From Aureimonas altamirensis (GTDB lineage Bacteria; Pseudomonadota; Alphaproteobacteria; Rhizobiales; Rhizobiaceae): a stretch of 64,000 bases of DNA. Each line of letters starts with the position of its first letter. Within the stretch, counting starts at the first letter, position 1. The DNA lies in the NCBI RefSeq assembly GCF_023702225.1, contig NZ_JAMQCO010000002.1:124001-188000 (forward strand). Reading direction: 5' to 3'. The notes beneath the pieces were generated by a model, which had not been told where the DNA came from, did not search any database, and saw only the letters and a program-made list of their open reading frames with translations. Position numbers and translations under genes: made by a program. This document shows positions 1 to 64,000 of the stretch, one piece after another.

Positions 1-2
1 GG

Positions 3-608
3 ATCATCCGGGCCCTGAACGCCGACGCGCAGATCGTCGAGGCCGATTTCGGCGAGGTACATCCGAAAGCCATTCTGGGCACAGGCCTTTTCGACTTCGA
101 GAAGGCGCATGAGCATCCATTGTGGTTCCGCGAACTGAACGGCTTCGCGGACCACATGCCCGAAACCGATGAATACGGGATCCGGTCCTTCGTCTATCGC
201 GCCCGCCGCCCCTTCGAGCCGACACGCTTCCAGGCCTTCGTCGAAAGAGCCTGGCCGGGTGTCGTGCGGGCGAAGGGCTTCTTCTGGCTGGCGACGCGTC
301 CCGACTTCGTGGGAGAGATCAGCCAGGCCGGCGGCCTCGTACGCACGGGCAAGCGCGGTTTCTGGTGGGCGGCGGTGCCGAAGCGGCATTGGCCGGAGCA
401 TCCCGAATGGCAAGCGATGATGAGCGGCCTCATGGATCCCGTATGGGGTGACAGGCGCCAGGAAATCGTCTTCATCGGCACCGATCCGATGGACGAAGCG
501 GCCATCCGGGCCGAGCTGGACGCCTGTCTCGTGGCTTCCGACGGCTTCCTGCCCGAGGCCTGGAGCCGGCTGCCGGATCCGCTTCCCGCCTGGCCACGGG
601 CTGCGTGA
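3..608 (+). CDS. CobW-family GTP-binding metallochaperone, C-terminal part (5' end outside window)
   Basis: The reading frame is open from base 3, so the start and the GTPase core with its Walker motifs lie upstream of the window. The visible part runs from an ALNADAQIVEADFGEV stretch through LGTGLFDFEKA into the CobW C-terminal domain, with FVYRARRPFEPTRF, KGFFWLATRPDF and a QEIVFIG strand near the end. These match the ZigA/YciC-like branch of the COG0523 G3E GTPases, which insert zinc or cobalt into target proteins and are often Zur-regulated. Whether this copy is zinc-linked cannot be seen because its promoter is missing. The next gene, a GntR regulator, starts about 105 bases downstream and looks unrelated. 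Confidence 0.85.
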   Translation: MIRALNADAQIVEADFGEVHPKAILGTGLFDFEKAHEHPLWFRELNGFADHMPETDEYGIRSFVYRARRPFEPTRFQAFVERAWPGVVRAKGFFWLATRPDFVGEISQAGGLVRTGKRGFWWAAVPKRHWPEHPEWQAMMSGLMDPVWGDRRQEIVFIGTDPMDEAAIRAELDACLVASDGFLPEAWSRLPDPLPAWPRAA

Positions 609-714
609 CGCGATGGAGATGCAGGGGGTCGATCCCTTGTACGGAAACTGCGCATAGCCTGGCGTCGCGGAATATGGTCAACCTGCCCCGATGAACCGGA
701 GGAAAGGGCTGGCC

Positions 715-1428
715 ATGGCCGACAGCGCAGGCATGCAGGATACGCCGACCCACAAGCGCGGGGCCGGCGTGGGCTTCGTCTACGAGACGCTGCGCAACGA
801 GATCGTGGAGCTGAAGCTCAAACCAGGAAGCGCCATGGACGAAGTGCAGCTCTCTGCCCGTTTCGCCATGTCGCGCACGCCCATCCGCGAGGCGATGGTG
901 CGCCTGCTCAGCGAAGGACTGCTGGTCACCTTGCCGAACCGGGCCACCATCGTGGCGCCGATCGACTTCCTGAACCTGCCGCATTTCTTCGATGCGCTGA
1001 CCTTGATGTATCGCGTTACGGCCCGGCTGGCGGCCGCCAACCACGACGCGGACGAGATGAAGGCGATCGAGGCACGCCAGGCCGACTTTGCGGCAGCGGT
1101 TGCCGGGCGCGATGCGCTGGCGATGATCGCGACCAACCGAGATTTCCATCTGGAAATCGCACGGGCCGGCGGCAACGCCTATTACACCGACCTGTTCACG
1201 CGCCTGCTCGACGAAGGCCGCCGCATCCTGCGGCTTTATTATTCCAGCTTCAACGACATGCTCCCGCGCCCCTATGTGGACGAGCACGAGGCGTTGATCG
1301 CCGCGATCGGGCGGCGCGCGGTGGACGAGGCCGACGCCCTCGCCGCGGCACACGCACGACAGATCATCGGCCATATCCAGACGGCGGTCAGCGCGGATGC
1401 GCGCATCAACGCGGAAATTTCCCTGTAA
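715..1428 (+). CDS. GntR-family transcriptional regulator, FadR/FCD type
   Basis: Cytoplasmic one-component regulator of 237 residues. An N-terminal winged helix (about residues 20-85) carries the SRTPIREA recognition segment at residues 53-60. An all-helical FCD ligand-binding domain follows, with NRDFHLEIA and later His-containing helices that in this family bind a metal and a small organic acid. I chose ATG 715 over the in-frame ATG 691 because GGAGGAAAGG (698-707) sits 7 bases before it. The DapA-like aldolase gene follows 59 bases downstream on the same strand, with two short palindromes in the gap, so it is the likely target. The effector is unknown. Confidence 0.88.
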   Translation: MADSAGMQDTPTHKRGAGVGFVYETLRNEIVELKLKPGSAMDEVQLSARFAMSRTPIREAMVRLLSEGLLVTLPNRATIVAPIDFLNLPHFFDALTLMYRVTARLAAANHDADEMKAIEARQADFAAAVAGRDALAMIATNRDFHLEIARAGGNAYYTDLFTRLLDEGRRILRLYYSSFNDMLPRPYVDEHEALIAAIGRRAVDEADALAAAHARQIIGHIQTAVSADARINAEISL

Positions 1429-1440
1429 TCGCCGATTTTA

Positions 1441-1476
1441 TGTCGACAAAGAAAATACAACGCCTATGATGCATCA
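1441..1476. promoter_or_regulatory. Candidate GntR operator region: two short perfect palindromes
   Basis: Between the GntR regulator and the DapA-like gene are TGTCGACA (1441-1448) and TGATGCATCA (1467-1476), both perfect palindromes. The second ends at the AGGA that serves as ribosome-binding site for the ATG at 1488. FadR-type regulators bind short palindromes at this kind of position, so control of the aldolase gene is plausible. The assignment is inference from position and symmetry only. Confidence 0.35.
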
Positions 1477-1487
1477 GGATCGAGTTG

Positions 1488-2462
1488 ATGGAGAGCGTTG
1501 TGGACAATTCCGTATTCGAAGGGTGCATGCCGGCGCTGATGACGCCCTGCAGGGCCGACAGGACGCCGGATTTCGATGCGCTGGTGCGCAAGGGCCGCGA
1601 ACTCGTGGGACGGGGCATGTCGTCGGTCGTCTATTGCGGCTCGATGGGGGATTGGCCGCTGCTGACCGATGCGCAGCGCATGGAGGGCGTCGAGCGGCTG
1701 GCCGATGCGGGCATCTCGGTTGTCGCCGGAACGGGAGCCGTCAACACCGCCATTGCCGCCGCCCATGCCGCGCACGCGCAGAAGGCCAGCGCCAGGGGGT
1801 TGATGGTCATTCCGCGTGTGCTGTCGCGCGGGCCCTCGCCTGCAGCCCAGAAGGCGCATTTCAAGGCGATCCTGTCGGCCGCTTCGGACCTGCCCGCCGT
1901 CATCTACAACAGCCCCTATTACGGCTTCGCCACGAAGGCGGACCTCTTCTTCGCGTTGCGCGCGGAGCATCCCAACCTCGTCGGCTTCAAAGAATTCGGC
2001 GGGACGGACTCCCTCACCTATGCCGCAGAGCATATCACCAGCCAGGACGACGCCGTGACGCTGATGGTCGGCGTGGATACCGCAGTCTGCCACGGCTTCA
2101 TCAATTGCGGTGCGAAGGGCGCGATCACCGGGATAGGCAATGTGCTTCCGGCAGAAGTGCTGCACCTGTGCAGCCTGTCGGCCTGTGCCGCGAAAGGCGA
2201 TCCGGAGGCCCGCCGCCGCGCGCTGGAGCTGGAAAGCGCGCTGCATGTCCTGTCGACCTTCGACGAAGGGCCGGACCTCGTCCTGTTCTACAAATATCTG
2301 ATGGTGCTGACCGGCAACCCGGAATACGAGTTGCACTTCAACGAAAGCGATAGCCTGTCGGCAAGCCAGCGCGGCTATGCGAAGTCGCAGCTTGACATGT
2401 TCCAGGCCTGGTATGCCGCCTGGAACGGCAAGCTCGGAAGCGAGTATCGCCAGGCCGCATGA
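1488..2462 (+). CDS. Dihydrodipicolinate synthase/N-acetylneuraminate lyase family aldolase
   Basis: A 324-residue class I aldolase of the DapA superfamily (TIM barrel). The Schiff-base lysine is K168 in GFKEFGG, and the conserved catalytic tyrosine is Y140 in VIYNSPYYG. The family condenses or cleaves 2-keto acids such as pyruvate. The usual GxxGE substrate motif is replaced by CGSMGDW near residue 50, so it is probably not the lysine-biosynthetic enzyme. More likely it is a catabolic aldolase or dehydratase for a sugar acid or hydroxyproline-like compound, which the upstream GntR regulator would fit. ATG 1488 follows a TTG at 1485; the ATG has AGGA 8 bases ahead and is preferred. Confidence 0.82.
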   Translation: MESVVDNSVFEGCMPALMTPCRADRTPDFDALVRKGRELVGRGMSSVVYCGSMGDWPLLTDAQRMEGVERLADAGISVVAGTGAVNTAIAAAHAAHAQKASARGLMVIPRVLSRGPSPAAQKAHFKAILSAASDLPAVIYNSPYYGFATKADLFFALRAEHPNLVGFKEFGGTDSLTYAAEHITSQDDAVTLMVGVDTAVCHGFINCGAKGAITGIGNVLPAEVLHLCSLSACAAKGDPEARRRALELESALHVLSTFDEGPDLVLFYKYLMVLTGNPEYELHFNESDSLSASQRGYAKSQLDMFQAWYAAWNGKLGSEYRQAA

Positions 2463-2472
2463 CCTGAAGAAC

Positions 2473-2498
2473 AAGGGCCGCCCGATCGGGCGGCCCTT
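2473..2498. terminator. Bidirectional terminator hairpin
   Basis: A perfect 26-base palindrome with 11-base GC-rich arms and a GATC apex sits 10 bases past the aldolase stop and 7 bases past the stop of the convergent outer-membrane gene. On the minus strand it is followed by a T-rich stretch (TTGTTCTT), so termination of the barrel gene is best supported. On the plus side only a short T-rich tail follows. Confidence 0.75.
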
Positions 2499-2505
2499 GA
2501 TGATC

Positions 2506-3300
2506 TTAGTTGAAGCGGTACGAAATCTTCGCCGTGATCGTGTGGAAGTCGAAGTCGTCCGAACCGGTGAAGTCGGTGAAGCCACCGCTGCCGGCAGGGC
2601 CCCCGAACGGACCCGACACGAAGCGCGTGTAGGAATCGTCGTCGCCGAGATTGGTGTAGAGATACTCGACGCCGAACGAGATGTTATCGGTGACGAGGAA
2701 GTCCATGCCGCCGCCGACGGTGTAGCCCCAGCGGTCGCTGCTGTCGGAGAAGGCCGTCGCCGTGGCGAACGGAGCCGAGTTGGCGGAGAACTTGTAGCTG
2801 ACGTCACCGTAGGCGACACCGCCCGTCGCGTAGAACAGGGTGGTCGGGGTGACGAGGTAACCGGCGCGAAGGCGGCCCGTGGCGAAATAATCGAGGTCAC
2901 GCTCGGCCGTGTAGAAGGCCGGTGTGCTCGAGAAGGCGCTCTGGCGCTGGCCGAGGTCCGATGCGTTGATGTCGAGCACCGCACCGACGACCCAGTTGTT
3001 CATCTGGTAATCGTAACCGACGTGGCCGCCGCCGACGAAGCCGGATTCGAAGCTGGACTCGTAGTTGCTGCCGAAGGCGCTACCCGGGAAAGCACCGGGG
3101 AAGCTCGGCACGATGCTGAAATTGTCCGGGTTCGACGGGTTGAAACCGCCACCGCCCTGGACACCCAGGTAGAAGCCGGTCCAGGACGGAACGGCCATCG
3201 CAACCACCGGCGTTACCATCGGCTCTTCATAGATCACGTCAGCGGCCGAAGCCGGGACAGCCGTCGCGGCCAAAAGGCCAAGGGCCAAAAACTTCTTCAT
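2506..3300 (-). CDS. Outer-membrane beta-barrel protein, Omp25/31-like porin family
   Basis: A 264-residue exported protein. Residues 1-19 are a signal peptide (MKKFLALGLL then an ASA cleavage site). The mature part opens with the SWTGFYLGVQGGGGF strand typical of rhizobial and brucellar Omp25/Omp31-type eight-stranded barrels and ends in an amphipathic strand, SYRFN. Phe is the penultimate residue, as often in this group. The frame stays open another 114 codons upstream, but ATG 3300 is right: a GGAGGGG site lies 5 bases ahead and the signal peptide starts there. The gene is monocistronic with a strong hairpin after it. It probably gives envelope stability rather than specific transport. Confidence 0.88.
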   Translation of the reverse strand: MKKFLALGLLAATAVPASAADVIYEEPMVTPVVAMAVPSWTGFYLGVQGGGGFNPSNPDNFSIVPSFPGAFPGSAFGSNYESSFESGFVGGGHVGYDYQMNNWVVGAVLDINASDLGQRQSAFSSTPAFYTAERDLDYFATGRLRAGYLVTPTTLFYATGGVAYGDVSYKFSANSAPFATATAFSDSSDRWGYTVGGGMDFLVTDNISFGVEYLYTNLGDDDSYTRFVSGPFGGPAGSGGFTDFTGSDDFDFHTITAKISYRFN

Positions 3301-3487
3301 CAATCCCCTCCATGGGAAAACAGGCGTACAGCACGCACTATCCGTCAGTGCGAAATTTTTGCGACACGCTTCAAACGAAAAATACTTCCGAAGGCATGAA
3401 AACAGCTCAAAAAATCTTGTTGCGCGAATTGTCGCACCTTGGTTGCCAAGATTTTCGGGAGCTCTAGCGCCGGGGATGACGCAAGCT
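3301..3487. other. AT-richer intergenic region (probable omp promoter)
   Basis: This stretch of 187 bases separates the end of the minus-strand catabolic operon from the barrel gene and is clearly richer in A and T than its surroundings. It carries a small inverted repeat CTTGG-TTG-CCAAG at 3438-3450. I could not fix a convincing -35/-10 pair. The composition fits a strong constitutive promoter for the downstream minus-strand gene. Confidence 0.4.
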
Positions 3488-4723
3488 TTACTTAAGCCAC
3501 AGAAGACACGTCGATAGCAAGACCTCTGCCGCGCATACGACGCTGGCAGGGTCCACAAATTCCGCCTCGTTGTGGCTGACGCCGTCCCTGCATGGCGAAA
3601 ACAGCATGGCCGCAGGCGCGATGCCTGCAATGAAGGTGGCATCGTGAAACGCCCCCGACAAAATGCGCCGGTGCGAGGCGCCGGCCGAACGAGCCCCCTC
3701 TTCGACCAATTCGACCATCGTTTCGGGGAAGGCCACCGGGGCCATGTCCATCATGGGTACCACGTCGACGCTGCATCCATGATCGCGCGCGGCGTCGGCC
3801 AGAACCGCGCGCACACTGGCCTCGTGCCGGGCCAGGCCCTGCGGGGTCGGGTGCCGCAGGTCGATGGAAAATCGCACCTCTGCCGGGACGGCGTTGATCG
3901 ACCCCGGCGAGGCCGCGATGCGGCCGACGGTCAGCCGGACGTCTTCGTCGCCCGGCATGATCGTGCGGAACAGGTCGGCAAGCGCGGCTGATGCCGCGGC
4001 CATCGGATCGCGACGAAAGGCAAGCGGCGTGGTGCCGGCGTGCGCCGCCGAACCCGTATAGGTGACGTCGTACCAGCGCGTGCCCTGGATGCCGGTTACA
4101 GCACCGATGGCGATCCCTTCCCGCTCCAGCACCGGGCCCTGCTCTATATGAAGCTCCAGATAGGCGGCTATCGGATGGCCGGGCCGTTCCACGCACACGC
4201 CGGGCAAGGCGGCCAGCGTGTCGCGCAACGCCGCTTCGAGTGTCGTCCCTGCCTTATCCCTGGCCTTCAGCCATTCCGGCCGCAGGCCGCCCTCCACGAA
4301 TGCGCGCGACCCGAGCGCCCCCGGCTGGAAGCGGCTGCCTTCCTCGTTCGTCCAGGATACGAGTTCCACGGGACGCGGCGTCGAGACGCCAGCATCGGAC
4401 AGGGCTTCCAGCACCTCCAGCGCAGCCAGGACACCGAGCGCCCCGTCGAAACGTCCGCCTGTCGGCTGGCTGTCCAGATGGCTGCCGATCAGCAGTGGCG
4501 GCAAGTCGGCATCAATACCCGCACGCCGGGCAAAAAGGTTGCAGGCCGTGTCCTGACGCAGGGCGAAGCCGCGCGCCGCAACGATCTCCGCCAGCATGGC
4601 GCGGGCCTGCCTGTCTTCGGGCGAAAGCGCCTGCCGGTTGACGCCGCCCTTCGGCGTCGCGCCGATGGCGGCAAATGCGTCCATGCGCGCCAGAAGGCGC
4701 GCGGCATCGACTTTGGGCGTCAC
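3488..4723 (-). CDS. M20-family Zn-dependent amidohydrolase (allantoate/N-carbamoyl amino acid hydrolase type)
   Basis: A 411-residue member of the AllC/HyuC/AmaB branch of M20 metallohydrolases, which remove a carbamoyl group or split allantoate and ureidoglycine. Metal ligands are visible: H82 and D93 around GSHLDSQPTGG...FDGALG, the EE pair in WTNEEGSRF (about 127-128), ELHIEQGPVLE, and the late His in SPCRDGVSHNEAEF. I start it at GTG 4723, which overlaps the stop of the upstream gene as GTGA and leaves the usual family N-terminus (AARLLARMDAF). No clear Shine-Dalgarno is seen, so ATG 4684 is possible. It is the last gene of the operon that begins with the importer at 10378. Confidence 0.83.
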   Translation of the reverse strand: MTPKVDAARLLARMDAFAAIGATPKGGVNRQALSPEDRQARAMLAEIVAARGFALRQDTACNLFARRAGIDADLPPLLIGSHLDSQPTGGRFDGALGVLAALEVLEALSDAGVSTPRPVELVSWTNEEGSRFQPGALGSRAFVEGGLRPEWLKARDKAGTTLEAALRDTLAALPGVCVERPGHPIAAYLELHIEQGPVLEREGIAIGAVTGIQGTRWYDVTYTGSAAHAGTTPLAFRRDPMAAASAALADLFRTIMPGDEDVRLTVGRIAASPGSINAVPAEVRFSIDLRHPTPQGLARHEASVRAVLADAARDHGCSVDVVPMMDMAPVAFPETMVELVEEGARSAGASHRRILSGAFHDATFIAGIAPAAMLFSPCRDGVSHNEAEFVDPASVVCAAEVLLSTCLLWLK

Positions 4724-5559
4724 CGGACGGAAGCCGCGAACCGACGGACGCGCTCCGGATCCACCGCATTCCACCATACGCCGTCATGTTTGAGAGAGCT
4801 GGCAACGATCACGCCGTCGCTGACGGCAAGAATATCGTTGACATTGTCCGGCGTCACGCCGCTGCCGACAAGTGTCGGCAGCCCTCCCGCCTGCCGGATC
4901 ATGTCGATATAGGCAGGGTCGGCCGCGTGGCCCGTCCGCTGGCCGGTGGCGATCACCACATCGGCATCGAAGAAGACGAGATCGCGCACCAGTTCCTCGA
5001 CCGGCCGGTCGGCGACGATGGCATGGGCGCCGTGCTTCACGTGCGCATCGGCGAAGATGCTGACGCCATTGGCGCGCAGCAGGGCACGGTAGCGCATGGC
5101 GCGCGCCGCCTCGCCCTCCATGAAACCTTCGTTCGCCACATAGGCATTGGCCCATTGGTTGACCCGGACGAACGCGGCCTGCGATGCGGTGGCGATGGCA
5201 AGCGCCGGGATGGCGGCGTTGGCCAGAACGTTGATCCCCATCGGGCGCCGGAGCGCGCGCCGGATCCTGTCCGCCACCACCGCCATGACGGCGCTCGTCT
5301 CGGGGCCGATATCGTCGGGCTTGGCAAAGGGCACGTCACCGTGATTCTCCACGATGACGCCGTGGCAGCCATTGTCCAGATAGGCCCGGGCGTCTGCCAG
5401 ACCACGCTCGTACAAGGCTTCGACGCCGCTGCCGTCGTAGCGGGGGCTGCCCGGGATGGGCATCAGGTGGACGACGCCGATAAGGGGTTTGTCGACGCCG
5501 AAGATGCGGCGCAGCGTGTCGGTATCGCCGCGTCCGACGGGAGAGCCGTTGGATGCCAT
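4720..5559 (-). CDS. BtpA/SgcQ-family TIM-barrel protein
   Basis: A 279-residue protein of the BtpA family (PF03437), named for a cyanobacterial photosystem I biogenesis factor and including E. coli SgcQ. Recognisable parts are PLIGVVHLMPIPGSPRYDG at the N-terminus, GVIVENHGDVPF, and SDGVIVASSLKHDG near the C-terminus, the last resembling a phosphate-binding loop of TIM barrels. In heterotrophs such proteins sit in sugar catabolic operons and their reaction is unknown. A GGAAGGA site precedes ATG 5559. It follows the PfkB kinase by 2 bases and overlaps the M20 hydrolase by 4, which suggests it handles a phosphorylated intermediate made by the kinase. Confidence 0.82.
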   Translation of the reverse strand: MASNGSPVGRGDTDTLRRIFGVDKPLIGVVHLMPIPGSPRYDGSGVEALYERGLADARAYLDNGCHGVIVENHGDVPFAKPDDIGPETSAVMAVVADRIRRALRRPMGINVLANAAIPALAIATASQAAFVRVNQWANAYVANEGFMEGEAARAMRYRALLRANGVSIFADAHVKHGAHAIVADRPVEELVRDLVFFDADVVIATGQRTGHAADPAYIDMIRQAGGLPTLVGSGVTPDNVNDILAVSDGVIVASSLKHDGVWWNAVDPERVRRFAASVR

Positions 5560-5561
5560 GT

Positions 5562-6452
5562 CTAGTCCTTCCGCAGCATGATCGCCTGCATTTCGCCCCG
5601 GCCGGGGCAGGATTCGAAAGTGCCGGGCCGCGTCACCGCCAGCGCGGCTGCCTCGACCGCCATACCGACGGCCTCGGGCAAAGCCATGCCGGCATGCCAC
5701 AGGGCGGCGACGACGCCACAGAAGACATCTCCGGCCCCGCTCGTATCCACTGCCTCGACGGGTATCGCCGCCCGCCGGAACCGCTTGCCGCCGCACAGGC
5801 CTATGGCGCCCTCGGCGCCCAACGTCACGACGACATCGCGCGCTCCAAGACCATGAAGCGTATGCAGGGCGGCCTCGATATCGCGCTGGCCGGACAGGCT
5901 TTCCGCCTCGCCCCGGTTGACCACCAGAAGGTCGCAGGGCGGGAATGCGGACGAGTCCAGGGGGCTGGCGTTGACGGCCAGCCGGATGCCGGCCTGACGT
6001 GCCGAGGCGGCCAGCGCCCCGGTGACCGCCGGGGCAAGGTTACCCTGCAACAGCATGGCATCGCCCGACCTCAAACCCGATGCCACCGCCGCGACCGTTT
6101 CATCGCCGATGGCGCGTGCGCATTCGACGCAGCTCGCGACGATGTTTTCCGCCGAGGCGGATACCAGCACGACCGACATGTCGGTTGCCGCCTCTACCCT
6201 TGCGATATCGATGACGGGCAGGCCGGCAGCCGCCACTGTGTCGACGAGGCGGCTTCCCTCGGCATCCTGCCCCAAGGCGCTCCAGAACCGGACCTTCGCG
6301 CCGGTGCGCGTGGCGGCCAGGGCCTGGTTTGCCCCCTTGCCTCCCGGCCCGCGCAGGCATTCCACGGCGTTCACCGTTTCGCCCGGGCCGGGCAAGGCGG
6401 CGACGCGCATGGCGATATCCACGCAGATATTGCCGACGACATGCAGCGTCAT
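5562..6452 (-). CDS. PfkB-family carbohydrate kinase (ribokinase-like)
   Basis: A 296-residue cytoplasmic kinase of the ribokinase/PfkB superfamily. The N-terminal GPGGKGANQAL signature is at residues 35-45 and the ATP/anion-hole signature DTSGAGDVFCG, with the catalytic Asp, is near residue 240. The order GGKGAN then GAGD is that of ribokinase and related sugar or nucleoside kinases. Its ATG overlaps the stop of the phosphotriesterase homologue as ATGA, so the two are translationally coupled. With a ribose-type importer in the same operon, phosphorylation of an imported sugar or nucleoside-like compound is likely. The specific substrate cannot be read from sequence. Confidence 0.86.
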   Translation of the reverse strand: MTLHVVGNICVDIAMRVAALPGPGETVNAVECLRGPGGKGANQALAATRTGAKVRFWSALGQDAEGSRLVDTVAAAGLPVIDIARVEAATDMSVVLVSASAENIVASCVECARAIGDETVAAVASGLRSGDAMLLQGNLAPAVTGALAASARQAGIRLAVNASPLDSSAFPPCDLLVVNRGEAESLSGQRDIEAALHTLHGLGARDVVVTLGAEGAIGLCGGKRFRRAAIPVEAVDTSGAGDVFCGVVAALWHAGMALPEAVGMAVEAAALAVTRPGTFESCPGRGEMQAIMLRKD

Positions 6453-7549
6453 GCCGGGCTCGCGAAGACCGCGCGCGGATTGGCGACGAGCATCCGGTCG
6501 ATGGCGGCCTCCTCCATGCCGAGGCGGCGCAGGCGCGGCACGAAATGGCGCAGCACATGCCCGTAGCCGAAGCCACCATAGCGCGTCAGCATCATCTTCA
6601 GGAAGACGTCCTGCGACAGGAGGATCCGGTCGGCGAAGCCGCGTTCCACGAGGGCGGCGATGGCATGGGCGTTTTCCTCGTCGCTGGGGGATTGGGCATC
6701 CCGGTCGGCATAGTAATAATCCATGCCGATCATGTCGTATTCCAGAAAGGCGCCGCGCCGGGCAAGGCTTTCCTGGTAGGCCGGGTCGGAATGGCTGGGG
6801 TTCATGTGGCACAGGACCGTATGCGACAAGTCCGCTCCCTCTTCCTCCACCACGTCCAGCACCGCGTGCGCCAGCCTTTCCCAGCCCGGCAGATGGATCG
6901 ATAGCGGTACGCCGGTGCGGGCCGATGCACGCGCCGAGCCGCGCAGCGATTTCAGCTCCGCAGGCGTGAAGTCCTTCGATACGCCGACCTCGCCGATGAT
7001 GCCGGCCAAAATTTCTGGCTTCTCGGCAGCGCCGCCGACATCGGCCACGATGAAGTCGGCCACCGCGTCGACGTCCATCCCGGCCAGCCAGTCCGGATGG
7101 GTATGTTCCAGGTAGAACCCTGTCCCCATCACGATCTTCAGCCCGCTCATCCGGGCGATGCGCGCCAGCTTCGCGGGATCGCGGCCGATGCCGAAATTCG
7201 TGCATTCGACGACCGTGTGGCCGCCCAGCGCCCGGAAGCGATCGAGTTCCGCAAGCGCCAGATCCGTATCCAGCAGCGATACATTGTCGAGGTTCGCATA
7301 AGGGTTCATCCGCAACTCGCCGATGATCTCCATGCGCACCGGCCCCTGCGAAAGCGCCTCGTTTTCCGGGCCGCAGGGGCAGCGCCAGGTTGCGCTGCCG
7401 TCGAGGACGATATGCTCGTGCATCAGGGTGATGCCCATCGCGTCCACCGGCACGGGCCCGGTCACCGTCATGACGTTGCCGGAGCGAACGCCGATGCCCG
7501 CGGACGCGCCCGACGCATGCGCGCCGGGAGGCTGGAAATCGAGACCCAT
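6449..7549 (-). CDS. Phosphotriesterase-homology (Php/PTER) family metallohydrolase
   Basis: A 366-residue amidohydrolase-superfamily protein. Metal ligands visible are HEH at residues 44-46, a bridging Glu in IIGEVGVSKD (Glu as in E. coli Php rather than the carboxylated Lys of true phosphotriesterases), IHLPG and CHMNPSHSD further on, and the last Asp in ILLSQDVF. Such enzymes are mostly lactonases, esterases or phosphoesterases. The gene lies 4 bases after the permease stop and is fused into the operon, so the substrate is probably imported. Opening a lactone or splitting an ester or amide of a sugar-like compound before the kinase acts is my inference. Confidence 0.82.
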   Translation of the reverse strand: MGLDFQPPGAHASGASAGIGVRSGNVMTVTGPVPVDAMGITLMHEHIVLDGSATWRCPCGPENEALSQGPVRMEIIGELRMNPYANLDNVSLLDTDLALAELDRFRALGGHTVVECTNFGIGRDPAKLARIARMSGLKIVMGTGFYLEHTHPDWLAGMDVDAVADFIVADVGGAAEKPEILAGIIGEVGVSKDFTPAELKSLRGSARASARTGVPLSIHLPGWERLAHAVLDVVEEEGADLSHTVLCHMNPSHSDPAYQESLARRGAFLEYDMIGMDYYYADRDAQSPSDEENAHAIAALVERGFADRILLSQDVFLKMMLTRYGGFGYGHVLRHFVPRLRRLGMEEAAIDRMLVANPRAVFASPA

Positions 7550-7553
7550 GGCT

Positions 7554-8564
7554 TCAGCGTCTCCGTGCCGTGCCCCGGAAGAGGCGGAAGTTGAGCCATA
7601 TGGCGATGAGGATGATGCAACCGGTGATGATCGGCGTCAGGAAGGGCGACATATGTGACAGGATCAGCCCGTTGGCGATGACGGCAACCGTCAGCGCACC
7701 CAGCAGCGTACCCGTCATGGAGCCGCGCCCGCCGAAAAGGCTGGTGCCGCCCAGCACCACGGCGGCGATGACCTCCAGTTCGAAGCCCTGCCCGGCGTTG
7801 GACGAGCCGGAGCCGAGGCGCCCCGCCAGCACGATGCCGGCCAGCGCAGCCGCGGCGGACGACAGCATGTAGACACCCAGTACGATCCGCCTCGTATCGA
7901 CGCCGGCGCGCCGCACCGCCTCGGCATTGGCGCCGATGCCGGTGACATAGCGACCGAACCGCGTGGAGTTGAACACGACGAAGGCCGCGACGAGAACCGC
8001 AAGTGCGATCCAGGCCGGTATCGGCACGCCGGCCAGCCAGCCGCGCCCCAGCACCACGAAGGGGCTCTCCGGCGCGATGGGGATCGAATAGCCGCCCGTT
8101 ATCAGCAACGCAACGCCCCGGATCACGGAAAGGCCGGCCAGCGTGACGATGAAGGCGGGTATGCCCTCATAGGCGATGAAGAATCCCTGGATCGCCCCGA
8201 TCAGGCAGCCGAGGGCCAGCATGGCCAGGATGACGGCTGGCCACGGCAGGCCCATCTGCAGCAGCGCGGCGGACAAGGCCGAGACGAGCGCCAGGACCGA
8301 TCCCACCGAGAGGTCGATGCCGCCGGTCGTGATCACGAAGGTCATGCTTGCGGCGACGATCAGCAGCGGCGCGGACTGGCGAACGACGTTGAGGAGGTTC
8401 GACGTCGACAGGAAGGCGTTGGTGGACAGGGCGAACAGCAGGCAGACGGCGATGAAGAAGACGGCGATCGAGGCGACCCCGCCATTGGCGACGAAGCGGT
8501 CGGCCAGCGTTTCCTTGCGGAACCGCGCGGAGGCCGCGCCCTGCGACTGGTGAGCGTTGCTCAT
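7554..8564 (-). CDS. Ribose-type ABC transporter permease (RbsC family)
   Basis: A 336-residue inner-membrane permease with about eight to ten hydrophobic segments and the RbsC-family hallmarks GGIDLSVGSVLAL, GIPAFIVTLAGL and AAVVLGGTSLFGGRGS. The last is the coupling region that touches the ATPase. It overlaps the ATPase stop by 4 bases. Only one permease gene is present in this operon, so the channel is presumably a homodimer, as with RbsC. This family moves monosaccharides, sugar alcohols or nucleoside-like compounds. Confidence 0.92.
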   Translation of the reverse strand: MSNAHQSQGAASARFRKETLADRFVANGGVASIAVFFIAVCLLFALSTNAFLSTSNLLNVVRQSAPLLIVAASMTFVITTGGIDLSVGSVLALVSALSAALLQMGLPWPAVILAMLALGCLIGAIQGFFIAYEGIPAFIVTLAGLSVIRGVALLITGGYSIPIAPESPFVVLGRGWLAGVPIPAWIALAVLVAAFVVFNSTRFGRYVTGIGANAEAVRRAGVDTRRIVLGVYMLSSAAAALAGIVLAGRLGSGSSNAGQGFELEVIAAVVLGGTSLFGGRGSMTGTLLGALTVAVIANGLILSHMSPFLTPIITGCIILIAIWLNFRLFRGTARRR

Positions 8565-9358
8565 GGGCGGGGCTCCTCGACATGGCGGCGCGCCGACCGC
8601 GCATCGAACTTGCGCCCGACGATCAGGTTGACGACCTCTTCGACATTGGTGTCCTCGACCCGCCTTTCGGCGATGGCCCGCCCCTCGTACATCACCTGGA
8701 TCCGGTCGCAGACGAGGAACAGGTCCTGCAGGCGATGGGTGATCAGGATCACGCTGACGCCGCGCGCCGAAACGGCGCGGATCAGGTCCAGGACCGCTTC
8801 CACCTCCGCCACCGCGAGCGCGGCGGTGGGCTCGTCCATGATGAGCACCTTGGGGTCGAAGGAGGCCGCCCGTCCGATGGCGATGGACTGGCGCTGCCCG
8901 CCCGACAGGTTCTCGACCTTCAGCCGCGTGTCGGCGATGACGATGCCGAGCCGATCCAGCATGGCGCGGGCCTCGTCGTGCATGCGCGCCTTGTCCAGGA
9001 ACGGCAGGCCGGCCACGCGGCGGCGCGGCTCACGCCCCAGGAAGATATTGCCGGCGACGTCCACCGTGTCGCACAGGGACAGGTCCTGATAGACCATTTC
9101 GACATGCGCGGCACGCGCATCGGCCGGCGAGGCGAAGCTGACCGCCTGCCCGTCGATCTCGATAATGCCGCTATCGGGAACCACCGCTCCCGACAGCACC
9201 TTGGACAAGGTGGATTTTCCGGCGCCGTTGTCGCCGACGAGGCCCAGGACCTCGCCCGGCGCAAGGCGCAGCGATACGTCTTCGAGCGTCTGGATGGGGC
9301 CATAGCGCTTGCTGATGCCGCGCATATGGACCCGGTCTCCCGCAGGGGCCGATGGCAT
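8561..9358 (-). CDS. Ribose-type ABC transporter ATP-binding protein, single-domain
   Basis: A 265-residue ATPase with Walker A GDNGAGKST (residues 42-50), signature LSGGQRQ and Walker B VLIMDEPTAAL. At half the length of RbsA (about 500) it is of the FrcA kind, with one nucleotide-binding domain that must dimerise. ATG 9358 is preferred to the TTG two codons upstream. The stop overlaps the permease start by 4 bases. It powers import with the binding protein and permease on either side. Confidence 0.92.
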   Translation of the reverse strand: MPSAPAGDRVHMRGISKRYGPIQTLEDVSLRLAPGEVLGLVGDNGAGKSTLSKVLSGAVVPDSGIIEIDGQAVSFASPADARAAHVEMVYQDLSLCDTVDVAGNIFLGREPRRRVAGLPFLDKARMHDEARAMLDRLGIVIADTRLKVENLSGGQRQSIAIGRAASFDPKVLIMDEPTAALAVAEVEAVLDLIRAVSARGVSVILITHRLQDLFLVCDRIQVMYEGRAIAERRVEDTNVEEVVNLIVGRKFDARSARRHVEEPRP

Positions 9359-9442
9359 GGGCAATTCCCGTTCCGGGGCCCGGCCATGGATGGCCGGGCG
9401 GACAAGAATGAGCCGGCCGCCACAGCGCCCGGCCGGGTTCGA

Positions 9443-10378
9443 TCACTGGAACATCGAGCGGAACTGGTCGACATTCTCCCTGGTGACGATCGTCACCGGT
9501 ACGTTGATGACGGGTTCCACCGTGCCGCCGCCCTTCAGCGTCACGAGCGCCTCCACGGCTGCCTTGCCTTCGCCGGCCGGGTCCTGCTGGACGACGGCCG
9601 TGACCCAGCCTTCGTCGATACCCTTGACCGCCTGCGCGGTGAGGTCCCATCCGAACACCTTCACGTCCGATTGGCGGCCTTGGCTCTCCACGGCGGACAC
9701 GGCCCCGATCAGCGCCGGCTCGCCGGTGGCGTAGATGGCCGTCATCGCGGGGTTGGCCGTCAACAGGTTTTCGGCGGCGCCAAGCGCGACGTCCTGCACG
9801 TTCTGCCCGTCCACCGTCTCGGTAAATGTCACGGCATCGCCCGATGCCGCGACCGCCTCCTTGAAGCCGTCGAGACGCTGGTTCTGGATGAACGAGTTGA
9901 GGGCGCCGACCACGCCCACCGTCGCCTCTCCGCCCATGTCGGACTTGACGTAATCGGCGAAGAACTTGCCGATGTCGGCCCCGGCGGCGGCATTGTCGAC
10001 GCCGACGAAGGAAACGTTGTCGCCGTCCGGGATCTGGGCGTCGATGGCGATGACCGGTATGCCGGCGTTCTTCGCTTCGGTGATGGCCGGCTTGACGCCG
10101 TTCACGTCGATGGCGACCAGGATGATGCCGTCCACCTTTTGCGTGATGTAATTCTCGATCGCGGTGTTCTGCGCCGCCGGCACATTGTTGGCATCGAAGA
10201 TCACCAGTTCGACGCCGGCGGCGGCCGCGGCCTCCCTTGCCCCGTCGTTGATCTGGTTGAAGAAGAGAGCCTGCTGGTTGATCGTCACCAGGGCATAGGT
10301 GTCCGCATTCGCGGCGGCCGCCGCGGTCAGCACCGACAGGGCAGCCGCGGTCTGTGAAAGTCTACGGATCAGGCGCAT
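9443..10378 (-). CDS. Periplasmic sugar-binding protein of the ribose-type importer
   Basis: A 311-residue periplasmic binding protein of the RbsB type (Peripla_BP_4). Signal peptide residues 1-25 end in ANA before DTYALVTINQ. The body has the two-lobed pattern with DGIILVAIDVNGV, GIPVIAIDAQIPDGDNV and FGWDLTAQAVKGI. ATG 10378 is preferred to the upstream start because AAAGGAGA sits about 8 bases ahead and the signal peptide begins there. It is the first gene of the seven-gene operon, and a perfect 19-base inverted repeat lies 58 bases upstream. Its ligand is probably a monosaccharide-like compound. Confidence 0.92.
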   Translation of the reverse strand: MRLIRRLSQTAAALSVLTAAAAANADTYALVTINQQALFFNQINDGAREAAAAAGVELVIFDANNVPAAQNTAIENYITQKVDGIILVAIDVNGVKPAITEAKNAGIPVIAIDAQIPDGDNVSFVGVDNAAAGADIGKFFADYVKSDMGGEATVGVVGALNSFIQNQRLDGFKEAVAASGDAVTFTETVDGQNVQDVALGAAENLLTANPAMTAIYATGEPALIGAVSAVESQGRQSDVKVFGWDLTAQAVKGIDEGWVTAVVQQDPAGEGKAAVEALVTLKGGGTVEPVINVPVTIVTRENVDQFRSMFQ

Positions 10379-10435
10379 GTCTGAAGTCTCCTTTGAGCGT
10401 TCACGGCCGGCAGTCCGGCGTCGGAGCACGGTGAG

Positions 10436-10454
10436 AATTCAAGACACTTGAATT
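10436..10454. promoter_or_regulatory. Candidate operator for the XRE/cupin regulator upstream of the import/catabolic operon
   Basis: AATTCAAGACACTTGAATT is a perfect inverted repeat with 8-base arms around ACA. Right beside it a second CTTGA...TCAAG pair (10448-10465) overlaps. The same TTCAAG/CTTGAA half-site recurs at 11154-11170 in front of the XRE/cupin gene itself. A site shared by the operon and its adjacent regulator is what autoregulated local repressors usually show. Confidence 0.6.
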
Positions 10455-10514
10455 TATGTCAAGGGTTTTGCACGCACTGCGGGCAGGTTTCGATCTTGCA
10501 CCGCAATTGGGCAT

Positions 10515-11111
10515 TCAAAAGGTGGGAGGCGTATTCACCCAGAAGATGGCGGCCGGCTCCGCCCCGAGATTGCGGTAGTGGTGGGGGCGCTCCGACTGGA
10601 AGGCGAAGCTGTCTCCGGCAGCGAGTTTGAAGGCCAGGTCGTCCACCATCAGTTCCACCTCTCCGGTAATGACGTAGCCGACCTCTTCGCCCGAATGGCT
10701 GATCGGCCCGGCGCTTTCGCCGAACGGAGCCAGATGGTGGATATTGCATTGCAAAAGATGGCCGGGAGCATAGGGGATGACCCGCTCCAGCGCGATCCCG
10801 CGCCCCTGCCGCAGGGGGTCGAGCGCGATCAGGGGCCGTGCTCCGGCGCGATAGACGATCCCTTCCTCACCATCGGCCTCCTCGAACATTCGGCCGATAT
10901 TCGTACCGAGCACCTCGACCAGGCGATGCAGCATCGGCAGCGACGGGGAGGCCTTCCCGTTCTCGACCTTGGACAGGAGGCTTTCCGAGCATTGCGCGGC
11001 TGCCGCCACCGCCTTCAACGTCATGGCGCGCATCTGCCGAGCATGGCGCAGGCGGGTTCCGAGGCGCGCCGCGGCCCCTTCGCTCTTGAAGTCGATGGAA
11101 TTGCGCCCCAT
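10515..11111 (-). CDS. XRE-family transcriptional regulator with C-terminal cupin domain
   Basis: A 198-residue regulator. A helix-turn-helix (about residues 20-75, with TLKAVAAAAQCSESLLSKVE) is joined to a small-molecule-binding cupin beta-barrel (about 110-190, with SHSGEEVGYVITGEVEL and GDSFAFQSERPHHYRN). This PuuR/MdcR-like layout is common for local regulators of amine, amino acid and sugar catabolism. ATG 11111 has GGAGA 9 bases upstream; the longer frame has no such site. It is transcribed toward the importer operon and is separated from it by 136 bases holding an inverted repeat also found ahead of this gene. Likely an autoregulated repressor of that operon. Confidence 0.88.
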   Translation of the reverse strand: MGRNSIDFKSEGAAARLGTRLRHARQMRAMTLKAVAAAAQCSESLLSKVENGKASPSLPMLHRLVEVLGTNIGRMFEEADGEEGIVYRAGARPLIALDPLRQGRGIALERVIPYAPGHLLQCNIHHLAPFGESAGPISHSGEEVGYVITGEVELMVDDLAFKLAAGDSFAFQSERPHHYRNLGAEPAAIFWVNTPPTF

Positions 11112-11153
11112 GCCGGTATCTCCGCATCTTGTCCGTCGACAGAATGCCGCCAG

Positions 11154-11170
11154 CTTGAACGACATTCAAG
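11154..11170. promoter_or_regulatory. Candidate autoregulatory operator (CTTGAA-N5-TTCAAG)
   Basis: CTTGAACGACATTCAAG has 6-base inverted arms identical to the core of the repeat at 10436-10454. It lies 43 bases upstream of the XRE/cupin start, in the divergent region shared with the LacI-type gene. This supports binding by the XRE/cupin protein. Confidence 0.55.
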
Positions 11171-11218
11171 TAACTGGAACGCTATTGCGCGATTTTGCGG
11201 CAGCGCGTCACAATTAAC

Positions 11219-11233
11219 CGCTTTACTAAAGCG
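11219..11233. promoter_or_regulatory. Candidate LacI-family operator (CGCTTT-ACT-AAAGCG)
   Basis: A perfect inverted repeat with 6-base arms ends 24 bases before the LacI-type gene, within an AT-rich patch that probably holds its promoter. LacI regulators bind short palindromes at such places. The odd-spaced centre is less usual for the family, so the assignment is tentative. Confidence 0.4.
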
Positions 11234-11257
11234 ATTTACAATTTCAACCTCTCGTTC

Positions 11258-12283
11258 ATGGCCGAGGATGGACGCAAGAAGCGGGTGACGTTGGGAGAGG
11301 TGGCGAAGGCTGCCGGGCTCTCGCCTGCCGCCGTGTCGCGATACCTGTCCGGGCAATTGTCGCTGCCGGAGACGACAAGTCGGCGGATCCAGAAGGCCAT
11401 CAGGGAACTCGGCTACCGGCCGAACCATCATGCGCGCAGCCTGAGCCTCGGACGTTCCGACGCGATCGGGCTGGTCGTGCCGGATATCAACAATCCCTTC
11501 TTCTCCAATCTCGCGGCGGCGGTGGAGCGCGCCGCGCAGGCGCGCGGAATGCTGATGATGCTGTGCGCCACGTCCAACAGGCTGGAGCGCGAGCTGGAGT
11601 ATCTCCATTTGCTCGGGGCCGGCGTCGTCGACGCGCTCGTCTTCGCCACCAACCATGGCGACCCGGACGGCCAACTGGCCGGCATGCTGAACGGCGACCG
11701 CCGCGTCGTGCTGCTGGACGAGGACGTGCCGGGCACCGATCTGTTCAAGGTGTTCTCCGACAACCGTCAGGGCGGCCTTCTGGCCGGGCTCCACCTGATC
11801 GAGCATGGGCATCGCCGCATCGCCTATATCGGCGGCCCCTGCGACCTGATGAGCGCACGCGAACGCGCCGAAGGCCTGCACGACGCCGTGCATGAGGCGG
11901 GCGGCGACGCCGCCATCGTCTCGGAACTGTTCGGCAGCTACACCATCGCGCATGGCGAAGCGGCCATGGAGGAGATCCTGGATACCATGCCGGGCGTCTC
12001 CGCCGTCTTCAGCGCCAGTGACGAGATCCTGATCGGAATGCTTCACGTCTTGCGCCGCCGCGACAGGGTCGTGGGCCGCGACATCTCCATCGTCACCTTC
12101 GACGATGCCGGGCCGCTGGAAATCCTCGCCGTTCCGGTGACGGCCATCCGCCAACCCCTGCAGGCCATGGGCGAACGCGCCCTCGACATGGCCATGGACT
12201 CCCTTGCCGGCACGCGCGGCCCCAGCGTGGCGCGCCTGCCGGTCGAACTCATCCGGCGCCACTCGGTGGCGCGCCTCGCCTGA
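11258..12283 (+). CDS. LacI-family transcriptional regulator
   Basis: A 341-residue regulator. The N-terminal LacI helix-turn-helix (VTLGEVAKAAGLSPAAVSRY, residues 10-29) and hinge (ELGYRPNHHARSL) are followed by a periplasmic-binding-protein-like effector domain with VVPDINNPFFSNLAAAVE, AYIGGP and FDDAGPLEIL. I use ATG 11258 because the helix-turn-helix begins right after it. No clear ribosome-binding site is visible, so a leaderless or weak start is possible. It heads the plus-strand cluster to 18128 and presumably represses it until its sugar-like ligand binds. Confidence 0.9.
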   Translation: MAEDGRKKRVTLGEVAKAAGLSPAAVSRYLSGQLSLPETTSRRIQKAIRELGYRPNHHARSLSLGRSDAIGLVVPDINNPFFSNLAAAVERAAQARGMLMMLCATSNRLERELEYLHLLGAGVVDALVFATNHGDPDGQLAGMLNGDRRVVLLDEDVPGTDLFKVFSDNRQGGLLAGLHLIEHGHRRIAYIGGPCDLMSARERAEGLHDAVHEAGGDAAIVSELFGSYTIAHGEAAMEEILDTMPGVSAVFSASDEILIGMLHVLRRRDRVVGRDISIVTFDDAGPLEILAVPVTAIRQPLQAMGERALDMAMDSLAGTRGPSVARLPVELIRRHSVARLA

Positions 12284-12306
12284 ACCGAAAGCAGAAAGGA
12301 AATACG

Positions 12307-13077
12307 ATGTCCGACAAGAAGAAGGTACTGCTGGTCGGCGAAAGCTGGGTCAGTTCGGCCACCCACTACAAGGGCTTCGACCAGTTCGGCTCCGTCACCT
12401 TCCATCTCGGCGCCGAGCCGCTGGTGAAAGCGCTGAAGGACAGCCCCTTCGAGCTGACCTACATGCCGGCGCACGAAGCCGTCGAGGCATTCCCCTTCGA
12501 CCGTTCGGGGCTGGATGCCTATGACGCGATCATCCTGTCGGATATCGGCGCCAATTCCCTGCTGCTGCCACCCGCCGTATGGCTGCACAGCAAGACCGTG
12601 CCGAACAGGCTGAAGCTGCTGCGCGAATGGACAGCGGATGGCGGCGGCCTGTTCATGATCGGCGGATATTTCTCGTTCCAGGGCATTGACGGCAAGGCCC
12701 GCTGGCGGCGAACGCCGGTGGAGGAGGCCCTTCCCGTCACCTGCCTTCCCTATGACGACCGCGTCGAGATACCGGAGGGGACCGCGCCCGTCTTCGTCGC
12801 CGACCACCCCGCCCTGGCCGGCCTGCCGAAGGACGGCTGGCCCCTGCTGCTGGGCGTCAACGAGGTGGAGGTGAAGCCGGGTGCGGACCTGCTCCTCCGC
12901 CTGCCCGACGACCAGGGCAGCCACCCTCTGCTGGTCACCGGCACCTATGAGAAGGGCCGCACCGCCGCCTGGACGTCCGACATCGGCCCGCACTGGCTGT
13001 CGCCGGCCTTCTGCGAATGGGACGGCTATGGCCGGTTGTGGAGCAACATCCTGTCCTGGCTGACGGAAACGCGCTGA
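12307..13077 (+). CDS. ThuA/glutamine amidotransferase-fold protein in sugar import cluster
   Basis: A 256-residue cytoplasmic protein with a class I amidotransferase-like fold: KKVLLVGESWVS at the start, YDAIILSDIGANSLLLPP, and WTADGGGLFMIGGYFSFQG where an amidotransferase would have its nucleophile elbow. No Cys stands in that elbow, so it is probably not a working glutaminase. Homologues (ThuA-like or YhfW-neighbour DUF proteins) sit in sugar ABC clusters with uncertain roles, possibly in sugar modification. AAAGGAAA precedes ATG 12307. It lies between the LacI gene and the ATPase gene in one operon. Confidence 0.72.
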   Translation: MSDKKKVLLVGESWVSSATHYKGFDQFGSVTFHLGAEPLVKALKDSPFELTYMPAHEAVEAFPFDRSGLDAYDAIILSDIGANSLLLPPAVWLHSKTVPNRLKLLREWTADGGGLFMIGGYFSFQGIDGKARWRRTPVEEALPVTCLPYDDRVEIPEGTAPVFVADHPALAGLPKDGWPLLLGVNEVEVKPGADLLLRLPDDQGSHPLLVTGTYEKGRTAAWTSDIGPHWLSPAFCEWDGYGRLWSNILSWLTETR

Positions 13078-13091
13078 CCTGGGAGACGACG

Positions 13092-13865
13092 ATGACCGAC
13101 AGCCCGCTCGTCGAGGCGAGATCCATCTCCAAGCGCTTCGGGGCACTCGCCGCCCTTACCGACGTCGACCTTGCGATCCGCAGCGGCGAGGTGCTGGCGC
13201 TTCTGGGCGATAACGGCGCGGGAAAATCGACCTTCATAAAGGTTCTGTCCGGCGCGCACCCGCAAAGCGACGGCGAACTCCTGATGGATGGCAAGCCGGT
13301 GGCCCTCTCTTCGCCGCAAGATGCCGCGGACCTCGGCATCGCCACCATCTTCCAGGAACTGGCGCTGTCGGAAAACCTGTCCATCGCGGAAAACGTCTTC
13401 CTGGGGCGGGAGCTGACCCGCCGCTTCTTCGGCGTGCCGCTGTTGCGCCGCGCCGCCATGAAGCGCCGCGTAAAGGAACTCCTGGAAGAGCTGGACGCCC
13501 ATATCTCCGATCCGGAGGCGCCGGTGGGCGCCCTGTCCGGCGGACAAAGGCAGGCCGTGGCCATCTGCCGGGCGCTGAACCTCAATGCGCGGCTGGTCAT
13601 CATGGACGAGCCGACGGCGGCGCTGGCCGTGGCCGAAACGCGCAAGGTGCTGCAACTGACGCGCCGTCTTGCCGACAGCGGCCGCGCCGTCGTGCTGATC
13701 AGCCACAACATGCACGACGTCTTCGAGGTCGCGGACCGCATCGTCGTCTTCCGGCGCGGCCGCAAGATCACCGAAAAACGCAAGGCCGACACCAATCCAG
13801 AGGAGATCGTCTCCTTCATCACGGGCGCGCATCCCGACGTGCGCGCGCTCGAGATGCGCCACTAG
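13092..13865 (+). CDS. Ribose-type ABC transporter ATP-binding protein, single-domain
   Basis: A 257-residue ATPase with Walker A GDNGAGKST (39-47), signature LSGGQRQ and Walker B LVIMDEPTAALA, then the H-loop VVLISHNMHDV. Like the ATPase at 8561 it is half the RbsA length and of the FrcA type. GGGAGA precedes ATG 13092. It lies 14 bases after the amidotransferase-fold gene and 31 bases before the binding protein. It drives import through the two permeases downstream. Confidence 0.92.
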   Translation: MTDSPLVEARSISKRFGALAALTDVDLAIRSGEVLALLGDNGAGKSTFIKVLSGAHPQSDGELLMDGKPVALSSPQDAADLGIATIFQELALSENLSIAENVFLGRELTRRFFGVPLLRRAAMKRRVKELLEELDAHISDPEAPVGALSGGQRQAVAICRALNLNARLVIMDEPTAALAVAETRKVLQLTRRLADSGRAVVLISHNMHDVFEVADRIVVFRRGRKITEKRKADTNPEEIVSFITGAHPDVRALEMRH

Positions 13866-13896
13866 AAACCCGCACGTCCGACGAAAGGCCAATCGC

Positions 13897-14883
13897 ATGA
13901 TCAAGAGATCGCAACTCGCCATGGCCCTCGCGGCCCTCATGACATCCGCCGTCACGATCGCGGCCGCACAGGAAAAGCCCAAGGTGGCCTTTGTGCCGCA
14001 GATCGTCGGCATCCCGTATTTCGACGCCATGCAGGCAGGCGGCGACAAGGCCGCCGAAGCGTTGGGCGTCGACTTCATCTACCAGGGCCCGGTCGACACC
14101 AACCCGGTGGACCAGCTCCAGATCGTCCAGAACCTCATCAACCAGGGCGTCGGGGCCATCTCGGTGAGCGTCCTGGACGCCTCCAGCCTGACCCCGGTGG
14201 TGGAGGCGGCCAAGGCGAAGGACATCAAGCTCTTTACCGCCGACAGCGACGCGCCGCAGTCCGGCCGCGCGCTCTACGTGGCGCAGGCGACCGATCAGGG
14301 CCTCGGCTATGCGATCATCGACCAGATGGTCGAGAGGGCCGGCGAAGACGCGAAGATCGCCATCGTTTCCGGCGAAGCTACGGCATCGAACCTCAACGCC
14401 TGGATCGGCTTCATGCAGGAGCGGGTGAAGGAAAAATACCCGAATGTGACGCTGATGGAGCCGCAGTATGCCGGCGGCAGCGCCGAGAGGGCGGCGCAGA
14501 TCGCCACAGACCTGATGACCGCCAACCCGGATCTGACGGGCATCATCGGTGTCGCGTCCACCACCTGCCCCGGCGTGGCGCAGGCCATCGAAACGGCCGG
14601 GCGCTCGGAAGACGTCGTGGGGACTGGCTATTGCAGCCCCAATACGGCCCGCAGCTATCTGAAGAGCGGCGCGCTCGACTACACCGTCCTCTGGGACCCG
14701 GCCGAACTCGGCTATCTGACCGTCTGGGCGGGCAAGCAACTGATCGACGGGGCAGAAATCCCCGCGACCGTCACGCCCGAAGGCATGAGCCACGCCGTCA
14801 CCTACGACGCCGCTACCGGCATATTGCTGCTCGGCGATCCGGCGATCTTCACCGCCGACAATGTCGATGACTTCAACTTCTGA
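13897..14883 (+). CDS. Periplasmic sugar-binding protein (RhaS/LsrB-like)
   Basis: A 328-residue secreted binding protein of the Peripla_BP_4 family. The signal peptide spans about residues 1-24, ending AAA before QEKPKVAFVPQ. The pattern PYFDAMQAGGDKAAEALGV, NQGVGAISVSVLDAS and VASTTCPGVAQAIE is closest to the rhamnose/AI-2 binding branch rather than the ribose branch. That branch pairs with two different permease genes, as is the case here. The exact ligand is unknown. Confidence 0.9.
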   Translation: MIKRSQLAMALAALMTSAVTIAAAQEKPKVAFVPQIVGIPYFDAMQAGGDKAAEALGVDFIYQGPVDTNPVDQLQIVQNLINQGVGAISVSVLDASSLTPVVEAAKAKDIKLFTADSDAPQSGRALYVAQATDQGLGYAIIDQMVERAGEDAKIAIVSGEATASNLNAWIGFMQERVKEKYPNVTLMEPQYAGGSAERAAQIATDLMTANPDLTGIIGVASTTCPGVAQAIETAGRSEDVVGTGYCSPNTARSYLKSGALDYTVLWDPAELGYLTVWAGKQLIDGAEIPATVTPEGMSHAVTYDAATGILLLGDPAIFTADNVDDFNF

Positions 14884-15853
14884 TATGGGGCGGCTGTTCG
14901 GCACACGCGAAGCGATCCTGGGGGCGGCCATTCTGGCCGCCTGCCTGTTGTTCGCGTTCCTGTCGCCCACCTTCGCCACCCCTGCCAATATCGCCACGAT
15001 CCTGCGCAACTCGACCGAGCTTTTCCTCGTCGGGCTCGGCATGACGCTTCTTCTCGGCGTCGGAGCCATCGACGTGTCGGTCGGCGTCGCCATGGGATTG
15101 GCGGCCATCCTGGTCGGCAAGATGCTGGAGGCCGGCGCGCCCTGGTATCTGGTCGCATTGGACGGCCCGTTGGCCGGCGCCGCGCTCGGCCTTGTCGCCT
15201 CGCTCGTCGTCGTGGTGGGGCGTGTGCCGGCCATCGTCGGCACGCTCGGCCTCTACGGCATCTATCGCGCGGCCATCTTCCTGGCGCTCGGCGGCAGTTG
15301 GCTTTCGGGCCTGCCGACCGGCCTGACCGACATTCTGGCCGCCCGGGCCTTCGGCGTTCCGGTGGCGCTGCCGCTGATCGCCCTCGCCTATCTCGCGGTC
15401 TTCGTCGCGGTCCGGAAGACGCCCTTCGGCCCGCACCTGCTTGCCGTAGGCCAATCCGAGGCCAAGGCACGGCTGGCCGGAGTGCCGGTGCGCCGCACGG
15501 CCTGCATCGCGTTCCTCATCAGCGGGCTTCTTTGCGGCCTTGCCGCCACCTTCTATATCGCCACCTACCGCAACGTCGCCATGACCATCGGCGGCACGCT
15601 GGCGCTGGAGGCCATCGCCGCCGTCGTGCTGGGCGGCACCAGTATCCTCGGCGGGCGCATCAGCCTGATGGGTACGGCGCTGGGCGTCCTTCTGCTTCGC
15701 ATCCTGCAGAACGGCCTTCTGCTGGTCGGCGTGCCTTCGCTGTGGCAACCGGTGGTGACGGGCGCCCTTATCCTGCTGGTCCTCGGCGGTGAAGTGGCGT
15801 CGGGCCGCCTCGTACCGCCGCGCATCCGGAAGACTGCGGAGGCCGCACGATGA
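14861..15853 (+). CDS. Ribose-type ABC transporter permease 1
   Basis: A 330-residue membrane protein of the RbsC family, with GVGAIDVSVGVAMGL, RVPAIVGTLGLYGIYRA and AAVVLGGTSILGGRIS. Three possible starts (14861, 14867, 14885) surround the stop of the binding-protein gene and none has a visible ribosome-binding site, so translation is probably coupled. I give the longest, but ATG 14885 (protein starting MGRLFGTREAIL) is just as credible. Its stop overlaps the next permease by 4 bases. Confidence 0.88.
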   Translation: MSMTSTSDMGRLFGTREAILGAAILAACLLFAFLSPTFATPANIATILRNSTELFLVGLGMTLLLGVGAIDVSVGVAMGLAAILVGKMLEAGAPWYLVALDGPLAGAALGLVASLVVVVGRVPAIVGTLGLYGIYRAAIFLALGGSWLSGLPTGLTDILAARAFGVPVALPLIALAYLAVFVAVRKTPFGPHLLAVGQSEAKARLAGVPVRRTACIAFLISGLLCGLAATFYIATYRNVAMTIGGTLALEAIAAVVLGGTSILGGRISLMGTALGVLLLRILQNGLLLVGVPSLWQPVVTGALILLVLGGEVASGRLVPPRIRKTAEAAR

Positions 15854-16797
15854 TCCGATCCAGGGACTTCACCCTTTATCTCCTTGCCGGTCTCTGGCTT
15901 GCGGCGATCGCCATTCTGGCGGCGATGCAGCCGGGCGCGATAGCGCTGTCCACGGTGACGACTGTCCTGCAATTCTCGACCATCCTGGCGCTGGTGGCGT
16001 TGGGGCAGGCCATTGTGATCCTGTGCGGCGGGGCCGGCATCGACCTCTCGGTCGGCGGCACCATGTCGCTGACCGCCATCCTTGCCATGATGGCGGTACA
16101 GGCCGGCATGCCGGGCTGGCTGCTGGTGCCGGCCTGCCTGGCGCTGGGAGGCCTGCTGGGCCTTGCCAACGGGTTGATCGTCACGCGCCTCGCGATCCTG
16201 CCGTTGATCGGGACGCTCGGCACCTTCTACATCTATTCCGGCACGGCGCTGGCCATCACCAGCGGCGCCAATATCGGCAACGTCCCCGCGGCGCTGACGG
16301 TCTGGGGACGCGGCATCATCGGCGGGTTGCCGCTTCCCTTCCTCACGCTCGCACTGCCGCTGTTCCTGCTGGTCGCCGCCATGCTTCGCTTCACAAGCTG
16401 GGGCCGCTGGATCTATGCGACCGGCTTCAACGAGCGCTCCGCCCGGCTGGTCGGCATACCGGTGGATCGCCTGCGCCTTGCCGCCTATGTCGCCAGCGGC
16501 GCGCTGGCGGGCACGGCGGCGCTCGTCAGTCTCGCCTGGCTGGGCAGCGCCCGCCCCAATATCGGCCAGAACCTGGAACTCACCTCGCTTACGGCCGCCA
16601 TGCTGGGCGGGATCGCCATCTTCGGCGGACGTGGCGGCGTCATCGGCGTTCTTGCGGCCGTGCTGCTGCTGGTCACGGTGCAGACGGGGCTTCTTCTCGT
16701 CAACGTCAACAGCATCTGGCAACTCGGCATCGTCGGCGCGCTGCTGCTGGCGGTGCTTCTCGTCGACACGCTCGCCATCGCTCGGAGGACAGCATGA
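15850..16797 (+). CDS. Ribose-type ABC transporter permease 2
   Basis: A 315-residue permease with GGAGIDLSVGGTMSL, RLAILPLIGTLGTFYIY and AAMLGGIAIFGGRGG. It overlaps the first permease by 4 bases (ATGA) and the following deacylase by 4 bases. Two distinct permeases imply a heterodimeric channel, as in the rhamnose and AI-2 systems. Confidence 0.9.
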   Translation: MIRSRDFTLYLLAGLWLAAIAILAAMQPGAIALSTVTTVLQFSTILALVALGQAIVILCGGAGIDLSVGGTMSLTAILAMMAVQAGMPGWLLVPACLALGGLLGLANGLIVTRLAILPLIGTLGTFYIYSGTALAITSGANIGNVPAALTVWGRGIIGGLPLPFLTLALPLFLLVAAMLRFTSWGRWIYATGFNERSARLVGIPVDRLRLAAYVASGALAGTAALVSLAWLGSARPNIGQNLELTSLTAAMLGGIAIFGGRGGVIGVLAAVLLLVTVQTGLLLVNVNSIWQLGIVGALLLAVLLVDTLAIARRTA

Positions 16798-18128
16798 CCC
16801 TATCGCCGGAAACCATTGCCGAGGCCGTGGAGGCCCGCGCCGACCGCATCGTGGACACGCTGTCGCGTCTGGTGGAGTTTCCATCCATCGTGATGAACGA
16901 CCCCGCCGGGGCCGGCCCGGGCGAGCGCGACTGCCAGCTCTACCTGCAGAAGCGGCTGGAGTCCCTCGGCTTCTCCACCGACCTCTGGGAGCCGGACGGA
17001 CCCGCTTTGCTGGCCAGATACGAGGGGCGCCCCGGCGCCAACAAGGGCCGCACCTTCGATGGCCGACCCAATCTCGGCGGCACCTTGAAGGGCAGCGGCA
17101 ATGGCCGCTCGATCATGCTGACGGGCCATATCGACGTCGTGCCCCCCGGCCCTGCATCGCATTGGCAAAGCGACCCCTTCGTGCCCGTTGTGGAGGACGG
17201 GTTCGTGCGCGGACGCGGCACGGTGGACATGAAAGGCGGCGTCGCCTGCATGCTGATGGCGGTGGAAATCCTCAAGGAGATCGGCGCAGAACTGAAGGGC
17301 GATGTCGTCTTTACCACGGTCGTCGACGAGGAGATCGGCGGCATGGGCTCGCTTGCCATGGTCGACCGGGGCTTTCGCGCCGATGCCGGCATCATGACGG
17401 AGCCGACCGCCAACCGCATCGCGCCCTTGTGCCACGGCATCCTCTGGGGCCGCATCGTGATCGACGGCATAGGCGGCCATGCAGAGCTGACGCCGAACGC
17501 CTGGTATGCCGGTGGCCCCGTGGATGCGGTGCAGTTGACCCGGCAGATGCTGGACGGGCTGGACATCCTGAACAGGCGCTGGATGCACGATCCGCGCAAG
17601 AACCACCCGCTGATGGCCATGCCCAACCAGATCATCGTCACGCAACTCAATGTCGGGGAGCATCCCTCCTCGATGGCGGGACGCGGCGAAATCGTCATCG
17701 ACGTCCAGTATCTGCCGCATGAGAAGGATGCGTTCGGCCTCGGCGGCCACGTCAAGCGCGAGATCGAGGCGCATGTGGCGGCGCTGTGCCTTGCGGACCC
17801 CTACCTGAAGGAGCATCCGGCGCGGATGGAATGGATCCTCGACGCCGACTGCGCCGAGGTTCCGGCAGACCACCCCTTCGTGGTAAGCTTCCAGCGCGCC
17901 GTCGCATCGGCCAGGCTGGACCCGGCCTTGTCCGGCTTCGGAGCGCACAGCGATATCGGACTGCCGACCGGGCTCGGCAACACGCCGACGGTCAATTTCG
18001 GGCCCGGCGACCCGGCCCAGAGCCACCAGCCGAACGAGCGCGTCTCGATCGAGGATCTGGTAGCCTGCACCAAGGCCATCGCGCTCGCCGTCTACGACTG
18101 GACCAACCGGGAGCGGCCGGCCGCCTGA
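16794..18128 (+). CDS. M20-family deacylase (ArgE/DapE type)
   Basis: A 444-residue zinc peptidase/deacylase of the M20A group. Metal and catalytic residues lie in LTGHIDVVPPGP, GRGTVDMKGG, VVDEEIGG and EPTANR, with a late His in GFGAHSDIGL. The family removes acyl groups from amino acids (acetylornithine, succinyl-diaminopimelate) or cleaves dipeptides. Here it ends a sugar-type importer operon, overlapping the permease by 4 bases behind a GGAGGA site, so the transported compound probably carries an N-acyl or peptide bond. The 3' end overlaps the convergent GntR gene by 37 bases. Confidence 0.87.
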   Translation: MTLSPETIAEAVEARADRIVDTLSRLVEFPSIVMNDPAGAGPGERDCQLYLQKRLESLGFSTDLWEPDGPALLARYEGRPGANKGRTFDGRPNLGGTLKGSGNGRSIMLTGHIDVVPPGPASHWQSDPFVPVVEDGFVRGRGTVDMKGGVACMLMAVEILKEIGAELKGDVVFTTVVDEEIGGMGSLAMVDRGFRADAGIMTEPTANRIAPLCHGILWGRIVIDGIGGHAELTPNAWYAGGPVDAVQLTRQMLDGLDILNRRWMHDPRKNHPLMAMPNQIIVTQLNVGEHPSSMAGRGEIVIDVQYLPHEKDAFGLGGHVKREIEAHVAALCLADPYLKEHPARMEWILDADCAEVPADHPFVVSFQRAVASARLDPALSGFGAHSDIGLPTGLGNTPTVNFGPGDPAQSHQPNERVSIEDLVACTKAIALAVYDWTNRERPAA

Positions 18129-18823
18129 GACGGCACCGCCTTGCGGGGCTCCCGCTCCGCAAGGCCCCCGGAGACGTCCCCCACGGTGCGCCCGACGATA
18201 CGCATGTGAATGCCCATCGCCTCGGCGGCGGCGGCGCCATCGCCGGCCACTATGGCCTCGACGACGCGGCCATGCTCCTCCTGAGAGCGGTCGATGCGCC
18301 GGTCGGCGTCGAATTGCAGCCGGCGGAATGGCGCCACCCGCCGGCGCACGCTGCGCGCCGTTTCTTCCAGAAAGCCGTTATGGCTGCCGGCGTAGATGGC
18401 ATCGTGGAAACGGTCATTGTGGGAACGGTAGCGTTCGACCTCGGAGGCCTTCACCAGCTCTTCGCCGGATGCATGAAGCGCCTCGAGCCGGCTTTTCTCT
18501 CCGGCCGTCATGGCCGCCGCGCACAGGCGGGCCGCAAGGGATTCCAGCTCCGCCATCACAAGGAAGATGTTCTGGAACTCGGCTTCCGTCAGCGTCGTCA
18601 CCACCGCGCCCCGATGCGGACGCGACAGGGCGAGGCCGATGGATTCGAGTTGCCGGATCGCCTCGCGGACCGGCGTGCGCGAGACGCCGAACTCGCCGGC
18701 CAGCCCAACCTCGTCCAGGGGCTCTCCCGGCAGCAGGATGCCATGCACGATCCGGTCGGCGATGGCCTCGCGGATCATGTCGGCCTGCGTACGGCGTGCC
18801 ATGTATCTGTTCGTCTGCGTCAT
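18092..18823 (-). CDS. GntR-family regulator (FCD type), last gene of the biuret operon
   Basis: A 243-residue regulator. The winged helix holds GVSRTPVREAIRQLE and the FCD domain follows, with RSHNDRFHDAIYAGSHN. It starts 9 bases after the allophanate hydrolase stop and is the tenth and last gene of the operon that begins at 28076. Its 3' end overlaps the convergent deacylase gene by 37 bases. It probably senses a ureide or allophanate-like acid and controls the operon through the repeats upstream of the binding-protein gene. Confidence 0.88.
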   Translation of the reverse strand: MTQTNRYMARRTQADMIREAIADRIVHGILLPGEPLDEVGLAGEFGVSRTPVREAIRQLESIGLALSRPHRGAVVTTLTEAEFQNIFLVMAELESLAARLCAAAMTAGEKSRLEALHASGEELVKASEVERYRSHNDRFHDAIYAGSHNGFLEETARSVRRRVAPFRRLQFDADRRIDRSQEEHGRVVEAIVAGDGAAAAEAMGIHMRIVGRTVGDVSGGLAEREPRKAVPSQAAGRSRLVQS

Positions 18824-18832
18824 GATGTCGTG

Positions 18833-20638
18833 TCACGCGGCCGGGGCGCGGCTGGCGATGTAGTTGCGCCATCCACCATAATGCGTGATCTCGCTGGCAT
18901 TGGCGAGCGCGGCCGGCTCGCAGATGAAGCCGGTGACCAGCGAGCCGTCGTCCAGCTCAACCTTGCCGACACCGAGCGGCTGCGGGATCCCGGCGACGAA
19001 GCGGCCGAAACCACTGGCCGGCAGGCTCCATACCTCCACCTCCAGCCCCGGGCCGGCAAAGCCGCCTTCCCGCACGAGGCCGGGTTTCGGCGGCACCGTA
19101 CCGGCCAGGGCGTGAAGGCGGTAATGCGGTGCGGTACGCGCCGTGCGCACCAGCCGTCCGCCCTGTGCCGCAAGCTCGCCGTTCAACGGCATGCCTGTCA
19201 GGTGCGCGCCGACGACCGCGATCTCCAGCCAGCTACCGCCCGATGGTTCCGGCAGCTTGTTCCGCACGCTCAGGCCGCGGTCCAGTCCGGCTCCGCAGCC
19301 TGCTTCTTCATGCAGGCGCGCCGCAAAACCGGCCAGCGCGTCGTCGCTGTCGGCCCGGCCCACCAGTTGCACGCCGAAGGGCAGTCCGGCTGGCGTGAAG
19401 CCGGCAGGAACGGCGATGGCCGCAGCACCGAAGAAATTGGCGAAGTTGGTGAAACGGCCGAAACGCGCGTTCAATGCCACCGGATCGGCAAGCATCGCCG
19501 CCACCGTCTGGATATCGGGCGAAGTCGGCAGCAGCAGCGCGTCGATGCCGTCCATCGCCTTTTCCGCCTGTCGGCGGTAGCCGGCAAGTGCGTAGACACC
19601 CTCGAAGGCATCCACCGCGCTCATGCCGCGCGCACTTTCGATGATGGCGCGCACCGTCGGCTCGACGCTGTCCGGCTGGGCATCGATGAAGGGCTTGATG
19701 GCGGCCAGCCGCTCGGCCACCCATGGACCCTCGTAAAGCAGCGCCGCCGCCTTTCGGAAGGGCGCATAATCGAAGGGCACGATCTCCGCACCGAGAAGCC
19801 GCGCCCGCTCTATCGCCGCGCGATACAGCGCTGCATAGGCATCGTTGCCGAAGAACTCCTGCTCTTCCGCCTCCGGCACGCCGAGGCGCAGACGCGCCGG
19901 CAGCCGGGTTTCGCCGAAGCGGCGGGAGAATGCATCGGCGGCGTCGAAGCCCTCCATCACGCGGCGCGCCGCGATGCCGTCGGCCACCGTGGCGGCGAAC
20001 ACGGTGACGACGTCGATGGAGCGGCAGGCCGGGACGACGCCCGTCGTGGACACCCGGCCAGTGGAAGGCTTGATGCCGACGATATTGTTGAACGCGGCGG
20101 GCACGCGCCCGGAGCCGGCGGTGTCGGTGCCGAGCGCCAGCGCCGCCGTGCCGGAGGCGACCGCGACGGCGGAGCCGGAGGACGAGCCCCCCGAGACATA
20201 GGCGGCGTCGAACACGCAACGCGGAGCGCCATAGGGCGAGCGCGTGCCGTTCAGCCCCGTGGCGAACTGGTCGAGGTTCGTCTTGCCGACGATGATCGCG
20301 CCGGCCTGACGCAACCGGGCCACTACATGCGCGTCGGCATCCGGCGTATAGGCAAAGGCCGGGCACGCCGCCGTAGTCGGGAAGCCGGCGACGTCGATAT
20401 TGTCCTTGACGGCAACCGGGACGCCCCACAGCGGCAGGCTGCCGGGAACGGGCGACCGCTCCTCGAGCGCCCTTGCCTGCCGCGTCAATTGCTGCCGGGT
20501 GGCCGGGGCGATGAATGCGGCCGGATCGCCTGCCGCGATGCGCCCGGATACGGCGTCGATCATCGCGTCCAGCGTCAGTCCCGCCGCGTAGGCGTCGGCC
20601 AGTGATGAAAGGTCGATGAACTTCGGAAGATCGGTCAT
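18833..20638 (-). CDS. atzF: Allophanate hydrolase (AtzF/TrzF type)
   Basis: A 601-residue cytoplasmic amidase-signature enzyme that converts allophanate to ammonia and CO2. The Ser-cisSer-Lys triad reads as K78 (VAVKDNID), S152 (GGSSSGSA) and S176 (GTDTAGSGR), with the same spacing as AtzF. A C-terminal domain (about 460-601) characteristic of the non-biotin allophanate hydrolases follows. ATG 20638 has GAGGA upstream and gives the family N-terminus. With biuH in the same operon it completes biuret degradation. No urea carboxylase gene and no AtzE/AtzG are present in the window, so biuret is the likeliest source of its substrate. Confidence 0.93.
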   Translation of the reverse strand: MTDLPKFIDLSSLADAYAAGLTLDAMIDAVSGRIAAGDPAAFIAPATRQQLTRQARALEERSPVPGSLPLWGVPVAVKDNIDVAGFPTTAACPAFAYTPDADAHVVARLRQAGAIIVGKTNLDQFATGLNGTRSPYGAPRCVFDAAYVSGGSSSGSAVAVASGTAALALGTDTAGSGRVPAAFNNIVGIKPSTGRVSTTGVVPACRSIDVVTVFAATVADGIAARRVMEGFDAADAFSRRFGETRLPARLRLGVPEAEEQEFFGNDAYAALYRAAIERARLLGAEIVPFDYAPFRKAAALLYEGPWVAERLAAIKPFIDAQPDSVEPTVRAIIESARGMSAVDAFEGVYALAGYRRQAEKAMDGIDALLLPTSPDIQTVAAMLADPVALNARFGRFTNFANFFGAAAIAVPAGFTPAGLPFGVQLVGRADSDDALAGFAARLHEEAGCGAGLDRGLSVRNKLPEPSGGSWLEIAVVGAHLTGMPLNGELAAQGGRLVRTARTAPHYRLHALAGTVPPKPGLVREGGFAGPGLEVEVWSLPASGFGRFVAGIPQPLGVGKVELDDGSLVTGFICEPAALANASEITHYGGWRNYIASRAPAA

Positions 20639-20651
20639 TGTCGGAATGTCC

Positions 20652-21008
20652 TCAAGCCTGTTCTGCTTCATCCAGTATCTCGACCGGCGCCGCCCAATGG
20701 ATCAGCACGAGGCATCCCTCGTCGGACCAGACCCGGTGGATGCTGCCGGGGCGGTTGACGACGAAATCGCCGGCGGCATAGCGCCCGGCGTCGTCGCTTT
20801 GCGCGCCCTCCAGCACAAGGATGGTTTCCAGGCCGGCATGGCGGTGGCGCGGCACGCTGGCCCCCGCCGCGTATCGCAGCAGGGCGACGGCCGGTCCCCC
20901 GTCCACGGAGCGGGCGATATGATGGATATCCACCCCCGGCCGGAACGGCTCGAAGGCGACGGGATCCGGCAGGGCGGCCAGAAGCCCCTGCATGCGTTCG
21001 GGTTTCAT
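20652..21008 (-). CDS. ChrR-like cupin-domain protein
   Basis: A 118-residue single-domain cupin with PRHRHAGLETILVLEG, a His-rich first cupin motif, and GDFVVNRPGSIHRVWSDEGCLVLIHW as the second. It resembles the anti-sigma ChrR C-terminal cupin without its zinc-finger part. It overlaps the preceding isochorismatase by 4 bases (ATGA) and precedes atzF by 13 bases. It may bind a pathway intermediate or act as a small isomerase or decarboxylase; the sequence does not decide. Confidence 0.75.
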   Translation of the reverse strand: MKPERMQGLLAALPDPVAFEPFRPGVDIHHIARSVDGGPAVALLRYAAGASVPRHRHAGLETILVLEGAQSDDAGRYAAGDFVVNRPGSIHRVWSDEGCLVLIHWAAPVEILDEAEQA

Positions 21009-21670
21009 GTCGCCAATCCTTCCGCGATGGCATCCACCGTGGCCGTCCAGCCGACGATGCCTCCCTGTGCCCGCACCATGTCCAGCGTCGCCGCCTTGAA
21101 CTCGGGAAAATAGCTTTCCGTCGCATCCTCGGCGAGCAGGCAGTCGAAGCCGCGGTCATTGGCCTCGCGCATGGTCGTCTGTACGCAGACTTCGGTCGTC
21201 ACCCCGGCCAGCACCAGCGCGGTGACGCCGAGGCGTTCCAGGACGAAGGCCAGCTCCGTCGAATGGAAGGCTCCCTTGCCCGGCTTGTCGATGACGGTTT
21301 CGCCGGGCAGCGGGAACAGCTCCGGCACGATCTCCGCGCCCGGCGCGCCGGCCACCAGGATCCTTCCCATCGGCCCCATGTCGCCGATGCGCCGTCCCTC
21401 CGGGCCGCGCCGCCACTTCGCGGGCGGGCAATCGGACAAGTCCGGACGATGGCATTCGCGCGTGTGGATCACCGGTGCGCCCCGGGCACGAAACACCTCG
21501 ATCAGCCTTTTGGTGGCGGGCACGATGGCCTGCAGGCGCGAGACGTCGTTGCCGAGGCTCTCGCCAAAACCGCCAGGCTCCAGGAAGTCGCGCTGCATGT
21601 CGATGACCACCAGCGCCACGTGCCCGTGCTCGAAGGGGAATGGCGACGGAAGCGCCGCGACCGACCCCAT
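21005..21670 (-). CDS. Isochorismatase-fold cysteine hydrolase (second in biuret operon)
   Basis: A 221-residue cysteine hydrolase. Its triad is visible as D24 in VVIDMQRDF, Lys in [10 protein letters not shown] and Cys in [18 protein letters not shown]. It is clearly related to the biuret hydrolase at 23175 (shared [22 protein letters not shown]) but differs around the substrate pocket. It may act on a different amide such as N-carbamoyl-sarcosine, peroxyureidoacrylate or another ureide. GTG 21673 overlaps the upstream stop as GTGA and ATG 21670 as TGATG; I prefer ATG. Confidence 0.83.
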   Translation of the reverse strand: MGSVAALPSPFPFEHGHVALVVIDMQRDFLEPGGFGESLGNDVSRLQAIVPATKRLIEVFRARGAPVIHTRECHRPDLSDCPPAKWRRGPEGRRIGDMGPMGRILVAGAPGAEIVPELFPLPGETVIDKPGKGAFHSTELAFVLERLGVTALVLAGVTTEVCVQTTMREANDRGFDCLLAEDATESYFPEFKAATLDMVRAQGGIVGWTATVDAIAEGLAT

Positions 21671-23178
21671 CACCGGTGCCCCGCCATGTGCCGGCCGATC
21701 TCCATCGGATCGGCCTTGCGGCCGCCTTCCGTCTCAAAGACGATCCTGCCCTCGTGCATGACGAGGATGCGATCGGACAGGGCGATCACCTCATCCAGAT
21801 CCTCGCTCACCAGCAGCACCGCCGTTCCCTTGTTGCGCGCTTTCAGAAGCGCCGCACGGATATCCGCCACCGCACCGAAATCCAGCCCGAAGCACGGATT
21901 GGCGACCACCAGCAACTCTGCATCGCCGTCCAGCTCGCGCGCCAGCACGGCGCGCTGCACATTGCCGCCCGACAGGGTGGCGATGGGCGCTTCCGGCGAT
22001 TGCGTCTTGATGGAATAGGCGGAAATCTGCTCCTCGGCGTAGCGGCGCATGCCGCGCCTGTCGACAAGGATGCGGGCGCGCCCATCGGCATGCCGGTCGA
22101 AGGTGCGGAAGGCAAGATTCTCCATCACGCTCATCCGTCCGACGCACGCATTGCGCAGCGGTTCTTCGGGCAAGACGCGCACGCCCATCGCCTGCGCCTG
22201 CGAACGGCGCGCGTGGTACGGCGCACCGCCGACATGGATGGACCCGGATGCGGGCACGGTCTGGCCGGACAGCGTCTCCACCAGCACCGCCTGTCCGTTG
22301 CCGGATATGCCGGCAACCCCGACGATCTCGCCGGCCCGCACCTCCAGCCTGTCGATATCGATGCCGCCGCGTTGTGGCCCGGCCTTCACCCGGCTGAGGT
22401 CGAGGACGGCGCGCGCGTTGGTGGCGGCGGGCTTGGGCGTGGGCGCGGCCTCCAGGTCGCGCTTGCCGATCATCATGTCCGCCATGTCCGGCACCGATAA
22501 CGCGTCGACGCGGCCCTGCCCGGCAAGCCGACCCCGCCGCAGCACGGTCACCTCGTCGCAGAAACCCGTAACCTCGGGAAACTTGTGGCTTATCAGCAGG
22601 ACGCCCAACCCCTCGTCGGTGGCGCGGCGACGCAGGAAGCCGAGCACGTCCCGCGCCTCGCCGGGCGTCAGCACGGATGTCGGCTCGTCGAGCACCAGAA
22701 CGCGGGAGCCGAGATACAGCTCCTTGAGGATTTCGGTCTTCTGCCGTTCGCCCGCCGAAAGACGATGCACGGGCACGTCCAGCGGCACCTTCAGCGGCAT
22801 GTCGGCCATGAAGGCCGCCAGCTTAGCCCGCTCCTTGCGCCAATCCACGATAGTCGGCACGTCCGGCCCCGCCATCACCAGGTTTTCCAGCACCGTCATG
22901 GCGGGCACCAGCGTAAAATGCTGGTACACCATGCCGATGCCCAGGCGGCGGGCATCGCGCGGGCTGGTCACCTCGACCTCACGCCCGTCCATCAGGACGC
23001 TCCCTTCGTCCGCGCGATAATAGCCGAGGACGCATTTGACGAGAGTGGATTTGCCGGCGCCGTTTTCCCCCAGCAGTGCATGGAACGTGCCGCCCCGCAG
23101 GCGCAGCGATACGCCATCCAGCGCGGTAAAGGCACCGAACCGCTTGGTCAGCCCCACAACCTCCAGAAGGCTCGTCAA
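21670..23178 (-). CDS. BMP-type nucleoside/ureide ABC transporter ATP-binding protein
   Basis: A 502-residue double-ATPase of the YufO/RbsA type. The first domain has [27 protein letters not shown] and [11 protein letters not shown]. The second has the usual degenerate P-loop GISGNGQAV and [14 protein letters not shown]. The start is a TTG at 23178 overlapping the biuH stop as TTGA, with GGAGG about 7 bases ahead; there is no ATG nearby that keeps the domain whole. It serves the two permeases at 24918-26947 and the BMP binding protein, although the genes are separated by amiF and biuH. Confidence 0.88.
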
Positions 23179-23876
23179 CGCAAGGCCTCCAGCAGCGCGT
23201 CGCTCCTCGCCACGGCCCCGAAGACGCCGCCCTGCATCGTCACCATGCGGATCGCCGCCTCGTGGTTGCCCCTGTCGGTGGCGCCGCAGCAATCTTCCAG
23301 GATCACGCACTCGTAGCCACGGTCGTTGGCCTCGCGCATGGTCGTGTGGACGCAGACATCGGTGGTGATGCCCGTCAGAACGATATTGCGGATGCCGCGC
23401 TGGTTCAGGATCAGTTCCAGATCGGTCGCGCAGAAGGATCCCTTGCCCGGCTTGTCGATAACGACTTCACCCGGCAACGGCGCAAGCTCGGGGATGATTT
23501 CCCAGCCCGGTTCACCCCGCACGAGAATGCGCCCGCAGGGGCCCGGGTCGCCGATGCCCGCGCCGATATTGCGCGAGCGCCATCGCTTGTTGGCCGGCAG
23601 GTCGGCCAGATCGGGCCGGTGCCCCTCGCGCGTGTGGATGATGTGGTAGCCGCCGGCCCGCATGGCCGCCATCACCCGCGCAATGGGCTCGATGGGCGCC
23701 CGCGTCAGGGACAGGTCGTAGCCCATTGCGTCCACATAGCCTCCCTTGCCGCAGAAATCGGTCTGCATGTCGATGACGATCAGAGCCGTATTGTCGGGCC
23801 TCAGGCTTGCGTCGTAGGGCCAGGCATAGGGCTGCGAGGCGATGCTGCCTGTCGTCTTCCGCGATGTCGTGTCCAT
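23175..23876 (-). CDS. biuH: Biuret amidohydrolase
   Basis: A 233-residue isochorismatase-fold cysteine hydrolase that splits biuret into allophanate and ammonia. The triad D36 ([10 protein letters not shown]), K142 ([10 protein letters not shown]) and C175 ([10 protein letters not shown]) falls at the residue numbers I recall for Rhizobium leguminosarum BiuH. Long stretches such as [22 protein letters not shown] and CATDLEL also match from memory. ATG 23876 has AAGGAGA 8 bases upstream. It lies between formamidase and the importer ATPase; its product is consumed by the allophanate hydrolase three genes downstream. Confidence 0.92.
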
Positions 23877-23889
23877 TGCCAGCGTCTCC

Positions 23890-24906
23890 TTATTCCGCCG
23901 CTTCGCGGGCCGGGCCGCCATAGCGGCGCGTCGGCGCGGCGAAGCCGAAGCCGGTTCCGTCCGTCACCTTCACCTCGTCTTCCCACGGCAGGCGATAGGT
24001 GCCTGCGGCCAGGTCGTGCATGTATGTGTAAGGACAATCCCCGGCGCCGCCGGCCACGGCGACATAGCCGCGATGGCCGAGCTGGTAGATATTGTTCTCC
24101 ACGCCCCAGTTCCGGCGCGCTTCGCGCACGAGGTCGGGCCGCACCTCGGCGGTGATGATCTCGTCCACGCGGCCCGTCGTGCCATGGGCGATCACCGTCC
24201 CGTCGAAATTGACGATCATGCCCTCGCCCATGGAATCGAAGCTTCCGTCCGATCCGCACATGCAGACATTGGCCGTCACCATGAGATTGCAGAAGGCGTT
24301 GGACTGGTTGGTGAACCGCCAGCTCTCCCGGATCGGAGCGGTGTAGCCTGCCGTCCGCAGCATGATCTCGGCGCCCTTGTAGGCGCATTCCCGCGCCATC
24401 TCCGGAAACATGCCGTCATGGCAGATGATGAGCGCCAGCCTGGTGCCCTTCGGCCCGTCGATGACGGGAATGCCCAGATTTCCCGGCTCCCATGGCTCTA
24501 CCGGCACCCATGGATGCAGCTTGCGATAGTTCAACCGGATTTCGCCTGTGTCGTCGATGACGAGCCCCGTGTTGTAGGGCATGCCGCCGGGATTCAGCTC
24601 CATGATGGAGAAGCAACCCCAGATGGAATTGTCGCGGCAGGCCTGCCTGAAGGCGGCAACCTCCGGCCCGTCCACGCGGCACATGATCTCCGGGTTGGTG
24701 TCCATCGAAAGCCCGTGCAGCGAATATTCCGGAAACACCACCAGATCCATGGTGCCGAGGTTGCGCCGGGCCTTTCCCACCATGTCGACGATGCGTCGTG
24801 TCTGCGCGGCAAGATCGTCCTTCGTCACCACGGTCGGCAATTGCAGTTGCACGCAGCCGATGACGACGCCGTGTTCCGATTTGTTGAGTCCGCCAAGGCC
24901 GTTCAT
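23890..24906 (-). CDS. amiF: Formamidase (nitrilase superfamily)
   Basis: A 338-residue nitrilase-superfamily amidase converting formamide to formate and ammonia. It opens with [17 protein letters not shown], typical of AmiF. By my count the catalytic triad is E60 (FPEYS), K129 (YRKLHPW) and C162 (ICHDGM). The length fits AmiF (about 335) rather than the longer aliphatic amidase AmiE. The gene is in the middle of the biuret operon, 13 bases ahead of biuH and 11 after the permease, so formamide or a close relative is probably another nitrogen source scavenged by this operon. Confidence 0.9.
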
Positions 24907-24917
24907 GCCTGGTCTCC

Positions 24918-25841
24918 CTATCTGGTGATCGACAGTTCGCGCGGGGCGCCGTCGAGGGCGCGGTCCGGCGACGAGGTGAAGATGAGAATGGCGAGGGTCA
25001 GCACGTAAGGCGCTGCATAGAACAGGTAGTAGCCCTGTGTGATCCCGATGGACTGGAGCGCGGGCCCGAGCGCCCCGGCCCCGCCGAAGATGAGCGCAGC
25101 GCCGAGGCACGCGACGGGCCGCCACCGCGCAAAGATCACCAGCGCCACGGCAATCAGGCCCTGGCCGGACGAGATGCCCTCGTTCCAACTGCCGGGATAG
25201 TAGAGCGACAGGTAGGCGCCCGCGACGCCGGCCATGAAGCCGCCGAACGCCGTCGCACCGATGCGCACCGGCAGGATCGGATAGCCCATCGCCCGCGCGG
25301 CGTCGCTGCTGTCTCCGACCATGCGCAGGACGAGACCGAGCCGGGTGCGACGGAAGACGAAGGCGATGGCGAATGCGAGCGCGATGCCGATCAGGAAAAG
25401 CGGATTGACCTGCAGCGCGGCGCGCAGCTGCGGGCTGCCGGCCCAGAAGCCGAGATCGATGGACGGCAGCATGGGCGCGGCGGGCTGGATCAGCGGCTTG
25501 CCGAGGAAGAAAGCCAGGCCGGTGCCGAACAGCATCAGCGCGATGCCGACGGCGATATCGTTGACCCGCGGCAGCGAGCACAATGCGCCGTGCAGAAGGC
25601 CGAACAGCGCTCCGGACAGCCCGGCCGCCAGGACACCCATCCACGGAGAACCGGTCAGGAGCGAGCCGCCATAGCCGGCCATGGCCCCGAAGACCAGCGT
25701 GCCTTCCAGCCCGAGGTTGATACGGCCGCTCTTCTCCGTCACGCATTCGCCGAGGCTGACGAACAGGAACGGGGTGGAAACGCGGATCGCGCCGCCGATG
25801 ACCGCGATCAGGACGCCCCACAGGCCGAGATCGCCGTTCAT
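24918..25841 (-). CDS. BMP-type ABC transporter permease 2 (YufQ-like)
   Basis: A 307-residue inner-membrane permease with about eight hydrophobic segments and the signature SLGECVTEKSGRINLGLEG, found in the second permease of nucleoside-type BMP importers. GISSGQGLIAVALVIFARW is the coupling region. It overlaps the first permease by 4 bases. With its partner it forms the channel for a nucleoside- or ureide-like compound. Confidence 0.9.
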   Translation of the reverse strand: MNGDLGLWGVLIAVIGGAIRVSTPFLFVSLGECVTEKSGRINLGLEGTLVFGAMAGYGGSLLTGSPWMGVLAAGLSGALFGLLHGALCSLPRVNDIAVGIALMLFGTGLAFFLGKPLIQPAAPMLPSIDLGFWAGSPQLRAALQVNPLFLIGIALAFAIAFVFRRTRLGLVLRMVGDSSDAARAMGYPILPVRIGATAFGGFMAGVAGAYLSLYYPGSWNEGISSGQGLIAVALVIFARWRPVACLGAALIFGGAGALGPALQSIGITQGYYLFYAAPYVLTLAILIFTSSPDRALDGAPRELSITR

Positions 25842-26947
25842 CGTCCAGCCTCCGCAGATGCGGTGCGGCGGGGCACCAGCCGGCCGGACAGGGTTTCGGA
25901 GGCCAGCATGGCGATGAACAGGATGCCCTGCAGCACCAGCATGGTGGCATCGGGCAGCTCCATTCGGCGCTGCACCAGCCCGCCGGCGGCGTCGATACCG
26001 CCGATCAGGATGGCCATGGGAATGATGGCAAGGGGGTTCTGCCGCGCCAGGAAGGCGACCAGAATGCCGGTATAGCCATATCCGGCGATCAGCGCCGCAT
26101 TAGCGTTGCCATGGATGGCCGCCACGTCGACCATGCCGGCGATACCGGCTGCCGCGCCGCCGGCCAGGCAGAACAGAACGACAAGCCGGCCGACGGGAAG
26201 GCCCTGTACGGCGGCGGCGCGCGGGTTGCCGCCCGCGATCCGTGCCGCGAAACCGAAACTCGTTCGCCCGATCACGAATGCCGCGACGAGGCAGGCGAGA
26301 ACGCCCACGACGAATCCCCAATGCACGTCCAGCCCCGGCATCGCTCCGATGCGGAACTCTGCCGGCAAAGGCAGGGTGGACGGCTTGTTGAGACTTGCTG
26401 GGTCGCGGAGTGGGCCCTCCACCATGTGGTTGAACAGCGCGATCGCGATGTAGGCGAAAAGCAGGCTGGCGATCGTTTCGTTGACGCCGCGCCGCACGCG
26501 CAACAATCCGACGGTGCCGATCCAGGCGCCGCCTGCAAGTGCTCCGGCCCCGGCCATCAGGCCGATTGCCGGCACGGCAGGCATCCCCGCCAGGGCTGCC
26601 CCGGCCGCCGCGGCGGCAAGCCCGCCCAGGACGAAAGCCCCCTCACCGCCGATGACGATCAGGCCGAGTTGTGCCGGCAGCGCCACGCACAGCGCCGTCA
26701 GCAGCAACGGCGCGGCACGTTGCAGCGTGTTGGAGATGGAAAACTGTGTACCGAAACCGCCACGCCAGACCAGCTGGTAGAATTCCATCGGCGATTTGCC
26801 GAAGACCAGCAGGAACAGGCCGAACAGAAGAAAGCCGGCCAGGATGGCCAGCAGAGGCAGCAGAACTGCCTCGACCTGCCCGGCCTGTCGCTCCGGCAAG
26901 GCGAAGACTCCCCCACCGGCGGTTGCGCTCTGCGTGACGCTCGTCAT
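25838..26947 (-). CDS. BMP-type ABC transporter permease 1 (YufP-like)
   Basis: A 369-residue permease with a short cytoplasmic N-terminus, about ten hydrophobic stretches and RGVNETIASLLFAYIA, GYGYTGILVAFLARQNPLA, both typical of the larger permease of nucleoside-type importers. It lies 16 bases downstream of the binding-protein stop and overlaps the next permease by 4 bases. Confidence 0.9.
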   Translation of the reverse strand: MTSVTQSATAGGGVFALPERQAGQVEAVLLPLLAILAGFLLFGLFLLVFGKSPMEFYQLVWRGGFGTQFSISNTLQRAAPLLLTALCVALPAQLGLIVIGGEGAFVLGGLAAAAAGAALAGMPAVPAIGLMAGAGALAGGAWIGTVGLLRVRRGVNETIASLLFAYIAIALFNHMVEGPLRDPASLNKPSTLPLPAEFRIGAMPGLDVHWGFVVGVLACLVAAFVIGRTSFGFAARIAGGNPRAAAVQGLPVGRLVVLFCLAGGAAAGIAGMVDVAAIHGNANAALIAGYGYTGILVAFLARQNPLAIIPMAILIGGIDAAGGLVQRRMELPDATMLVLQGILFIAMLASETLSGRLVPRRTASAEAGR

Positions 26948-26963
26948 CGCCTTGCCCTTCGCG

Positions 26964-28076
26964 TCAGGAGGTCGAGCCGACGACGCCTTCGACCAGATAG
27001 TCCATGCTTTCCAGCTCGATCGCCGTTTCGGGATACTCCGTGCCCGCAGCGACGATCTCGTTGCCGCGATTGTCTTTCAGCGGACCCTTGATGATGGCGT
27101 AGCCGCCCTTCATCATGTCGTCGCGCACGGCGTCGGCCTGGCGCCGCGCCGCATCCCCCACCATCGCGCCGTAGGGGCTGGACTTGACGAAGCCTTCGGC
27201 AAGGCCGCCGCGCACGAAATTGGGCAACGGCTCTCCTGCCACGGCCTTTTCCACGAAGGACCGGTAGACGTTGGCCCAGTTCCACTCCGCGCCCGTCAGG
27301 TAATGTTCGGGCGCCAGCGCCGCCTGGCTCGTGTGGTAGCCGCAGACGAACACGCCGCGCGAGGCGGCGGCCTGCGTCAGCACCTTCGGTCCATCGACAT
27401 GGCAGGTGACGACGTCCACGCCCTGGTCGGCCAGCGCGTTGACGGCCTCGGCCTCCTTGACGGGCATCGACCAGTCGCCGGTGAAGATCACCTGCGTCTG
27501 GATCGAGGGGTCGACGCTGCGCGCGCCCAGCGTGAACGAATTGATGTTCAGCAGCACCTGGGGAATTGGCTTGGCGGCGATGAAGCCGAGCTTCTTCGAT
27601 TTCGTCTGGTGTCCCGCGACGATGCCGGACAGATACTGCGCCATGCCGATATAGCCGAAATACGATCCGGCATTCTTCGGATCGCTCTCGCTCCACAGGC
27701 CGCCGCAATGGCGGAACTGGACGTCCGGGTTGGATTCCGCCGCCTGCAGCACGAAAGGCTTGTAGTAGCCGAACGAGGTGGGAAACAGGAGTTGCGCACC
27801 GTCCAGCTCTATCATCGACTGCATCGAGCGCACGACGGCATCGCTTTCAGGTACGTTCTCTTCCTCCAGAACCGTCACGCCGGCGATGTCCTTGACCGCG
27901 GCGGCGCCCTCGGCATGCGCCTGATTGTAGCCGAAGTCGTCGCGCGGCCCGACATAGAGGAAGCCGACCGTCATATCGGCGGCGAAGGCCGGCGTCAGCC
28001 GACCGAGCGCGGGCATAAGGGCCATCGAGCCGGCGGCGGTCAAAAGGCGGCGGCGATTGATGAGAAAGGACGACAT
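26964..28076 (-). CDS. BMP-family periplasmic binding protein (ureide/nucleoside-type importer)
   Basis: A 370-residue binding protein of the Bmp (PnrA-like) family with VGFLYVGPRDDFGYNQAHAEG and VTCHVDGPKVLTQAAASRGVFVCGYH. The N-terminus INRRRLLTAAGSMALMPAL looks like a twin-arginine signal, unusual for binding proteins but common in rhizobial BMP homologues. ATG 28076 has GGAGA about 6 bases ahead; the extra upstream codons have none. It is the first gene of the ten-gene biuret operon. Biuret, or a related ureide, is the likely ligand by context only. Confidence 0.9.
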   Translation of the reverse strand: MSSFLINRRRLLTAAGSMALMPALGRLTPAFAADMTVGFLYVGPRDDFGYNQAHAEGAAAVKDIAGVTVLEEENVPESDAVVRSMQSMIELDGAQLLFPTSFGYYKPFVLQAAESNPDVQFRHCGGLWSESDPKNAGSYFGYIGMAQYLSGIVAGHQTKSKKLGFIAAKPIPQVLLNINSFTLGARSVDPSIQTQVIFTGDWSMPVKEAEAVNALADQGVDVVTCHVDGPKVLTQAAASRGVFVCGYHTSQAALAPEHYLTGAEWNWANVYRSFVEKAVAGEPLPNFVRGGLAEGFVKSSPYGAMVGDAARRQADAVRDDMMKGGYAIIKGPLKDNRGNEIVAAGTEYPETAIELESMDYLVEGVVGSTS

Positions 28077-28110
28077 TTGGCTCTCCGGCAGTGTTGCGAT
28101 CTCTCGCCGG

Positions 28111-28216
28111 GATTGCATGCAATGCGTGTGCCAAAAGCGCCCCTTCATAGATTACAATGATTTAGCCGAACTCCTTTCAGCCAAGCCGATTGCATAATGC
28201 CTATATTTTATGCATA
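28111..28216. promoter_or_regulatory. Repeated GATTGCAT operator-like motifs upstream of the biuret operon
   Basis: GATTGCATGCAATGC (28111-28125, with the perfect 12-base palindrome ATTGCATGCAAT) and GATTGCATAATGC (28188-28200) share the same half-site. The second is part of an inverted repeat TGCATAA (28191-28197) ... TTATGCA (28208-28214) that continues into the palindrome TATGCATA. This AT-rich region, 35 to 140 bases upstream of the binding-protein gene, is the best candidate for the promoter and binding sites of the GntR regulator encoded at the operon end. Confidence 0.5.
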
Positions 28217-28259
28217 CGGTTGAAAACAGAGCGGAGTCGCGAAGCTTTTTTCCGCCCGG

Positions 28260-28375
28260 TCAGGACTTCTTCAGAACGTCCTGCCATTCCGGATGACGGG
28301 CGATCCTGCCCGGCTGTAGGTCATTTCCGCCTCGGAGCCATCGACCACGAGGACGTATCGGCCCTTGGAAGGTCC
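28260..28375 (-). pseudogene. Remnant of a GNAT-family N-acetyltransferase with internal deletion
   Basis: On the minus strand 28375-28304 reads PSKGRYVLVVDGSEAEMTY then SRAG, the opening beta-strands of the small YidJ-like acetyltransferases. In another frame, 28298-28260 reads RHPEWQDVLKKS and a stop, which is the usual C-terminus of the same proteins. The middle of roughly 45 residues, including the acetyl-CoA loop (RGxG), is missing, and no start codon is seen. The two ends therefore look joined by an out-of-frame deletion. It lies in the intergenic space between the biuret operon and the YcaC-like gene. Confidence 0.7.
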
Positions 28376-28529
28376 GCAAGTCCTCGATATCCAAGTTCGC
28401 GTTCCTTGTTCCGCGACACAGCTACCTGCCGTTCTACGCTACCGTAGCGCGAAATGCGATGACACTGTTCGCAGGCTTCGAGGGTGCCGGACCGGCTCCC
28501 GGACGAAACCACCAGTAGAAAGTGTATCG
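28376..28529. other. Leader region of the YcaC-like gene
   Basis: No gene is visible here. There is one perfect inverted repeat, CGCTAC-C-GTAGCG (28437-28449), about 80 bases upstream of the plus-strand hydrolase start, which could be an operator. No promoter could be fixed with confidence. Confidence 0.35.
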
Positions 28530-29183
28530 ATGACCATTCGCAATGGCCTGGCCTCGCTTCTCCGCCCGGACGATTCCGTCCTCGTTATGATCGATCATCA
28601 GCCCTATCAGCTCGCCAACCTGAATAGTCATGAACCGCAGATGGTCATCAACAACGCGACGGGGCTGGCCAAGGCGGCCAGGGCGTTCGACGTACCGACC
28701 ATCCTGACGAGCGTGATCGCCAAGCAGGGCGGCATGATCTTCCCGCAGATCACCGACGTGTTCCCCGATCAGGAGGTGATCGACCGGACATTCATCAATA
28801 CGTGGGAGGACGACATCGTCGTCGATGCGGTCAAGGCGACCGGGCGCAAGCAACTGGTCATCGCCGGGCTCTGGACGGAAGTCTGCGTCGCGATGCCGAC
28901 CATCCAGGCGCTCGGCGAAGGCTGGGACGTGACCGTCGTCACCGATGCGTGCGGATCCGTTTCGCCGGAGGCGCATTCCGTTGCGATCCAGCGCATGGTC
29001 GCCGCCGGAGCCAATGTCATCACCTGGCTGGCGGTCGCGTCGGAATGGCAGCGCGATTGGGCGCGGACGGAGCGCCTGCCGGCCCTTATCGAGGTCATGA
29101 AGCAGCATGCCGGCGCCAGCGGCATCGCCTATCTCTGGGAGCAGCAGCTTCTGGCCACGCCGCCGCACCAGGGCGTGCGCTGA
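28530..29183 (+). CDS. YcaC-like isochorismatase-family hydrolase
   Basis: A 217-residue cysteine hydrolase of the YcaC branch: VLVMIDHQPYQLANLNSH at the N-terminus (Asp of the triad), TSVIAKQGG, and AGLWTEVCVAMPTIQALGEGWDV with the nucleophile Cys. Its substrate is not known for the family. I start at ATG 28530, which gives the family N-terminus; the frame is open further upstream but lacks homology-like sequence. It is transcribed away from the biuret operon and is the third isochorismatase-fold gene within 8 kb. Confidence 0.85.
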   Translation: MTIRNGLASLLRPDDSVLVMIDHQPYQLANLNSHEPQMVINNATGLAKAARAFDVPTILTSVIAKQGGMIFPQITDVFPDQEVIDRTFINTWEDDIVVDAVKATGRKQLVIAGLWTEVCVAMPTIQALGEGWDVTVVTDACGSVSPEAHSVAIQRMVAAGANVITWLAVASEWQRDWARTERLPALIEVMKQHAGASGIAYLWEQQLLATPPHQGVR

Positions 29184-29193
29184 TACGGCGCGG

Positions 29194-29224
29194 GCCGGGC
29201 CGAAGCTCTGAGCCGGCCCGGCCG
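29194..29224. terminator. Candidate bidirectional terminator between convergent genes
   Basis: GGCCGGGCC (29194-29202) pairs perfectly with GGCCCGGCC (29216-29224) across a 13-base loop. It lies between the stops of the YcaC-like gene and the convergent lyase gene. Only short T-rich tracts follow on either side. Confidence 0.55.
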
Positions 29225-29235
29225 CTTTGCAGCCG

Positions 29236-30759
29236 CTACTGCGTCAACAGGGCCTGAAAGTCCGTATCGAGTTTGCGGAGAGCGCCGTCTATATGCGCCC
29301 TCTGCTCCGAAATCCAGCTTTCCTGCCGATCGAGCCGCGCGGTCGCCTCGTCCAGCATGCGCTTCATTTCCGCCGGCTGCGGGCCGCCGGACGTCGCCCT
29401 GCCTCGCACGATGGCCACCGGGTCGAGCGCGGCGCGGAACTCGGCCTCGCTCAAGGGCAGATCCTGCGGGAAATCGGTGTCCGCAACTGTTTCCGCGTAG
29501 ATTTCCCTTGCCTTATCGTAGGGAAAGTCGAGGGGCCCGATCCCTTCCGCCCTGGCATATGTGACGATCTCGGAGGCCACGTGATGGCCTTCGCGGAACG
29601 GCAGGCCATGATCGCGCATCAGGATATCGGCGATCTCCTGGGAGGCGGTCCAGTCTCCGTTCAGCTCTTCAAGCGCCCGCTCCGGGCTGATCACCAATGC
29701 CTTCAGGACCTTGTCGAGATCGGCGAGCGTTTCGATGCCGGCATCGACCATCTCGGAATTGGCATCCACGTCCTTTGGGTCGGGCATGCCGGGCGTGATG
29801 TTGTGAGCCTGGATCACCGGGCCGAGGGCCAGCGTGATGGCCGTCGATGCCTGGCTGCGCGTGTTGTTGAGAAGACCGGGATTGCGCTTCTGCGGCATGG
29901 CCGACGATACATAGGTGTTGCCGCCGCCCTCCTGCAGCAGGATCCATGGCCGCGTCTGCGCATATTGCGTCATGACGTCTTCCACGAAGTTTCCGCTGTG
30001 CAGCGCGATTGCCGTCACGATGGAGCCGATCTCGACCGGCTGGTCCATGGAGGCGATCTGCGAGGCGTCGTAGGCATTGTCCACCACGCCGGCAAAGCCG
30101 AGATAATCGGCCATCCGCTGCCGGTTCAGCGGCCAGCCCGTTCCGTTCAAGACCGTCGTGCCCATTGCCGAGCGGTCCACCCGTGCATAGGCCTCGCGAA
30201 TCCTGTCCGCATCGCGTGCGAAGCCTGCGGCATGCCCCAACAGGTAATGGCCGTAGCTGTTGGGCTGCGCCGCAACGCCGTTGGTGTAATTCGGGACGAT
30301 GGTGTCGGCATGCGTGGCGGCAAGGTCCACGAGGGTACGGGACGTGGTGTTGAGTTGCGCGGCAAGCCCGAGCAGCCTGTCGCGCAGGATGGCCGCCCGA
30401 TAGGTTGCGTGCATGTCCTGGCTGGAGCGGCCCGCATGCAGCAGCGTCACTTCCACCCCACCGGCGTCGATGAGAAGGGGCTCGAAGGTGATGACGGTGG
30501 ACGGGCGTTTCGCCCCCGGTTCACCCCCGGCCTTGATGACGCTGTCGATCGCCTTGGCGATCGTGGGCGTCTTCGCCTTGTCGAGCAAGCCTTCGTCGGT
30601 GTTGATGATGGCCGTCGCCTTGTTGATTTCTCCCAGCCAGAAGAACTCGTCGCGCACGGCATCCTGTGCCGAGGCGGCGCCGCACACAAGCGTTGCAAGC
30701 GCCGTGGCGCGGCCGAGCGCATAAAGGGGCCTCAAGCCCCCGTCCCAGACTCCGATCAT
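29236..30759 (-). CDS. Exported argininosuccinate lyase-like protein (fumarase/aspartase superfamily)
   Basis: A 507-residue member of the fumarase/aspartase/argininosuccinate lyase superfamily, recognised by SSAMPQKRNP (residues 285-294), which holds the catalytic Ser loop, and by HAGRSSQDMHAT (108-119). Two things are odd. First, it starts with a signal peptide (about residues 1-31, ending ASA before QDAV) behind a strong GGGAGGA site, so it is probably periplasmic. Second, where lyases have the catalytic His in THLQxAQP, this protein reads YTNGVAAQP with Asn160. It may cleave an extracellular C-N compound by altered chemistry, or be a binding protein. It follows the exonuclease gene by 25 bases. 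Confidence 0.75.
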   Translation of the reverse strand: MIGVWDGGLRPLYALGRATALATLVCGAASAQDAVRDEFFWLGEINKATAIINTDEGLLDKAKTPTIAKAIDSVIKAGGEPGAKRPSTVITFEPLLIDAGGVEVTLLHAGRSSQDMHATYRAAILRDRLLGLAAQLNTTSRTLVDLAATHADTIVPNYTNGVAAQPNSYGHYLLGHAAGFARDADRIREAYARVDRSAMGTTVLNGTGWPLNRQRMADYLGFAGVVDNAYDASQIASMDQPVEIGSIVTAIALHSGNFVEDVMTQYAQTRPWILLQEGGGNTYVSSAMPQKRNPGLLNNTRSQASTAITLALGPVIQAHNITPGMPDPKDVDANSEMVDAGIETLADLDKVLKALVISPERALEELNGDWTASQEIADILMRDHGLPFREGHHVASEIVTYARAEGIGPLDFPYDKAREIYAETVADTDFPQDLPLSEAEFRAALDPVAIVRGRATSGGPQPAEMKRMLDEATARLDRQESWISEQRAHIDGALRKLDTDFQALLTQ

Positions 30760-30784
30760 GAACTTCCTCCCGTGATGCCGCGAT

Positions 30785-31693
30785 TCAGGCGGCCTTGAAC
30801 CTGTCCAGCGCCGTCAGGGTGACGGTTACCGGGTCGGCTTCCTCGCGTCGGTAGATTTCCCGGCGCAGAAACGTCAGCTCGGAATCGTAAGCCGCCTCGT
30901 CGACCTCGACCCACCAGCATTTCGGCCGGCCGTCGCTGCCATCGGACCAGCGATAGCCGCGCCGTTTCAGGACGTCCTTCAGGTCGAAGGGCGTATGCTC
31001 GGCATAGATGCGCCGGCGGGTCCGGCCGCTCGATTCCAGGAGATGGGCGAAGGCGCTGCGCCCATCGGCCCCGGCGGGGCGCGCCAGCACTTCCAGAAGC
31101 GCATGGCAATCATCCACCGCGCGGTGGCCATCGTGGAACAAGCCGCACTGCGACAGAAGATAGGACAGCTTGCTGCCTTCGAAACCGAGTTCCCGCCAGG
31201 CGATCTCGGCGTGCGAACAGGCCCACGCCTTGACCTCGAAGCAGGCCGACAGCGCTTCGCAGAAACGCCGGTCGAAGGCGGCGTTATGCGCGATGACGAG
31301 GTCTGCGGGCTCGGCCAGCCGCTCGAGCCCGGCCAGGTCGATGTGCCGGCCCGCCACCATGGCGTCGGTGATGCCCGTCAGACGGGTGATCTCGGGCGGG
31401 ATCGGAACCGAGGGTTGCTGCAGCCCACCGAACACGCCGACGACATCGCCGATCGTACCATCGTCGTCATAAGTGAAGGCGACGGCCCCGACCTCGATCA
31501 CCTCGTCGATGCCGTGCCGAAGGCCGGTGGTCTCGGTATCGATCAGCAGCGCGACATGCGGCAAGGGGCTGTCGTGCCGTGCCACGACGGGGCGCGGCAC
31601 GAGCTTGCGCAGGATGCGGAAGCGGCCGGTCGCCTCCAGCCGGTGCGCCATGCGCTCCTCTTCGTCGAAGCTGAACAGATCGAGTTGGCCCAT
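30785..31693 (-). CDS. DEDDh-family 3'-5' exonuclease (DnaQ-like)
   Basis: A 302-residue exonuclease similar to the epsilon subunit of DNA polymerase III. The DEDDh residues are visible: D52 and E54 in LIDTETTGL, the Asp in AHNAAFDRRF, and the late His/Asp in DGHRAVDDCHAL. The C-terminal part (about 225-302) is outside the catalytic domain and contains RRGYRWSDGSDGRPKCWWVEV, a stretch seen in stand-alone proteins of this kind. Its role is probably DNA or RNA trimming in repair. It lies 52 bases downstream of btuB with no obvious functional link. Confidence 0.85.
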   Translation of the reverse strand: MGQLDLFSFDEEERMAHRLEATGRFRILRKLVPRPVVARHDSPLPHVALLIDTETTGLRHGIDEVIEVGAVAFTYDDDGTIGDVVGVFGGLQQPSVPIPPEITRLTGITDAMVAGRHIDLAGLERLAEPADLVIAHNAAFDRRFCEALSACFEVKAWACSHAEIAWRELGFEGSKLSYLLSQCGLFHDGHRAVDDCHALLEVLARPAGADGRSAFAHLLESSGRTRRRIYAEHTPFDLKDVLKRRGYRWSDGSDGRPKCWWVEVDEAAYDSELTFLRREIYRREEADPVTVTLTALDRFKAA

Positions 31694-31745
31694 GCGAAAT
31701 TCCTGCGTGCGTCAGGCAATCAACTACCCGCATGGATGGCCCGCG

Positions 31746-33680
31746 TCAAAAGCCGAGCTTCACTCCGGCGATGGCCACACGCCCCATGCCGCCATAGCCG
31801 TAGACGTCCTCGTAGCGCTCGTCGAACAGGTTTTCGACGCGGGCAAAGGCTTCGGCATGCTCGTTGAAGCGATACGATCCGGCGAGGTTTACCAGCGTAT
31901 AGGAGTCGAGCTCGACGCGCGTCTGGTTGTAGAAGGCATCGAAGGCGATGTCCTGCTGGCCGCCGGTATGGACGATGCCGAGGTTGAGCGCGGCCGCGCC
32001 GTCCAGGAAACTGTAGCCTATGTCGAGGCTCGCCACGTTTTCGGGTCGGCGGGCCAGCTTGACGCCGTTCGCGTCCTCGCCGTCGAGAAAGGTGTAGGCC
32101 GCGCGCAGGGTCAGCCCGTCCAGAAGATAGGCCGTCAGGCCCAGTTCGACGCCGTGGATCTTGGACGTGCCGGAAAGGTTGATGGACGTGTTGCCCGCAC
32201 CCTGGATCAGGTCGGTGATGCGCTGGTCGAAATAGGTCGCCTCCAAGGACAGGGCATCGTCCAGGATCCACTGGTCCACGCCGATATCCCAGCCCTTCGC
32301 CTGTTCCGGCTTCAGCGCGGGGTTGCCGCGATAGGTGCCGTCATAGCCGAACAATTCGAACAGGGTGGGATTCTTGATTCCGGTGCCGTAGGAGCCGCGC
32401 AGTTTCGTGCCGGTTTGCGACAGGTCGTAGGCCGCGGTGCCCCGCCATGTGGTGGAGTCGGCGAAACGCTCGTTCAAGTCGTGGCGGACCGCCCCCGTCA
32501 GGAAGAGTGCGTCCGCAATGCCGAGCTGATACTGGCCGACCAGCCCCGTTTGTCCGGCGGAGCGGTCGAAGCTGGAATACTCCCCCTTCACATCGGCGGA
32601 TTCTTCCTCGTGTTCGGCAAGGAAGGTCAGCGTATGGGCCAGCCGGGCGGCTTCCTGCGTCAGGAAGACGTTCGATTGATAATCCACCTTGGTCCGGTCG
32701 CCGACATAGGTGTCGGTGCGTGCACCGTCGGTGAAATAGCGCAGCGTCGTATGGCTGCGGCTGATGCCGGCGATATGCTGCCAGCGGCCGTCCAGCGTAT
32801 CCAGCCGCGCCTGCGCGCGTCCGTACATCTGGCGGCCGCGTGTCGCGGCGTCCGCATCGGCGGGCAACCCGTCGGAAAAGCCGTCCGCGTCCGCGCGATA
32901 GTCCGTGACGCGGCCCACCATGTCCAACCGTAGATCCTGCGTTGCGTCGACGCCGAATTTGGCGAATCCCGTGACGTTGTCATAACCGTCGGCCTCCGGA
33001 TTGCCCCGCCACTCGGAGGCGCTCGAGAAGCCATCGGTGCGGTAGCCGCCAAGGCTGCCGAAAAAATCGGCGTTGCCGGAGACGCCGCCCGCCGACAGGA
33101 CGCCGCTGGCCGTGCCCTTGCTGCCGCCCTCCAACCGCGCCGTGGCGAACGGCTTGCCCTCTCCCTTGCGGGTCACGATGTTGACGACGCCGCCCATGGC
33201 GTCGGACCCGTAGAGCGCGCTTTGCGGACCGCGCAGCACCTCGATCCGCTCGACGTCGTCGGCAAGGAGATTGGCGAAGTCGTATTCTCCGCCGGTTGCC
33301 GGATCGTTCACCTCGATGCCGTCGATGAGCACCAGGGTCTGGTTGCCCTCCGCCCCACGCAGCCGAACCTGCGTCAGGCCGCCGACCGTGCCCGTGCGGC
33401 TGAAGCCGACGCCCGGAATGGTCCGCAGCGCGTCGGCGACGAAGCGCACCTGCCGGCGCTCCAGCTCGGCCCGGTCGATGACGGTGACGGCGCTGCCGAC
33501 GGCGCGCGCCGGCGTCGACGTCCGGTTGGCCGTGACGATGACGGGGTCCAGTGCGATTGCCGCCGGCAGAAGGGTTGTCTGTGCCTGGGCGGACGAAATG
33601 GCAAGAAGAGCCGAGCCTGTCAGGCAGGCGGCAAGGCGGATGGACAAGGCAACCTCGTTCAAGATCGTTTCCGGTTGCAT
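31746..33680 (-). CDS. btuB: TonB-dependent vitamin B12 receptor (BtuB-like)
   Basis: A 644-residue outer-membrane receptor. The signal peptide ends near SAQAQ, then a TonB box (DPVIVTA), a plug domain with IPGVGFSRTG and VLIDGIEVNDPA, and a 22-strand barrel ending in GVKLGF with a terminal Phe. A cobalamin riboswitch lies directly upstream on the same strand, so corrinoid uptake is well supported. ATG 33680 is used. A TTG about 33 bases downstream preceded by GAGG would give a shorter, cleaner signal peptide (SIRLAACLTGSALL) and is a real alternative. The inner-membrane partners (btuFCD) and tonB are not in the window. Confidence 0.92.
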   Translation of the reverse strand: MQPETILNEVALSIRLAACLTGSALLAISSAQAQTTLLPAAIALDPVIVTANRTSTPARAVGSAVTVIDRAELERRQVRFVADALRTIPGVGFSRTGTVGGLTQVRLRGAEGNQTLVLIDGIEVNDPATGGEYDFANLLADDVERIEVLRGPQSALYGSDAMGGVVNIVTRKGEGKPFATARLEGGSKGTASGVLSAGGVSGNADFFGSLGGYRTDGFSSASEWRGNPEADGYDNVTGFAKFGVDATQDLRLDMVGRVTDYRADADGFSDGLPADADAATRGRQMYGRAQARLDTLDGRWQHIAGISRSHTTLRYFTDGARTDTYVGDRTKVDYQSNVFLTQEAARLAHTLTFLAEHEEESADVKGEYSSFDRSAGQTGLVGQYQLGIADALFLTGAVRHDLNERFADSTTWRGTAAYDLSQTGTKLRGSYGTGIKNPTLFELFGYDGTYRGNPALKPEQAKGWDIGVDQWILDDALSLEATYFDQRITDLIQGAGNTSINLSGTSKIHGVELGLTAYLLDGLTLRAAYTFLDGEDANGVKLARRPENVASLDIGYSFLDGAAALNLGIVHTGGQQDIAFDAFYNQTRVELDSYTLVNLAGSYRFNEHAEAFARVENLFDERYEDVYGYGGMGRVAIAGVKLGF

Positions 33681-33737
33681 CGAACGAGGACCGGCCCTGT
33701 CGAGGCACCCCGCCCGACATGTTCGCGTGCAACCACG

Positions 33738-33912
33738 GCCGACGGCAGGTCTCCTGGCTCGCGGGTCTTTCCGCCGTGCCGCCTTCCCGGGGCCGTGTGG
33801 CCCCAGTGGCATAATGGCAAGGCAGTCTCCGCCTACAGTTGCGGGGGCAGCCGCAGCATGGCCGGCTGGCGCACTGCGTTCCCTTTGAAGCCCCTTGCGG
33901 GGCACCGTCGCC
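33738..33912 (-). ncRNA. Cobalamin (adenosylcobalamin-type) riboswitch
   Basis: Read on the minus strand, this leader holds the conserved elements in order: GGTGCC, CAAAGGGAA, GCTGCCCCCGCAACTGTA, GCCACTGGG...GGGAAGGC, and the B12 box AGCCAGGAGACCTGCC (33759-33744). It ends about 60 bases before the btuB start. In this family cobalamin binding shuts off expression of the downstream transporter. The divergent plus-strand glycosyltransferase gene starts beyond its 5' end. Confidence 0.95.
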
Positions 33913-34047
33913 GCGGACCATAGACGCGGCATTTCCGCCTCACAAGCACCCACCGGGCGACAGGGATCCGACTTTCCGGTTGTGCTGCAGCAACGCAACT
34001 GTAACAAGGAGGTGAAGGGGCCGGTGCGGTCCGCGCGGAGTGCAAGG

Positions 34048-35304
34048 ATGGCGCATAGTTTTCGGCAGGATCGTCCGACGGGGCGTGGCGGACCGAGAAT
34101 CCTGATCTATAGCCACGATACGTTCGGCCTTGGCCATCTGCGGCGCTGCCGCGCCATCGCCAACCGGCTGGCCGGCTCGATGGACGACGCCTCCATCGTC
34201 ATCATCTCCGGCTCTCCCATCGTCGGCCGCTTCGACTTCGAAGACGGCGTGGATTACGTGCGCGTGCCGGGCGTGGTGAAACAGGCGAATGGCGGCTACA
34301 CGACCTCCAACCTGCGCCTGTCGCTGGACGAGACCGTACAGATCCGCCGCTCCGTCATCATGGCCACGGCGCGCAGCCTCAACCCCGACCTCCTGATCGT
34401 CGACAAGGAGCCCGCCGGCTTCCGCGACGAGTTGCTGCCGACGCTGGAGCATCTGAAGGCGACGGGTGCGCGCATCGTGCTGGGCCTGCGCGACGTTCTG
34501 GACGACGCCGCTGTCATCGTGCCCGAATGGGAGCGCAAGGGCGCGACGCAAGCGCTTTCCGCCTTCTACGACCACGTCTGGGTGTACGGCCTGCCCGAGA
34601 TCCACGAGCCGCTGGCTCCCTTTGCGCTGGCCGAACGGTTGCAGAAAGAAATCATCTATACCGGCTATCTCAGGCGGGACCTGCCCCAGGTCTCGGCCAC
34701 TGCCGCCTACCCGCCGGTCACGCGCAAACCCTATGTTCTCGTCACGACCGGCGGTGGCGGCGACGGCGAAGGGCTGATCGACTGGACCCTTTCGGCCTAC
34801 GAGGCCGACCCGTCCCTGCCCCTCGGCGCGCTCATCGTCTTCGGACCCTTCGTCCCGCCCGAACAGCGCGCCGGCTTCATGGAGCGCGTGGCCCGCCTGC
34901 CCGACGTGGAGGCGATCACCTTCGATTCCCGCATCGAGCATCTCATCGCCAACTCCGAAGGCGTCATCGCCATGGGCGGCTACAACACGTTCTGCGAGAT
35001 CCTGTCCTTCGACAAGCGGTCCGTCATCGTGCCGCGCCGCACGCCGCGCATGGAGCAGACCATCCGCGCCGCGCGCGCGGCCGAGCTGGGCCTCATCTCC
35101 TGTCTGGACGGCGCTGGACTGGAAGACGGCGCTCACCGCAACCCGCATTTGATGGCCGATGCCATCCGCGCCCTCCCCACACGCCCGAAACCTTCGGAAA
35201 AGACCCTGCCAAGGCTGCTTGATGGACTGGATACGATCGACGCAACGGTGCGAGGCTGGTTCTCCAGCCCCTCGGAAGAACCGGCCCGAACCGCCAGCCG
35301 GTAG
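34048..35304 (+). CDS. Glycosyltransferase family 28-like protein (MurG fold)
   Basis: A 418-residue GT-B glycosyltransferase with ILIYSHDTFGLGHLRRCRA at the N-terminus (the glycine-rich acceptor loop), VLVTTGGGGDGEGLIDW after the inter-domain linker, and ANSEGVIAMGGYNTFCEILS at the nucleotide-sugar donor site. ATG 34048 has GGAG 7 bases ahead. An upstream in-frame GTG 34024 behind AAGGAGG would add eight residues and is an alternative. It is the first gene of the polysaccharide region. The next glycosyltransferase starts inside its 3' end, so the two are made together. Confidence 0.85.
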   Translation: MAHSFRQDRPTGRGGPRILIYSHDTFGLGHLRRCRAIANRLAGSMDDASIVIISGSPIVGRFDFEDGVDYVRVPGVVKQANGGYTTSNLRLSLDETVQIRRSVIMATARSLNPDLLIVDKEPAGFRDELLPTLEHLKATGARIVLGLRDVLDDAAVIVPEWERKGATQALSAFYDHVWVYGLPEIHEPLAPFALAERLQKEIIYTGYLRRDLPQVSATAAYPPVTRKPYVLVTTGGGGDGEGLIDWTLSAYEADPSLPLGALIVFGPFVPPEQRAGFMERVARLPDVEAITFDSRIEHLIANSEGVIAMGGYNTFCEILSFDKRSVIVPRRTPRMEQTIRAARAAELGLISCLDGAGLEDGAHRNPHLMADAIRALPTRPKPSEKTLPRLLDGLDTIDATVRGWFSSPSEEPARTASR

Positions 35305-36553
35305 AATCGCCGTCGTCCTGAAGGGCTATCCCAGGCTTTCCGAAACCTTCATCGCACAGGAAATCCTGGGGCTGGAACGGCTGGGCTTCCGGCTGGACAT
35401 CTGGTCGCTGCGCCGCCCGACGGACAGTGCACGCCACCCGATGCACGAGCAGATCGCAGCGCCGGTTGCCTACCTGCCGGAATATCTGAAAGACGATCCG
35501 ATGCGGGTGTGGCGCGGATTGCTGGCGCTTCCCCGGCAAGCGGGCTTTCGGCGCTTCGTTCGCACGGCGCTTGCCGATCTGAGGCGAGACCCGAGCCCCA
35601 ACCGGCTGCGGCGCATCGGCCAGGCGGCGGTTCTGGCACGGGAACTTTCGCGGGACGTCACGCAGCTCTACGCGCACTTCCTGCATACGCCGGCCTCCGT
35701 TGCCCGCTACGCGGCGCAACTGCGCCAGCTCCCCTTCAGCTTTTCCGCCCATGCCAAGGATATCTGGACGACGCCCGACTGGGAAAAGCGCGAAAAGATC
35801 GCCGACAGCATCTGGGGCGTCACCTGCACGCGGCAGGGCCATGACGAACTCGTGCGCCTGTCGCCCGGCGGCGACAAGGGCCGCGTGCGCCTGGTCTATC
35901 ACGGGTTGGACCTCGGTCGCTTCCCGGCGCCGCCACGCCGCGATGGTGGGGGAAACGGATTGGATACCCCGGTCCGGCTGGTCAGCATCGGACGCCTTGT
36001 CGCCAAGAAAGGCTATGACGACCTGCTGCAGGCCCTGGCCATGCTGCCTGCGGGAGCGAACTGGCGCCTGACGCAGATCGGCGGCGGAGAACTGGCGAAA
36101 CCGCTTGCGCAAACAGCGGTGCGGCTTGGCCTGGCCGACCGGATCGACTGGCTGGGAGCGCGCCCGCAAGGGCAGGTCATCGAGGCGCTGCGGGCGGCGG
36201 ATTTGTTCGTGCTGGCATGCCGCGAAGGCGACGGCGGAGACCGGGACGGGCTGCCCAACGTCCTGATGGAAGCGGCGACGCAAGGGTTGCCGATCCTGTC
36301 GACGGATTTCGCCGGCGTCCCGGAGTTCGTCACCGATGGGGTGGAAGGCCTGCTTGTTCCGCCGCAGGATCCGGCGGCGCTGGCCGCCGCGCTGACGCGG
36401 CTGATCGGGGAGCCCGCATTGCGTCTGCGCCTGGGGGCGGCGGCCCACGCCCGTGTGACGGGCGACTTTTCCGCCGGCGCCGGTATCGGCAGGATCGCCG
36501 CGCTCTTGACGCAGGACGGCGTCGGTCAGCGGGCGGAAACGCGGGTCAGATAG
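35222..36553 (+). CDS. Glycosyltransferase family 4 protein
   Basis: A 443-residue GT-B transferase. The N-terminal domain opens with RIAVVLKGYPRLSETFIAQEI. The C-terminal GT4 domain has RLVSIGRLVAKKGYDDLL and the donor-binding EX7E region GLPNVLMEAATQGLPILSTD. ATG 35222 lies 83 bases inside the previous gene with an AAGG ahead; no later start precedes the first beta-strand. The 3' end overlaps a small minus-strand gene by 28 bases. It probably adds a sugar in surface polysaccharide assembly with its neighbour. Confidence 0.85.
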   Translation: MDWIRSTQRCEAGSPAPRKNRPEPPAGRIAVVLKGYPRLSETFIAQEILGLERLGFRLDIWSLRRPTDSARHPMHEQIAAPVAYLPEYLKDDPMRVWRGLLALPRQAGFRRFVRTALADLRRDPSPNRLRRIGQAAVLARELSRDVTQLYAHFLHTPASVARYAAQLRQLPFSFSAHAKDIWTTPDWEKREKIADSIWGVTCTRQGHDELVRLSPGGDKGRVRLVYHGLDLGRFPAPPRRDGGGNGLDTPVRLVSIGRLVAKKGYDDLLQALAMLPAGANWRLTQIGGGELAKPLAQTAVRLGLADRIDWLGARPQGQVIEALRAADLFVLACREGDGGDRDGLPNVLMEAATQGLPILSTDFAGVPEFVTDGVEGLLVPPQDPAALAAALTRLIGEPALRLRLGAAAHARVTGDFSAGAGIGRIAALLTQDGVGQRAETRVR

Positions 36554-36756
36554 GCCTCGGCAAGCCGGGCATTCTCGCACTCGTCGGCACGGTGATGGCC
36601 GGCCACGCAAGAGGCCTGCACCTCGGCGCGCATCGGCTCGTTCGCCACCAGGCTCGCGACGCTCTCGGGAGGCGATTTGAGGAAGAGAAGGCACAGGACG
36701 CCTACGCCGATCGCCAGGCGGCAGCCTGTTTTCATCACGGTTGCAGAACCAATCAT
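36526..36756 (-). CDS. Small exported protein with EexN/TrbK-like cysteine motif
   Basis: A predicted 76-residue protein. A hydrophobic N-terminal segment (TGCRLAIGVGVLCLLFL) would act as signal or anchor, then SLVANEPMRAEVQASCVAGH and a second Cys in ADECENARLAEAY. The spacing of the two Cys and the NA pair recalls the small entry-exclusion-like lipoproteins often found in rhizobial genomes. No function can be assigned. It overlaps the 3' end of the glycosyltransferase by 28 bases. The start has only a weak ribosome-binding site, so ATG 36735 is possible. Confidence 0.55.
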   Translation of the reverse strand: MIGSATVMKTGCRLAIGVGVLCLLFLKSPPESVASLVANEPMRAEVQASCVAGHHRADECENARLAEAYLTRVSAR

Positions 36757-36842
36757 CGTATCTTTTCGATCGCTCGGAGTTACTTGCGGCGGGCTATATG
36801 TCACCACTTTTTAACCATTGCAACCCCCCGCCCCGGCCGGGC

Positions 36843-36871
36843 CTTTCCGGGCCTCGGTAAGGCCCGGAAAG
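36843..36871. terminator. Hairpin terminator downstream of the glutathione transferase gene
   Basis: CTTTCCGGGCCT (36843-36854) and AGGCCCGGAAAG (36860-36871) form a perfect 12-base stem around CGGTA, 9 bases past the stop of the minus-strand glutathione transferase. No long T-tract follows, so its efficiency is uncertain. Confidence 0.6.
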
Positions 36872-36880
36872 CTTTCTGCA

Positions 36881-37753
36881 TCAACCCTTTGCGCGGGCCG
36901 CCAGCGCTGCGTCGATATCAGAGGCCGTGTGCCTTTCCCGCAATCCGGGCCCCTTTTCGCCGTCATTGCTGTTCACGATCCGGCCGCGCTGCACGGCGGG
37001 CCGCGCGCCGACCTCGTCCACCCAGCGGCGCAGGTTGGCATAGGCGTCGACACCGAGGAACCGGCCGGCGTTGTAGGCCTCGTTGTTCATCAGCGCGCCC
37101 AGCCAGGGCCATGCCGCGATATCGGCGATGGTGTAGGAATCTCCACCCAGATATCGCGCCTCGCCCAAGCGCCTGTCGGCGACATCCAGCAGCCGCTTCG
37201 TCTCCATGGCGTATCGGTTGATCGGATATTCCTGCGCAAAAGGCGCATAGGCATAGAAATGCCCGAACCCGCCTCCGATGAACGGCGCCGAACCCTGCAG
37301 CCAGAACAACCAGTTCAACGCCTCCGTCCGTTCCGGACCGGAGGCCGGCAGGAACTTGCCGAACTTGTCGGCGAGATGCAGCAGAATGGCGCCGGATTCG
37401 AACACGCGGACCGGCTTCTCTCCCGAACAGTCCAGGAGTGCCGGGATCTTCGAATTGGGGTTTACCGCCACGAAGCCGCTGGAGAACTGGTCTCCCTTGC
37501 CGATATCGATCATCCAGGCGTCGTATTCGGCGCCGCTTTCGCCGGCGGCCAGCAACTCCTCGAGCATGATGCCGGCCTTCTGGCCGTTCGGCGTCGCGAG
37601 GGAGTAAAGCTGCATCGGGTGGCTGCCGCGCGGAAGCTCTGCCTCGTGCCTAGCGCCGGCGGTAGGGCGGTTGATGGATGACCAGCGCCCCGCATCCCCG
37701 GCGGGCGGGCTCCAGATCTCGGGCGGCGTGTATCCGGCGTTTTGGTCGCTCAT
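36881..37753 (-). CDS. yghU: Glutathione S-transferase family protein (YghU-like disulfide-bond reductase)
   Basis: A 290-residue glutathione transferase of the Nu class. The N-terminal extension (PPEIWSPPAG...WSSINRPTAGARHE) and LYSLATPNGQKAGIMLEELLAAG with the TPNGQK motif are specific to YghU/YfcG-type enzymes, which reduce disulfides and peroxides with glutathione. FESGAILLHLADKFGKFLP follows, and the helical C-terminal domain runs to the end. GGAAGGA precedes ATG 37753. It appears to be a single gene with a hairpin after it, unrelated to the sugar genes around it. Confidence 0.9.
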   Translation of the reverse strand: MSDQNAGYTPPEIWSPPAGDAGRWSSINRPTAGARHEAELPRGSHPMQLYSLATPNGQKAGIMLEELLAAGESGAEYDAWMIDIGKGDQFSSGFVAVNPNSKIPALLDCSGEKPVRVFESGAILLHLADKFGKFLPASGPERTEALNWLFWLQGSAPFIGGGFGHFYAYAPFAQEYPINRYAMETKRLLDVADRRLGEARYLGGDSYTIADIAAWPWLGALMNNEAYNAGRFLGVDAYANLRRWVDEVGARPAVQRGRIVNSNDGEKGPGLRERHTASDIDAALAARAKG

Positions 37754-37781
37754 TGCTTATCATCCTTCCATTCGTCGGTCT

Positions 37782-39116
37782 TCAGGCCTTGACGACGCGG
37801 CTCATGTCCGCACCGGCCTTTTCGAAGGCGTTGCGCGTATCGATGCCCAGCTTCATCACCGAGGCGATCCGCGCATAGTCGACTCCGCCATGGTCCGTCG
37901 CCACAAGCACGGCGTCAAAGGACGCGATGCCGTCATCGTCGAGCAACCGGGAGGCACGTCCCGCAAGATGGGGATGCTCCCGCGTCTTCGGCAACACCGG
38001 GACATGCGGATCGTGATAATCGACATGCGCACCGCGCTCCTCCAGAAGGTCGATCAGGCGCAGCGATGCGCTTTCGCGCGTGTCCTCGACGTCGGGCTTG
38101 TAGGCGACCCCAAGCACGAGGATCCGTGCGCCGTTGAGGCCGCGCCCGCAATGCCTGTCCAGCGCCTCGGCCGTCGCCCGCACCACATGGCGCGGCATAT
38201 CGGTGTTGATCTCGCCGGCCAGTTCGATGAACCGTGTGGCTATATCGTACTCCCGCGCCTTCCATGTCAGGTAGAAGGGATCGATTGGAATGCAGTGTCC
38301 GCCAAGCCCGGGGCCGGGATAGAAGGGCATGAAGCCGAACGGCTTGGTCTTCGCCGCCTCGATCACTTCCCAGATGTCGATGCCCATCGCTCCGTAGACG
38401 AGCTTCAGCTCGTTCATCAGGGCGATGTTGACGGAGCGGAAGATGTTTTCCGTCAGCTTGACCGCCTCCGCCACCCCCGGCGAGGAAACCGGCACGACGG
38501 CCTGCATGGCCGCGCCGTACAGCGCGCTTGCCAGCCGCAAGGCATCCGGGCCGTCGCCCCCCACGACCTTCGGTATGTCGCGCGTCCCGTAATCCCGGTT
38601 CCCCGGGTCTTCCCGTTCCGGCGAAAAGGCCAGGAAGAAGTCCTTGCCGGACAGCATTCCGCCGCCCTCGAGGATGGGCTTGACCAGCTCCAGCGTGGTC
38701 CCCGGCCATGTCGTGGATTCCAGCACGATCAACTGGCCGGGCCGCAGGGATCGGGCGATCTGGCGAACCGACCGCTCGACGAAGGACAGGTCGGGCTCGC
38801 GGTGGCGCGTCAGCGGGGTCGGCACGCAGATCAGGATCGCGTCCGCCTCGCCGGTCCGGGCGAAATCCACCGTGGCCTCGAAGCGCCCTTCCCGGAGTGC
38901 CGCGCCCAGCGCCTCGCCGGAAATGTGCGTGAAACCGCTTTCGCCCCGGTTCAGAAGTGCGACACGATCCGGGTTGATGTCGAAGCCGAGGACCGGAAAG
39001 CCTGCCCGGCACATGGCAAGCGCCAGCGGCAGGCCGACATAGCCGAGGCCGATGATGCCGACTTTCGCGCGGCGCGCCTCCAGGGCCTGCGCCAGTGCAT
39101 TCGCCATATCGGTCAT
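37782..39116 (-). CDS. UDP-N-acetyl-hexosamine dehydrogenase (WbpA/TviB/WecC type)
   Basis: A 444-residue nucleotide-sugar dehydrogenase that oxidises C6 of a UDP-sugar to a uronic acid with NAD. The Rossmann loop is VGIIGLGYVGLPLA. The catalytic Cys is in PGLGGHCIPIDPFYLTW, the GGHC form typical of UDP-GlcNAc/ManNAc-type enzymes rather than the GGSC of UDP-glucose dehydrogenase. VLGVAYKPDVEDTRESAS marks the C-terminal domain. It overlaps the preceding transferase gene by 4 bases, with GGAG ahead of ATG 39116. It supplies an acidic amino sugar for the polysaccharide. Confidence 0.9.
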   Translation of the reverse strand: MTDMANALAQALEARRAKVGIIGLGYVGLPLALAMCRAGFPVLGFDINPDRVALLNRGESGFTHISGEALGAALREGRFEATVDFARTGEADAILICVPTPLTRHREPDLSFVERSVRQIARSLRPGQLIVLESTTWPGTTLELVKPILEGGGMLSGKDFFLAFSPEREDPGNRDYGTRDIPKVVGGDGPDALRLASALYGAAMQAVVPVSSPGVAEAVKLTENIFRSVNIALMNELKLVYGAMGIDIWEVIEAAKTKPFGFMPFYPGPGLGGHCIPIDPFYLTWKAREYDIATRFIELAGEINTDMPRHVVRATAEALDRHCGRGLNGARILVLGVAYKPDVEDTRESASLRLIDLLEERGAHVDYHDPHVPVLPKTREHPHLAGRASRLLDDDGIASFDAVLVATDHGGVDYARIASVMKLGIDTRNAFEKAGADMSRVVKA

Positions 39117-40987
39117 TGCTTGCTCCACAAGTCGTGCGCCGCGCGAAACCGCACGGCCGGATGCCCGGCCGTCAGGGCCAGCAACCTGTCGACGAAACGC
39201 CATGTCGCTCCGTCATGGATGAGATGATGTGTCAGAAGGCCGACCGGCTCGCTTGCATCGGCCAGATCCATGATCCGTGTGACAAGCTGCGCGGGCTCGG
39301 CCAGCCGCTTGCCCCCACGCCAATCCACCGGATCGATATGGGTATTGTGGACGCAAAGCCCTGCAAGGCGATCGGAGCCACGCAGACCGAATGTCGAAAG
39401 CCCTTCGAAACCAATGGCCTGAAGCTGCTTTATAATGTCCTGGTCGATCCTGTTCCATGGCGGCACCATGACCGGCAGGGCCTTGCCGCCGAAGGCGTTC
39501 CGGTGCCGGACCAACCCTTCGCGCAGCGGCGTAATGAAAACATCCGGCGGTGCATGGCCCAGTTCCTGCCTCTTGGCGCCCGCCGGCGCGTTGTCCCGAT
39601 GCTCCAGCCCATGCAGCAGGATATCGACCCCCGGCTCGCCACGCAGGAGAGCAGGCAGCGCCGGGCGGATGAGGAACGGGCTTACGGCCAGCGCCAGCGG
39701 CACGCCGTGTCGCTGCCGCAGGGCCAGCAGACGGCGTAGCTGCGGCGTGTCGTCGGCCGCGTCGTCGTCGCGCCACCAGAGCTCCATGACGGCCCCTTGC
39801 GCATGGAGCGTATCGAGCCTTTCGGCCAGCGCCACCAGGGACGCCTCCGCCGCGTCGCGCCGGCGCACTGCCGCCTCCGCGATCCGGACAGTCTGCCGGG
39901 CGCCATCCGGCGACGCGCCGGGCACCATTCGCGGCAGTTTCAGGCCAGCGCGCACGCCGGCCAAGATGGCAGATCCGCTCGGATCCGCGGCATCCAGCAG
40001 CATGGCCGCGCCACTGGCGGCCAATGCCTCGGCACGCAGGCGTTGCTCCTGCTCGCCACCATCTTCGAAGGGTACGAGAATGGCAGGCGTTCCGGCGGCA
40101 GCCAGATCGGTGGCCGTGTTGTAACCGGCCTGGCTGACGGACAGGCGGGCGGCTGCCAGAAGGGCCGGGAAATCCGGCCGCGCCCGCTCCACCCGTGCGT
40201 TCGACGGCGCACCGGCCAGAAGGCTTTGCATGTCCCGTTCGCCGACGCCGGCCCCCACGAGAATATGCCAGGAAAGATCCGGTGCGGCATGCGCCGCCGC
40301 GACTGCGGCACGGAACAACGGCAGGGCCGCCGCGCTGCCGCCGCCCGAAACGAGGACGTCACCGCCGCCTTCGGCGCTCGGCGCTGCGCCGCGCTGTCTC
40401 GCCACGTATCCCGTATAGGCGAGGAAGGGCTCCAGCCGCTCGCTGACGGGCCACGAACGTGACAAAGGCGTTCGTGCGGCATCGCCGTGGACGAGCACCG
40501 CGTCGTAATGCTCGACGATGCTGGCCTCGGCGCGCTCCGCCTTCTGCGGCCGCGATGGCGGATTCAGGATATCGCGGACCGATGCCATCACGACGGGGCG
40601 CGGCCCCGCCCCTTCGACATAGTCGAGTAATGCTTTAAATTCGAAGCGCAATGCATTGCGCCCAAACGGAAATGTTTCCGTTATGATGCAGTCCGGCCTG
40701 AAGTCGGCTGCGTATCGCACGAGGCGTTCGGCGCGGGCCTCCAGATAAGCGGGGGTGACGGGCCCATCATGCTCGTCGCGCAGGTTCACGAAATCCGTAC
40801 CTTCTGCGTAAACGGCCGGCAATTGCGCCGTCTGAACGCCCCTGCCGGGGCCATGATGGGATTGTCGTCGGCCTCCGGATACGAGGAGCACCGCATGCCC
40901 GGCATCGGCAAAGGATTCGGCCAGGGCGGCGGCGCGGGCGAGATGCCCGACGCCGAGCAGATGGGTTACGGCGATCAGGACACGCAA
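39113..40987 (-). CDS. Glycosyltransferase fused to polysaccharide deacetylase-like domain
   Basis: A 624-residue two-domain protein. Residues 1 to about 390 are a GT28/MurG-like transferase (VLIAVTHLLGVGHLARAAAL; DVLVSGGGSAAALPLF; SVSQAGYNTATDLAAAGTPA). Residues about 395-624 are a NodB-type deacetylase-like domain with WWRDDDA and HGLEHRDN, which fit its metal Asp and His pair. The start is a TTG at 40987: GGGAG lies 7 bases ahead, it overlaps the upstream gene by 13 bases, and it places the first beta-strand at the N-terminus. Joining sugar addition to N-deacetylation suggests synthesis of a partly deacetylated amino-sugar polymer. Confidence 0.8.
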   Translation of the reverse strand: MRVLIAVTHLLGVGHLARAAALAESFADAGHAVLLVSGGRRQSHHGPGRGVQTAQLPAVYAEGTDFVNLRDEHDGPVTPAYLEARAERLVRYAADFRPDCIITETFPFGRNALRFEFKALLDYVEGAGPRPVVMASVRDILNPPSRPQKAERAEASIVEHYDAVLVHGDAARTPLSRSWPVSERLEPFLAYTGYVARQRGAAPSAEGGGDVLVSGGGSAAALPLFRAAVAAAHAAPDLSWHILVGAGVGERDMQSLLAGAPSNARVERARPDFPALLAAARLSVSQAGYNTATDLAAAGTPAILVPFEDGGEQEQRLRAEALAASGAAMLLDAADPSGSAILAGVRAGLKLPRMVPGASPDGARQTVRIAEAAVRRRDAAEASLVALAERLDTLHAQGAVMELWWRDDDAADDTPQLRRLLALRQRHGVPLALAVSPFLIRPALPALLRGEPGVDILLHGLEHRDNAPAGAKRQELGHAPPDVFITPLREGLVRHRNAFGGKALPVMVPPWNRIDQDIIKQLQAIGFEGLSTFGLRGSDRLAGLCVHNTHIDPVDWRGGKRLAEPAQLVTRIMDLADASEPVGLLTHHLIHDGATWRFVDRLLALTAGHPAVRFRAAHDLWSKQ

Positions 40988-42093
40988 GACCGGCTCCCTT
41001 GCGCCGTCAGCCGCCGCAGGCAGGCAGATACCGACGATGCGGCGGCCTCGATGTGATGACGGCTGCGCGCCAGCTCCGCCGCGCCGCGTCCAAGCGCGGC
41101 AAGACGCTCCGGGCCCGACAACAGGCCGCCGAGGGTGCGCGCATAGGCGGCGATGTCGCCTGCCGGGACGAGATATCCGCTCACACCGTCGGCGACCACT
41201 TCGCCGACCCCGCCATAAGCCATGGCAAGGCTTGGACAACCGCTGGCGGCAGCCTCCAAATAGGCCATGCCGAAGGCTTCGTTCACACCGGGCCAGACGA
41301 GGAGGTCGCTTCGGCGGTAGAGCGCGCCAAGGCCGGCAGCGTCCAACCGCCCCGGAAACGCCACCCGCTCGCCGAAGGGCGAAAACAGGGCCTCGACCTG
41401 TGCCTGCGCCGGCCCGTCCCCTGCGATCTCGATCCGCCATCCGTCCGGAACAAGCCGCAGCGCTTCGGCGAGCAGGCCGTAGGAAGCGAGTTTGTCGCCT
41501 GTCCGCATCATGGCCGCGCAGGCCAGCCGGACCGGTGTGCCGATGCTCCGGCCGGCCTTGCAAGGCCATTCGGATGTATCGACGAATGGTGGAAGGGCAA
41601 GGATGTCCCGCACGCCGACGGCCTTCAGCCCGGCGCGGTCGCGGCCGTTCAGCAGCAGGTGAAGGTCGGCGGTACGGTTGGCCTCGTCCGCCAGCGCCGA
41701 GAAGCGCGCATAGGGCCCGCTGCCCCGCTTGCCCGCGCTGGAACCCTCGGCAACCACATAGGGAATACCGAAATGGGCGCTGACGCGCGGCCCGATCAGA
41801 TCCGGAGCCTTGTAGTAGTTGTGATAGGTAAACCAGGCCGAAGGCGGCGGCCCGGCAACGAGGCGCCGCACCTCACTCTCGGCCTGCGACAGGATCGCAT
41901 CCTGCGCATCGGCCGCGCCGACGCCGTCACGGCTGGAAAAACGCGTCGCAAGCACCGGGGATGTGCCTGCCAGTTCGAGCGCGCGCATCCACAGGCGCGC
42001 CATGGTCCGGTCGCCGGAGGGCACCGGATGGTCCGGCGCCTTCATTGGTGCATGAAAGGCGACCGGACCGTTTCGAGACGCTGATGAACGCAT
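40975..42093 (-). CDS. Glycosyltransferase family 4 protein
   Basis: A 372-residue GT-B transferase. VAFHAPMKAPDHPVPSGDR forms the acceptor-side loop, and the C-terminal GT4 domain has GRLDAAGLGALYRRSDLLVWPG and EAFGMAYLEAAASGCPSLA, the EX7E motif. The ATG at 42093 (GTG 42108 is also open) leaves the canonical first strand intact. It starts 87 bases from the divergent pseudo-ABC gene and overlaps the fused transferase-deacetylase gene by 13 bases. It belongs to the same sugar-assembly operon. Confidence 0.83.
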   Translation of the reverse strand: MRSSASRNGPVAFHAPMKAPDHPVPSGDRTMARLWMRALELAGTSPVLATRFSSRDGVGAADAQDAILSQAESEVRRLVAGPPPSAWFTYHNYYKAPDLIGPRVSAHFGIPYVVAEGSSAGKRGSGPYARFSALADEANRTADLHLLLNGRDRAGLKAVGVRDILALPPFVDTSEWPCKAGRSIGTPVRLACAAMMRTGDKLASYGLLAEALRLVPDGWRIEIAGDGPAQAQVEALFSPFGERVAFPGRLDAAGLGALYRRSDLLVWPGVNEAFGMAYLEAAASGCPSLAMAYGGVGEVVADGVSGYLVPAGDIAAYARTLGGLLSGPERLAALGRGAAELARSRHHIEAAASSVSACLRRLTAQGSRSCVS

Positions 42094-42180
42094 GCTCGCA
42101 CTTCGCACAAGAAACGACTACCTGTCGTACTTCTCCGCTGCTAGCGTTGGCAAGGCAGCTACGCAGGTAACGAACCGTTC

Positions 42181-44922
42181 ATGGCGCCATCCCTTTACAG
42201 CTATCTGTGGAAGCACACGAAACGCCAGCAGCTCTGGATGCTGGTGATCGTGATCGTTTCGGTGGTGCCGCTCTATCTGTCGCTGAACCTGCCCAAGCTC
42301 ATCATCAACGGGCCGATCCAGGGCTCGGGCTTCGAGGATGGCAGTACCGACACCTACTTCCGCTGGACCCTGCCCGATTTCCTGCCCGCGCTCCGCGGGG
42401 CGGACGTCTATTCCGGCCTGGAGCTGGAGCGCCTCCAGGCGCTTTACATCCTGTCCGCGCTGTTCCTCGGGCTGGTCATCGTCAATGGCGCGTTCAAATA
42501 CTACCTGAACATCTACAAGGGCCGGCTCGGCGAGCGGATGCTGCGGCGGCTGCGCTTCGAGATGGTCGACCGGGTTCTGCGGTTTCCCATGCGACGGCTT
42601 CGGCGCATACGCCCTGCCGAAATCGCCAGCATGGTGAAGGACGAGCTGGAGCCGATCGGCGGCTTCATCGGCGACGCCGTCATCCAGCCGATCTACCTGA
42701 TGAGCCAGATCCTGACGGCGATGGTGTTCATTTTCGTGCAGAGTTTCACGCTCGGCCTCGTGGCACTGGCTGTCATGGGATTGCAGGTCGTGGTGATTCC
42801 GCGGATGAGGCGCCGGCTGCTGATCCTGGGCAGACAGCGCCAGTTGGCCGCGCGGCGGCTTGCCGGCAGCGTCGGCGAGATCGTGGAGGGCATGCCGGCC
42901 ATCCGCACCAACGATGTATCCAACTTCGTGCGGGCCCGCGTCTCGGACGAGCTGGGCCGCATCTTCCTGATCCGGTTCGACATTTATCAGTGGAAGTTTT
43001 TCGTCAAGTTTCTCAACAACTTCCTGTCGCAGGCAACGCCCTTCATCTTCTATCTGTTCGGCGGCTATTTCGCCATAACGGGGCAGATGGACATCGGGGC
43101 GCTGGTGGCCACCATCGCCGCCTACCGCGAGCTTCCCTCGCCGCTGAAAGACCTGATCGACTGGGATCTGACGCGACTCGACGTCAACGTGAAATACGAA
43201 CAGGTGATGGACCAGTTCTACGTCGACGGTCTCCTGAACCCGCGCTCGCAGGCGCAGGGCGACGGAGAGGTGCCGCATCTTGCCGGGCCGCTGCGCCTGG
43301 AGGGCGTGACCATCCGCGACGAAACGGGCATCCTCCTTGCCAACGCCATCGACCTCGACCTGCCGCTGACACAGCAGGTGGCGGCGACAGGCCCCGTCGG
43401 CGATGGTGCGGAAAGCGTGGCCGAGGCTCTGGCGCTCCTGTCGCAGCCGGCCGAGGGTGCGATCACCGATGGCGGACGGCCGCTGGCGGACTTGCCCGAG
43501 CGTATCACCGGACGGCGCATCGCCTTCGTCGATACGACGACCTACTTCCCGCAATCGAGCCTCAGGGCGGCCCTCTTCTATCCGCTGATGCACCGGCTGG
43601 AAGACAAGCTCCCGCCGGCCGTTACCCGGCGGGAGCAACTCGCCCGCGCCGAATCCATCGCTTCGGGCAACAGCGTGGAGACGCCGGAAGGCGATTGGGT
43701 GGACCATACCGCGATCGGCGCCGGCCCCGATGAAAGGCTTGCTGCGATCCGGGAGGTTCTGGAGATCACGCAGCTGACGCGCGACGTCAAGCGCATCGGC
43801 CTGGCCTCCCTGGTGCCGGCGGCGCTGATATCCGGCGCGGAAACGCCCATCCTGCGGGCGCGGGCCGATTTCAGCGCGCGGCTGCAGGAGCGCGGGCTTG
43901 CCAAGGCGGTCCAGCTCTTCACGCCGGACGCCTATCTTTCCGATGCGACGATCATCGAAAACATCGTCTTCGGCGCGATGCGCGGCGAGGAATCGATGGC
44001 CTCCCAGTTGATCGCACTCGTCGAGGTACGCAACATCATCCTTTCCAGCGGGCTGGATGCGCCATTGGCCGACATGGGGCGCAAGATGGCCGAGACACTG
44101 GTGGAGGTGTTCGGCGGCATGGGCGAAGGCAACCCCTTGTTCCGGCGCATGTCCATCGGCTCCGCCGAGGAGATCGAGGCGCTCCGCGCCCTCCTTGCGC
44201 GCATCGAGGGCCGCCCCACCGGCGCGGCGGAGCTGGACGACAGGCGGCAGCTTATCCGCCTGGCGCTCGGTTATGCCGAACCGCGCTACCGGTTGGGCCT
44301 GCTCGACGCCACGCTGAAGCAGCGCATCATCGACGCGCGCCGCTCGCTGCATGCTGGGGCGTCCGATACGCTCCTGGCGGAGGTGGACCTGTACGAACCG
44401 GGCGAGTTCAACCCGTCGGCGACCATCCGGGACAATATCGTGTTCGGCCGCGTCGGCGAGGTCACGTCCGCCACCAGCGATGCGCTGGACGAGATCCTGG
44501 TGGATGTCATCAACGGCAACGGCCTGTCGGACATCGTCCTGGAGGCGGCGCTGGATTACGATATCGGGTCCGGCGCCAAAAGACTGACGGTCAGCCAGCA
44601 GCAGCGCCTGGCCCTGGCGCGCGCCATTCTCAAGGCGCCGGACTACCTTGTCGCCAATCGCTGCCTGTCGTCTCTCGACGGCAACCTGCAACAGAAGATC
44701 GTCGCGGCGACCCTGGCGCGCGGACGCGACGAGAAGCGTCCCTTCGGGGTGTTCTGGGTGGTCGGCAACCTGGCCGTCACCTCGCAGTTCGAGCGGCTGG
44801 TCAGCTTCAAGGGCGGACGCATCGTGGAAGACAAGGCCCTTGCCGAGGATGCGGCATTGGGCCAATCTCCGGTAGAGGCCCTACGCCGCGAAGCGCGTCA
44901 AGCAAGGGGAGCCACCCCATGA
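42181..44922 (+). CDS. ABC-exporter-like membrane protein with degenerate (pseudo) ATPase domain
   Basis: A 913-residue protein. Residues 1 to about 350 are a type I exporter transmembrane domain (GRLGERMLRRLRFEMVDRVLRF, KDELEPIGGFIGDAVIQP). After it the nucleotide-binding domain has lost every catalytic motif. The P-loop reads GPVGDGAES (404-412, Lys replaced by Ala410), the signature VSQQQ (804-808), Walker B LVANR with Asn826 and Arg827 for Asp-Glu, and the H-loop Gly. SSLD (830-833) remains. Between P-loop and signature are about 390 residues with three Q-loop-like copies (TTTYFPQSSL 452-461; DATIIENIVFG 588-598; SATIRDNIVFG 746-756). It cannot hydrolyse ATP in the usual way and probably works as a regulated scaffold or channel. 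It overlaps the cyclic-nucleotide-binding gene by 4 bases. Confidence 0.82.
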   Translation: MAPSLYSYLWKHTKRQQLWMLVIVIVSVVPLYLSLNLPKLIINGPIQGSGFEDGSTDTYFRWTLPDFLPALRGADVYSGLELERLQALYILSALFLGLVIVNGAFKYYLNIYKGRLGERMLRRLRFEMVDRVLRFPMRRLRRIRPAEIASMVKDELEPIGGFIGDAVIQPIYLMSQILTAMVFIFVQSFTLGLVALAVMGLQVVVIPRMRRRLLILGRQRQLAARRLAGSVGEIVEGMPAIRTNDVSNFVRARVSDELGRIFLIRFDIYQWKFFVKFLNNFLSQATPFIFYLFGGYFAITGQMDIGALVATIAAYRELPSPLKDLIDWDLTRLDVNVKYEQVMDQFYVDGLLNPRSQAQGDGEVPHLAGPLRLEGVTIRDETGILLANAIDLDLPLTQQVAATGPVGDGAESVAEALALLSQPAEGAITDGGRPLADLPERITGRRIAFVDTTTYFPQSSLRAALFYPLMHRLEDKLPPAVTRREQLARAESIASGNSVETPEGDWVDHTAIGAGPDERLAAIREVLEITQLTRDVKRIGLASLVPAALISGAETPILRARADFSARLQERGLAKAVQLFTPDAYLSDATIIENIVFGAMRGEESMASQLIALVEVRNIILSSGLDAPLADMGRKMAETLVEVFGGMGEGNPLFRRMSIGSAEEIEALRALLARIEGRPTGAAELDDRRQLIRLALGYAEPRYRLGLLDATLKQRIIDARRSLHAGASDTLLAEVDLYEPGEFNPSATIRDNIVFGRVGEVTSATSDALDEILVDVINGNGLSDIVLEAALDYDIGSGAKRLTVSQQQRLALARAILKAPDYLVANRCLSSLDGNLQQKIVAATLARGRDEKRPFGVFWVVGNLAVTSQFERLVSFKGGRIVEDKALAEDAALGQSPVEALRREARQARGATP

Positions 44923-45386
44923 GCCTGTTGACGGACGAAGTCGAAGTCCTTCGCCGCAGCCCGATGTTCGCAGGCGTGGAAACGCCGCAGTTGAAGCTGC
45001 TTGCCTATACCGGCGAGATGGTACGCTTCGATGCGGGCGAAATCCTGTTCCGGCAGGGCGATCCGGGCGACAGTGCCTATGTCATCCTGTCGGGCGAGGT
45101 CGTGGTGCTGGCGGAGTCTCCCATCGGCCCTATCCAGCTTGCGCGCCTCGGGCAGCATGAGATCGTGGGGGAAATCGGCATATTGTGCGACGTTCCCCGC
45201 ACCGCGACGGTGCAGGCGGCCACGCCGCTGCGCAGCCTGCGCATCGCCAAGGATTGCCTGGCCGAAATGCTGGAGAGTTTTCCGGGCATGGCGCTTGCCA
45301 TGCTGCGGGAACTGGCACAGCGCCTCAGCCGCACATCGGCCGAGCTGGTGATGTTGCGCGGCGAAGGCGAGCGACCGGACATGTAA
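44919..45386 (+). CDS. Cyclic nucleotide-binding domain protein, stand-alone
   Basis: A 155-residue protein consisting of one cNMP-binding domain. The phosphate-binding cassette is VGEIGILCDVPRTATV, with E85 (ribose contact) and R94 (phosphate contact) both present, so it should still bind cAMP or cGMP. There is no helix-turn-helix, so it is not a CRP-type transcription factor. Its ATG overlaps the stop of the pseudo-ABC gene (ATGA), which suggests the two products act together, the cNMP domain sensing and the membrane protein responding. The metallo-hydrolase gene follows after 10 bases. Confidence 0.88.
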   Translation: MSLLTDEVEVLRRSPMFAGVETPQLKLLAYTGEMVRFDAGEILFRQGDPGDSAYVILSGEVVVLAESPIGPIQLARLGQHEIVGEIGILCDVPRTATVQAATPLRSLRIAKDCLAEMLESFPGMALAMLRELAQRLSRTSAELVMLRGEGERPDM

Positions 45387-45396
45387 AGCAGGCGCC

Positions 45397-46278
45397 ATGA
45401 CATCGAAACAGCGGATCGGGGCGTTCGACGGATTGCGCCTCACCATTTTCGGCGCGCGCGGAACCATTCCCTCCGCGCCTGACGACCCGAGCGAATTCGG
45501 CGCCCGAAGCTGCTGCGTCCTGGTGGAGGCGGACGGCAGGCCGCTGGTCTTCGATGCCGGTTCCGGCGTCGTGGAGTGCGGGCGGGCGCTGGCTGCGGAC
45601 GGCTGGGCCGACGTGGACCTGTTCTTCGGCCACATGCATTACGACCATATCATCGGCCTGCCCTACTTCATGCCGATGTACGATCCGGCAGCCTGCGTCC
45701 GCATCCATGCCGGGCACATGCTGGACGATGCCTCATGCGAGGCCCTGGTGCGGGACTTCATGCGCGCCCCCTTCCACCCCGTGGGTGTCGAATCGCTGAA
45801 GGCACGGTTGAGCTTCGTGACCTTCCGGCCGGGGGATACCCTGCATCCAAGCCCGCGAACGACGATCACGACCTACCGGCTCACCCATCCGAACGGCGCC
45901 GTCGCCTACCGTATCGAACATGCGGGGCGCTGCATCGTCTATGCCACGGACCACGAGCACACGCCCGGCACCGTGGATGAGGCGCTGACGGACTTCGTCC
46001 GGAACGCGGACCTTTTGGTCTACGACACCACCTACAGCGACGCCGAGATGGAGCGCTTTCGCGGTTACGGCCATTCCTCGCACGAGGAAGGGGTACGCTT
46101 GTGCAAGCGGGCCGGCGTCGGCCAACTGGTGCTGTTCCACCATTCGTTCAAGCATTCCGACGCGGTCCTGCGCGAGACTGAAGCCGCCTGTCGCGCGGTC
46201 TTTCCAGGCACGACAGCGGCACGCATCGGCCAGGTGTTCGAGCTTCCCGCCCGCAAAGGCACATCGGATGAGCATTGA
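45397..46278 (+). CDS. Metallo-beta-lactamase-fold hydrolase (possible cyclic nucleotide phosphodiesterase)
   Basis: A 293-residue MBL-fold protein with the di-metal motif HMHYDH (H79, H81, D83, H84), then YATDHEHTPG and GYGHSSHEEG with further ligands. Its start LRLTIFGARGTIPSAP and GARSCCVLVEADG are like the RNase Z/PhnP/class II phosphodiesterase branch. Lying between a cNMP-binding gene and a cyclase gene, it may degrade the cyclic nucleotide. That is inference: MBL enzymes cleave many phosphodiesters and other substrates. It overlaps the cyclase gene by 11 bases. Confidence 0.82.
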   Translation: MTSKQRIGAFDGLRLTIFGARGTIPSAPDDPSEFGARSCCVLVEADGRPLVFDAGSGVVECGRALAADGWADVDLFFGHMHYDHIIGLPYFMPMYDPAACVRIHAGHMLDDASCEALVRDFMRAPFHPVGVESLKARLSFVTFRPGDTLHPSPRTTITTYRLTHPNGAVAYRIEHAGRCIVYATDHEHTPGTVDEALTDFVRNADLLVYDTTYSDAEMERFRGYGHSSHEEGVRLCKRAGVGQLVLFHHSFKHSDAVLRETEAACRAVFPGTTAARIGQVFELPARKGTSDEH

Positions 46279-47506
46279 CCGGGAAAGCCTGCACGAGCTC
46301 GGCGAATGGATGGTCGGGGAGATGCTCGCCGATGCGCGGCTGAAATCCGTTGTACCGGAGCTGGCGCGACGCCTGACGGCGCTGGGCGTGCCGGTGCATC
46401 GCTGCCGTCTGACCTGGCCGACGCTTCATCCCCTGTTCGAGGCCGAGACCCTGTTGTGGACCGCCGAATTCGGCGTGACCAGCCAAAGCTTCGACCGCGA
46501 GCGCGTGGACGATACGGCCTGGCGCCAGAGCACCGTCAAATGGATGCTGGACAACGGCTCCAACCTGATGCGCGCGCGGCTCGACGGACCCACGCCAGAC
46601 CCGACCTTCCCGCTTTACGACGAATTGCGCGAGGAGTCCTTCGTGGACTTCATCGCGCTTCGCACACAGCTCTTCGCCGACGATTCCATGCTGCGGCAGG
46701 AAAGCTCCGACCTGGATTTCGGGCTGTACGTCGCCTGGGCGACGAAGGATCCGGCGGGATTCTCGCCGGACGCCGCCGAGCTTCTGGAGTATATCCAGCG
46801 CTATGTCGCCATGGTGTGCAAGTCGCTGGCGCTGCCTCGGCTGATCTTCGGCGTCGCCAATACCTATCTCGGCCCCACCATCGCGCGCGAAGTGCTGGGC
46901 GGGCGCATAACGCTGGGCAGCGGCAGCCAGGTACGAGCCCTGATCTGGTATTCGGACCTGCGCGATTCCACCGCGCTGGCGGAAGCGATGGGCAGCGAGC
47001 CCTATCTGGCGTTGCTCAACGACTATTTCGACTGCACCGGACGCGCCGTGGTGGAGGCGGGCGGGGAAATCCTCGCCTTCGTCGGCGATGCCGTCATGGC
47101 GATCTTCCCGATTTCGGACGCAGCCTTCAGCGAAAGGCAGGCTTCGCTTCTGGGCATGCAGGCGGCGGACGCGGCCCTGGCGGCGGCCGAGCACGTCAAT
47201 GCGCGGCGGACTTCAGAGGGCCAACCGCCCATCCGTTTCGGTATCGCCATGTGTGTCGGCGAAGTCCGGCTCGGCAATATCGGTATTCGCCAGCGCCTGT
47301 CCTTCTCGGTCATCGGCCCCAGCGCCAACGAGGTCGAGCGCATGGAGAAGATGACGAAGACCATGCGGGTTCGCGTCCTGGCAACCGAGGAGATCGCCGA
47401 AGTCGCGCCGCATCGCTGGCAAGCCATGGGGCCCGTGCCCCTGCGCGGCTTCCGCGACGCCGTCCCGCTGTTTGCCCTCGTTCCACCCGGCAAAACTGCA
47501 GATTGA
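46268..47506 (+). CDS. Class III adenylate/guanylate cyclase
   Basis: A 412-residue soluble cyclase. The N-terminal half (about 1-210) is an uncharacterised sensor-like region with WTAEFGVTSQSFDRERVDD. The C-terminal half is a CHD domain. Metal Asp residues are D230 (WYSDLRDST) and D274 (LAFVGDAVM). Transition-state N354 and R358 are in GPSANEVERM. So the catalytic core is complete, but the residue before FVGD, usually the adenine-selecting Lys, is Ala270, and its partner position is Ser347. Substrate choice is therefore uncertain. No membrane segment is seen. It is the last gene of the four-gene cyclic-nucleotide operon. Confidence 0.88.
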   Translation: MSIDRESLHELGEWMVGEMLADARLKSVVPELARRLTALGVPVHRCRLTWPTLHPLFEAETLLWTAEFGVTSQSFDRERVDDTAWRQSTVKWMLDNGSNLMRARLDGPTPDPTFPLYDELREESFVDFIALRTQLFADDSMLRQESSDLDFGLYVAWATKDPAGFSPDAAELLEYIQRYVAMVCKSLALPRLIFGVANTYLGPTIAREVLGGRITLGSGSQVRALIWYSDLRDSTALAEAMGSEPYLALLNDYFDCTGRAVVEAGGEILAFVGDAVMAIFPISDAAFSERQASLLGMQAADAALAAAEHVNARRTSEGQPPIRFGIAMCVGEVRLGNIGIRQRLSFSVIGPSANEVERMEKMTKTMRVRVLATEEIAEVAPHRWQAMGPVPLRGFRDAVPLFALVPPGKTAD

Positions 47507-47518
47507 GCGTTCTCGTCG

Positions 47519-47533
47519 CCGTTTCTGAAACGG
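47519..47533. repeat. Perfect inverted repeat CCGTTTC-T-GAAACGG after the cyclase gene
   Basis: The 15-base repeat starts 12 bases past the cyclase stop and 86 bases before the UDP-glucose dehydrogenase start. It has no T-tract and is more like a protein-binding site than a terminator. Its role is unknown. Confidence 0.45.
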
Positions 47534-47618
47534 ACCGTAGCCCGTCACCATCATACAACTGCAATTGACGCGACTTATGGTTTGCCTGCCTATGAACCGG
47601 CAGAAAGGTTTGGCATCC

Positions 47619-48959
47619 ATGCGCATTGCTATGATCGGTTGCGGCTACGTCGGGCTCGTCTCTGGCGCATGCCTTGCGGACTTCGGACATGACGTTACCG
47701 CCGTCGACAGGGATTCCAGTCGCATCCAGGCGCTGGATACCGGCGTGATGCCGATCTTCGAGCCGGGGCTGGACCAGCTCGTGGCAACCAACGTCTCTGC
47801 CGGACGCCTGCGCTTTTCGCATGACATGCAATCATCGGTCGCGGACGCCGACGTGGTCTTCATCGCCGTCGGCACCCCCTCGCGGCGTGGCGACGGCCAC
47901 GCCGACATCAGTTTCGTTGAATCTGCGGTTGAAGGCATCGCCCCACATCTCAAGCCGGGCGCGGTCGTGGCCACCAAGTCGACCGTGCCGGTCGGCACCG
48001 GGGACAGGATCGCCGTGCAACTGGCCCGCCTAGCGCCCGGACGGACCGTTTCCGTCGTCTCCAACCCGGAGTTCCTGCGCCAGGGCGCCGCGATCGAGGA
48101 TTTCTGCCGCCCCGACAGGATCGTCGTCGGCACCGAGGACGCGCACGGACGGACCGTCATGGAGGCGGTGTACGGTCCCCTGTCGATCAACCGCGCGCCG
48201 ATCCTGTTTACCGGCCGGCGCGATGCGGAGTTGGTCAAGTATGCCGGCAACGCCTTTCTGGCGATGAAGATCGAGTTCATCAACGAAATGGCGGATCTGT
48301 GCGAAAGGCTGGGCGCGGACGTGCAGGAGGTTGCGCGCGGCATCGGGCTGGACAACCGGATCGGCCCGAAATTCCTGCATGCCGGCCCCGGCTATGGCGG
48401 CTCGTGCTTCCCCAAGGACACGCAGGCGCTTCTGGAAACGGCACGCGCCCATGGCGCGCCGCTGGCGCTGGTGGAAGCCACCGTCGCGGGCAACCTGGCG
48501 CGCAAGGAAGGGCTCGCCGCCCGGGTGGCGCATGCCTTCGGTGGCAGTGTGGACGGCCTGCGCGTGGCGCTGCTGGGCCTGTCCTTCAAGCCCAATACCG
48601 ACGACATGCGCGAAGCCCCCTCCATCCCCCTTGCACAGGCCCTCCAGGCCGCCGGGGCGGAGGTGACGGCAACCGACCCGCGCGCCATGGACAACGCGCG
48701 CGGCCTGTTGCCCGGCGTCCGAATGGTGGAAGATGCCTACGAAGCGGCAAAGGGCGCGGACGCTGTGGTACTGGTGACCGAGTGGAATGCCTATCGTGCG
48801 CTGGATCTCGCAGCCATGTCGGCCCGCATGCGCGGCCGGATCTTCGTGGACCTGCGCAACGTCTACAGCCGCGATGCGATGGCCGGGCACGGGCTGATCC
48901 ATCATGGAGTCGGGCGCGGCCCGGCGGCAACCGCCCTTCCCCTGCAGCGTCAGGCGTAG
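47619..48959 (+). CDS. ugd: UDP-glucose 6-dehydrogenase
   Basis: A 446-residue enzyme oxidising UDP-glucose to UDP-glucuronate with 2 NAD. It starts at MRIAMIGCGYVGLVSGACLAD, the standard family N-terminus, with AAAGG about 11 bases ahead; an ATG 27 bases upstream is less likely. EFINEMADLCE and the catalytic Cys in GPGYGGSCFPKDT are present, followed by LGLSFKPNTDDMREAPS in the C-terminal domain. With the convergent epimerase (10-base overlap at the 3' ends) it can supply UDP-glucuronate and UDP-galacturonate for the surface polysaccharide. Confidence 0.93.
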   Translation: MRIAMIGCGYVGLVSGACLADFGHDVTAVDRDSSRIQALDTGVMPIFEPGLDQLVATNVSAGRLRFSHDMQSSVADADVVFIAVGTPSRRGDGHADISFVESAVEGIAPHLKPGAVVATKSTVPVGTGDRIAVQLARLAPGRTVSVVSNPEFLRQGAAIEDFCRPDRIVVGTEDAHGRTVMEAVYGPLSINRAPILFTGRRDAELVKYAGNAFLAMKIEFINEMADLCERLGADVQEVARGIGLDNRIGPKFLHAGPGYGGSCFPKDTQALLETARAHGAPLALVEATVAGNLARKEGLAARVAHAFGGSVDGLRVALLGLSFKPNTDDMREAPSIPLAQALQAAGAEVTATDPRAMDNARGLLPGVRMVEDAYEAAKGADAVVLVTEWNAYRALDLAAMSARMRGRIFVDLRNVYSRDAMAGHGLIHHGVGRGPAATALPLQRQA

Positions 48960-49954
48960 CGGAAGCCTTGCGCGCGATACCAGTCCACGAATTTCGGGAT
49001 ACCCCCGGCGATCGGCGTCTGCGGCGCGTACCCCGTCAGGCTGCGGAGCAGCCGCGTGTCGGCGAAGGTGGCCTCGGAATCGCCAGCCGGCATCGGACGG
49101 TACCGCTTGTTCGCCGTCACACCGGCCGCCTTCTCGATTTCCGCGACGAAGTCCATCAGCCCGACCGGCTGGCCACCGCCGGCATTGACGACGCGATAGG
49201 GCGCCACGGGGCTCAGCGTATCGCCCTCGACGCGTCGACCCTGGCCGGGCGCGGCCTCCATCAGGCGGGCCATCGCCTCGACCAGGTCGTCTATGTAGGT
49301 GAAGTCCCGCAGGCTGGACCCGTTGTTGTTGATGTCCAGCGGTTCGCCGGACAGGATGCGCCGGGCGAAGATGTAATAGGCCATGTCGGGCCTGCCCCAG
49401 GGCCCATAAACGGTAAAAAACCGCACGGCCGTGGTGGGTATCGCGTAGAGATGGGCATAGGAATGCGCCATCAACTCTCCCGCGCCCTTGCTGGCGGCAT
49501 AGATGGTCAGCGGCTCGGCAGTACGGGCGCGCTCATCGAAGGGCATGGCCGTACTGGCACCGTAGATGCTGCTGGTGGATGCCAGCACCAGATGCGCGGG
49601 CGTATGGGCCCGGCATGCTTCCAGCATGTTGAATGTGCCGACGATATTGGCCCCCACATAGGCTTGCGGATGCGTGATCGAGTGACGCACTCCCGCCTGC
49701 GCCGCCAGATGGAAGACGATTTCGGGCCGCTCTTGTGCGAAGAGCGAAAGAAGCTCCGCTCCGTTCTCGACATCCAGGCCGACGAAGCGGAAGCCGTTCC
49801 GCCCTTCGATCTCGGCCAGCCGGGCGCGCTTGAGGGCCGGGTCGTAATAGGGCGACAGATTGTCGAGCCCCGTCACCGCATGACCAGCGTCGAGCAGCCG
49901 GCGCGCCAGATGGAAGCCGATGAAGCCGGCGCAACCGGTAATGAGAATACGCAT
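48950..49954 (-). CDS. NAD-dependent nucleotide-sugar epimerase (UDP-glucuronate 4-epimerase-like)
   Basis: A 334-residue extended short-chain dehydrogenase. MRILITGCAGFIGFHLARRLL is the NAD-binding loop. ASTSSIYG and the catalytic YAASK follow, and RFFTVYGPWGRPDMAYYIFA is the conserved block of UDP-glucuronate 4-epimerases. LRDFTYIDDLVEAM also fits. Next to a UDP-glucose dehydrogenase, conversion of UDP-glucuronate to UDP-galacturonate is the likely reaction. It overlaps that gene tail to tail by 10 bases and starts 14 bases from the divergent phosphatase gene. Confidence 0.9.
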   Translation of the reverse strand: MRILITGCAGFIGFHLARRLLDAGHAVTGLDNLSPYYDPALKRARLAEIEGRNGFRFVGLDVENGAELLSLFAQERPEIVFHLAAQAGVRHSITHPQAYVGANIVGTFNMLEACRAHTPAHLVLASTSSIYGASTAMPFDERARTAEPLTIYAASKGAGELMAHSYAHLYAIPTTAVRFFTVYGPWGRPDMAYYIFARRILSGEPLDINNNGSSLRDFTYIDDLVEAMARLMEAAPGQGRRVEGDTLSPVAPYRVVNAGGGQPVGLMDFVAEIEKAAGVTANKRYRPMPAGDSEATFADTRLLRSLTGYAPQTPIAGGIPKFVDWYRAQGFRYA

Positions 49955-49968
49955 GAACGGCCCCGCGG

Positions 49969-50595
49969 ATGGTGATGATGCAACCCGATAGCGCGGCAAG
50001 GGGCGCAGGCATAGGGCAGCGCCGTCGCTTTCTGGTTTTGCGCCATGCGCCCACCGCCTGGAATGCGGAGGGCCGCATACAGGGGCGGACCGATTGCCCG
50101 CTGTCCGCCGAAGGGCTGGAACAGGCGCTCTCATGGCGCGTGCCGGCGGGATTTTCCGGTGCCCCCTGTCTCAGCAGCCCGCTGCGGCGCTGCCTCGACA
50201 CGGCACGCGCCATGGGCCTGTCGCCCATAGTCGAGGAAAGGCTCGTGGAGATGGACTGGGGAACGCTCGAAGGCGCGACGCTTGCCGGGATGCGTGCCGA
50301 TGGCGGCGAGGATTTCTCGCGCCGCGAGGCCGCCGGCCTCGATTTCCGCCCATCGGGCGGCGAAACGCCGCGGGAAACCGGTGCGCGCGCCCTGGCGGTG
50401 CTGGCCGAAGCGCCCGCGGACGCCGTCATCGTGACGCACAAGGGCGTCATGCGCGCCTTGCTCGCCTTGGCGACGGACTGGGACATGGTGGGCAAGCCGC
50501 CGGTCCGCTTTCCGGGCGATGGCCATGCACTGATGCTGGAATGGCGGGACGGCGCCCTGTACCTTCAACCCGGCAGTGTGGATATGCGCAACTGA
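49969..50595 (+). CDS. Histidine phosphatase family protein
   Basis: A 208-residue member of the phosphoglycerate mutase-like histidine phosphatases. The catalytic motif is LRHAPTAWN (RHG changed to RHA, which still keeps Arg-His) near residue 25. EMDWGTLEG provides the acid, and VTHKGVMRAL has the second His. Substrates in this branch range from phosphosugars to alpha-ribazole phosphate. Several ATG codons lie at the start; 49969 is the longest and 49978 is an alternative. It is divergent from the epimerase gene by 14 bases and 42 bases before the ABC gene. Confidence 0.82.
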   Translation: MVMMQPDSAARGAGIGQRRRFLVLRHAPTAWNAEGRIQGRTDCPLSAEGLEQALSWRVPAGFSGAPCLSSPLRRCLDTARAMGLSPIVEERLVEMDWGTLEGATLAGMRADGGEDFSRREAAGLDFRPSGGETPRETGARALAVLAEAPADAVIVTHKGVMRALLALATDWDMVGKPPVRFPGDGHALMLEWRDGALYLQPGSVDMRN

Positions 50596-50637
50596 AGCGC
50601 GCTATGGTCGACTGCCGATAGTTTCTGCCCGGGCCCC

Positions 50638-53274
50638 ATGGACGACCTCCTCCGCATCGAAGACCTGATCGTCGATTTCCATGCGCCATCCGGCCGGGTG
50701 CGCGCCGTCGGCGGCGTATCCTTCCGCGTGCCGCGCGGCGGCACGGTTGCGCTGGTCGGCGAATCGGGCTCCGGCAAATCCGTCACGGCGCACGCCATCA
50801 TGGGTCTTCTGCCGGGCGCGGCCCGCATGGAAGCCGGCCGCATCCTGTTCGAAGACGGCAAGTCCGGAACGCTCGACCTTGCCGCCCTTCCGCCGCTGTC
50901 CGATGCCTTCACGGCCCTGCGCGGCGCGCGCATATCGATGATCTTCCAGGAGCCGTCGACATCCTTCTCCGCCTTCCACACGATCGGCGCGCAGATCGTC
51001 GAGGCGCTGATGCTGCACGAGAAGGTCGATGCGGGACAGGCCCGGATCCGGGCGATCGACGCGCTCGCGGCCGTGGGCTTCCGGCAGCCGGAACGGCAGA
51101 TCGACGCCTATCCGTTCGAATTGTCCGGCGGCCTGAACCAGCGCGCGATGATAGCGATGGCCACCATAACCCGCCCGGCGCTGTTGATCGCCGACGAGCC
51201 GACGACGGCGCTGGACGTGACGGTACAGGCCGAGATCCTGCGCCTGCTTCGCGATCTCCAGCGCGACCATGGCACGGCCATCCTGTTGATCGCGCACGAT
51301 CTCGGCGTGGTCGCCAACCTCGCCGACGAAATGGTGGTGATGCACCATGGGCGCGTGATGGAAAGCGGCATGGCCGACGAACTCTTCGCCCAGCCGCGCC
51401 ACCCCTATCTCAAGGCCCTGGTGGGCGCCGTGCCGCGCCTGGGCATGCCGCGCGGCGAACGGTTGAAACCGCTGCGCGACATCACGGTTCCTCTGCCCCC
51501 GATGGCCGGCAAGCCGGCTGCCGCCCCCACGGTGCTGCTTCGGGTGGACGGTTTGCAGAAGCGTTTTGCCGGGCGCAAGGCCGGGCTGTGGCCGGGCCGG
51601 GCGGCAGGGACCGCGCCGCTGGCCGTCAACGACGTGTCCTTCGAGATCCGGCGCGGCGAATGCCTGGGCCTTGTCGGAGAAAGCGGAAGCGGCAAGACGA
51701 CCGTCGCGCGTATCCTGGCGCGCACCATCGAGGCGGATGCGGGAAGCATCCGCATGGCCGATCCGGACGGCGGCGAAACCGATGTCCTGGCGCTCGACGG
51801 AGATGCCCTGCGCCATTGGCGGCGGCGCATCCAGTTCGTGTTCCAGAACCCCTATTCGGCGCTCAATCCGCGCATGACGGTCGGCTCCATCGTCGCCGAA
51901 CCGCTGAAGATCCACAAGATCGGCACGCCGGCCAGCCGGCGGGATCGGGCGCTGGACCTCCTCGGGCTGGTGGGCCTCGACGAAAGCCACATGGCCCGAT
52001 ATCCGCACAGCTTTTCCGGCGGCCAGCGCCAGCGCATCGGCATCGCGCGGGCGCTGGCGCTGGAGCCGGAACTGCTCGTGCTAGACGAGCCGGTCTCCGC
52101 GCTGGACGTTTCGGTGCAGGCGCAGATCCTCAACCTGCTGCGCGACCTGAAGGACAAGCTCGGCATCACCTGCCTGTTCATCTCGCACAATCTGGCCGTC
52201 GTGGACTATCTGGCCGACCGCATCGCCGTCATGTCGGGCGGACGGCTGGTGGAAACGGCGCCGCGCGCCGCGCTGTTCGCCGATCCGCGCCACCCGTATA
52301 CGCGCTCGCTGATCCGCGCCGTGCCCGAGCCGGACCCGAACAACCGGCTTGATCTCGACGCCATCGGCCTGACGCAGTCGGGGCCCTCGCAATGGGGCGC
52401 CGATTTCCTGCCCGACGCCGCGGGGACGGAACCGGGCATGGTCCCGGTGGGTCCGGACCATGCCGTGCGAGCCCACCGCGCTCCGACCGGAGCGGACCTC
52501 GGCGGACGAAGTCCGGCGGAGCACCGGGAGATCGAGCACGCCATCGCCACCGACCCGAAGGGCGAAGCCACGGTCCATCTGGATTTCGAAAGCGGCACGC
52601 TGGACGGCTGGAGCACGCGGCGGCTTGCAGGGCCATGGTCGGCCCGGACCGACGATTCCCGCGCCCGCATCGGGCGCTATTCGTGCCGCTTCGAGCTTCG
52701 GCCGCAGGACAATGTCAGCCAGGGCAATCGCGCCGAATTGCGCGACTGGTGGAACGCGCGCCTCGACACGGAATGCTGGTACGGCTTCTCCACCTTCCTG
52801 CCCCTCGACTTTGCGCCACCCGCCGGCACAGGGATCGTGCTGGCGCAGTGGCATGACCAGGCAAGGCTGGGCGAGCCGTCCGGCAAGCCGCCCATCGCCC
52901 TTCGCTATCGCGACGGGCTGTTGCGCTTCACCGGCGCCGCCGGGGCGGTCGCATCGTCCGACCCGGAGATCGTCTATCTGTTCGGCGAAGCCGCGGCGAC
53001 CCCTGGCGCGTGGATGGACTTCGCGCTGCGCGTTCGCTGGCCGGGCAGCGGCGACGGCGCCGTGGAATGCCTTTTGAATGGCGAAAGCCTGTTCCGCTTC
53101 GATGGCCCCCTCGGCTACCGCAACCAGACGCTCGGCCCCTACTTCAAGTTCGGCCTGTATGCGAGCGGCCCCTTCACCGAGCCGCTCGTCGCCTGGCACG
53201 ACAACTACAGCCGCGGTGGCACCTATGCCGCCGTAGACCCATCCATACACCACGAAGCACGGGAAACCGTCTGA
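50638..53274 (+). CDS. Fused double ABC ATPase (DppD-DppF type) with C-terminal polysaccharide-lyase-like domain
   Basis: An 878-residue protein. Two complete ATPase domains of the oligopeptide/nickel class are in tandem: Walker A GESGSGKS (41-48) and GESGSGKT (347-354), signatures LSGGLNQR and FSGGQRQR, Walker [13 protein letters not shown] and [12 protein letters not shown]. Each ends with the HPYLKAL or HPYTRSL tail of the family. After the normal end ([11 protein letters not shown], about residue 615) the frame continues into about 235 residues resembling PF14099 heparin-lyase-I-like proteins ([13 protein letters not shown] at 646-658; [28 protein letters not shown]). A lyase domain on a cytoplasmic ATPase is unusual. 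It begins the importer operon that runs to 58586. Confidence 0.85.
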
Positions 53275-54488
53275 TGCACCTTGCGGCCAACGATGCGAGG
53301 GTGGCGGCGGCAGGCCCGTTCCGGGCGGTCGAGACCGTTTCTCTGCCCGACACGGCGGCCTTCGGCATGCGCCTCGCCGCCCTTGCCCGTGCCGCCAGGC
53401 GGCTCGGCTGCGAATGGCTGTTCCATACCCCGCCGCTGGAGACACCGTCCGCGTCGGCGCTGGACAGGGCCGCATTGGCCAGCCTGCATTACGACATCAT
53501 CTTCGGGGCGCTTGCCACCGGGGCGCAGCCGGCCCTGTGGCGGCCGTCGCGCCTTGCCTTCGACGAAGCGTCCCGGCTGCCCCACGCGCTGCTGAACTGG
53601 TGGATCGGCCGGACGGTGCTGGCCCGTACCGACACGGTGTGGCGGCTTGCAGAGGCCGGCCATCTCGACGATGCGGACGAGATCGCCACCCTTTTCGCGC
53701 TGTGGGGCCACGCGCGCGCCGTCAAGCTGGCGCAACCCTTGAGCGATCGGCAGGACGAGCCGGAGCCGCTGCGCGCCGAGGATCGCGCCGCCGTCCTGGC
53801 GCGGCTTCAGCGCGAGCCCGTACGGCTTCCCGTCGACTGGGGCGACCGGCAGTACCTGCTCCCCTATACGGGCCGCAATGCCGGCATCGAACGCGAGCAG
53901 ACGCGCGGCCTGTTCTTCGAGGCCGATGAACTCATGTGGCTTCGGCGGCGGCTCGGGCCGGGACGCGTCATCGCCGATATCGGGGCCAACACCGGCAACC
54001 ACACCATCTTTTTCGCCGGGCCGATGCAGGCCGCCCGGGTCATCCCGTTCGAGCCCCTGCCCGACGCGGCAGCCATGCTGTCGCACGCAGTTGCGTGGAA
54101 CCGGCTTGCCAATGTGGACCTTTCGATGCTGCACCACGGCGTCGGGGCGCGTCCGGCCGCCATGCGCGCCGAACGGTCGGAACGCGGCGGGCTCGGCGCG
54201 ACCCGGCTGGTGGAGGATGTGGGGGGCGACATAAAGGTTCTACCGCTGGATGCCCTCTTGACCGGGCCGGTGGACTTTCTGAAGATCGATGTCGAGGCGA
54301 TGGAGATGGACGTCCTGTCCGGCGCCAGGGGCGTTATCGCGCGCAATCGCCCCGCCATCTTCATCGAGGTGGCCGAAGCCACGGCGGATGCCTTCCGCAT
54401 TTGGCTCGGCGAAAACGATTATGGCGTCGAGCGCGTCTTTTCCGACAAGGGGCACACCAACCTTCTGGTCCTGCCTCGTGCCGCCTGA
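53274..54488 (+). CDS. FkbM-family SAM-dependent methyltransferase
   Basis: A 404-residue protein. The C-terminal part (about 230-400) is an FkbM methyltransferase with VIADIGANTGNHTIFFAG (SAM-binding), VIPFEPLPDAAAML, and VDFLKIDVEAMEMDVLSGA. The N-terminal 200 residues are not recognised and look mostly helical. The family usually O-methylates sugars or polyketides. Its ATG overlaps the ABC-lyase stop as TGATG and the binding protein follows 16 bases later, so it is made with the importer. Methylation or handling of a methylated sugar is the simplest reading. Confidence 0.85.
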   Translation: MHLAANDARVAAAGPFRAVETVSLPDTAAFGMRLAALARAARRLGCEWLFHTPPLETPSASALDRAALASLHYDIIFGALATGAQPALWRPSRLAFDEASRLPHALLNWWIGRTVLARTDTVWRLAEAGHLDDADEIATLFALWGHARAVKLAQPLSDRQDEPEPLRAEDRAAVLARLQREPVRLPVDWGDRQYLLPYTGRNAGIEREQTRGLFFEADELMWLRRRLGPGRVIADIGANTGNHTIFFAGPMQAARVIPFEPLPDAAAMLSHAVAWNRLANVDLSMLHHGVGARPAAMRAERSERGGLGATRLVEDVGGDIKVLPLDALLTGPVDFLKIDVEAMEMDVLSGARGVIARNRPAIFIEVAEATADAFRIWLGENDYGVERVFSDKGHTNLLVLPRAA

Positions 54489-54504
54489 GCGGAGATTGCA
54501 TCGC

Positions 54505-56421
54505 ATGCGGCTGGCCCCGATCCTGTTACTCCTGGCTGCCATGGCGGCGCCGGCCCTGGCGCAGGACTGGCAAGAGCCGCCCGCCCTTGCGGGACAGGTC
54601 GCGGATGGCGGCCTTCCCCCCGTTTCCGAAAGGATCCCGGACGAGCCGTTGATCTACGACCCCCGCGCCCATGGCGGCGAGATCGGCTCCTATGGCGGCA
54701 CGCTCCGGCTGATCGAGGGCCAGGCCAAGGATACGCGGCGCATGGTCGTGTACGGTTACGCCCGCCTCGTCGGCTATACGCCCGAAGGCACCCTTGCGCC
54801 GGACATCGCCAAGGCCGTCGAGGTTGAAGACGGACGCATCTTCACCTTCCACCTGCGGGCAGGGCATCGCTGGTCGGACGGCGCTCCCTTCACCGCCGAC
54901 GATTTCCGTTACTACTGGGAAGATATCGCCAACAATGCCGAACTTGCCCCCTATGGCCCGCCGCGCGAATTGCTGGTGGACGGCAAGCCGCCGCACGTCA
55001 CCTTTCCCGACGCAACGACCGTGCGCTACGAATGGGATTCGCCCAACCCGTATTTCCTGCCGGCGCTCGCCGGCGCGCAACCGCTCTACATCTTCCGCCC
55101 GGCCCATTACCTCAAGCAGTTTCATGCCCGCTATGCGGACCCGGCGGCCCTCGAACGCGCCGTGGCGCAAGCCGGTCAGCGTAACTGGGTGGCGCTGCAT
55201 TTCAAGTTCGACCAAGCCTACAAGAACAGCAACCCGGACATGCCGTCGCTCGAGCCGTGGGTGCTCCGGACGGCCCCGCCGTCGGATCGCTTCATCTTCG
55301 CCCGAAACCCGTTTTTCCATCGCGTCGACCCGGAAGGCCATCAGCTTCCCTATATCGACGAGGTGGCGATGAGCATCGCCGCCCCGCGGCTGATCCCCGC
55401 CAAGACGGGCGCCGGCGAAGCGGACCTGCAGGCCAGCTATCTGGGCCTCGCCAACTTCGCCTTCCTGAACCGGGCCGAGAAGGTCGAGGATTTCGAGGTC
55501 AGGCGGTGGCAGAGCGGCCGTGGCTCGCGCCTGGTGCTGTTTCCCAACCTCAACGCGCAGGACGAGACCTGGGCGCAACTGTTCCGGCAGGCGGATTTCC
55601 GCCGCGCCCTGTCGCTCGCCATCAACCGCGAAGACATCAACAAGGCCATCTATTACGGCCTCGGACGACCGGGCATCGATACGGTGGAACCGCAATCGCC
55701 GCTCTACGACGCCCGCACGGCCAACCTGTATGCCGGTTATGACCCGGCCTATGCCGAACGGCTTCTGGACGGGCTGGGCCTCGTCGAGCGCGGTCCCGGC
55801 GGCGTGCGCCTGCTGCCCGATGGACGGCCGATGATCATCGTGGTCGAGACGGCCGGCGAGGATACCGAGCAGGTCGACGTGCTGGAACTTGTGGCGGAAG
55901 ACCTCGCCAGGATCGGCATCACGCTCATCACCCGCACCGGCGAGCGCGAGACGATGGAGCGCCGCATATCGGCGGGGCTTACGCTGATGTCGGTATGGAC
56001 GGGCCTTGAAAATGCCCTCCCCAATGCCGGCTCCGACCCGGCGGAACTGGCGCCCACCAATTCGCGCCAGCCCGAATGGCCCGCCTGGGGCGCCTGGTAC
56101 GAGACCAAGGGTTCGTCCGGGGCGGAGCCCGACATGCCTGCGGCACGGCAGTTGCTGGCGCTGAACGCGGAGTGGAGCGAAACGAACGACGAAGCCCGCA
56201 AGGCCGAGATCTGGCGGCAGATGTTGCGCATCAACGCCGACGAGGCGCTGCGCATCGGCATCGTATCCAATATCGACCAGATCGTCGTCGTATCGGATCG
56301 GCTGAAAAACGTTCCGCAGCGGGGCATCTACAACTGGAACCCCGGCGCCTTCTTCGGCATGTACCGGCCGGACAGCTTCTTCCTGACGCGGCAGGAGCAC
56401 GTGGCCGAAGGGCGGAGCTGA
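54505..56421 (+). CDS. Family 5 extracellular solute-binding protein (peptide/oligosaccharide type)
   Basis: A 638-residue periplasmic protein with a signal peptide (MRLAPILLLLAAMAAPALAQ, cleaved after about residue 19) and the SBP_bac_5 signature LRAGHRWSDGAPFTADDFRYYW. Its length, above the roughly 530 of DppA/OppA, is typical of the branch that includes alpha-galactoside and other oligosaccharide-binding proteins in rhizobia. GGAGA precedes ATG 54505. It delivers ligand to the permeases at 56428 and 57423. Confidence 0.9.
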   Translation: MRLAPILLLLAAMAAPALAQDWQEPPALAGQVADGGLPPVSERIPDEPLIYDPRAHGGEIGSYGGTLRLIEGQAKDTRRMVVYGYARLVGYTPEGTLAPDIAKAVEVEDGRIFTFHLRAGHRWSDGAPFTADDFRYYWEDIANNAELAPYGPPRELLVDGKPPHVTFPDATTVRYEWDSPNPYFLPALAGAQPLYIFRPAHYLKQFHARYADPAALERAVAQAGQRNWVALHFKFDQAYKNSNPDMPSLEPWVLRTAPPSDRFIFARNPFFHRVDPEGHQLPYIDEVAMSIAAPRLIPAKTGAGEADLQASYLGLANFAFLNRAEKVEDFEVRRWQSGRGSRLVLFPNLNAQDETWAQLFRQADFRRALSLAINREDINKAIYYGLGRPGIDTVEPQSPLYDARTANLYAGYDPAYAERLLDGLGLVERGPGGVRLLPDGRPMIIVVETAGEDTEQVDVLELVAEDLARIGITLITRTGERETMERRISAGLTLMSVWTGLENALPNAGSDPAELAPTNSRQPEWPAWGAWYETKGSSGAEPDMPAARQLLALNAEWSETNDEARKAEIWRQMLRINADEALRIGIVSNIDQIVVVSDRLKNVPQRGIYNWNPGAFFGMYRPDSFFLTRQEHVAEGRS

Positions 56422-56427
56422 ACGGCG

Positions 56428-57426
56428 ATGCTGGCTTACGTGGCGCGACGGCTGGCGACGATGGCGGGCACGCTCCTGGCCATCAGCGTCATCGTGTTCG
56501 TCATCATCCAGCTACCGCCGGGCGATTACCTCACCACGACCATCGCCGAAATGCAGGCATCCGGCGAAACGGTAGACCAAGACAGGATCGAGTTCCTGCG
56601 CCGACAATACGGGCTCGACAAGCCCATGCCGCTCCAGTACCTGACATGGGTCGGCGGGTTGCTGCAGGGCGATCTCGGCTATTCCTTCGAATACGGCATG
56701 CCCGTCAGCGACGTCGTGGGAGACCGCCTCTTCCTGTCGTTGGTGCTGAACTTCGCGACCATCCTTTTCATCTATGCCGTCTCCTTCCCCATCGGCATCT
56801 ATGTGGCGACCCGCCCATACGGCCTGGCCGACCACGGTCTTTCCTTCCTCGGCTATCTCGGCCTCGCAACGCCGAATTTCCTGCTGGCGCTCATTCTCCT
56901 CTATCTGTCGAACCGCTATTTCGGCTTGTCCATCGGCGGGCTGACAGACCCCGAATATGTCGATGCTCCGTGGAGCGCGGCCAAGGTAGGTTCGCTGCTG
57001 GCGCATCTGGTGGTGCCGGTGGTCGTCATCGGCACGGCGGGCACGGCCGGAATGATCCGCCGCCTGCGCGCCAACCTGATGGACGAGTTGCATCGTCCCT
57101 ATGTGGTCGCCGCACGGGCGCGCGGCGTACCGGAAGGCCGCCTGCTGCGCCGCTATCCGCTGCGCGCGGTGCTGAACCCCTTCATCTCCGATATCGGCAC
57201 GCTGCTACCGCAGGTGGTGTCTGGCTCGGTCATCGTCTCGGCGGTCATGTCGCTTCCGACCACGGGGCCGATGCTGCTGTCGGCGCTGCGAAGCCAGGAC
57301 ATGTATCTCGCAGGCTCGTTCCTGATGTTCCTGGCGCTGCTGACCGTCGTCGGCATGTTCCTGTCCGATATCCTGCTGGCCATGGTGGACCCGCGCGTGC
57401 GCCTGCAGGCGGAACGCAAGGCATGA
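56428..57426 (+). CDS. ABC transporter permease (DppB family)
   Basis: A 332-residue inner-membrane permease with six hydrophobic segments. MLAYVARRLATMAGTLLAIS, LRRQYGLDKPMPLQYLTWV and the EAA-like coupling loop YVVAARARGVPEGRLLRRY identify the DppB branch. It begins 6 bases after the binding-protein stop and overlaps the next permease by 4 bases. Confidence 0.93.
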   Translation: MLAYVARRLATMAGTLLAISVIVFVIIQLPPGDYLTTTIAEMQASGETVDQDRIEFLRRQYGLDKPMPLQYLTWVGGLLQGDLGYSFEYGMPVSDVVGDRLFLSLVLNFATILFIYAVSFPIGIYVATRPYGLADHGLSFLGYLGLATPNFLLALILLYLSNRYFGLSIGGLTDPEYVDAPWSAAKVGSLLAHLVVPVVVIGTAGTAGMIRRLRANLMDELHRPYVVAARARGVPEGRLLRRYPLRAVLNPFISDIGTLLPQVVSGSVIVSAVMSLPTTGPMLLSALRSQDMYLAGSFLMFLALLTVVGMFLSDILLAMVDPRVRLQAERKA

Positions 57427-58586
57427 GCGAGCGCCTGCCCCACTTCGTCTCGACCGAGCCGTTCGACCCCGGACGCACGCAGGCCGTGGGTACGGTGCGG
57501 TCGGAAAAGTTCCTGCGCGCCTCGCAGGGCCAGATCGTCTGGTGGCGCTTCTGCCGGCACCGGCTGGCGCTGTTTTCGCTCGTCTTTCTCGGGCTCGCCT
57601 ACGCCTCCATCCTGATCTCGGAGTTCCTGGCGCCCTATCCGCTGGCGGCACGCCATACCGACTTCATCTTCATGCCGCCGCAGCCGGTGCATCTTTTCCA
57701 TGAGGGCAGTCTTGTCGGGCCCTTCACCTACCGCATGGTGGGAACGCTCGACACGGAGACGCTGGAGCGCAGCTACGCCGAAGACCGCACGGCCCCGATG
57801 CCGCTCCGCTTCCTTTGTCGGGGAGAGCCCTATTCCTTCTGGGGCCTCGTCGATGGCGACCTGCATCTCGTCTGCCCGCCGGACGGCGGCACGCTGTTCC
57901 TTCTGGGCACCGACAGGCTGGGACGGGACATGCTGTCGCGCATTCTCTACGGCGCGCGCATATCGCTGACCATCGGGCTCGTCGGCGTAGCCCTGTCCTT
58001 CGTGCTCGGCCTGTTCTTCGGCGGCATGGCCGGGTATTTCGGGGGCAGGACCGATTATTGGGTTCAACGCGTGACGGAAGTGCTCCGCTCCATCCCCGAG
58101 CTTCCGCTGTGGCTGGCCCTGTCGGCGGCGCTCCCCGTCACATGGAGCCCGCTTCTCGTCTATTTCGGCATCACCCTCATTCTCGCCTTGCTGGATTGGC
58201 CGTCGCTGGCGCGCGCCGTCCGCTCCAAGCTCCTGTCCCTGCGAGAGGAAGACTTCACCGCCGCCGCCGTCACCATGGGAGCGAAGCCTGCGCGCATCAT
58301 CGGGCGGCATCTCATTCCCAATTTCATGAGCCACCTGATCGCTTCGGCATCCCTGTCCATCCCCACGATGATCCTCGCGGAGACGGCACTCAGCTTCCTC
58401 GGCCTCGGATTGCGCCCGCCGATCACCAGTTGGGGCGTCCTGTTGACGGAGGCGCAGAACATCGAGGCCGTGGCGCTGTATCCGTGGCTGCTGTTTCCGA
58501 TGCTGCCGGTCATCGCCACGGTGCTGGCCTTTTCGTTTCTCGGCGATGGCCTGCGCGACGCGCTGGATCCGCATGCGCAAGTCTGA
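57423..58586 (+). CDS. ABC transporter permease (DppC family) with large periplasmic insertion
   Basis: A 387-residue permease. The N-terminal hydrophobic segment (LALFSLVFLGLAYASILIS) is followed by about 110 residues containing PYSFWGLVDGDLHLVCPP, longer than in DppC (about 300 residues), and then GTDRLGRDMLSRILYGARIS, the hallmark of the family. FTAAAVTMGAKPARIIGRHL is the ATPase-coupling loop. The insertion is probably periplasmic and is common in the oligosaccharide-linked subgroup. It is the last gene of the importer operon. Confidence 0.92.
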   Translation: MSERLPHFVSTEPFDPGRTQAVGTVRSEKFLRASQGQIVWWRFCRHRLALFSLVFLGLAYASILISEFLAPYPLAARHTDFIFMPPQPVHLFHEGSLVGPFTYRMVGTLDTETLERSYAEDRTAPMPLRFLCRGEPYSFWGLVDGDLHLVCPPDGGTLFLLGTDRLGRDMLSRILYGARISLTIGLVGVALSFVLGLFFGGMAGYFGGRTDYWVQRVTEVLRSIPELPLWLALSAALPVTWSPLLVYFGITLILALLDWPSLARAVRSKLLSLREEDFTAAAVTMGAKPARIIGRHLIPNFMSHLIASASLSIPTMILAETALSFLGLGLRPPITSWGVLLTEAQNIEAVALYPWLLFPMLPVIATVLAFSFLGDGLRDALDPHAQV

Positions 58587-58702
58587 AGATGGAACACCAT
58601 GCCGCGTAGGGCATGAAATATGATAAGCGATGCTTCGGAATCCCGGCCGGCGAGGCCTATCTTGCGTGTCTAAAGCACCCATTCCACCGATCGAGGTCCG
58701 CC

Positions 58703-59929
58703 ATGTCCACCATCGCCGCGCCGCGTCCCGGCGCAACGGCTCCGTCGCCCGGCCTTCCTGGCTTCGGCGCGCTCGCCGCACTCGTCGTCGGTACGGTCGC
58801 ACTGGGCTTGGCCTTCGGTCCGAGGCAGGGGGCGTTGTTCCTGACGGGGGGCGCACTCGGAATGGCGCTCTATCACGCGGCCTTCGGTTTCACCTCGGCC
58901 TGGCGCGTCTTCATCCTGGAAGGGCGCGGACGCGGCCTCAGGGCGCAGATGGTGCTTCTGGCCGTCGCGGTGGTCCTGTTCTTTCCCTTCCTCGCCTCCG
59001 GCACGCTCTTCGGCGAAGAGGTGCGCGGCAACGTCTCGCCGCTTTCCACCTCGGTCATCGTCGGCGCTTTCATGTTCGGCATCGGCATGCAGATGGGCGG
59101 CGGTTGCGCTTCCGGCACGCTCTTCACCGCGGGCGGCGGCAATGCCCGCATGGTCGTGACCCTGATCTTCTTCATCGTGGGTTCGGTCCTGGCCACCATC
59201 AACTTCGACTGGTGGGTGTCTCTGCCGTCATTTCAGCCCGTGACGCTCGTCTCGCTCGGCGCGCCGCTCGGCATCGCGGTTTCGCTGGCCCTGTTCGCGG
59301 CCATCGCCGCCCTGACGGTCGTGATCGAGAAGCGTCGCAACGGCGGCAGGCTGGAACAGGCGCCGCCCTCGCCGCGCCACGGGTTGCAGCGTTATCTGCG
59401 CGGGCCTTGGCCGCTCGTGTTCGGTGCGGTCGCGCTGGCCATCCTGAACTTCGTCACGCTGGCCCTGGCCGGGCGGCCATGGGGCATAACGTCGGCCTTC
59501 GCCCTGTGGGGCGCCAAGGCGGCGCAACTGGTCGGCATCGACCCGACCGCCTGGGCCTACTGGCAAACGCCGGGCAATGCCCGCGCCTTGTCGCAAAGCG
59601 TCTTCGCCGACATCACGTCGGTCATGAATTTCGGCATCATCGCCGGCGCCATGCTGGCCGCGGCGCTGGCCGGCCGTTTCGCCCCCTCGCTGCGCATCCC
59701 GCTGCGTTCGCTGCTGGCGGCCGTCATCGGCGGGCTGCTGCTGGGATACGGCGCGCGCATTGCCTACGGTTGCAATATCGGGGCCTATTTTTCCGGCATC
59801 GCGTCCGGAAGCCTGCATGGCTGGCTCTGGGCGGTCGCCGCCTTCGCCGGCAATATCGTCGGCGTGAAGCTGCGTCCCTTCTTCTTTGCGGAACGGCAGG
59901 GTGCGGCGGCTCGCGGGGACGGCGCCTAA
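58703..59929 (+). CDS. YeeE/YedE-family thiosulfate/sulfur-compound transporter
   Basis: A 408-residue polytopic protein with about ten hydrophobic stretches and the two Cys motifs of the family, MGGGCASGTLF and YGCNIGAYFSG, plus a third, weaker hydrophobic repeat. TsuA, a characterised member, takes up thiosulfate via conserved Cys in the channel. ATG 58703 has GAGG 6 bases ahead. The 116-base gap before it holds no visible gene. It ends overlapping the convergent TauE-type gene by 4 bases. Confidence 0.9.
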   Translation: MSTIAAPRPGATAPSPGLPGFGALAALVVGTVALGLAFGPRQGALFLTGGALGMALYHAAFGFTSAWRVFILEGRGRGLRAQMVLLAVAVVLFFPFLASGTLFGEEVRGNVSPLSTSVIVGAFMFGIGMQMGGGCASGTLFTAGGGNARMVVTLIFFIVGSVLATINFDWWVSLPSFQPVTLVSLGAPLGIAVSLALFAAIAALTVVIEKRRNGGRLEQAPPSPRHGLQRYLRGPWPLVFGAVALAILNFVTLALAGRPWGITSAFALWGAKAAQLVGIDPTAWAYWQTPGNARALSQSVFADITSVMNFGIIAGAMLAAALAGRFAPSLRIPLRSLLAAVIGGLLLGYGARIAYGCNIGAYFSGIASGSLHGWLWAVAAFAGNIVGVKLRPFFFAERQGAAARGDGA

Positions 59930-60660
59930 TGCAGGATCGCGTCGGCCACCAGTTTCAGTGATACGAGAAACAGCGCGGCCTGCACGAACAGGTAGAAGCC
60001 GCGCTCCGGCAGCAGACGCACCAGCCGCCAGCCCGCAACCGTTCCGACAAGCGCGACCGGCAGCAGCATCGCCGCAAATTCCAGGTTGCGCAGGCTGAAT
60101 TGCCCGAGCGCGGTGTAGGGCACCAGCTTCATGGCGTTGACCGCCGCGAAGGTTATGGTTGTCGTGCCGGCGAACACGGTTTTTTCCAGCCGCTGCGGCA
60201 GGACATAGACCTGGAACGGCGGCGCGCCAGCATGCGAGACGAAGCTGGTGAAGCCGATGACCGCACCCCAGAAGATGCCCCGCGGCACATCGGCCGGGCG
60301 CGGCGGCACCGCACGTTTGCGCTTCAGGAACATGTCCACGCAGAAGACAAGGCCGATCAGGCCGATCAGCAGCGTCACCAGGCGTGCATCGGCAATGCTG
60401 GCGGTCGCCCAGCCGACGCCGATGCCGATGGCCGCCGCCGGAATCAGGATGGCCAGGTTGCGGCCGGAAAAGCGATGCCGATACAGGTAGACGCCGACCA
60501 TGTCGCTGGCGACGAAGATCGGCGACAGAAGGGCCGTCGCCTGCAGAGGCGGCATGGTAAGGGCCAGCACCGGCACGCCCAGCATGCCCCCCATCGATAG
60601 CCCGCCCTTGGACAGGCCGACAAGGAACGCCGCCAGCGTGGCGGCGATGATGAAGCCCAT
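59926..60660 (-). CDS. TauE/SafE-family anion (sulfite) exporter
   Basis: A 244-residue membrane protein with about eight hydrophobic segments. FLVGLSKGGLSMGG and GFTSFVSHAGAPPFQVYVLP are the family repeats. ATG 60660 matches the usual N-terminus (MGFIIAATLAAFLVGLSKG); the longer frame has no support. The family exports or imports sulfite, sulfoacetate or related anions. Its convergent neighbour moves reduced sulfur compounds, so the two may act on the same sulfur pool. Confidence 0.88.
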   Translation of the reverse strand: MGFIIAATLAAFLVGLSKGGLSMGGMLGVPVLALTMPPLQATALLSPIFVASDMVGVYLYRHRFSGRNLAILIPAAAIGIGVGWATASIADARLVTLLIGLIGLVFCVDMFLKRKRAVPPRPADVPRGIFWGAVIGFTSFVSHAGAPPFQVYVLPQRLEKTVFAGTTTITFAAVNAMKLVPYTALGQFSLRNLEFAAMLLPVALVGTVAGWRLVRLLPERGFYLFVQAALFLVSLKLVADAILH

Positions 60661-60729
60661 GTCGATCGTCTCGGGCACGTCGTCCTCGAATCGCGATTGC
60701 GCACTATCTTCAACGCTTCTATCGCAAAT

Positions 60730-60744
60730 CCCCGCATAGCGGGG
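60730..60744. promoter_or_regulatory. Inverted repeat CCCCGC-ATA-GCGGGG upstream of the MFS gene
   Basis: A perfect 15-base inverted repeat ends 15 bases before the MFS ATG and abuts its ribosome-binding site (GAGGG). It lies in the 98-base divergent region shared with the TauE-type gene. It could be an operator or an mRNA hairpin that limits translation. Confidence 0.45.
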
Positions 60745-60758
60745 GCAAGAGGGCGCGC

Positions 60759-62180
60759 ATGGCCGGGACTTCCGCATTCACCGCCGCGCAGTGGCGAATT
60801 CTTGCGGCGACGATCCTGGGCTCCAGCCTGACTTTCATCGACGGCACCGTCGTCAACGTCGCGCTGCCGGCCATCGGCTCCAGCCTCGACGCCGGATTCA
60901 GCGCGCTGCAATGGGTGGTCAGCGGCTATCTGCTGACCCTCGCGAGCCTGATGCTGCCGGCCGGCACGCTGGGAGACCGCCGCGGCTATGTCCGCACCTT
61001 CAGCCTTGGCCTCTTCCTGTTCTCGCTGGCATCCCTTTTCTGTGCTCTTGCCCCTGCCGCAGGATGGCTGATCGCGGCGCGCCTTTTCCAGGGCATGGCA
61101 GCGGCGGTGCTGGTGCCGGCCAGCCTGGCGCTGCTCGCACAGAACTTCCGGGGCGAGGCGCGGGGACGGGCGATCGGCATCTGGGCCGCATCCAGCGCCG
61201 TAACCACCGCCGTCGCGCCCCTCTTAGGCGGACTTCTCGTCGATCTCGGCGGCTGGCGGATCGTCTTCCTCATCAACCTGCCTTTGGCGGCGGTTGCATG
61301 GGTGCTGGTACGCCCGGCCCTCGGCGGGGACGAGGTCAAGGGCGCCGGTCCGGTCGATTTCGCGGGCGCGGCGCTTGCGACGGCAAGCCTCGGCCTGATG
61401 AGCCTCGGCCTCGTGCGGATGGGCGAAGGCGCCCTGTCGCAAGGCGGAATGCTGCTGGCCCTCTCCGTGCCGTTTCTTGCCGGCTTCGTCGCATGGCAGT
61501 TCCGCTGCCCCAATCCGATGATGCCTCCGGATCTATTCGCCAACCGGGTATTTTCCGGCGTCAACCTGCAGACCGTGCTTCTTTATGCAGCATTTTCCGG
61601 CGGTCTCCTGATGGTGCCGCTCTCCCTGATCGAGGGGCACGGTTTCGACGCGCTGGAAGCGGGCGCTGCGCTGCTTCCCATCTCGATCATCATGGGCCTG
61701 TTCTCAAGCCTGTCGGGCCGCTATGCGGCCAAGTCCGGGCCCTGGCTGTCCCTGACCATGGGACCGGTCCTGGCGGCTGCCGGCTTTACGCTCATCGGTA
61801 TCACCGCACCGCATTCCGGCTATTGGCTGGGCTACCTGCCGGGGTTGATCGTGCTGGGCTGCGGCATGACGATGGCCGTGCCGCCGCTGACGACCGTGGT
61901 GCTGGACGCCGTTCCGGACGGGCGCAGCGGAACGGCTTCCAGCATCAACAACGTGGCGGCGCGCACGGGCGGCCTCCTGGCCGTCGCGGCCCTCGGTTTC
62001 GCTTTCGGGGGCGCTGCCGCGGAAAGTCTCGACGATGCGGGCATCGGCCGCGCGACCGCTCTGGCCATGTTCGGCGCGGCCATCCTGGCGGTGCTGTCGG
62101 CGATCGCCGGCCATGTCGCCACGCGCGGCGGCGTCAGGCCTGAAGCACGCGTTTCCACACCCGTTCCGCCCCGGCACTGA
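60759..62180 (+). CDS. MFS transporter, DHA2 (EmrB/QacA) drug-efflux family
   Basis: A 473-residue 14-helix major facilitator. SSLTFIDGTVVNVALPAI is the motif D1 of the DHA2 family, GTLGDRRGYVRTF the motif A loop, and LARLFQGMAAAVLVPASLALL-like motif C is near residue 110-130. Substrates are hydrophobic compounds or dyes exported with protons. The 3' end overlaps the LysR gene by 47 bases. It may or may not be controlled by that regulator, which also stands next to a tartrate gene. Confidence 0.88.
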   Translation: MAGTSAFTAAQWRILAATILGSSLTFIDGTVVNVALPAIGSSLDAGFSALQWVVSGYLLTLASLMLPAGTLGDRRGYVRTFSLGLFLFSLASLFCALAPAAGWLIAARLFQGMAAAVLVPASLALLAQNFRGEARGRAIGIWAASSAVTTAVAPLLGGLLVDLGGWRIVFLINLPLAAVAWVLVRPALGGDEVKGAGPVDFAGAALATASLGLMSLGLVRMGEGALSQGGMLLALSVPFLAGFVAWQFRCPNPMMPPDLFANRVFSGVNLQTVLLYAAFSGGLLMVPLSLIEGHGFDALEAGAALLPISIIMGLFSSLSGRYAAKSGPWLSLTMGPVLAAAGFTLIGITAPHSGYWLGYLPGLIVLGCGMTMAVPPLTTVVLDAVPDGRSGTASSINNVAARTGGLLAVAALGFAFGGAAAESLDDAGIGRATALAMFGAAILAVLSAIAGHVATRGGVRPEARVSTPVPPRH

Positions 62181-63009
62181 GAACGCCCTGCCTGAAGATG
62201 CAGATGTTGATGTCGATCTCGGGCAGGTCGCCTTCCATCCGGACGAGCCTGCGCTCGGCGAGGTCCGCAGCCACAAGTTGCAGCGGCAGCCAGGCATAGC
62301 CCGCGCCACCCACCGCGGCGCCGCGCAACGCGGCAGCCAGATGGGATGTGAAGGCCGGGCTTTTCCCGTTGGCCTCAGGGGCCGATGGCGCACAGGCGGC
62401 CGCGATACGGCCGAGGCCCGATTCTGCGCTGTAGGCGAGATGCGCGATCTCGTCCTTCTCCAGCCCCGGCGCGTGAACGGCCACCATCCTGTCATGGCCG
62501 ATCACGCGATGCTGGAGCCGTCCATCGAAAGGATCGTCCACCAGCGGGTGATGATGGCAGATCAGGAATTCGGCGGCCTGGCGTCGCATCATCTCGGCAC
62601 AGGTCGCCATGTTCGCCGCGTTCAGCTGGATGGGCCCGAGTTCGAACCCCTCGCCCATGCGCCGGATCCAGTCCGGAAAGAACACGAAGGACAGGGTCTG
62701 GGTGGCTGCGAAGGGCACCGCCGACGTGCTCGGACCGGCGGCCTCCCGCGCCCTGCGGGCGATATGGGCGATGCGGCGTTGCAGGTCCGGCGCGAGTTCG
62801 GCGAACGCTTCCCCGGCCGGTGTCAGGGATACGCCGTGCGGCAGGCGCTGGAAAAGCGACGCCCCCACCCATGCCTCGAGCGCGCGAATGCGCCGGCTGA
62901 AGGCAGGCTGGGTCACGTTGCGCCGGGCCGCCGCCCGCGAGAAGCCGCCCTCCTCCACAACCGCCATGAAATCGTCCAGCCAGATGCCGTCCACGCCCTG
63001 CCCCATCAT
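62134..63009 (-). CDS. LysR-family transcriptional regulator
   Basis: A 291-residue LysR regulator with an N-terminal helix-turn-helix (FMAVVEEGGFSRAAARRNVTQPAFSRRI, given here in parts as FSRAAARRN and QPAFSRRIRALE) and a C-terminal co-inducer domain. ATG 63009 is followed at once by ATG 63006 and either may be used. It is divergent from the D-tartrate dehydratase gene with 93 bases between them, the classic LysR arrangement, so that gene is the likely target. A 19-base inverted repeat lies just upstream of its start codon. Confidence 0.88.
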   Translation of the reverse strand: MMGQGVDGIWLDDFMAVVEEGGFSRAAARRNVTQPAFSRRIRALEAWVGASLFQRLPHGVSLTPAGEAFAELAPDLQRRIAHIARRAREAAGPSTSAVPFAATQTLSFVFFPDWIRRMGEGFELGPIQLNAANMATCAEMMRRQAAEFLICHHHPLVDDPFDGRLQHRVIGHDRMVAVHAPGLEKDEIAHLAYSAESGLGRIAAACAPSAPEANGKSPAFTSHLAAALRGAAVGGAGYAWLPLQLVAADLAERRLVRMEGDLPEIDINICIFRQGVLSAGAERVWKRVLQA

Positions 63010-63012
63010 CGG

Positions 63013-63031
63013 CCATGCCGAAGCGGCATGG
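63013..63031. promoter_or_regulatory. Inverted repeat CCATGCCG-AAG-CGGCATGG next to the LysR start
   Basis: A perfect 19-base inverted repeat with 8-base arms begins 4 bases upstream of the LysR start codon. It covers the place of the ribosome-binding site on the minus strand. It may be an autoregulatory operator or a translational hairpin. Confidence 0.5.
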
Positions 63032-63049
63032 GCTCAACCGATCATGGCA

Positions 63050-63069
63050 TTGGATCGATGGACGATCAA
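63050..63069. promoter_or_regulatory. Candidate LysR-box between regulator and tartrate dehydratase gene
   Basis: TTGGATCGATGGACGATCAA is an imperfect dyad (TTGgATCG ... CGATCAA) in the middle of the divergent region, about 35 bases from the dehydratase start. Its size and place fit a LysR recognition site, but it was recognised by symmetry only. Confidence 0.4.
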
Positions 63070-63102
63070 AGCCGTATCCATGCCGCAGGAAAAAGGAGCA
63101 GC

Positions 63103-64000
63103 ATGCCGATGCGTATCGTTGATATCCGGGAGAAGACGGTGTCCATCGCCTCTCCCATCGCCAACGCCTATATCGACTTCTCGAAAATGACCTGTTCGGT
63201 GGTCGCGGTGGTGACGGATGTCGTTCGGCACGGCAAGCCGGTCATCGGCTACGGCTTCAACTCCAACGGGCGCTACGGGCAAGGCGCGCTGATGCGCGAA
63301 CGGTTCATTCCGCGCCTGCTGGAAGCCGACCCGAAGGCGCTGGTGGACGCCGAAAACGACAATCTCGATCCGTTCGCCATCTGGCGTACGCTGATGCAGA
63401 ACGAAAAACCCGGCGGCCACGGCGAGCGGTCCGTTGCGGTCGGCACCATCGACATGGCGGTTTGGGACGCCGTCGCCAAGATAGCCGGCGTGCCCCTGTG
63501 GCGCCTGCTGGCCGACCGGTATCGCGGCGGCGTCGCCGACGAAAAGGTCTGGGTCTATGCGGCCGGCGGCTACTACTACCCAGGCAAGGACGACGAAAAG
63601 CTCAAGGACGAGATGCGATCCTATCTCGACCGGGGATACGAGGTCGTCAAGATGAAGATCGGCGCCGTCCCCCTGGAAGAAGACCTGCGGCGGATCGAAT
63701 CCGTCCTGTCCGTCGTCGGCACCGGAGCCCGCCTGGCCGTGGACGCCAATGGCCGCTTCGACCTCGAAACCGCCATCGCCTACGCGCAGGCGCTCAGCCC
63801 ATACGGCCTGTTCTGGTACGAGGAAGCGGGCGATCCCCTGGATTATGCGCTGCAGGCGGATCTTGCGCATCATTATGCGGGGCCGATGGCGACGGGCGAG
63901 AACCTCTTCTCGCACCAGGATGCGCGCAACCTTCTGCGGCATGGCGGCATGCGCCCCGACCGCGACTGGCTGCAATTCGATTGCGCCCTGTCCTACGGCC
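63103..64000 (+). CDS. tarD: D-tartrate dehydratase (enolase superfamily), 3' end cut by window
   Basis: The frame is open from ATG 63103 to the window end (299 codons visible). It is a mandelate racemase/muconate lactonising enzyme family member. The segments GYGFNSNGRYGQGAL, NEKPGGHGERSVAVGTIDMAVWD, YAAGGYYYPGKD and MRPDRDWLQFDCALSYG match the Bradyrhizobium D-tartrate dehydratase as I recall it. The catalytic KxK pair is in VVKMKIG, and metal ligands are in AVDANGRF, FWYEEAGD and ATGENLF. It dehydrates D-tartrate to oxaloacetate. A strong AAAGGAG is 5 bases upstream. A LysR gene lies divergently next to it. Confidence 0.9.
   Translation, partial: MPMRIVDIREKTVSIASPIANAYIDFSKMTCSVVAVVTDVVRHGKPVIGYGFNSNGRYGQGALMRERFIPRLLEADPKALVDAENDNLDPFAIWRTLMQNEKPGGHGERSVAVGTIDMAVWDAVAKIAGVPLWRLLADRYRGGVADEKVWVYAAGGYYYPGKDDEKLKDEMRSYLDRGYEVVKMKIGAVPLEEDLRRIESVLSVVGTGARLAVDANGRFDLETAIAYAQALSPYGLFWYEEAGDPLDYALQADLAHHYAGPMATGENLFSHQDARNLLRHGGMRPDRDWLQFDCALSYG

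What the first reader, a model, noticed from the sequence alone, without database searches (positions are those of the whole stretch)
42181..47506. Four-gene cyclic-nucleotide circuit built around a membrane pseudo-ABC protein
A degenerate ABC-exporter-like protein, a stand-alone cNMP-binding protein with intact ligand residues, an MBL-fold hydrolase and a class III cyclase are joined by a 4-base overlap, a 10-base gap and an 11-base overlap. Together these could be synthesis, sensing, degradation and a membrane output of a cyclic nucleotide in one operon, set among polysaccharide genes. I know of no named system with this make-up. The link to polysaccharide export is inference from position.
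Basis: partly seen in the sequence, partly recalled or inferred. Interest (0 to 1): 0.88.

Follow-up and report, generated by a model that had tools for sequence, protein, structure and literature searches.

The report
Dead transporter paired with nucleotide sensor
A membrane protein built like an ATP-driven exporter but with a broken engine is inherited together with a cyclic-nucleotide sensor, a signal-making and probably a signal-destroying enzyme, and sugar-coat genes in many alphaproteobacteria, which suggests an undescribed way of controlling the cell's sugar coat.

Summary
Four overlapping or touching genes encode an ATPase-dead ABC-exporter protein (ABC), a stand-alone cyclic-nucleotide-binding protein (CNB), an MBL-fold hydrolase and a class III cyclase, inside a glycan cluster of an Aureimonas genome. 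ABC is in 128 of 385 sampled Alphaproteobacteria; 127 of the 128 also have a class III cyclase, 117 the MBL, 122 the neighbouring GT28 glycosyltransferase. CNB is in 105 of 106 and 50 of 53 loci read, nearly always adjacent or fused. Within Aureimonas the MBL is in 11 of 11 genomes with ABC and 0 of 10 without. In the mainly rhizobial set the ATP-binding lysine is absent from 106 of 106 ABC proteins; the CNB phosphate-binding arginine is present in 155 of 155. The model is an ABC-exporter fold with a triplicated helical insert. In Sinorhizobium meliloti the matching cluster is very probably the uncharacterised PPP surface-polysaccharide locus. Best reading: a cyclic-nucleotide-controlled pseudo-ABC module governing a conserved surface glycan. 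The core is ABC+CNB+glycosyltransferases; adjacency of cyclase and MBL is lineage-specific. Ligand, enzyme activities and gating are untested.

The parts
42181..44922 (+). Pseudo-ABC membrane protein (ABC): type IV exporter transmembrane domain plus one nucleotide-binding domain that lacks the Walker A Lys, Walker B Asp, catalytic Glu and switch His, with a triplicated helical insert
44919..45386 (+). CNB: stand-alone cyclic-nucleotide-binding domain with C-terminal helix, no DNA-binding domain found; phosphate-binding cassette GEIGILCDVPRTAT intact
45397..46278 (+). MBL-fold metallo-hydrolase, metal ligands present; candidate cyclic-nucleotide phosphodiesterase
46268..47506 (+). Class III nucleotidyl cyclase with an N-terminal mixed alpha/beta domain; metal Asp residues and Asn/Arg present, base-recognising Lys replaced by Ala
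42109..42180 (.). 72-base intergenic region between the divergent GT4m/GT28b genes (- strand) and the ABC operon (+ strand)
   Evidence: coordinates; no sigma-70-like site found
33895..35304 (+). GT28p: GT28-type glycosyltransferase (MJ1255/VC2487-like), co-inherited with ABC; profile match 34093-35262, so the true start is probably further in
35159..36553 (+). GT4p: GT4 glycosyltransferase (EpsE-like); start uncertain
37782..39203 (-). Nucleotide-sugar dehydrogenase
39113..41569 (-). GT28b glycosyltransferase (profile match 39881-40987) with polysaccharide-deacetylase-like part (39128-39832); ORF start uncertain
40975..42108 (-). GT4m glycosyltransferase
47604..48959 (+). UDP-glucose 6-dehydrogenase-like
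48950..50134 (-). NAD-dependent sugar epimerase
49969..50595 (+). Histidine phosphatase; a histidine phosphatase also recurs near the glycosyltransferases in other families
50638..53274 (+). Opp-type double ABC ATPase fused to a polysaccharide lyase domain (PF14099)
54289..56421 (+). Opp-type substrate-binding protein (start uncertain)
56428..57426 (+). Opp-type permease
57426..58574 (+). Second Opp-type permease (profile match only; gene limits not set)

Best explanation
The operon is a cyclic-nucleotide-controlled membrane module of a conserved alphaproteobacterial surface glycan. Shown: ABC has an ABC-exporter fold (predicted model) and lacks the residues an ordinary ABC ATPase needs; CNB keeps its ligand residues and is tied to ABC by adjacency, fusion and co-inheritance; glycosyltransferases, a class III cyclase and the MBL are co-inherited with the pair. 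Inferred: the cyclase makes a cyclic mononucleotide (cAMP or cGMP; cUMP/cCMP not excluded); CNB binds it and docks on the cytosolic dead nucleotide-binding domain of an ABC dimer; this shifts the transmembrane domain and switches on assembly or translocation of the glycan; MBL hydrolyses the signal and resets the switch.
Against: No binding, activity or interaction data. Class-level associations are not corrected for phylogeny, nor for small genomes that lack everything. Cyclase within 10 kb in only 54 of 106 and 6 of 53 loci, MBL in 56 of 106 and 2 of 53, so they need not be dedicated to this module; 64 genomes have the MBL and 122 a cyclase without ABC. The window cyclase lacks the base-recognising Lys (Ala), so product and activity are uncertain. 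33 of 53 set B ABC proteins keep the Walker A Lys and 33 of 53 the Glu, so ATP binding may persist there. G168 keeps ABC and glycosyltransferases without CNB, so ABC can have a role without the sensor. In two genomes CNB sits with GT28p and not with ABC. The S. meliloti cyaA mutant had only a small MIC change (0.74 against 1.47 ug/mL). The passages read do not say whether ABC, CNB, MBL or cyclase are among the nine genes.
Confidence: 0.6

Rival explanations
1. ABC is a true but unconventional transporter (for example one half of a heterodimer with an active ABC partner, or still ATP-binding); CNB only modulates it and the dead motifs mark a degenerate site.
For: Predicted fold is a complete exporter; 33 of 53 set B proteins keep the Walker A Lys and 33 of 53 the catalytic Glu.
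Against: In set A Lys 0/106, Asp 3/106, Glu 0/106; switch His 0/106 in the column where set B has it in 21 of 53 (4 of 106 have His one column on). No full-length second exporter of this kind was seen beside it: extra ABC-profile hits occur in 80 of 106 and 9 of 53 loci, and those printed (all 9 of set B, a part of the 80) are short stretches of at most 95 bits (several in the Opp ATPase), except L215, where one gene is split. Partners elsewhere in the genome were not searched.
Confidence: 0.2
2. CNB acts on the glycosyltransferases (allosteric control of glycan synthesis) and ABC is only a scaffold in the same complex.
For: In two genomes where ABC lies elsewhere CNB stays beside GT28p (G147, G217); GT28p is co-inherited with ABC.
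Against: ABC-CNB fusions in 6 of 159 loci and no fusion of CNB with any of the glycosyltransferase profiles in the same 159.
Confidence: 0.15
3. Co-location only: a glycan cluster with a housekeeping cAMP receptor and cyclase nearby, MBL being an RNase Z-like or glycan-related hydrolase.
For: MBL is below the cut-off of every NCBIfam model listed for it (NF041851 64.0 of 400); cyclase and MBL are not near ABC in many loci.
Against: Joint presence and absence within one genus and the MBL-cyclase association among genomes without ABC (size-confounded).
Confidence: 0.12
4. A Pycsar-like anti-phage signalling system.
For: PADLOC PycC models hit the cyclase (E 7e-19) and Pycsar effector models hit CNB (E 4.5e-14).
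Against: These are the shared cyclase and cNMP domains; ABC and MBL hit no PADLOC model; the setting is a conserved glycan cluster in 128 of 385 genomes, not a sporadic island.
Confidence: 0.03

Closest known systems
S. meliloti PPP (phazolicin-protecting polysaccharide) locus smb21252-smb21271 (Travin et al. 2023, PMC10128002)
   Same: Very probably the same cluster: glycosyltransferases, polysaccharide deacetylase, MBL, cyclase, lyase, Opp-type importer, pseudo-ABC, CNB; position fits locus tags SMb21284 (a polysaccharide deacetylase, as puuE) and SMb21286-88 (purine genes) just beyond it.
   Different: In the passages read the locus is named only as polysaccharide biosynthesis; the pseudo-ABC, CNB, cyclase and MBL are not discussed. 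The strain 1021 record carried no annotation, so the tag match is by gene order, not by coordinates.
MsbA / type IV ABC exporters
   Same: Fold and best NCBIfam hit (TIGR02203, E 6.9e-32).
   Different: ATPase motifs lost, 110.7 bits against a cut-off of 602; about 300 extra residues in the nucleotide-binding domain, with three repeats of a helical segment.
CFTR and SUR (ABC proteins turned channel or regulator; recalled)
   Same: ABC exporter fold used for something other than ordinary pumping, under second-messenger control.
   Different: No close sequence tie was found; a cNMP-binding partner here, not phosphorylation or a Kir channel. KATP and SUR entries appear among the structural matches only as ABC proteins.
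c-di-GMP-controlled polysaccharide systems (PilZ-type receptors such as Alg44 and BcsA; recalled)
   Same: Second-messenger receptor acting on a polysaccharide machine.
   Different: A mononucleotide-binding domain and a dead ABC exporter in place of PilZ and synthase.
Pycsar anti-phage systems
   Same: Class III-type cyclase plus cNMP-binding partner.
   Different: Genomic setting, membrane partner and MBL differ; no ABC or MBL hit.

Membership tests
Type IV ABC exporter (MsbA/ABCB) | Six-helix exporter transmembrane domain plus nucleotide-binding domain fold | tested here: met
Type IV ABC exporter (MsbA/ABCB) | Walker A Lys, Walker B Asp, catalytic Glu, switch His | tested here: not met
   Window has Ala, Asn, Arg and Gly; set A Lys 0/106, Asp 3/106, Glu 0/106
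MsbA lipid A exporter (TIGR02203) | Score over curated cut-off | tested here: not met
   110.7 of 602 bits
Cyclic-nucleotide-binding domain (PF00027) | Phosphate-binding cassette Glu and Arg | tested here: met
   73.2 bits over 27.5; Arg 155/155, Glu or Asp 155/155
CRP/FNR transcription factor | C-terminal helix-turn-helix | tested here: not met
   155 aa, only PF00027 found in Pfam at E<=0.01; CRP NCBIfam 39.9 of 266 bits
Class III nucleotidyl cyclase (PF00211) | Catalytic fold and two metal-binding Asp residues | tested here: met
Class III adenylyl cyclase | Base-recognising Lys | tested here: not met
   Ala in the window; Lys in 23 of 61 neighbourhood cyclases
Cyclic nucleotide-degrading phosphodiesterase NF041851 | Score over curated cut-off | tested here: not met
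   64.0 of 400 bits
MBL-fold metallo-hydrolase | HxHxDH and further metal ligands | tested here: met
   59 of 59
MBL cyclic-nucleotide phosphodiesterase (function) | Hydrolysis of cAMP or cGMP | not testable with these tools
   Only indirect: co-distribution with cyclases
S. meliloti PPP locus | Same gene set in S. meliloti within smb21252-smb21271 | tested here: inconclusive
   Gene set matches; locus tags matched only by order from anchor genes
Pycsar | Uridylate/cytidylate cyclase with dedicated toxic effector | tested here: inconclusive
   PycC and effector models hit CYC and CNB, not ABC or MBL; product not testable

The most novel reading that the evidence does not exclude
A cyclic-nucleotide-gated ABC exporter: in a family found in about a third of sampled Alphaproteobacteria, an exporter has lost ATP as its input (fully so in the rhizobial branch) and taken a cAMP/cGMP-binding subunit, separate or fused, as the new one, with the triplicated helical module of the dead nucleotide-binding domain as docking surface; it works as a ligand-gated flippase, channel or assembly switch for a so far unknown conserved surface glycan.
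Probability: 0.3. Interest if true: 0.93.

Novelty: new variant of a known kind. Interest (0 to 1): 0.8.

Why it matters
As I recall it, the known targets of cAMP/cGMP in bacteria are mostly transcription factors; a widespread membrane target would add a post-translational branch. It would name a likely control step for an uncharacterised surface polysaccharide that protects S. meliloti from a peptide antibiotic, and give a natural case of an ABC exporter that lost its ATPase motifs but kept its fold under strong conservation. Because a laboratory strain (S. meliloti 1021/2011) carries the set, the idea is testable at once.

Tried and rejected
Ordinary ABC exporter: rejected for this lineage because the ATPase motifs are lost together. 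CNB as a transcription factor: rejected, no DNA-binding domain found. Obligate four-gene operon: rejected as a class-wide description; four in succession in 22 of 106 set A loci, only ABC+CNB near-universal. Independent scatter: rejected by co-inheritance. Pycsar: kept as a weak rival. DUF3095 as a second cyclase: suggestive motif match only, hhalign E 0.007 but probability 5%. Promoter scan: 0 sigma-70-like sites, 4 terminator-like against 4.1 by chance. Literature: ten full-text searches of the open-licence PMC library. Two gave nothing; in 92, 62 papers held four or more terms and only 20 were listed, none of these 20 with the term 'cyclic nucleotide-binding domain'; in 115 none of 7 held 'cyclic nucleotide-binding protein'. 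No listed paper, by title and opening abstract, describes the pseudo-ABC/CNB pair; subscription papers are not held, so absence from print is not established. Fusion origin: the tree needs at least two changes, so repeated independent fusion is not claimed. Foldseek of the cyclase never ran; VIA was used, and its rows barely test the N-terminal domain, so that domain stays unidentified.

Limits of counts. Set A = window plus 107 loci (L030-L136) minus two duplicates (L036, L042) = 106: mostly Rhizobiales, with a few others (for example L059, L134, L135). Set B = 53 genomes, one per family, of the 128 hit genomes, own genome excluded. Flanks differ: none at some contig ends (L058, L156), about 6.5 kb upstream and 8.5 kb downstream in most of set B, so MBL and cyclase 'within 10 kb' counts there are lower bounds. 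Of the 91 genomes for which I entered both an ABC and a printed MBL place (the MBL listing was cut), MBL lies 13-23 kb from ABC on the same contig in 36, farther on the same contig in 15, on another contig in 40. Residue counts include a few gapped rows.
Full report
Anatomy. The window is G000:C12:124001-188000. The genus is taken to be Aureimonas: same-genus genome G009 matches Aureimonas jatrophae NZ_FNIT01000002.1 in contig length and hit position. The ABC operon starts 72 bases from divergent GT4m and GT28b/deacetylase genes. Around it lie GT28p, GT4p, nucleotide-sugar dehydrogenases, an epimerase, a histidine phosphatase, an FkbM-type methyltransferase and an Opp-type importer whose ATPase is fused to a polysaccharide lyase.

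Conservation in the genus and nearby. ABC is found in 27 of 61 genomes (own plus 60 relatives), 11 of 21 in the genus. In the 26 other loci CNB adjoins ABC or is fused to it in 26 of 26; by tblastn MBL is in the fetched stretch in 22 of 26. The order ABC-CNB-MBL-cyclase recurs in all 10 other Aureimonas loci of that sample, with gaps of -4 to 88 bases by script-chosen starts. Within Aureimonas (21 genomes of 3.5-5.2 Mb) MBL at E<=1e-20 is in 11 of 11 with ABC and 0 of 10 without; a PF00211 cyclase is in 11 of 11 and 1 of 10. Six of the 11 have exactly one PF00211 match; in the window's genome it is the operon's own. No class I cyclase was found in the 13 Aureimonas genomes searched for PF01295 (CYTH-type cyclases were not tested). 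A CNB match of 86 bits or more is in 27 of 27 genomes with ABC and in none of 34 without, other hits being under 80 bits. MBL over the 61: 24 of 27 with ABC, 1 of 34 without.

Conservation in the class. In 385 evenly drawn Alphaproteobacteria ABC (E<=1e-50) is in 128, in 85 of 277 genera. Co-inheritance: PF00211 127 of 128 with ABC against 122 of 257 without; MBL 117 of 128 against 64 of 257; GT28p (E<=1e-40) 122 of 128 against 5 of 257. These tests ignore phylogeny, and many of the listed genomes without a match are small, so the first two are inflated; the within-genus contrast and the GT28p contrast are least affected. The single genome with ABC but no cyclase, G168 (2.0 Mb), also lacks CNB and MBL matches yet keeps glycosyltransferases. 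Among genomes without ABC a cyclase is in 58 of 64 with MBL and 64 of 193 without, the best hint that MBL handles cyclic nucleotides, again confounded by size. A scan of GTDB genomes gave at least 558 relatives, 80 kept, including one gammaproteobacterium, Plasticicumulans; 262 plasmid records, mostly rhizobial, carry it.

Neighbourhood counts within 10 kb. Set A, 106 loci: CNB 105, GT4p 77, GT28b 77, GT28p 69, Opp binding protein 66, MBL 56, any cyclase 54, GT4m 52, deacetylase 51. Set B, 53 loci from 53 families: CNB 50, GT28p 38, GT4p 38, GT28b 34, GT4m 34, deacetylase 25, any cyclase 6, MBL 2 (short flanks). In direct succession on one strand: ABC-CNB-MBL in 44 of 106 and all four in 22 of 106 set A loci. 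Six ABC-CNB fusions in the 159 (L054, L173, L180, L199, L216, L219). Of the set B misses, G147 and G217 have CNB beside GT28p and G168 has none. Among 67 loci clustered for further neighbours (set B plus 14) a histidine-phosphatase-type ORF recurs in 29 and a Methyltransf_17-type ORF in 23.

Residues. Set A ABC: Lys of Walker A 0 of 106, Walker B Asp 3 of 106, catalytic Glu 0 of 106, switch His 0 of 106 in the column where set B has it in 21 of 53. Set B: Lys 33 of 53, though 42 of 53 have Asp/Glu at the next position where Ser/Thr is usual; Asp 5 of 53; Glu 33 of 53. So decay is graded, and complete in the mainly rhizobial set. CNB: Arg 155 of 155; Glu 147 and Asp 8 of 155; Thr after the Arg 144 of 155, a residue recalled to favour cGMP in PKG-type domains but not decisive. 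MBL metal ligands 59 of 59. Cyclase metal Asp 61 of 61 and 60 of 61; base-recognising position Lys 23, Ser 16, Ala 13 of 61; the window has Ala.

Known biology. In S. meliloti RCAM1750 the annotated cluster runs deacetylase, MBL, sugar dehydrogenase, cyclase, a hypothetical protein (lyase by profile), Opp importer, a hypothetical protein (GT28p by profile), GT4p, then, unannotated, GT28b in two frames, a methyltransferase, ABC, CNB (annotated as Crp/Fnr) and FkbM, followed by purine genes up to puuE and xdh. Strain 1021 has the ABC gene at pSymB 841723-844435. SMb21284 is listed as a polysaccharide deacetylase (PMC2848241, passage), as PuuE would be, and SMb21286-88 as purine metabolism genes, with xdhA2/xdhB2 named elsewhere in the text (PMC5596199, passages), so counting back places the cluster at about smb21252-smb21271; this mapping is inference. 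Travin et al. (PMC10128002: outline, passages, part of the reference list) report nine genes in that interval needed under phazolicin, MIC 0.18 ug/mL for smb21252 and smb21265 mutants against 1.47, strong depletion of cyaA insertions in the screen with a small MIC effect of the cyaA mutant (0.74), and name the product PPP, provisional and uncharacterised. PMC10315480 (passage) reports seven of the nine up-regulated under Myxococcus attack. Neither text, in what I read, discusses a pseudo-ABC or a cNMP receptor.

Mechanism, with status. Cyclase makes the signal: family and metal residues shown, product unknown. CNB binds it: ligand residues shown, binding inferred. CNB acts on ABC: fusion, adjacency and co-inheritance shown, contact inferred. 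ABC controls assembly or translocation of the glycan: co-inheritance with GT28p shown and, in S. meliloti, place in a probable surface-polysaccharide locus; action inferred. MBL ends the signal: co-distribution shown, activity inferred. I give the whole chain 0.6, and 0.3 to the strong form in which cyclic nucleotide has replaced ATP as the input of an exporter. The recount changed some wording and counts, not these odds.

Noticed in passing
window 50638-53274 (+); also L030, L031, L057: Opp-type double ABC ATPase joined to a polysaccharide lyase domain (PF14099) in the window as one ORF, with the same juxtaposition by tblastn in L030, L031 and L057; in Phyllobacterium (L138) the lyase is a separate gene.
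   Followed up: partly
L041, L060, L068, L107 and others (20 of 106 set A loci): DUF3095 (PF11294) recurs near the pseudo-ABC; its ADIVxST and FGGDGA motifs align with the two metal Asp motifs of the cyclases (hhalign E 0.007, probability 5%): perhaps a divergent nucleotidyl cyclase.
   Followed up: partly
L138:23181-24923 and 18 of 106 set A loci within 10 kb: A second cyclase type, in L138 with an N-terminal 2Fe-2S (Fer2) domain, sits in many of these clusters, suggesting a redox or iron input.
   Followed up: no
L059 (Plasticicumulans lactativorans): A gammaproteobacterium carries ABC-CNB with cyclase, lyase and DUF3095 hits nearby: probable horizontal transfer.
   Followed up: no
L201 (G168): A 2.0 Mb genome keeps the pseudo-ABC and glycosyltransferases but shows no CNB, cyclase or MBL match, a natural test of what ABC does alone.
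   Followed up: partly
window 39113-41569 (-): GT28b glycosyltransferase and polysaccharide deacetylase, separate genes in Phyllobacterium (L138), lie in one ORF in this genome.
   Followed up: no
L138:18308-20074 (-): A 588-aa metallophosphoesterase lies between CNB and MBL in a subset of loci (MPE within 10 kb in 11 of 106), possibly a second phosphodiesterase.
   Followed up: no
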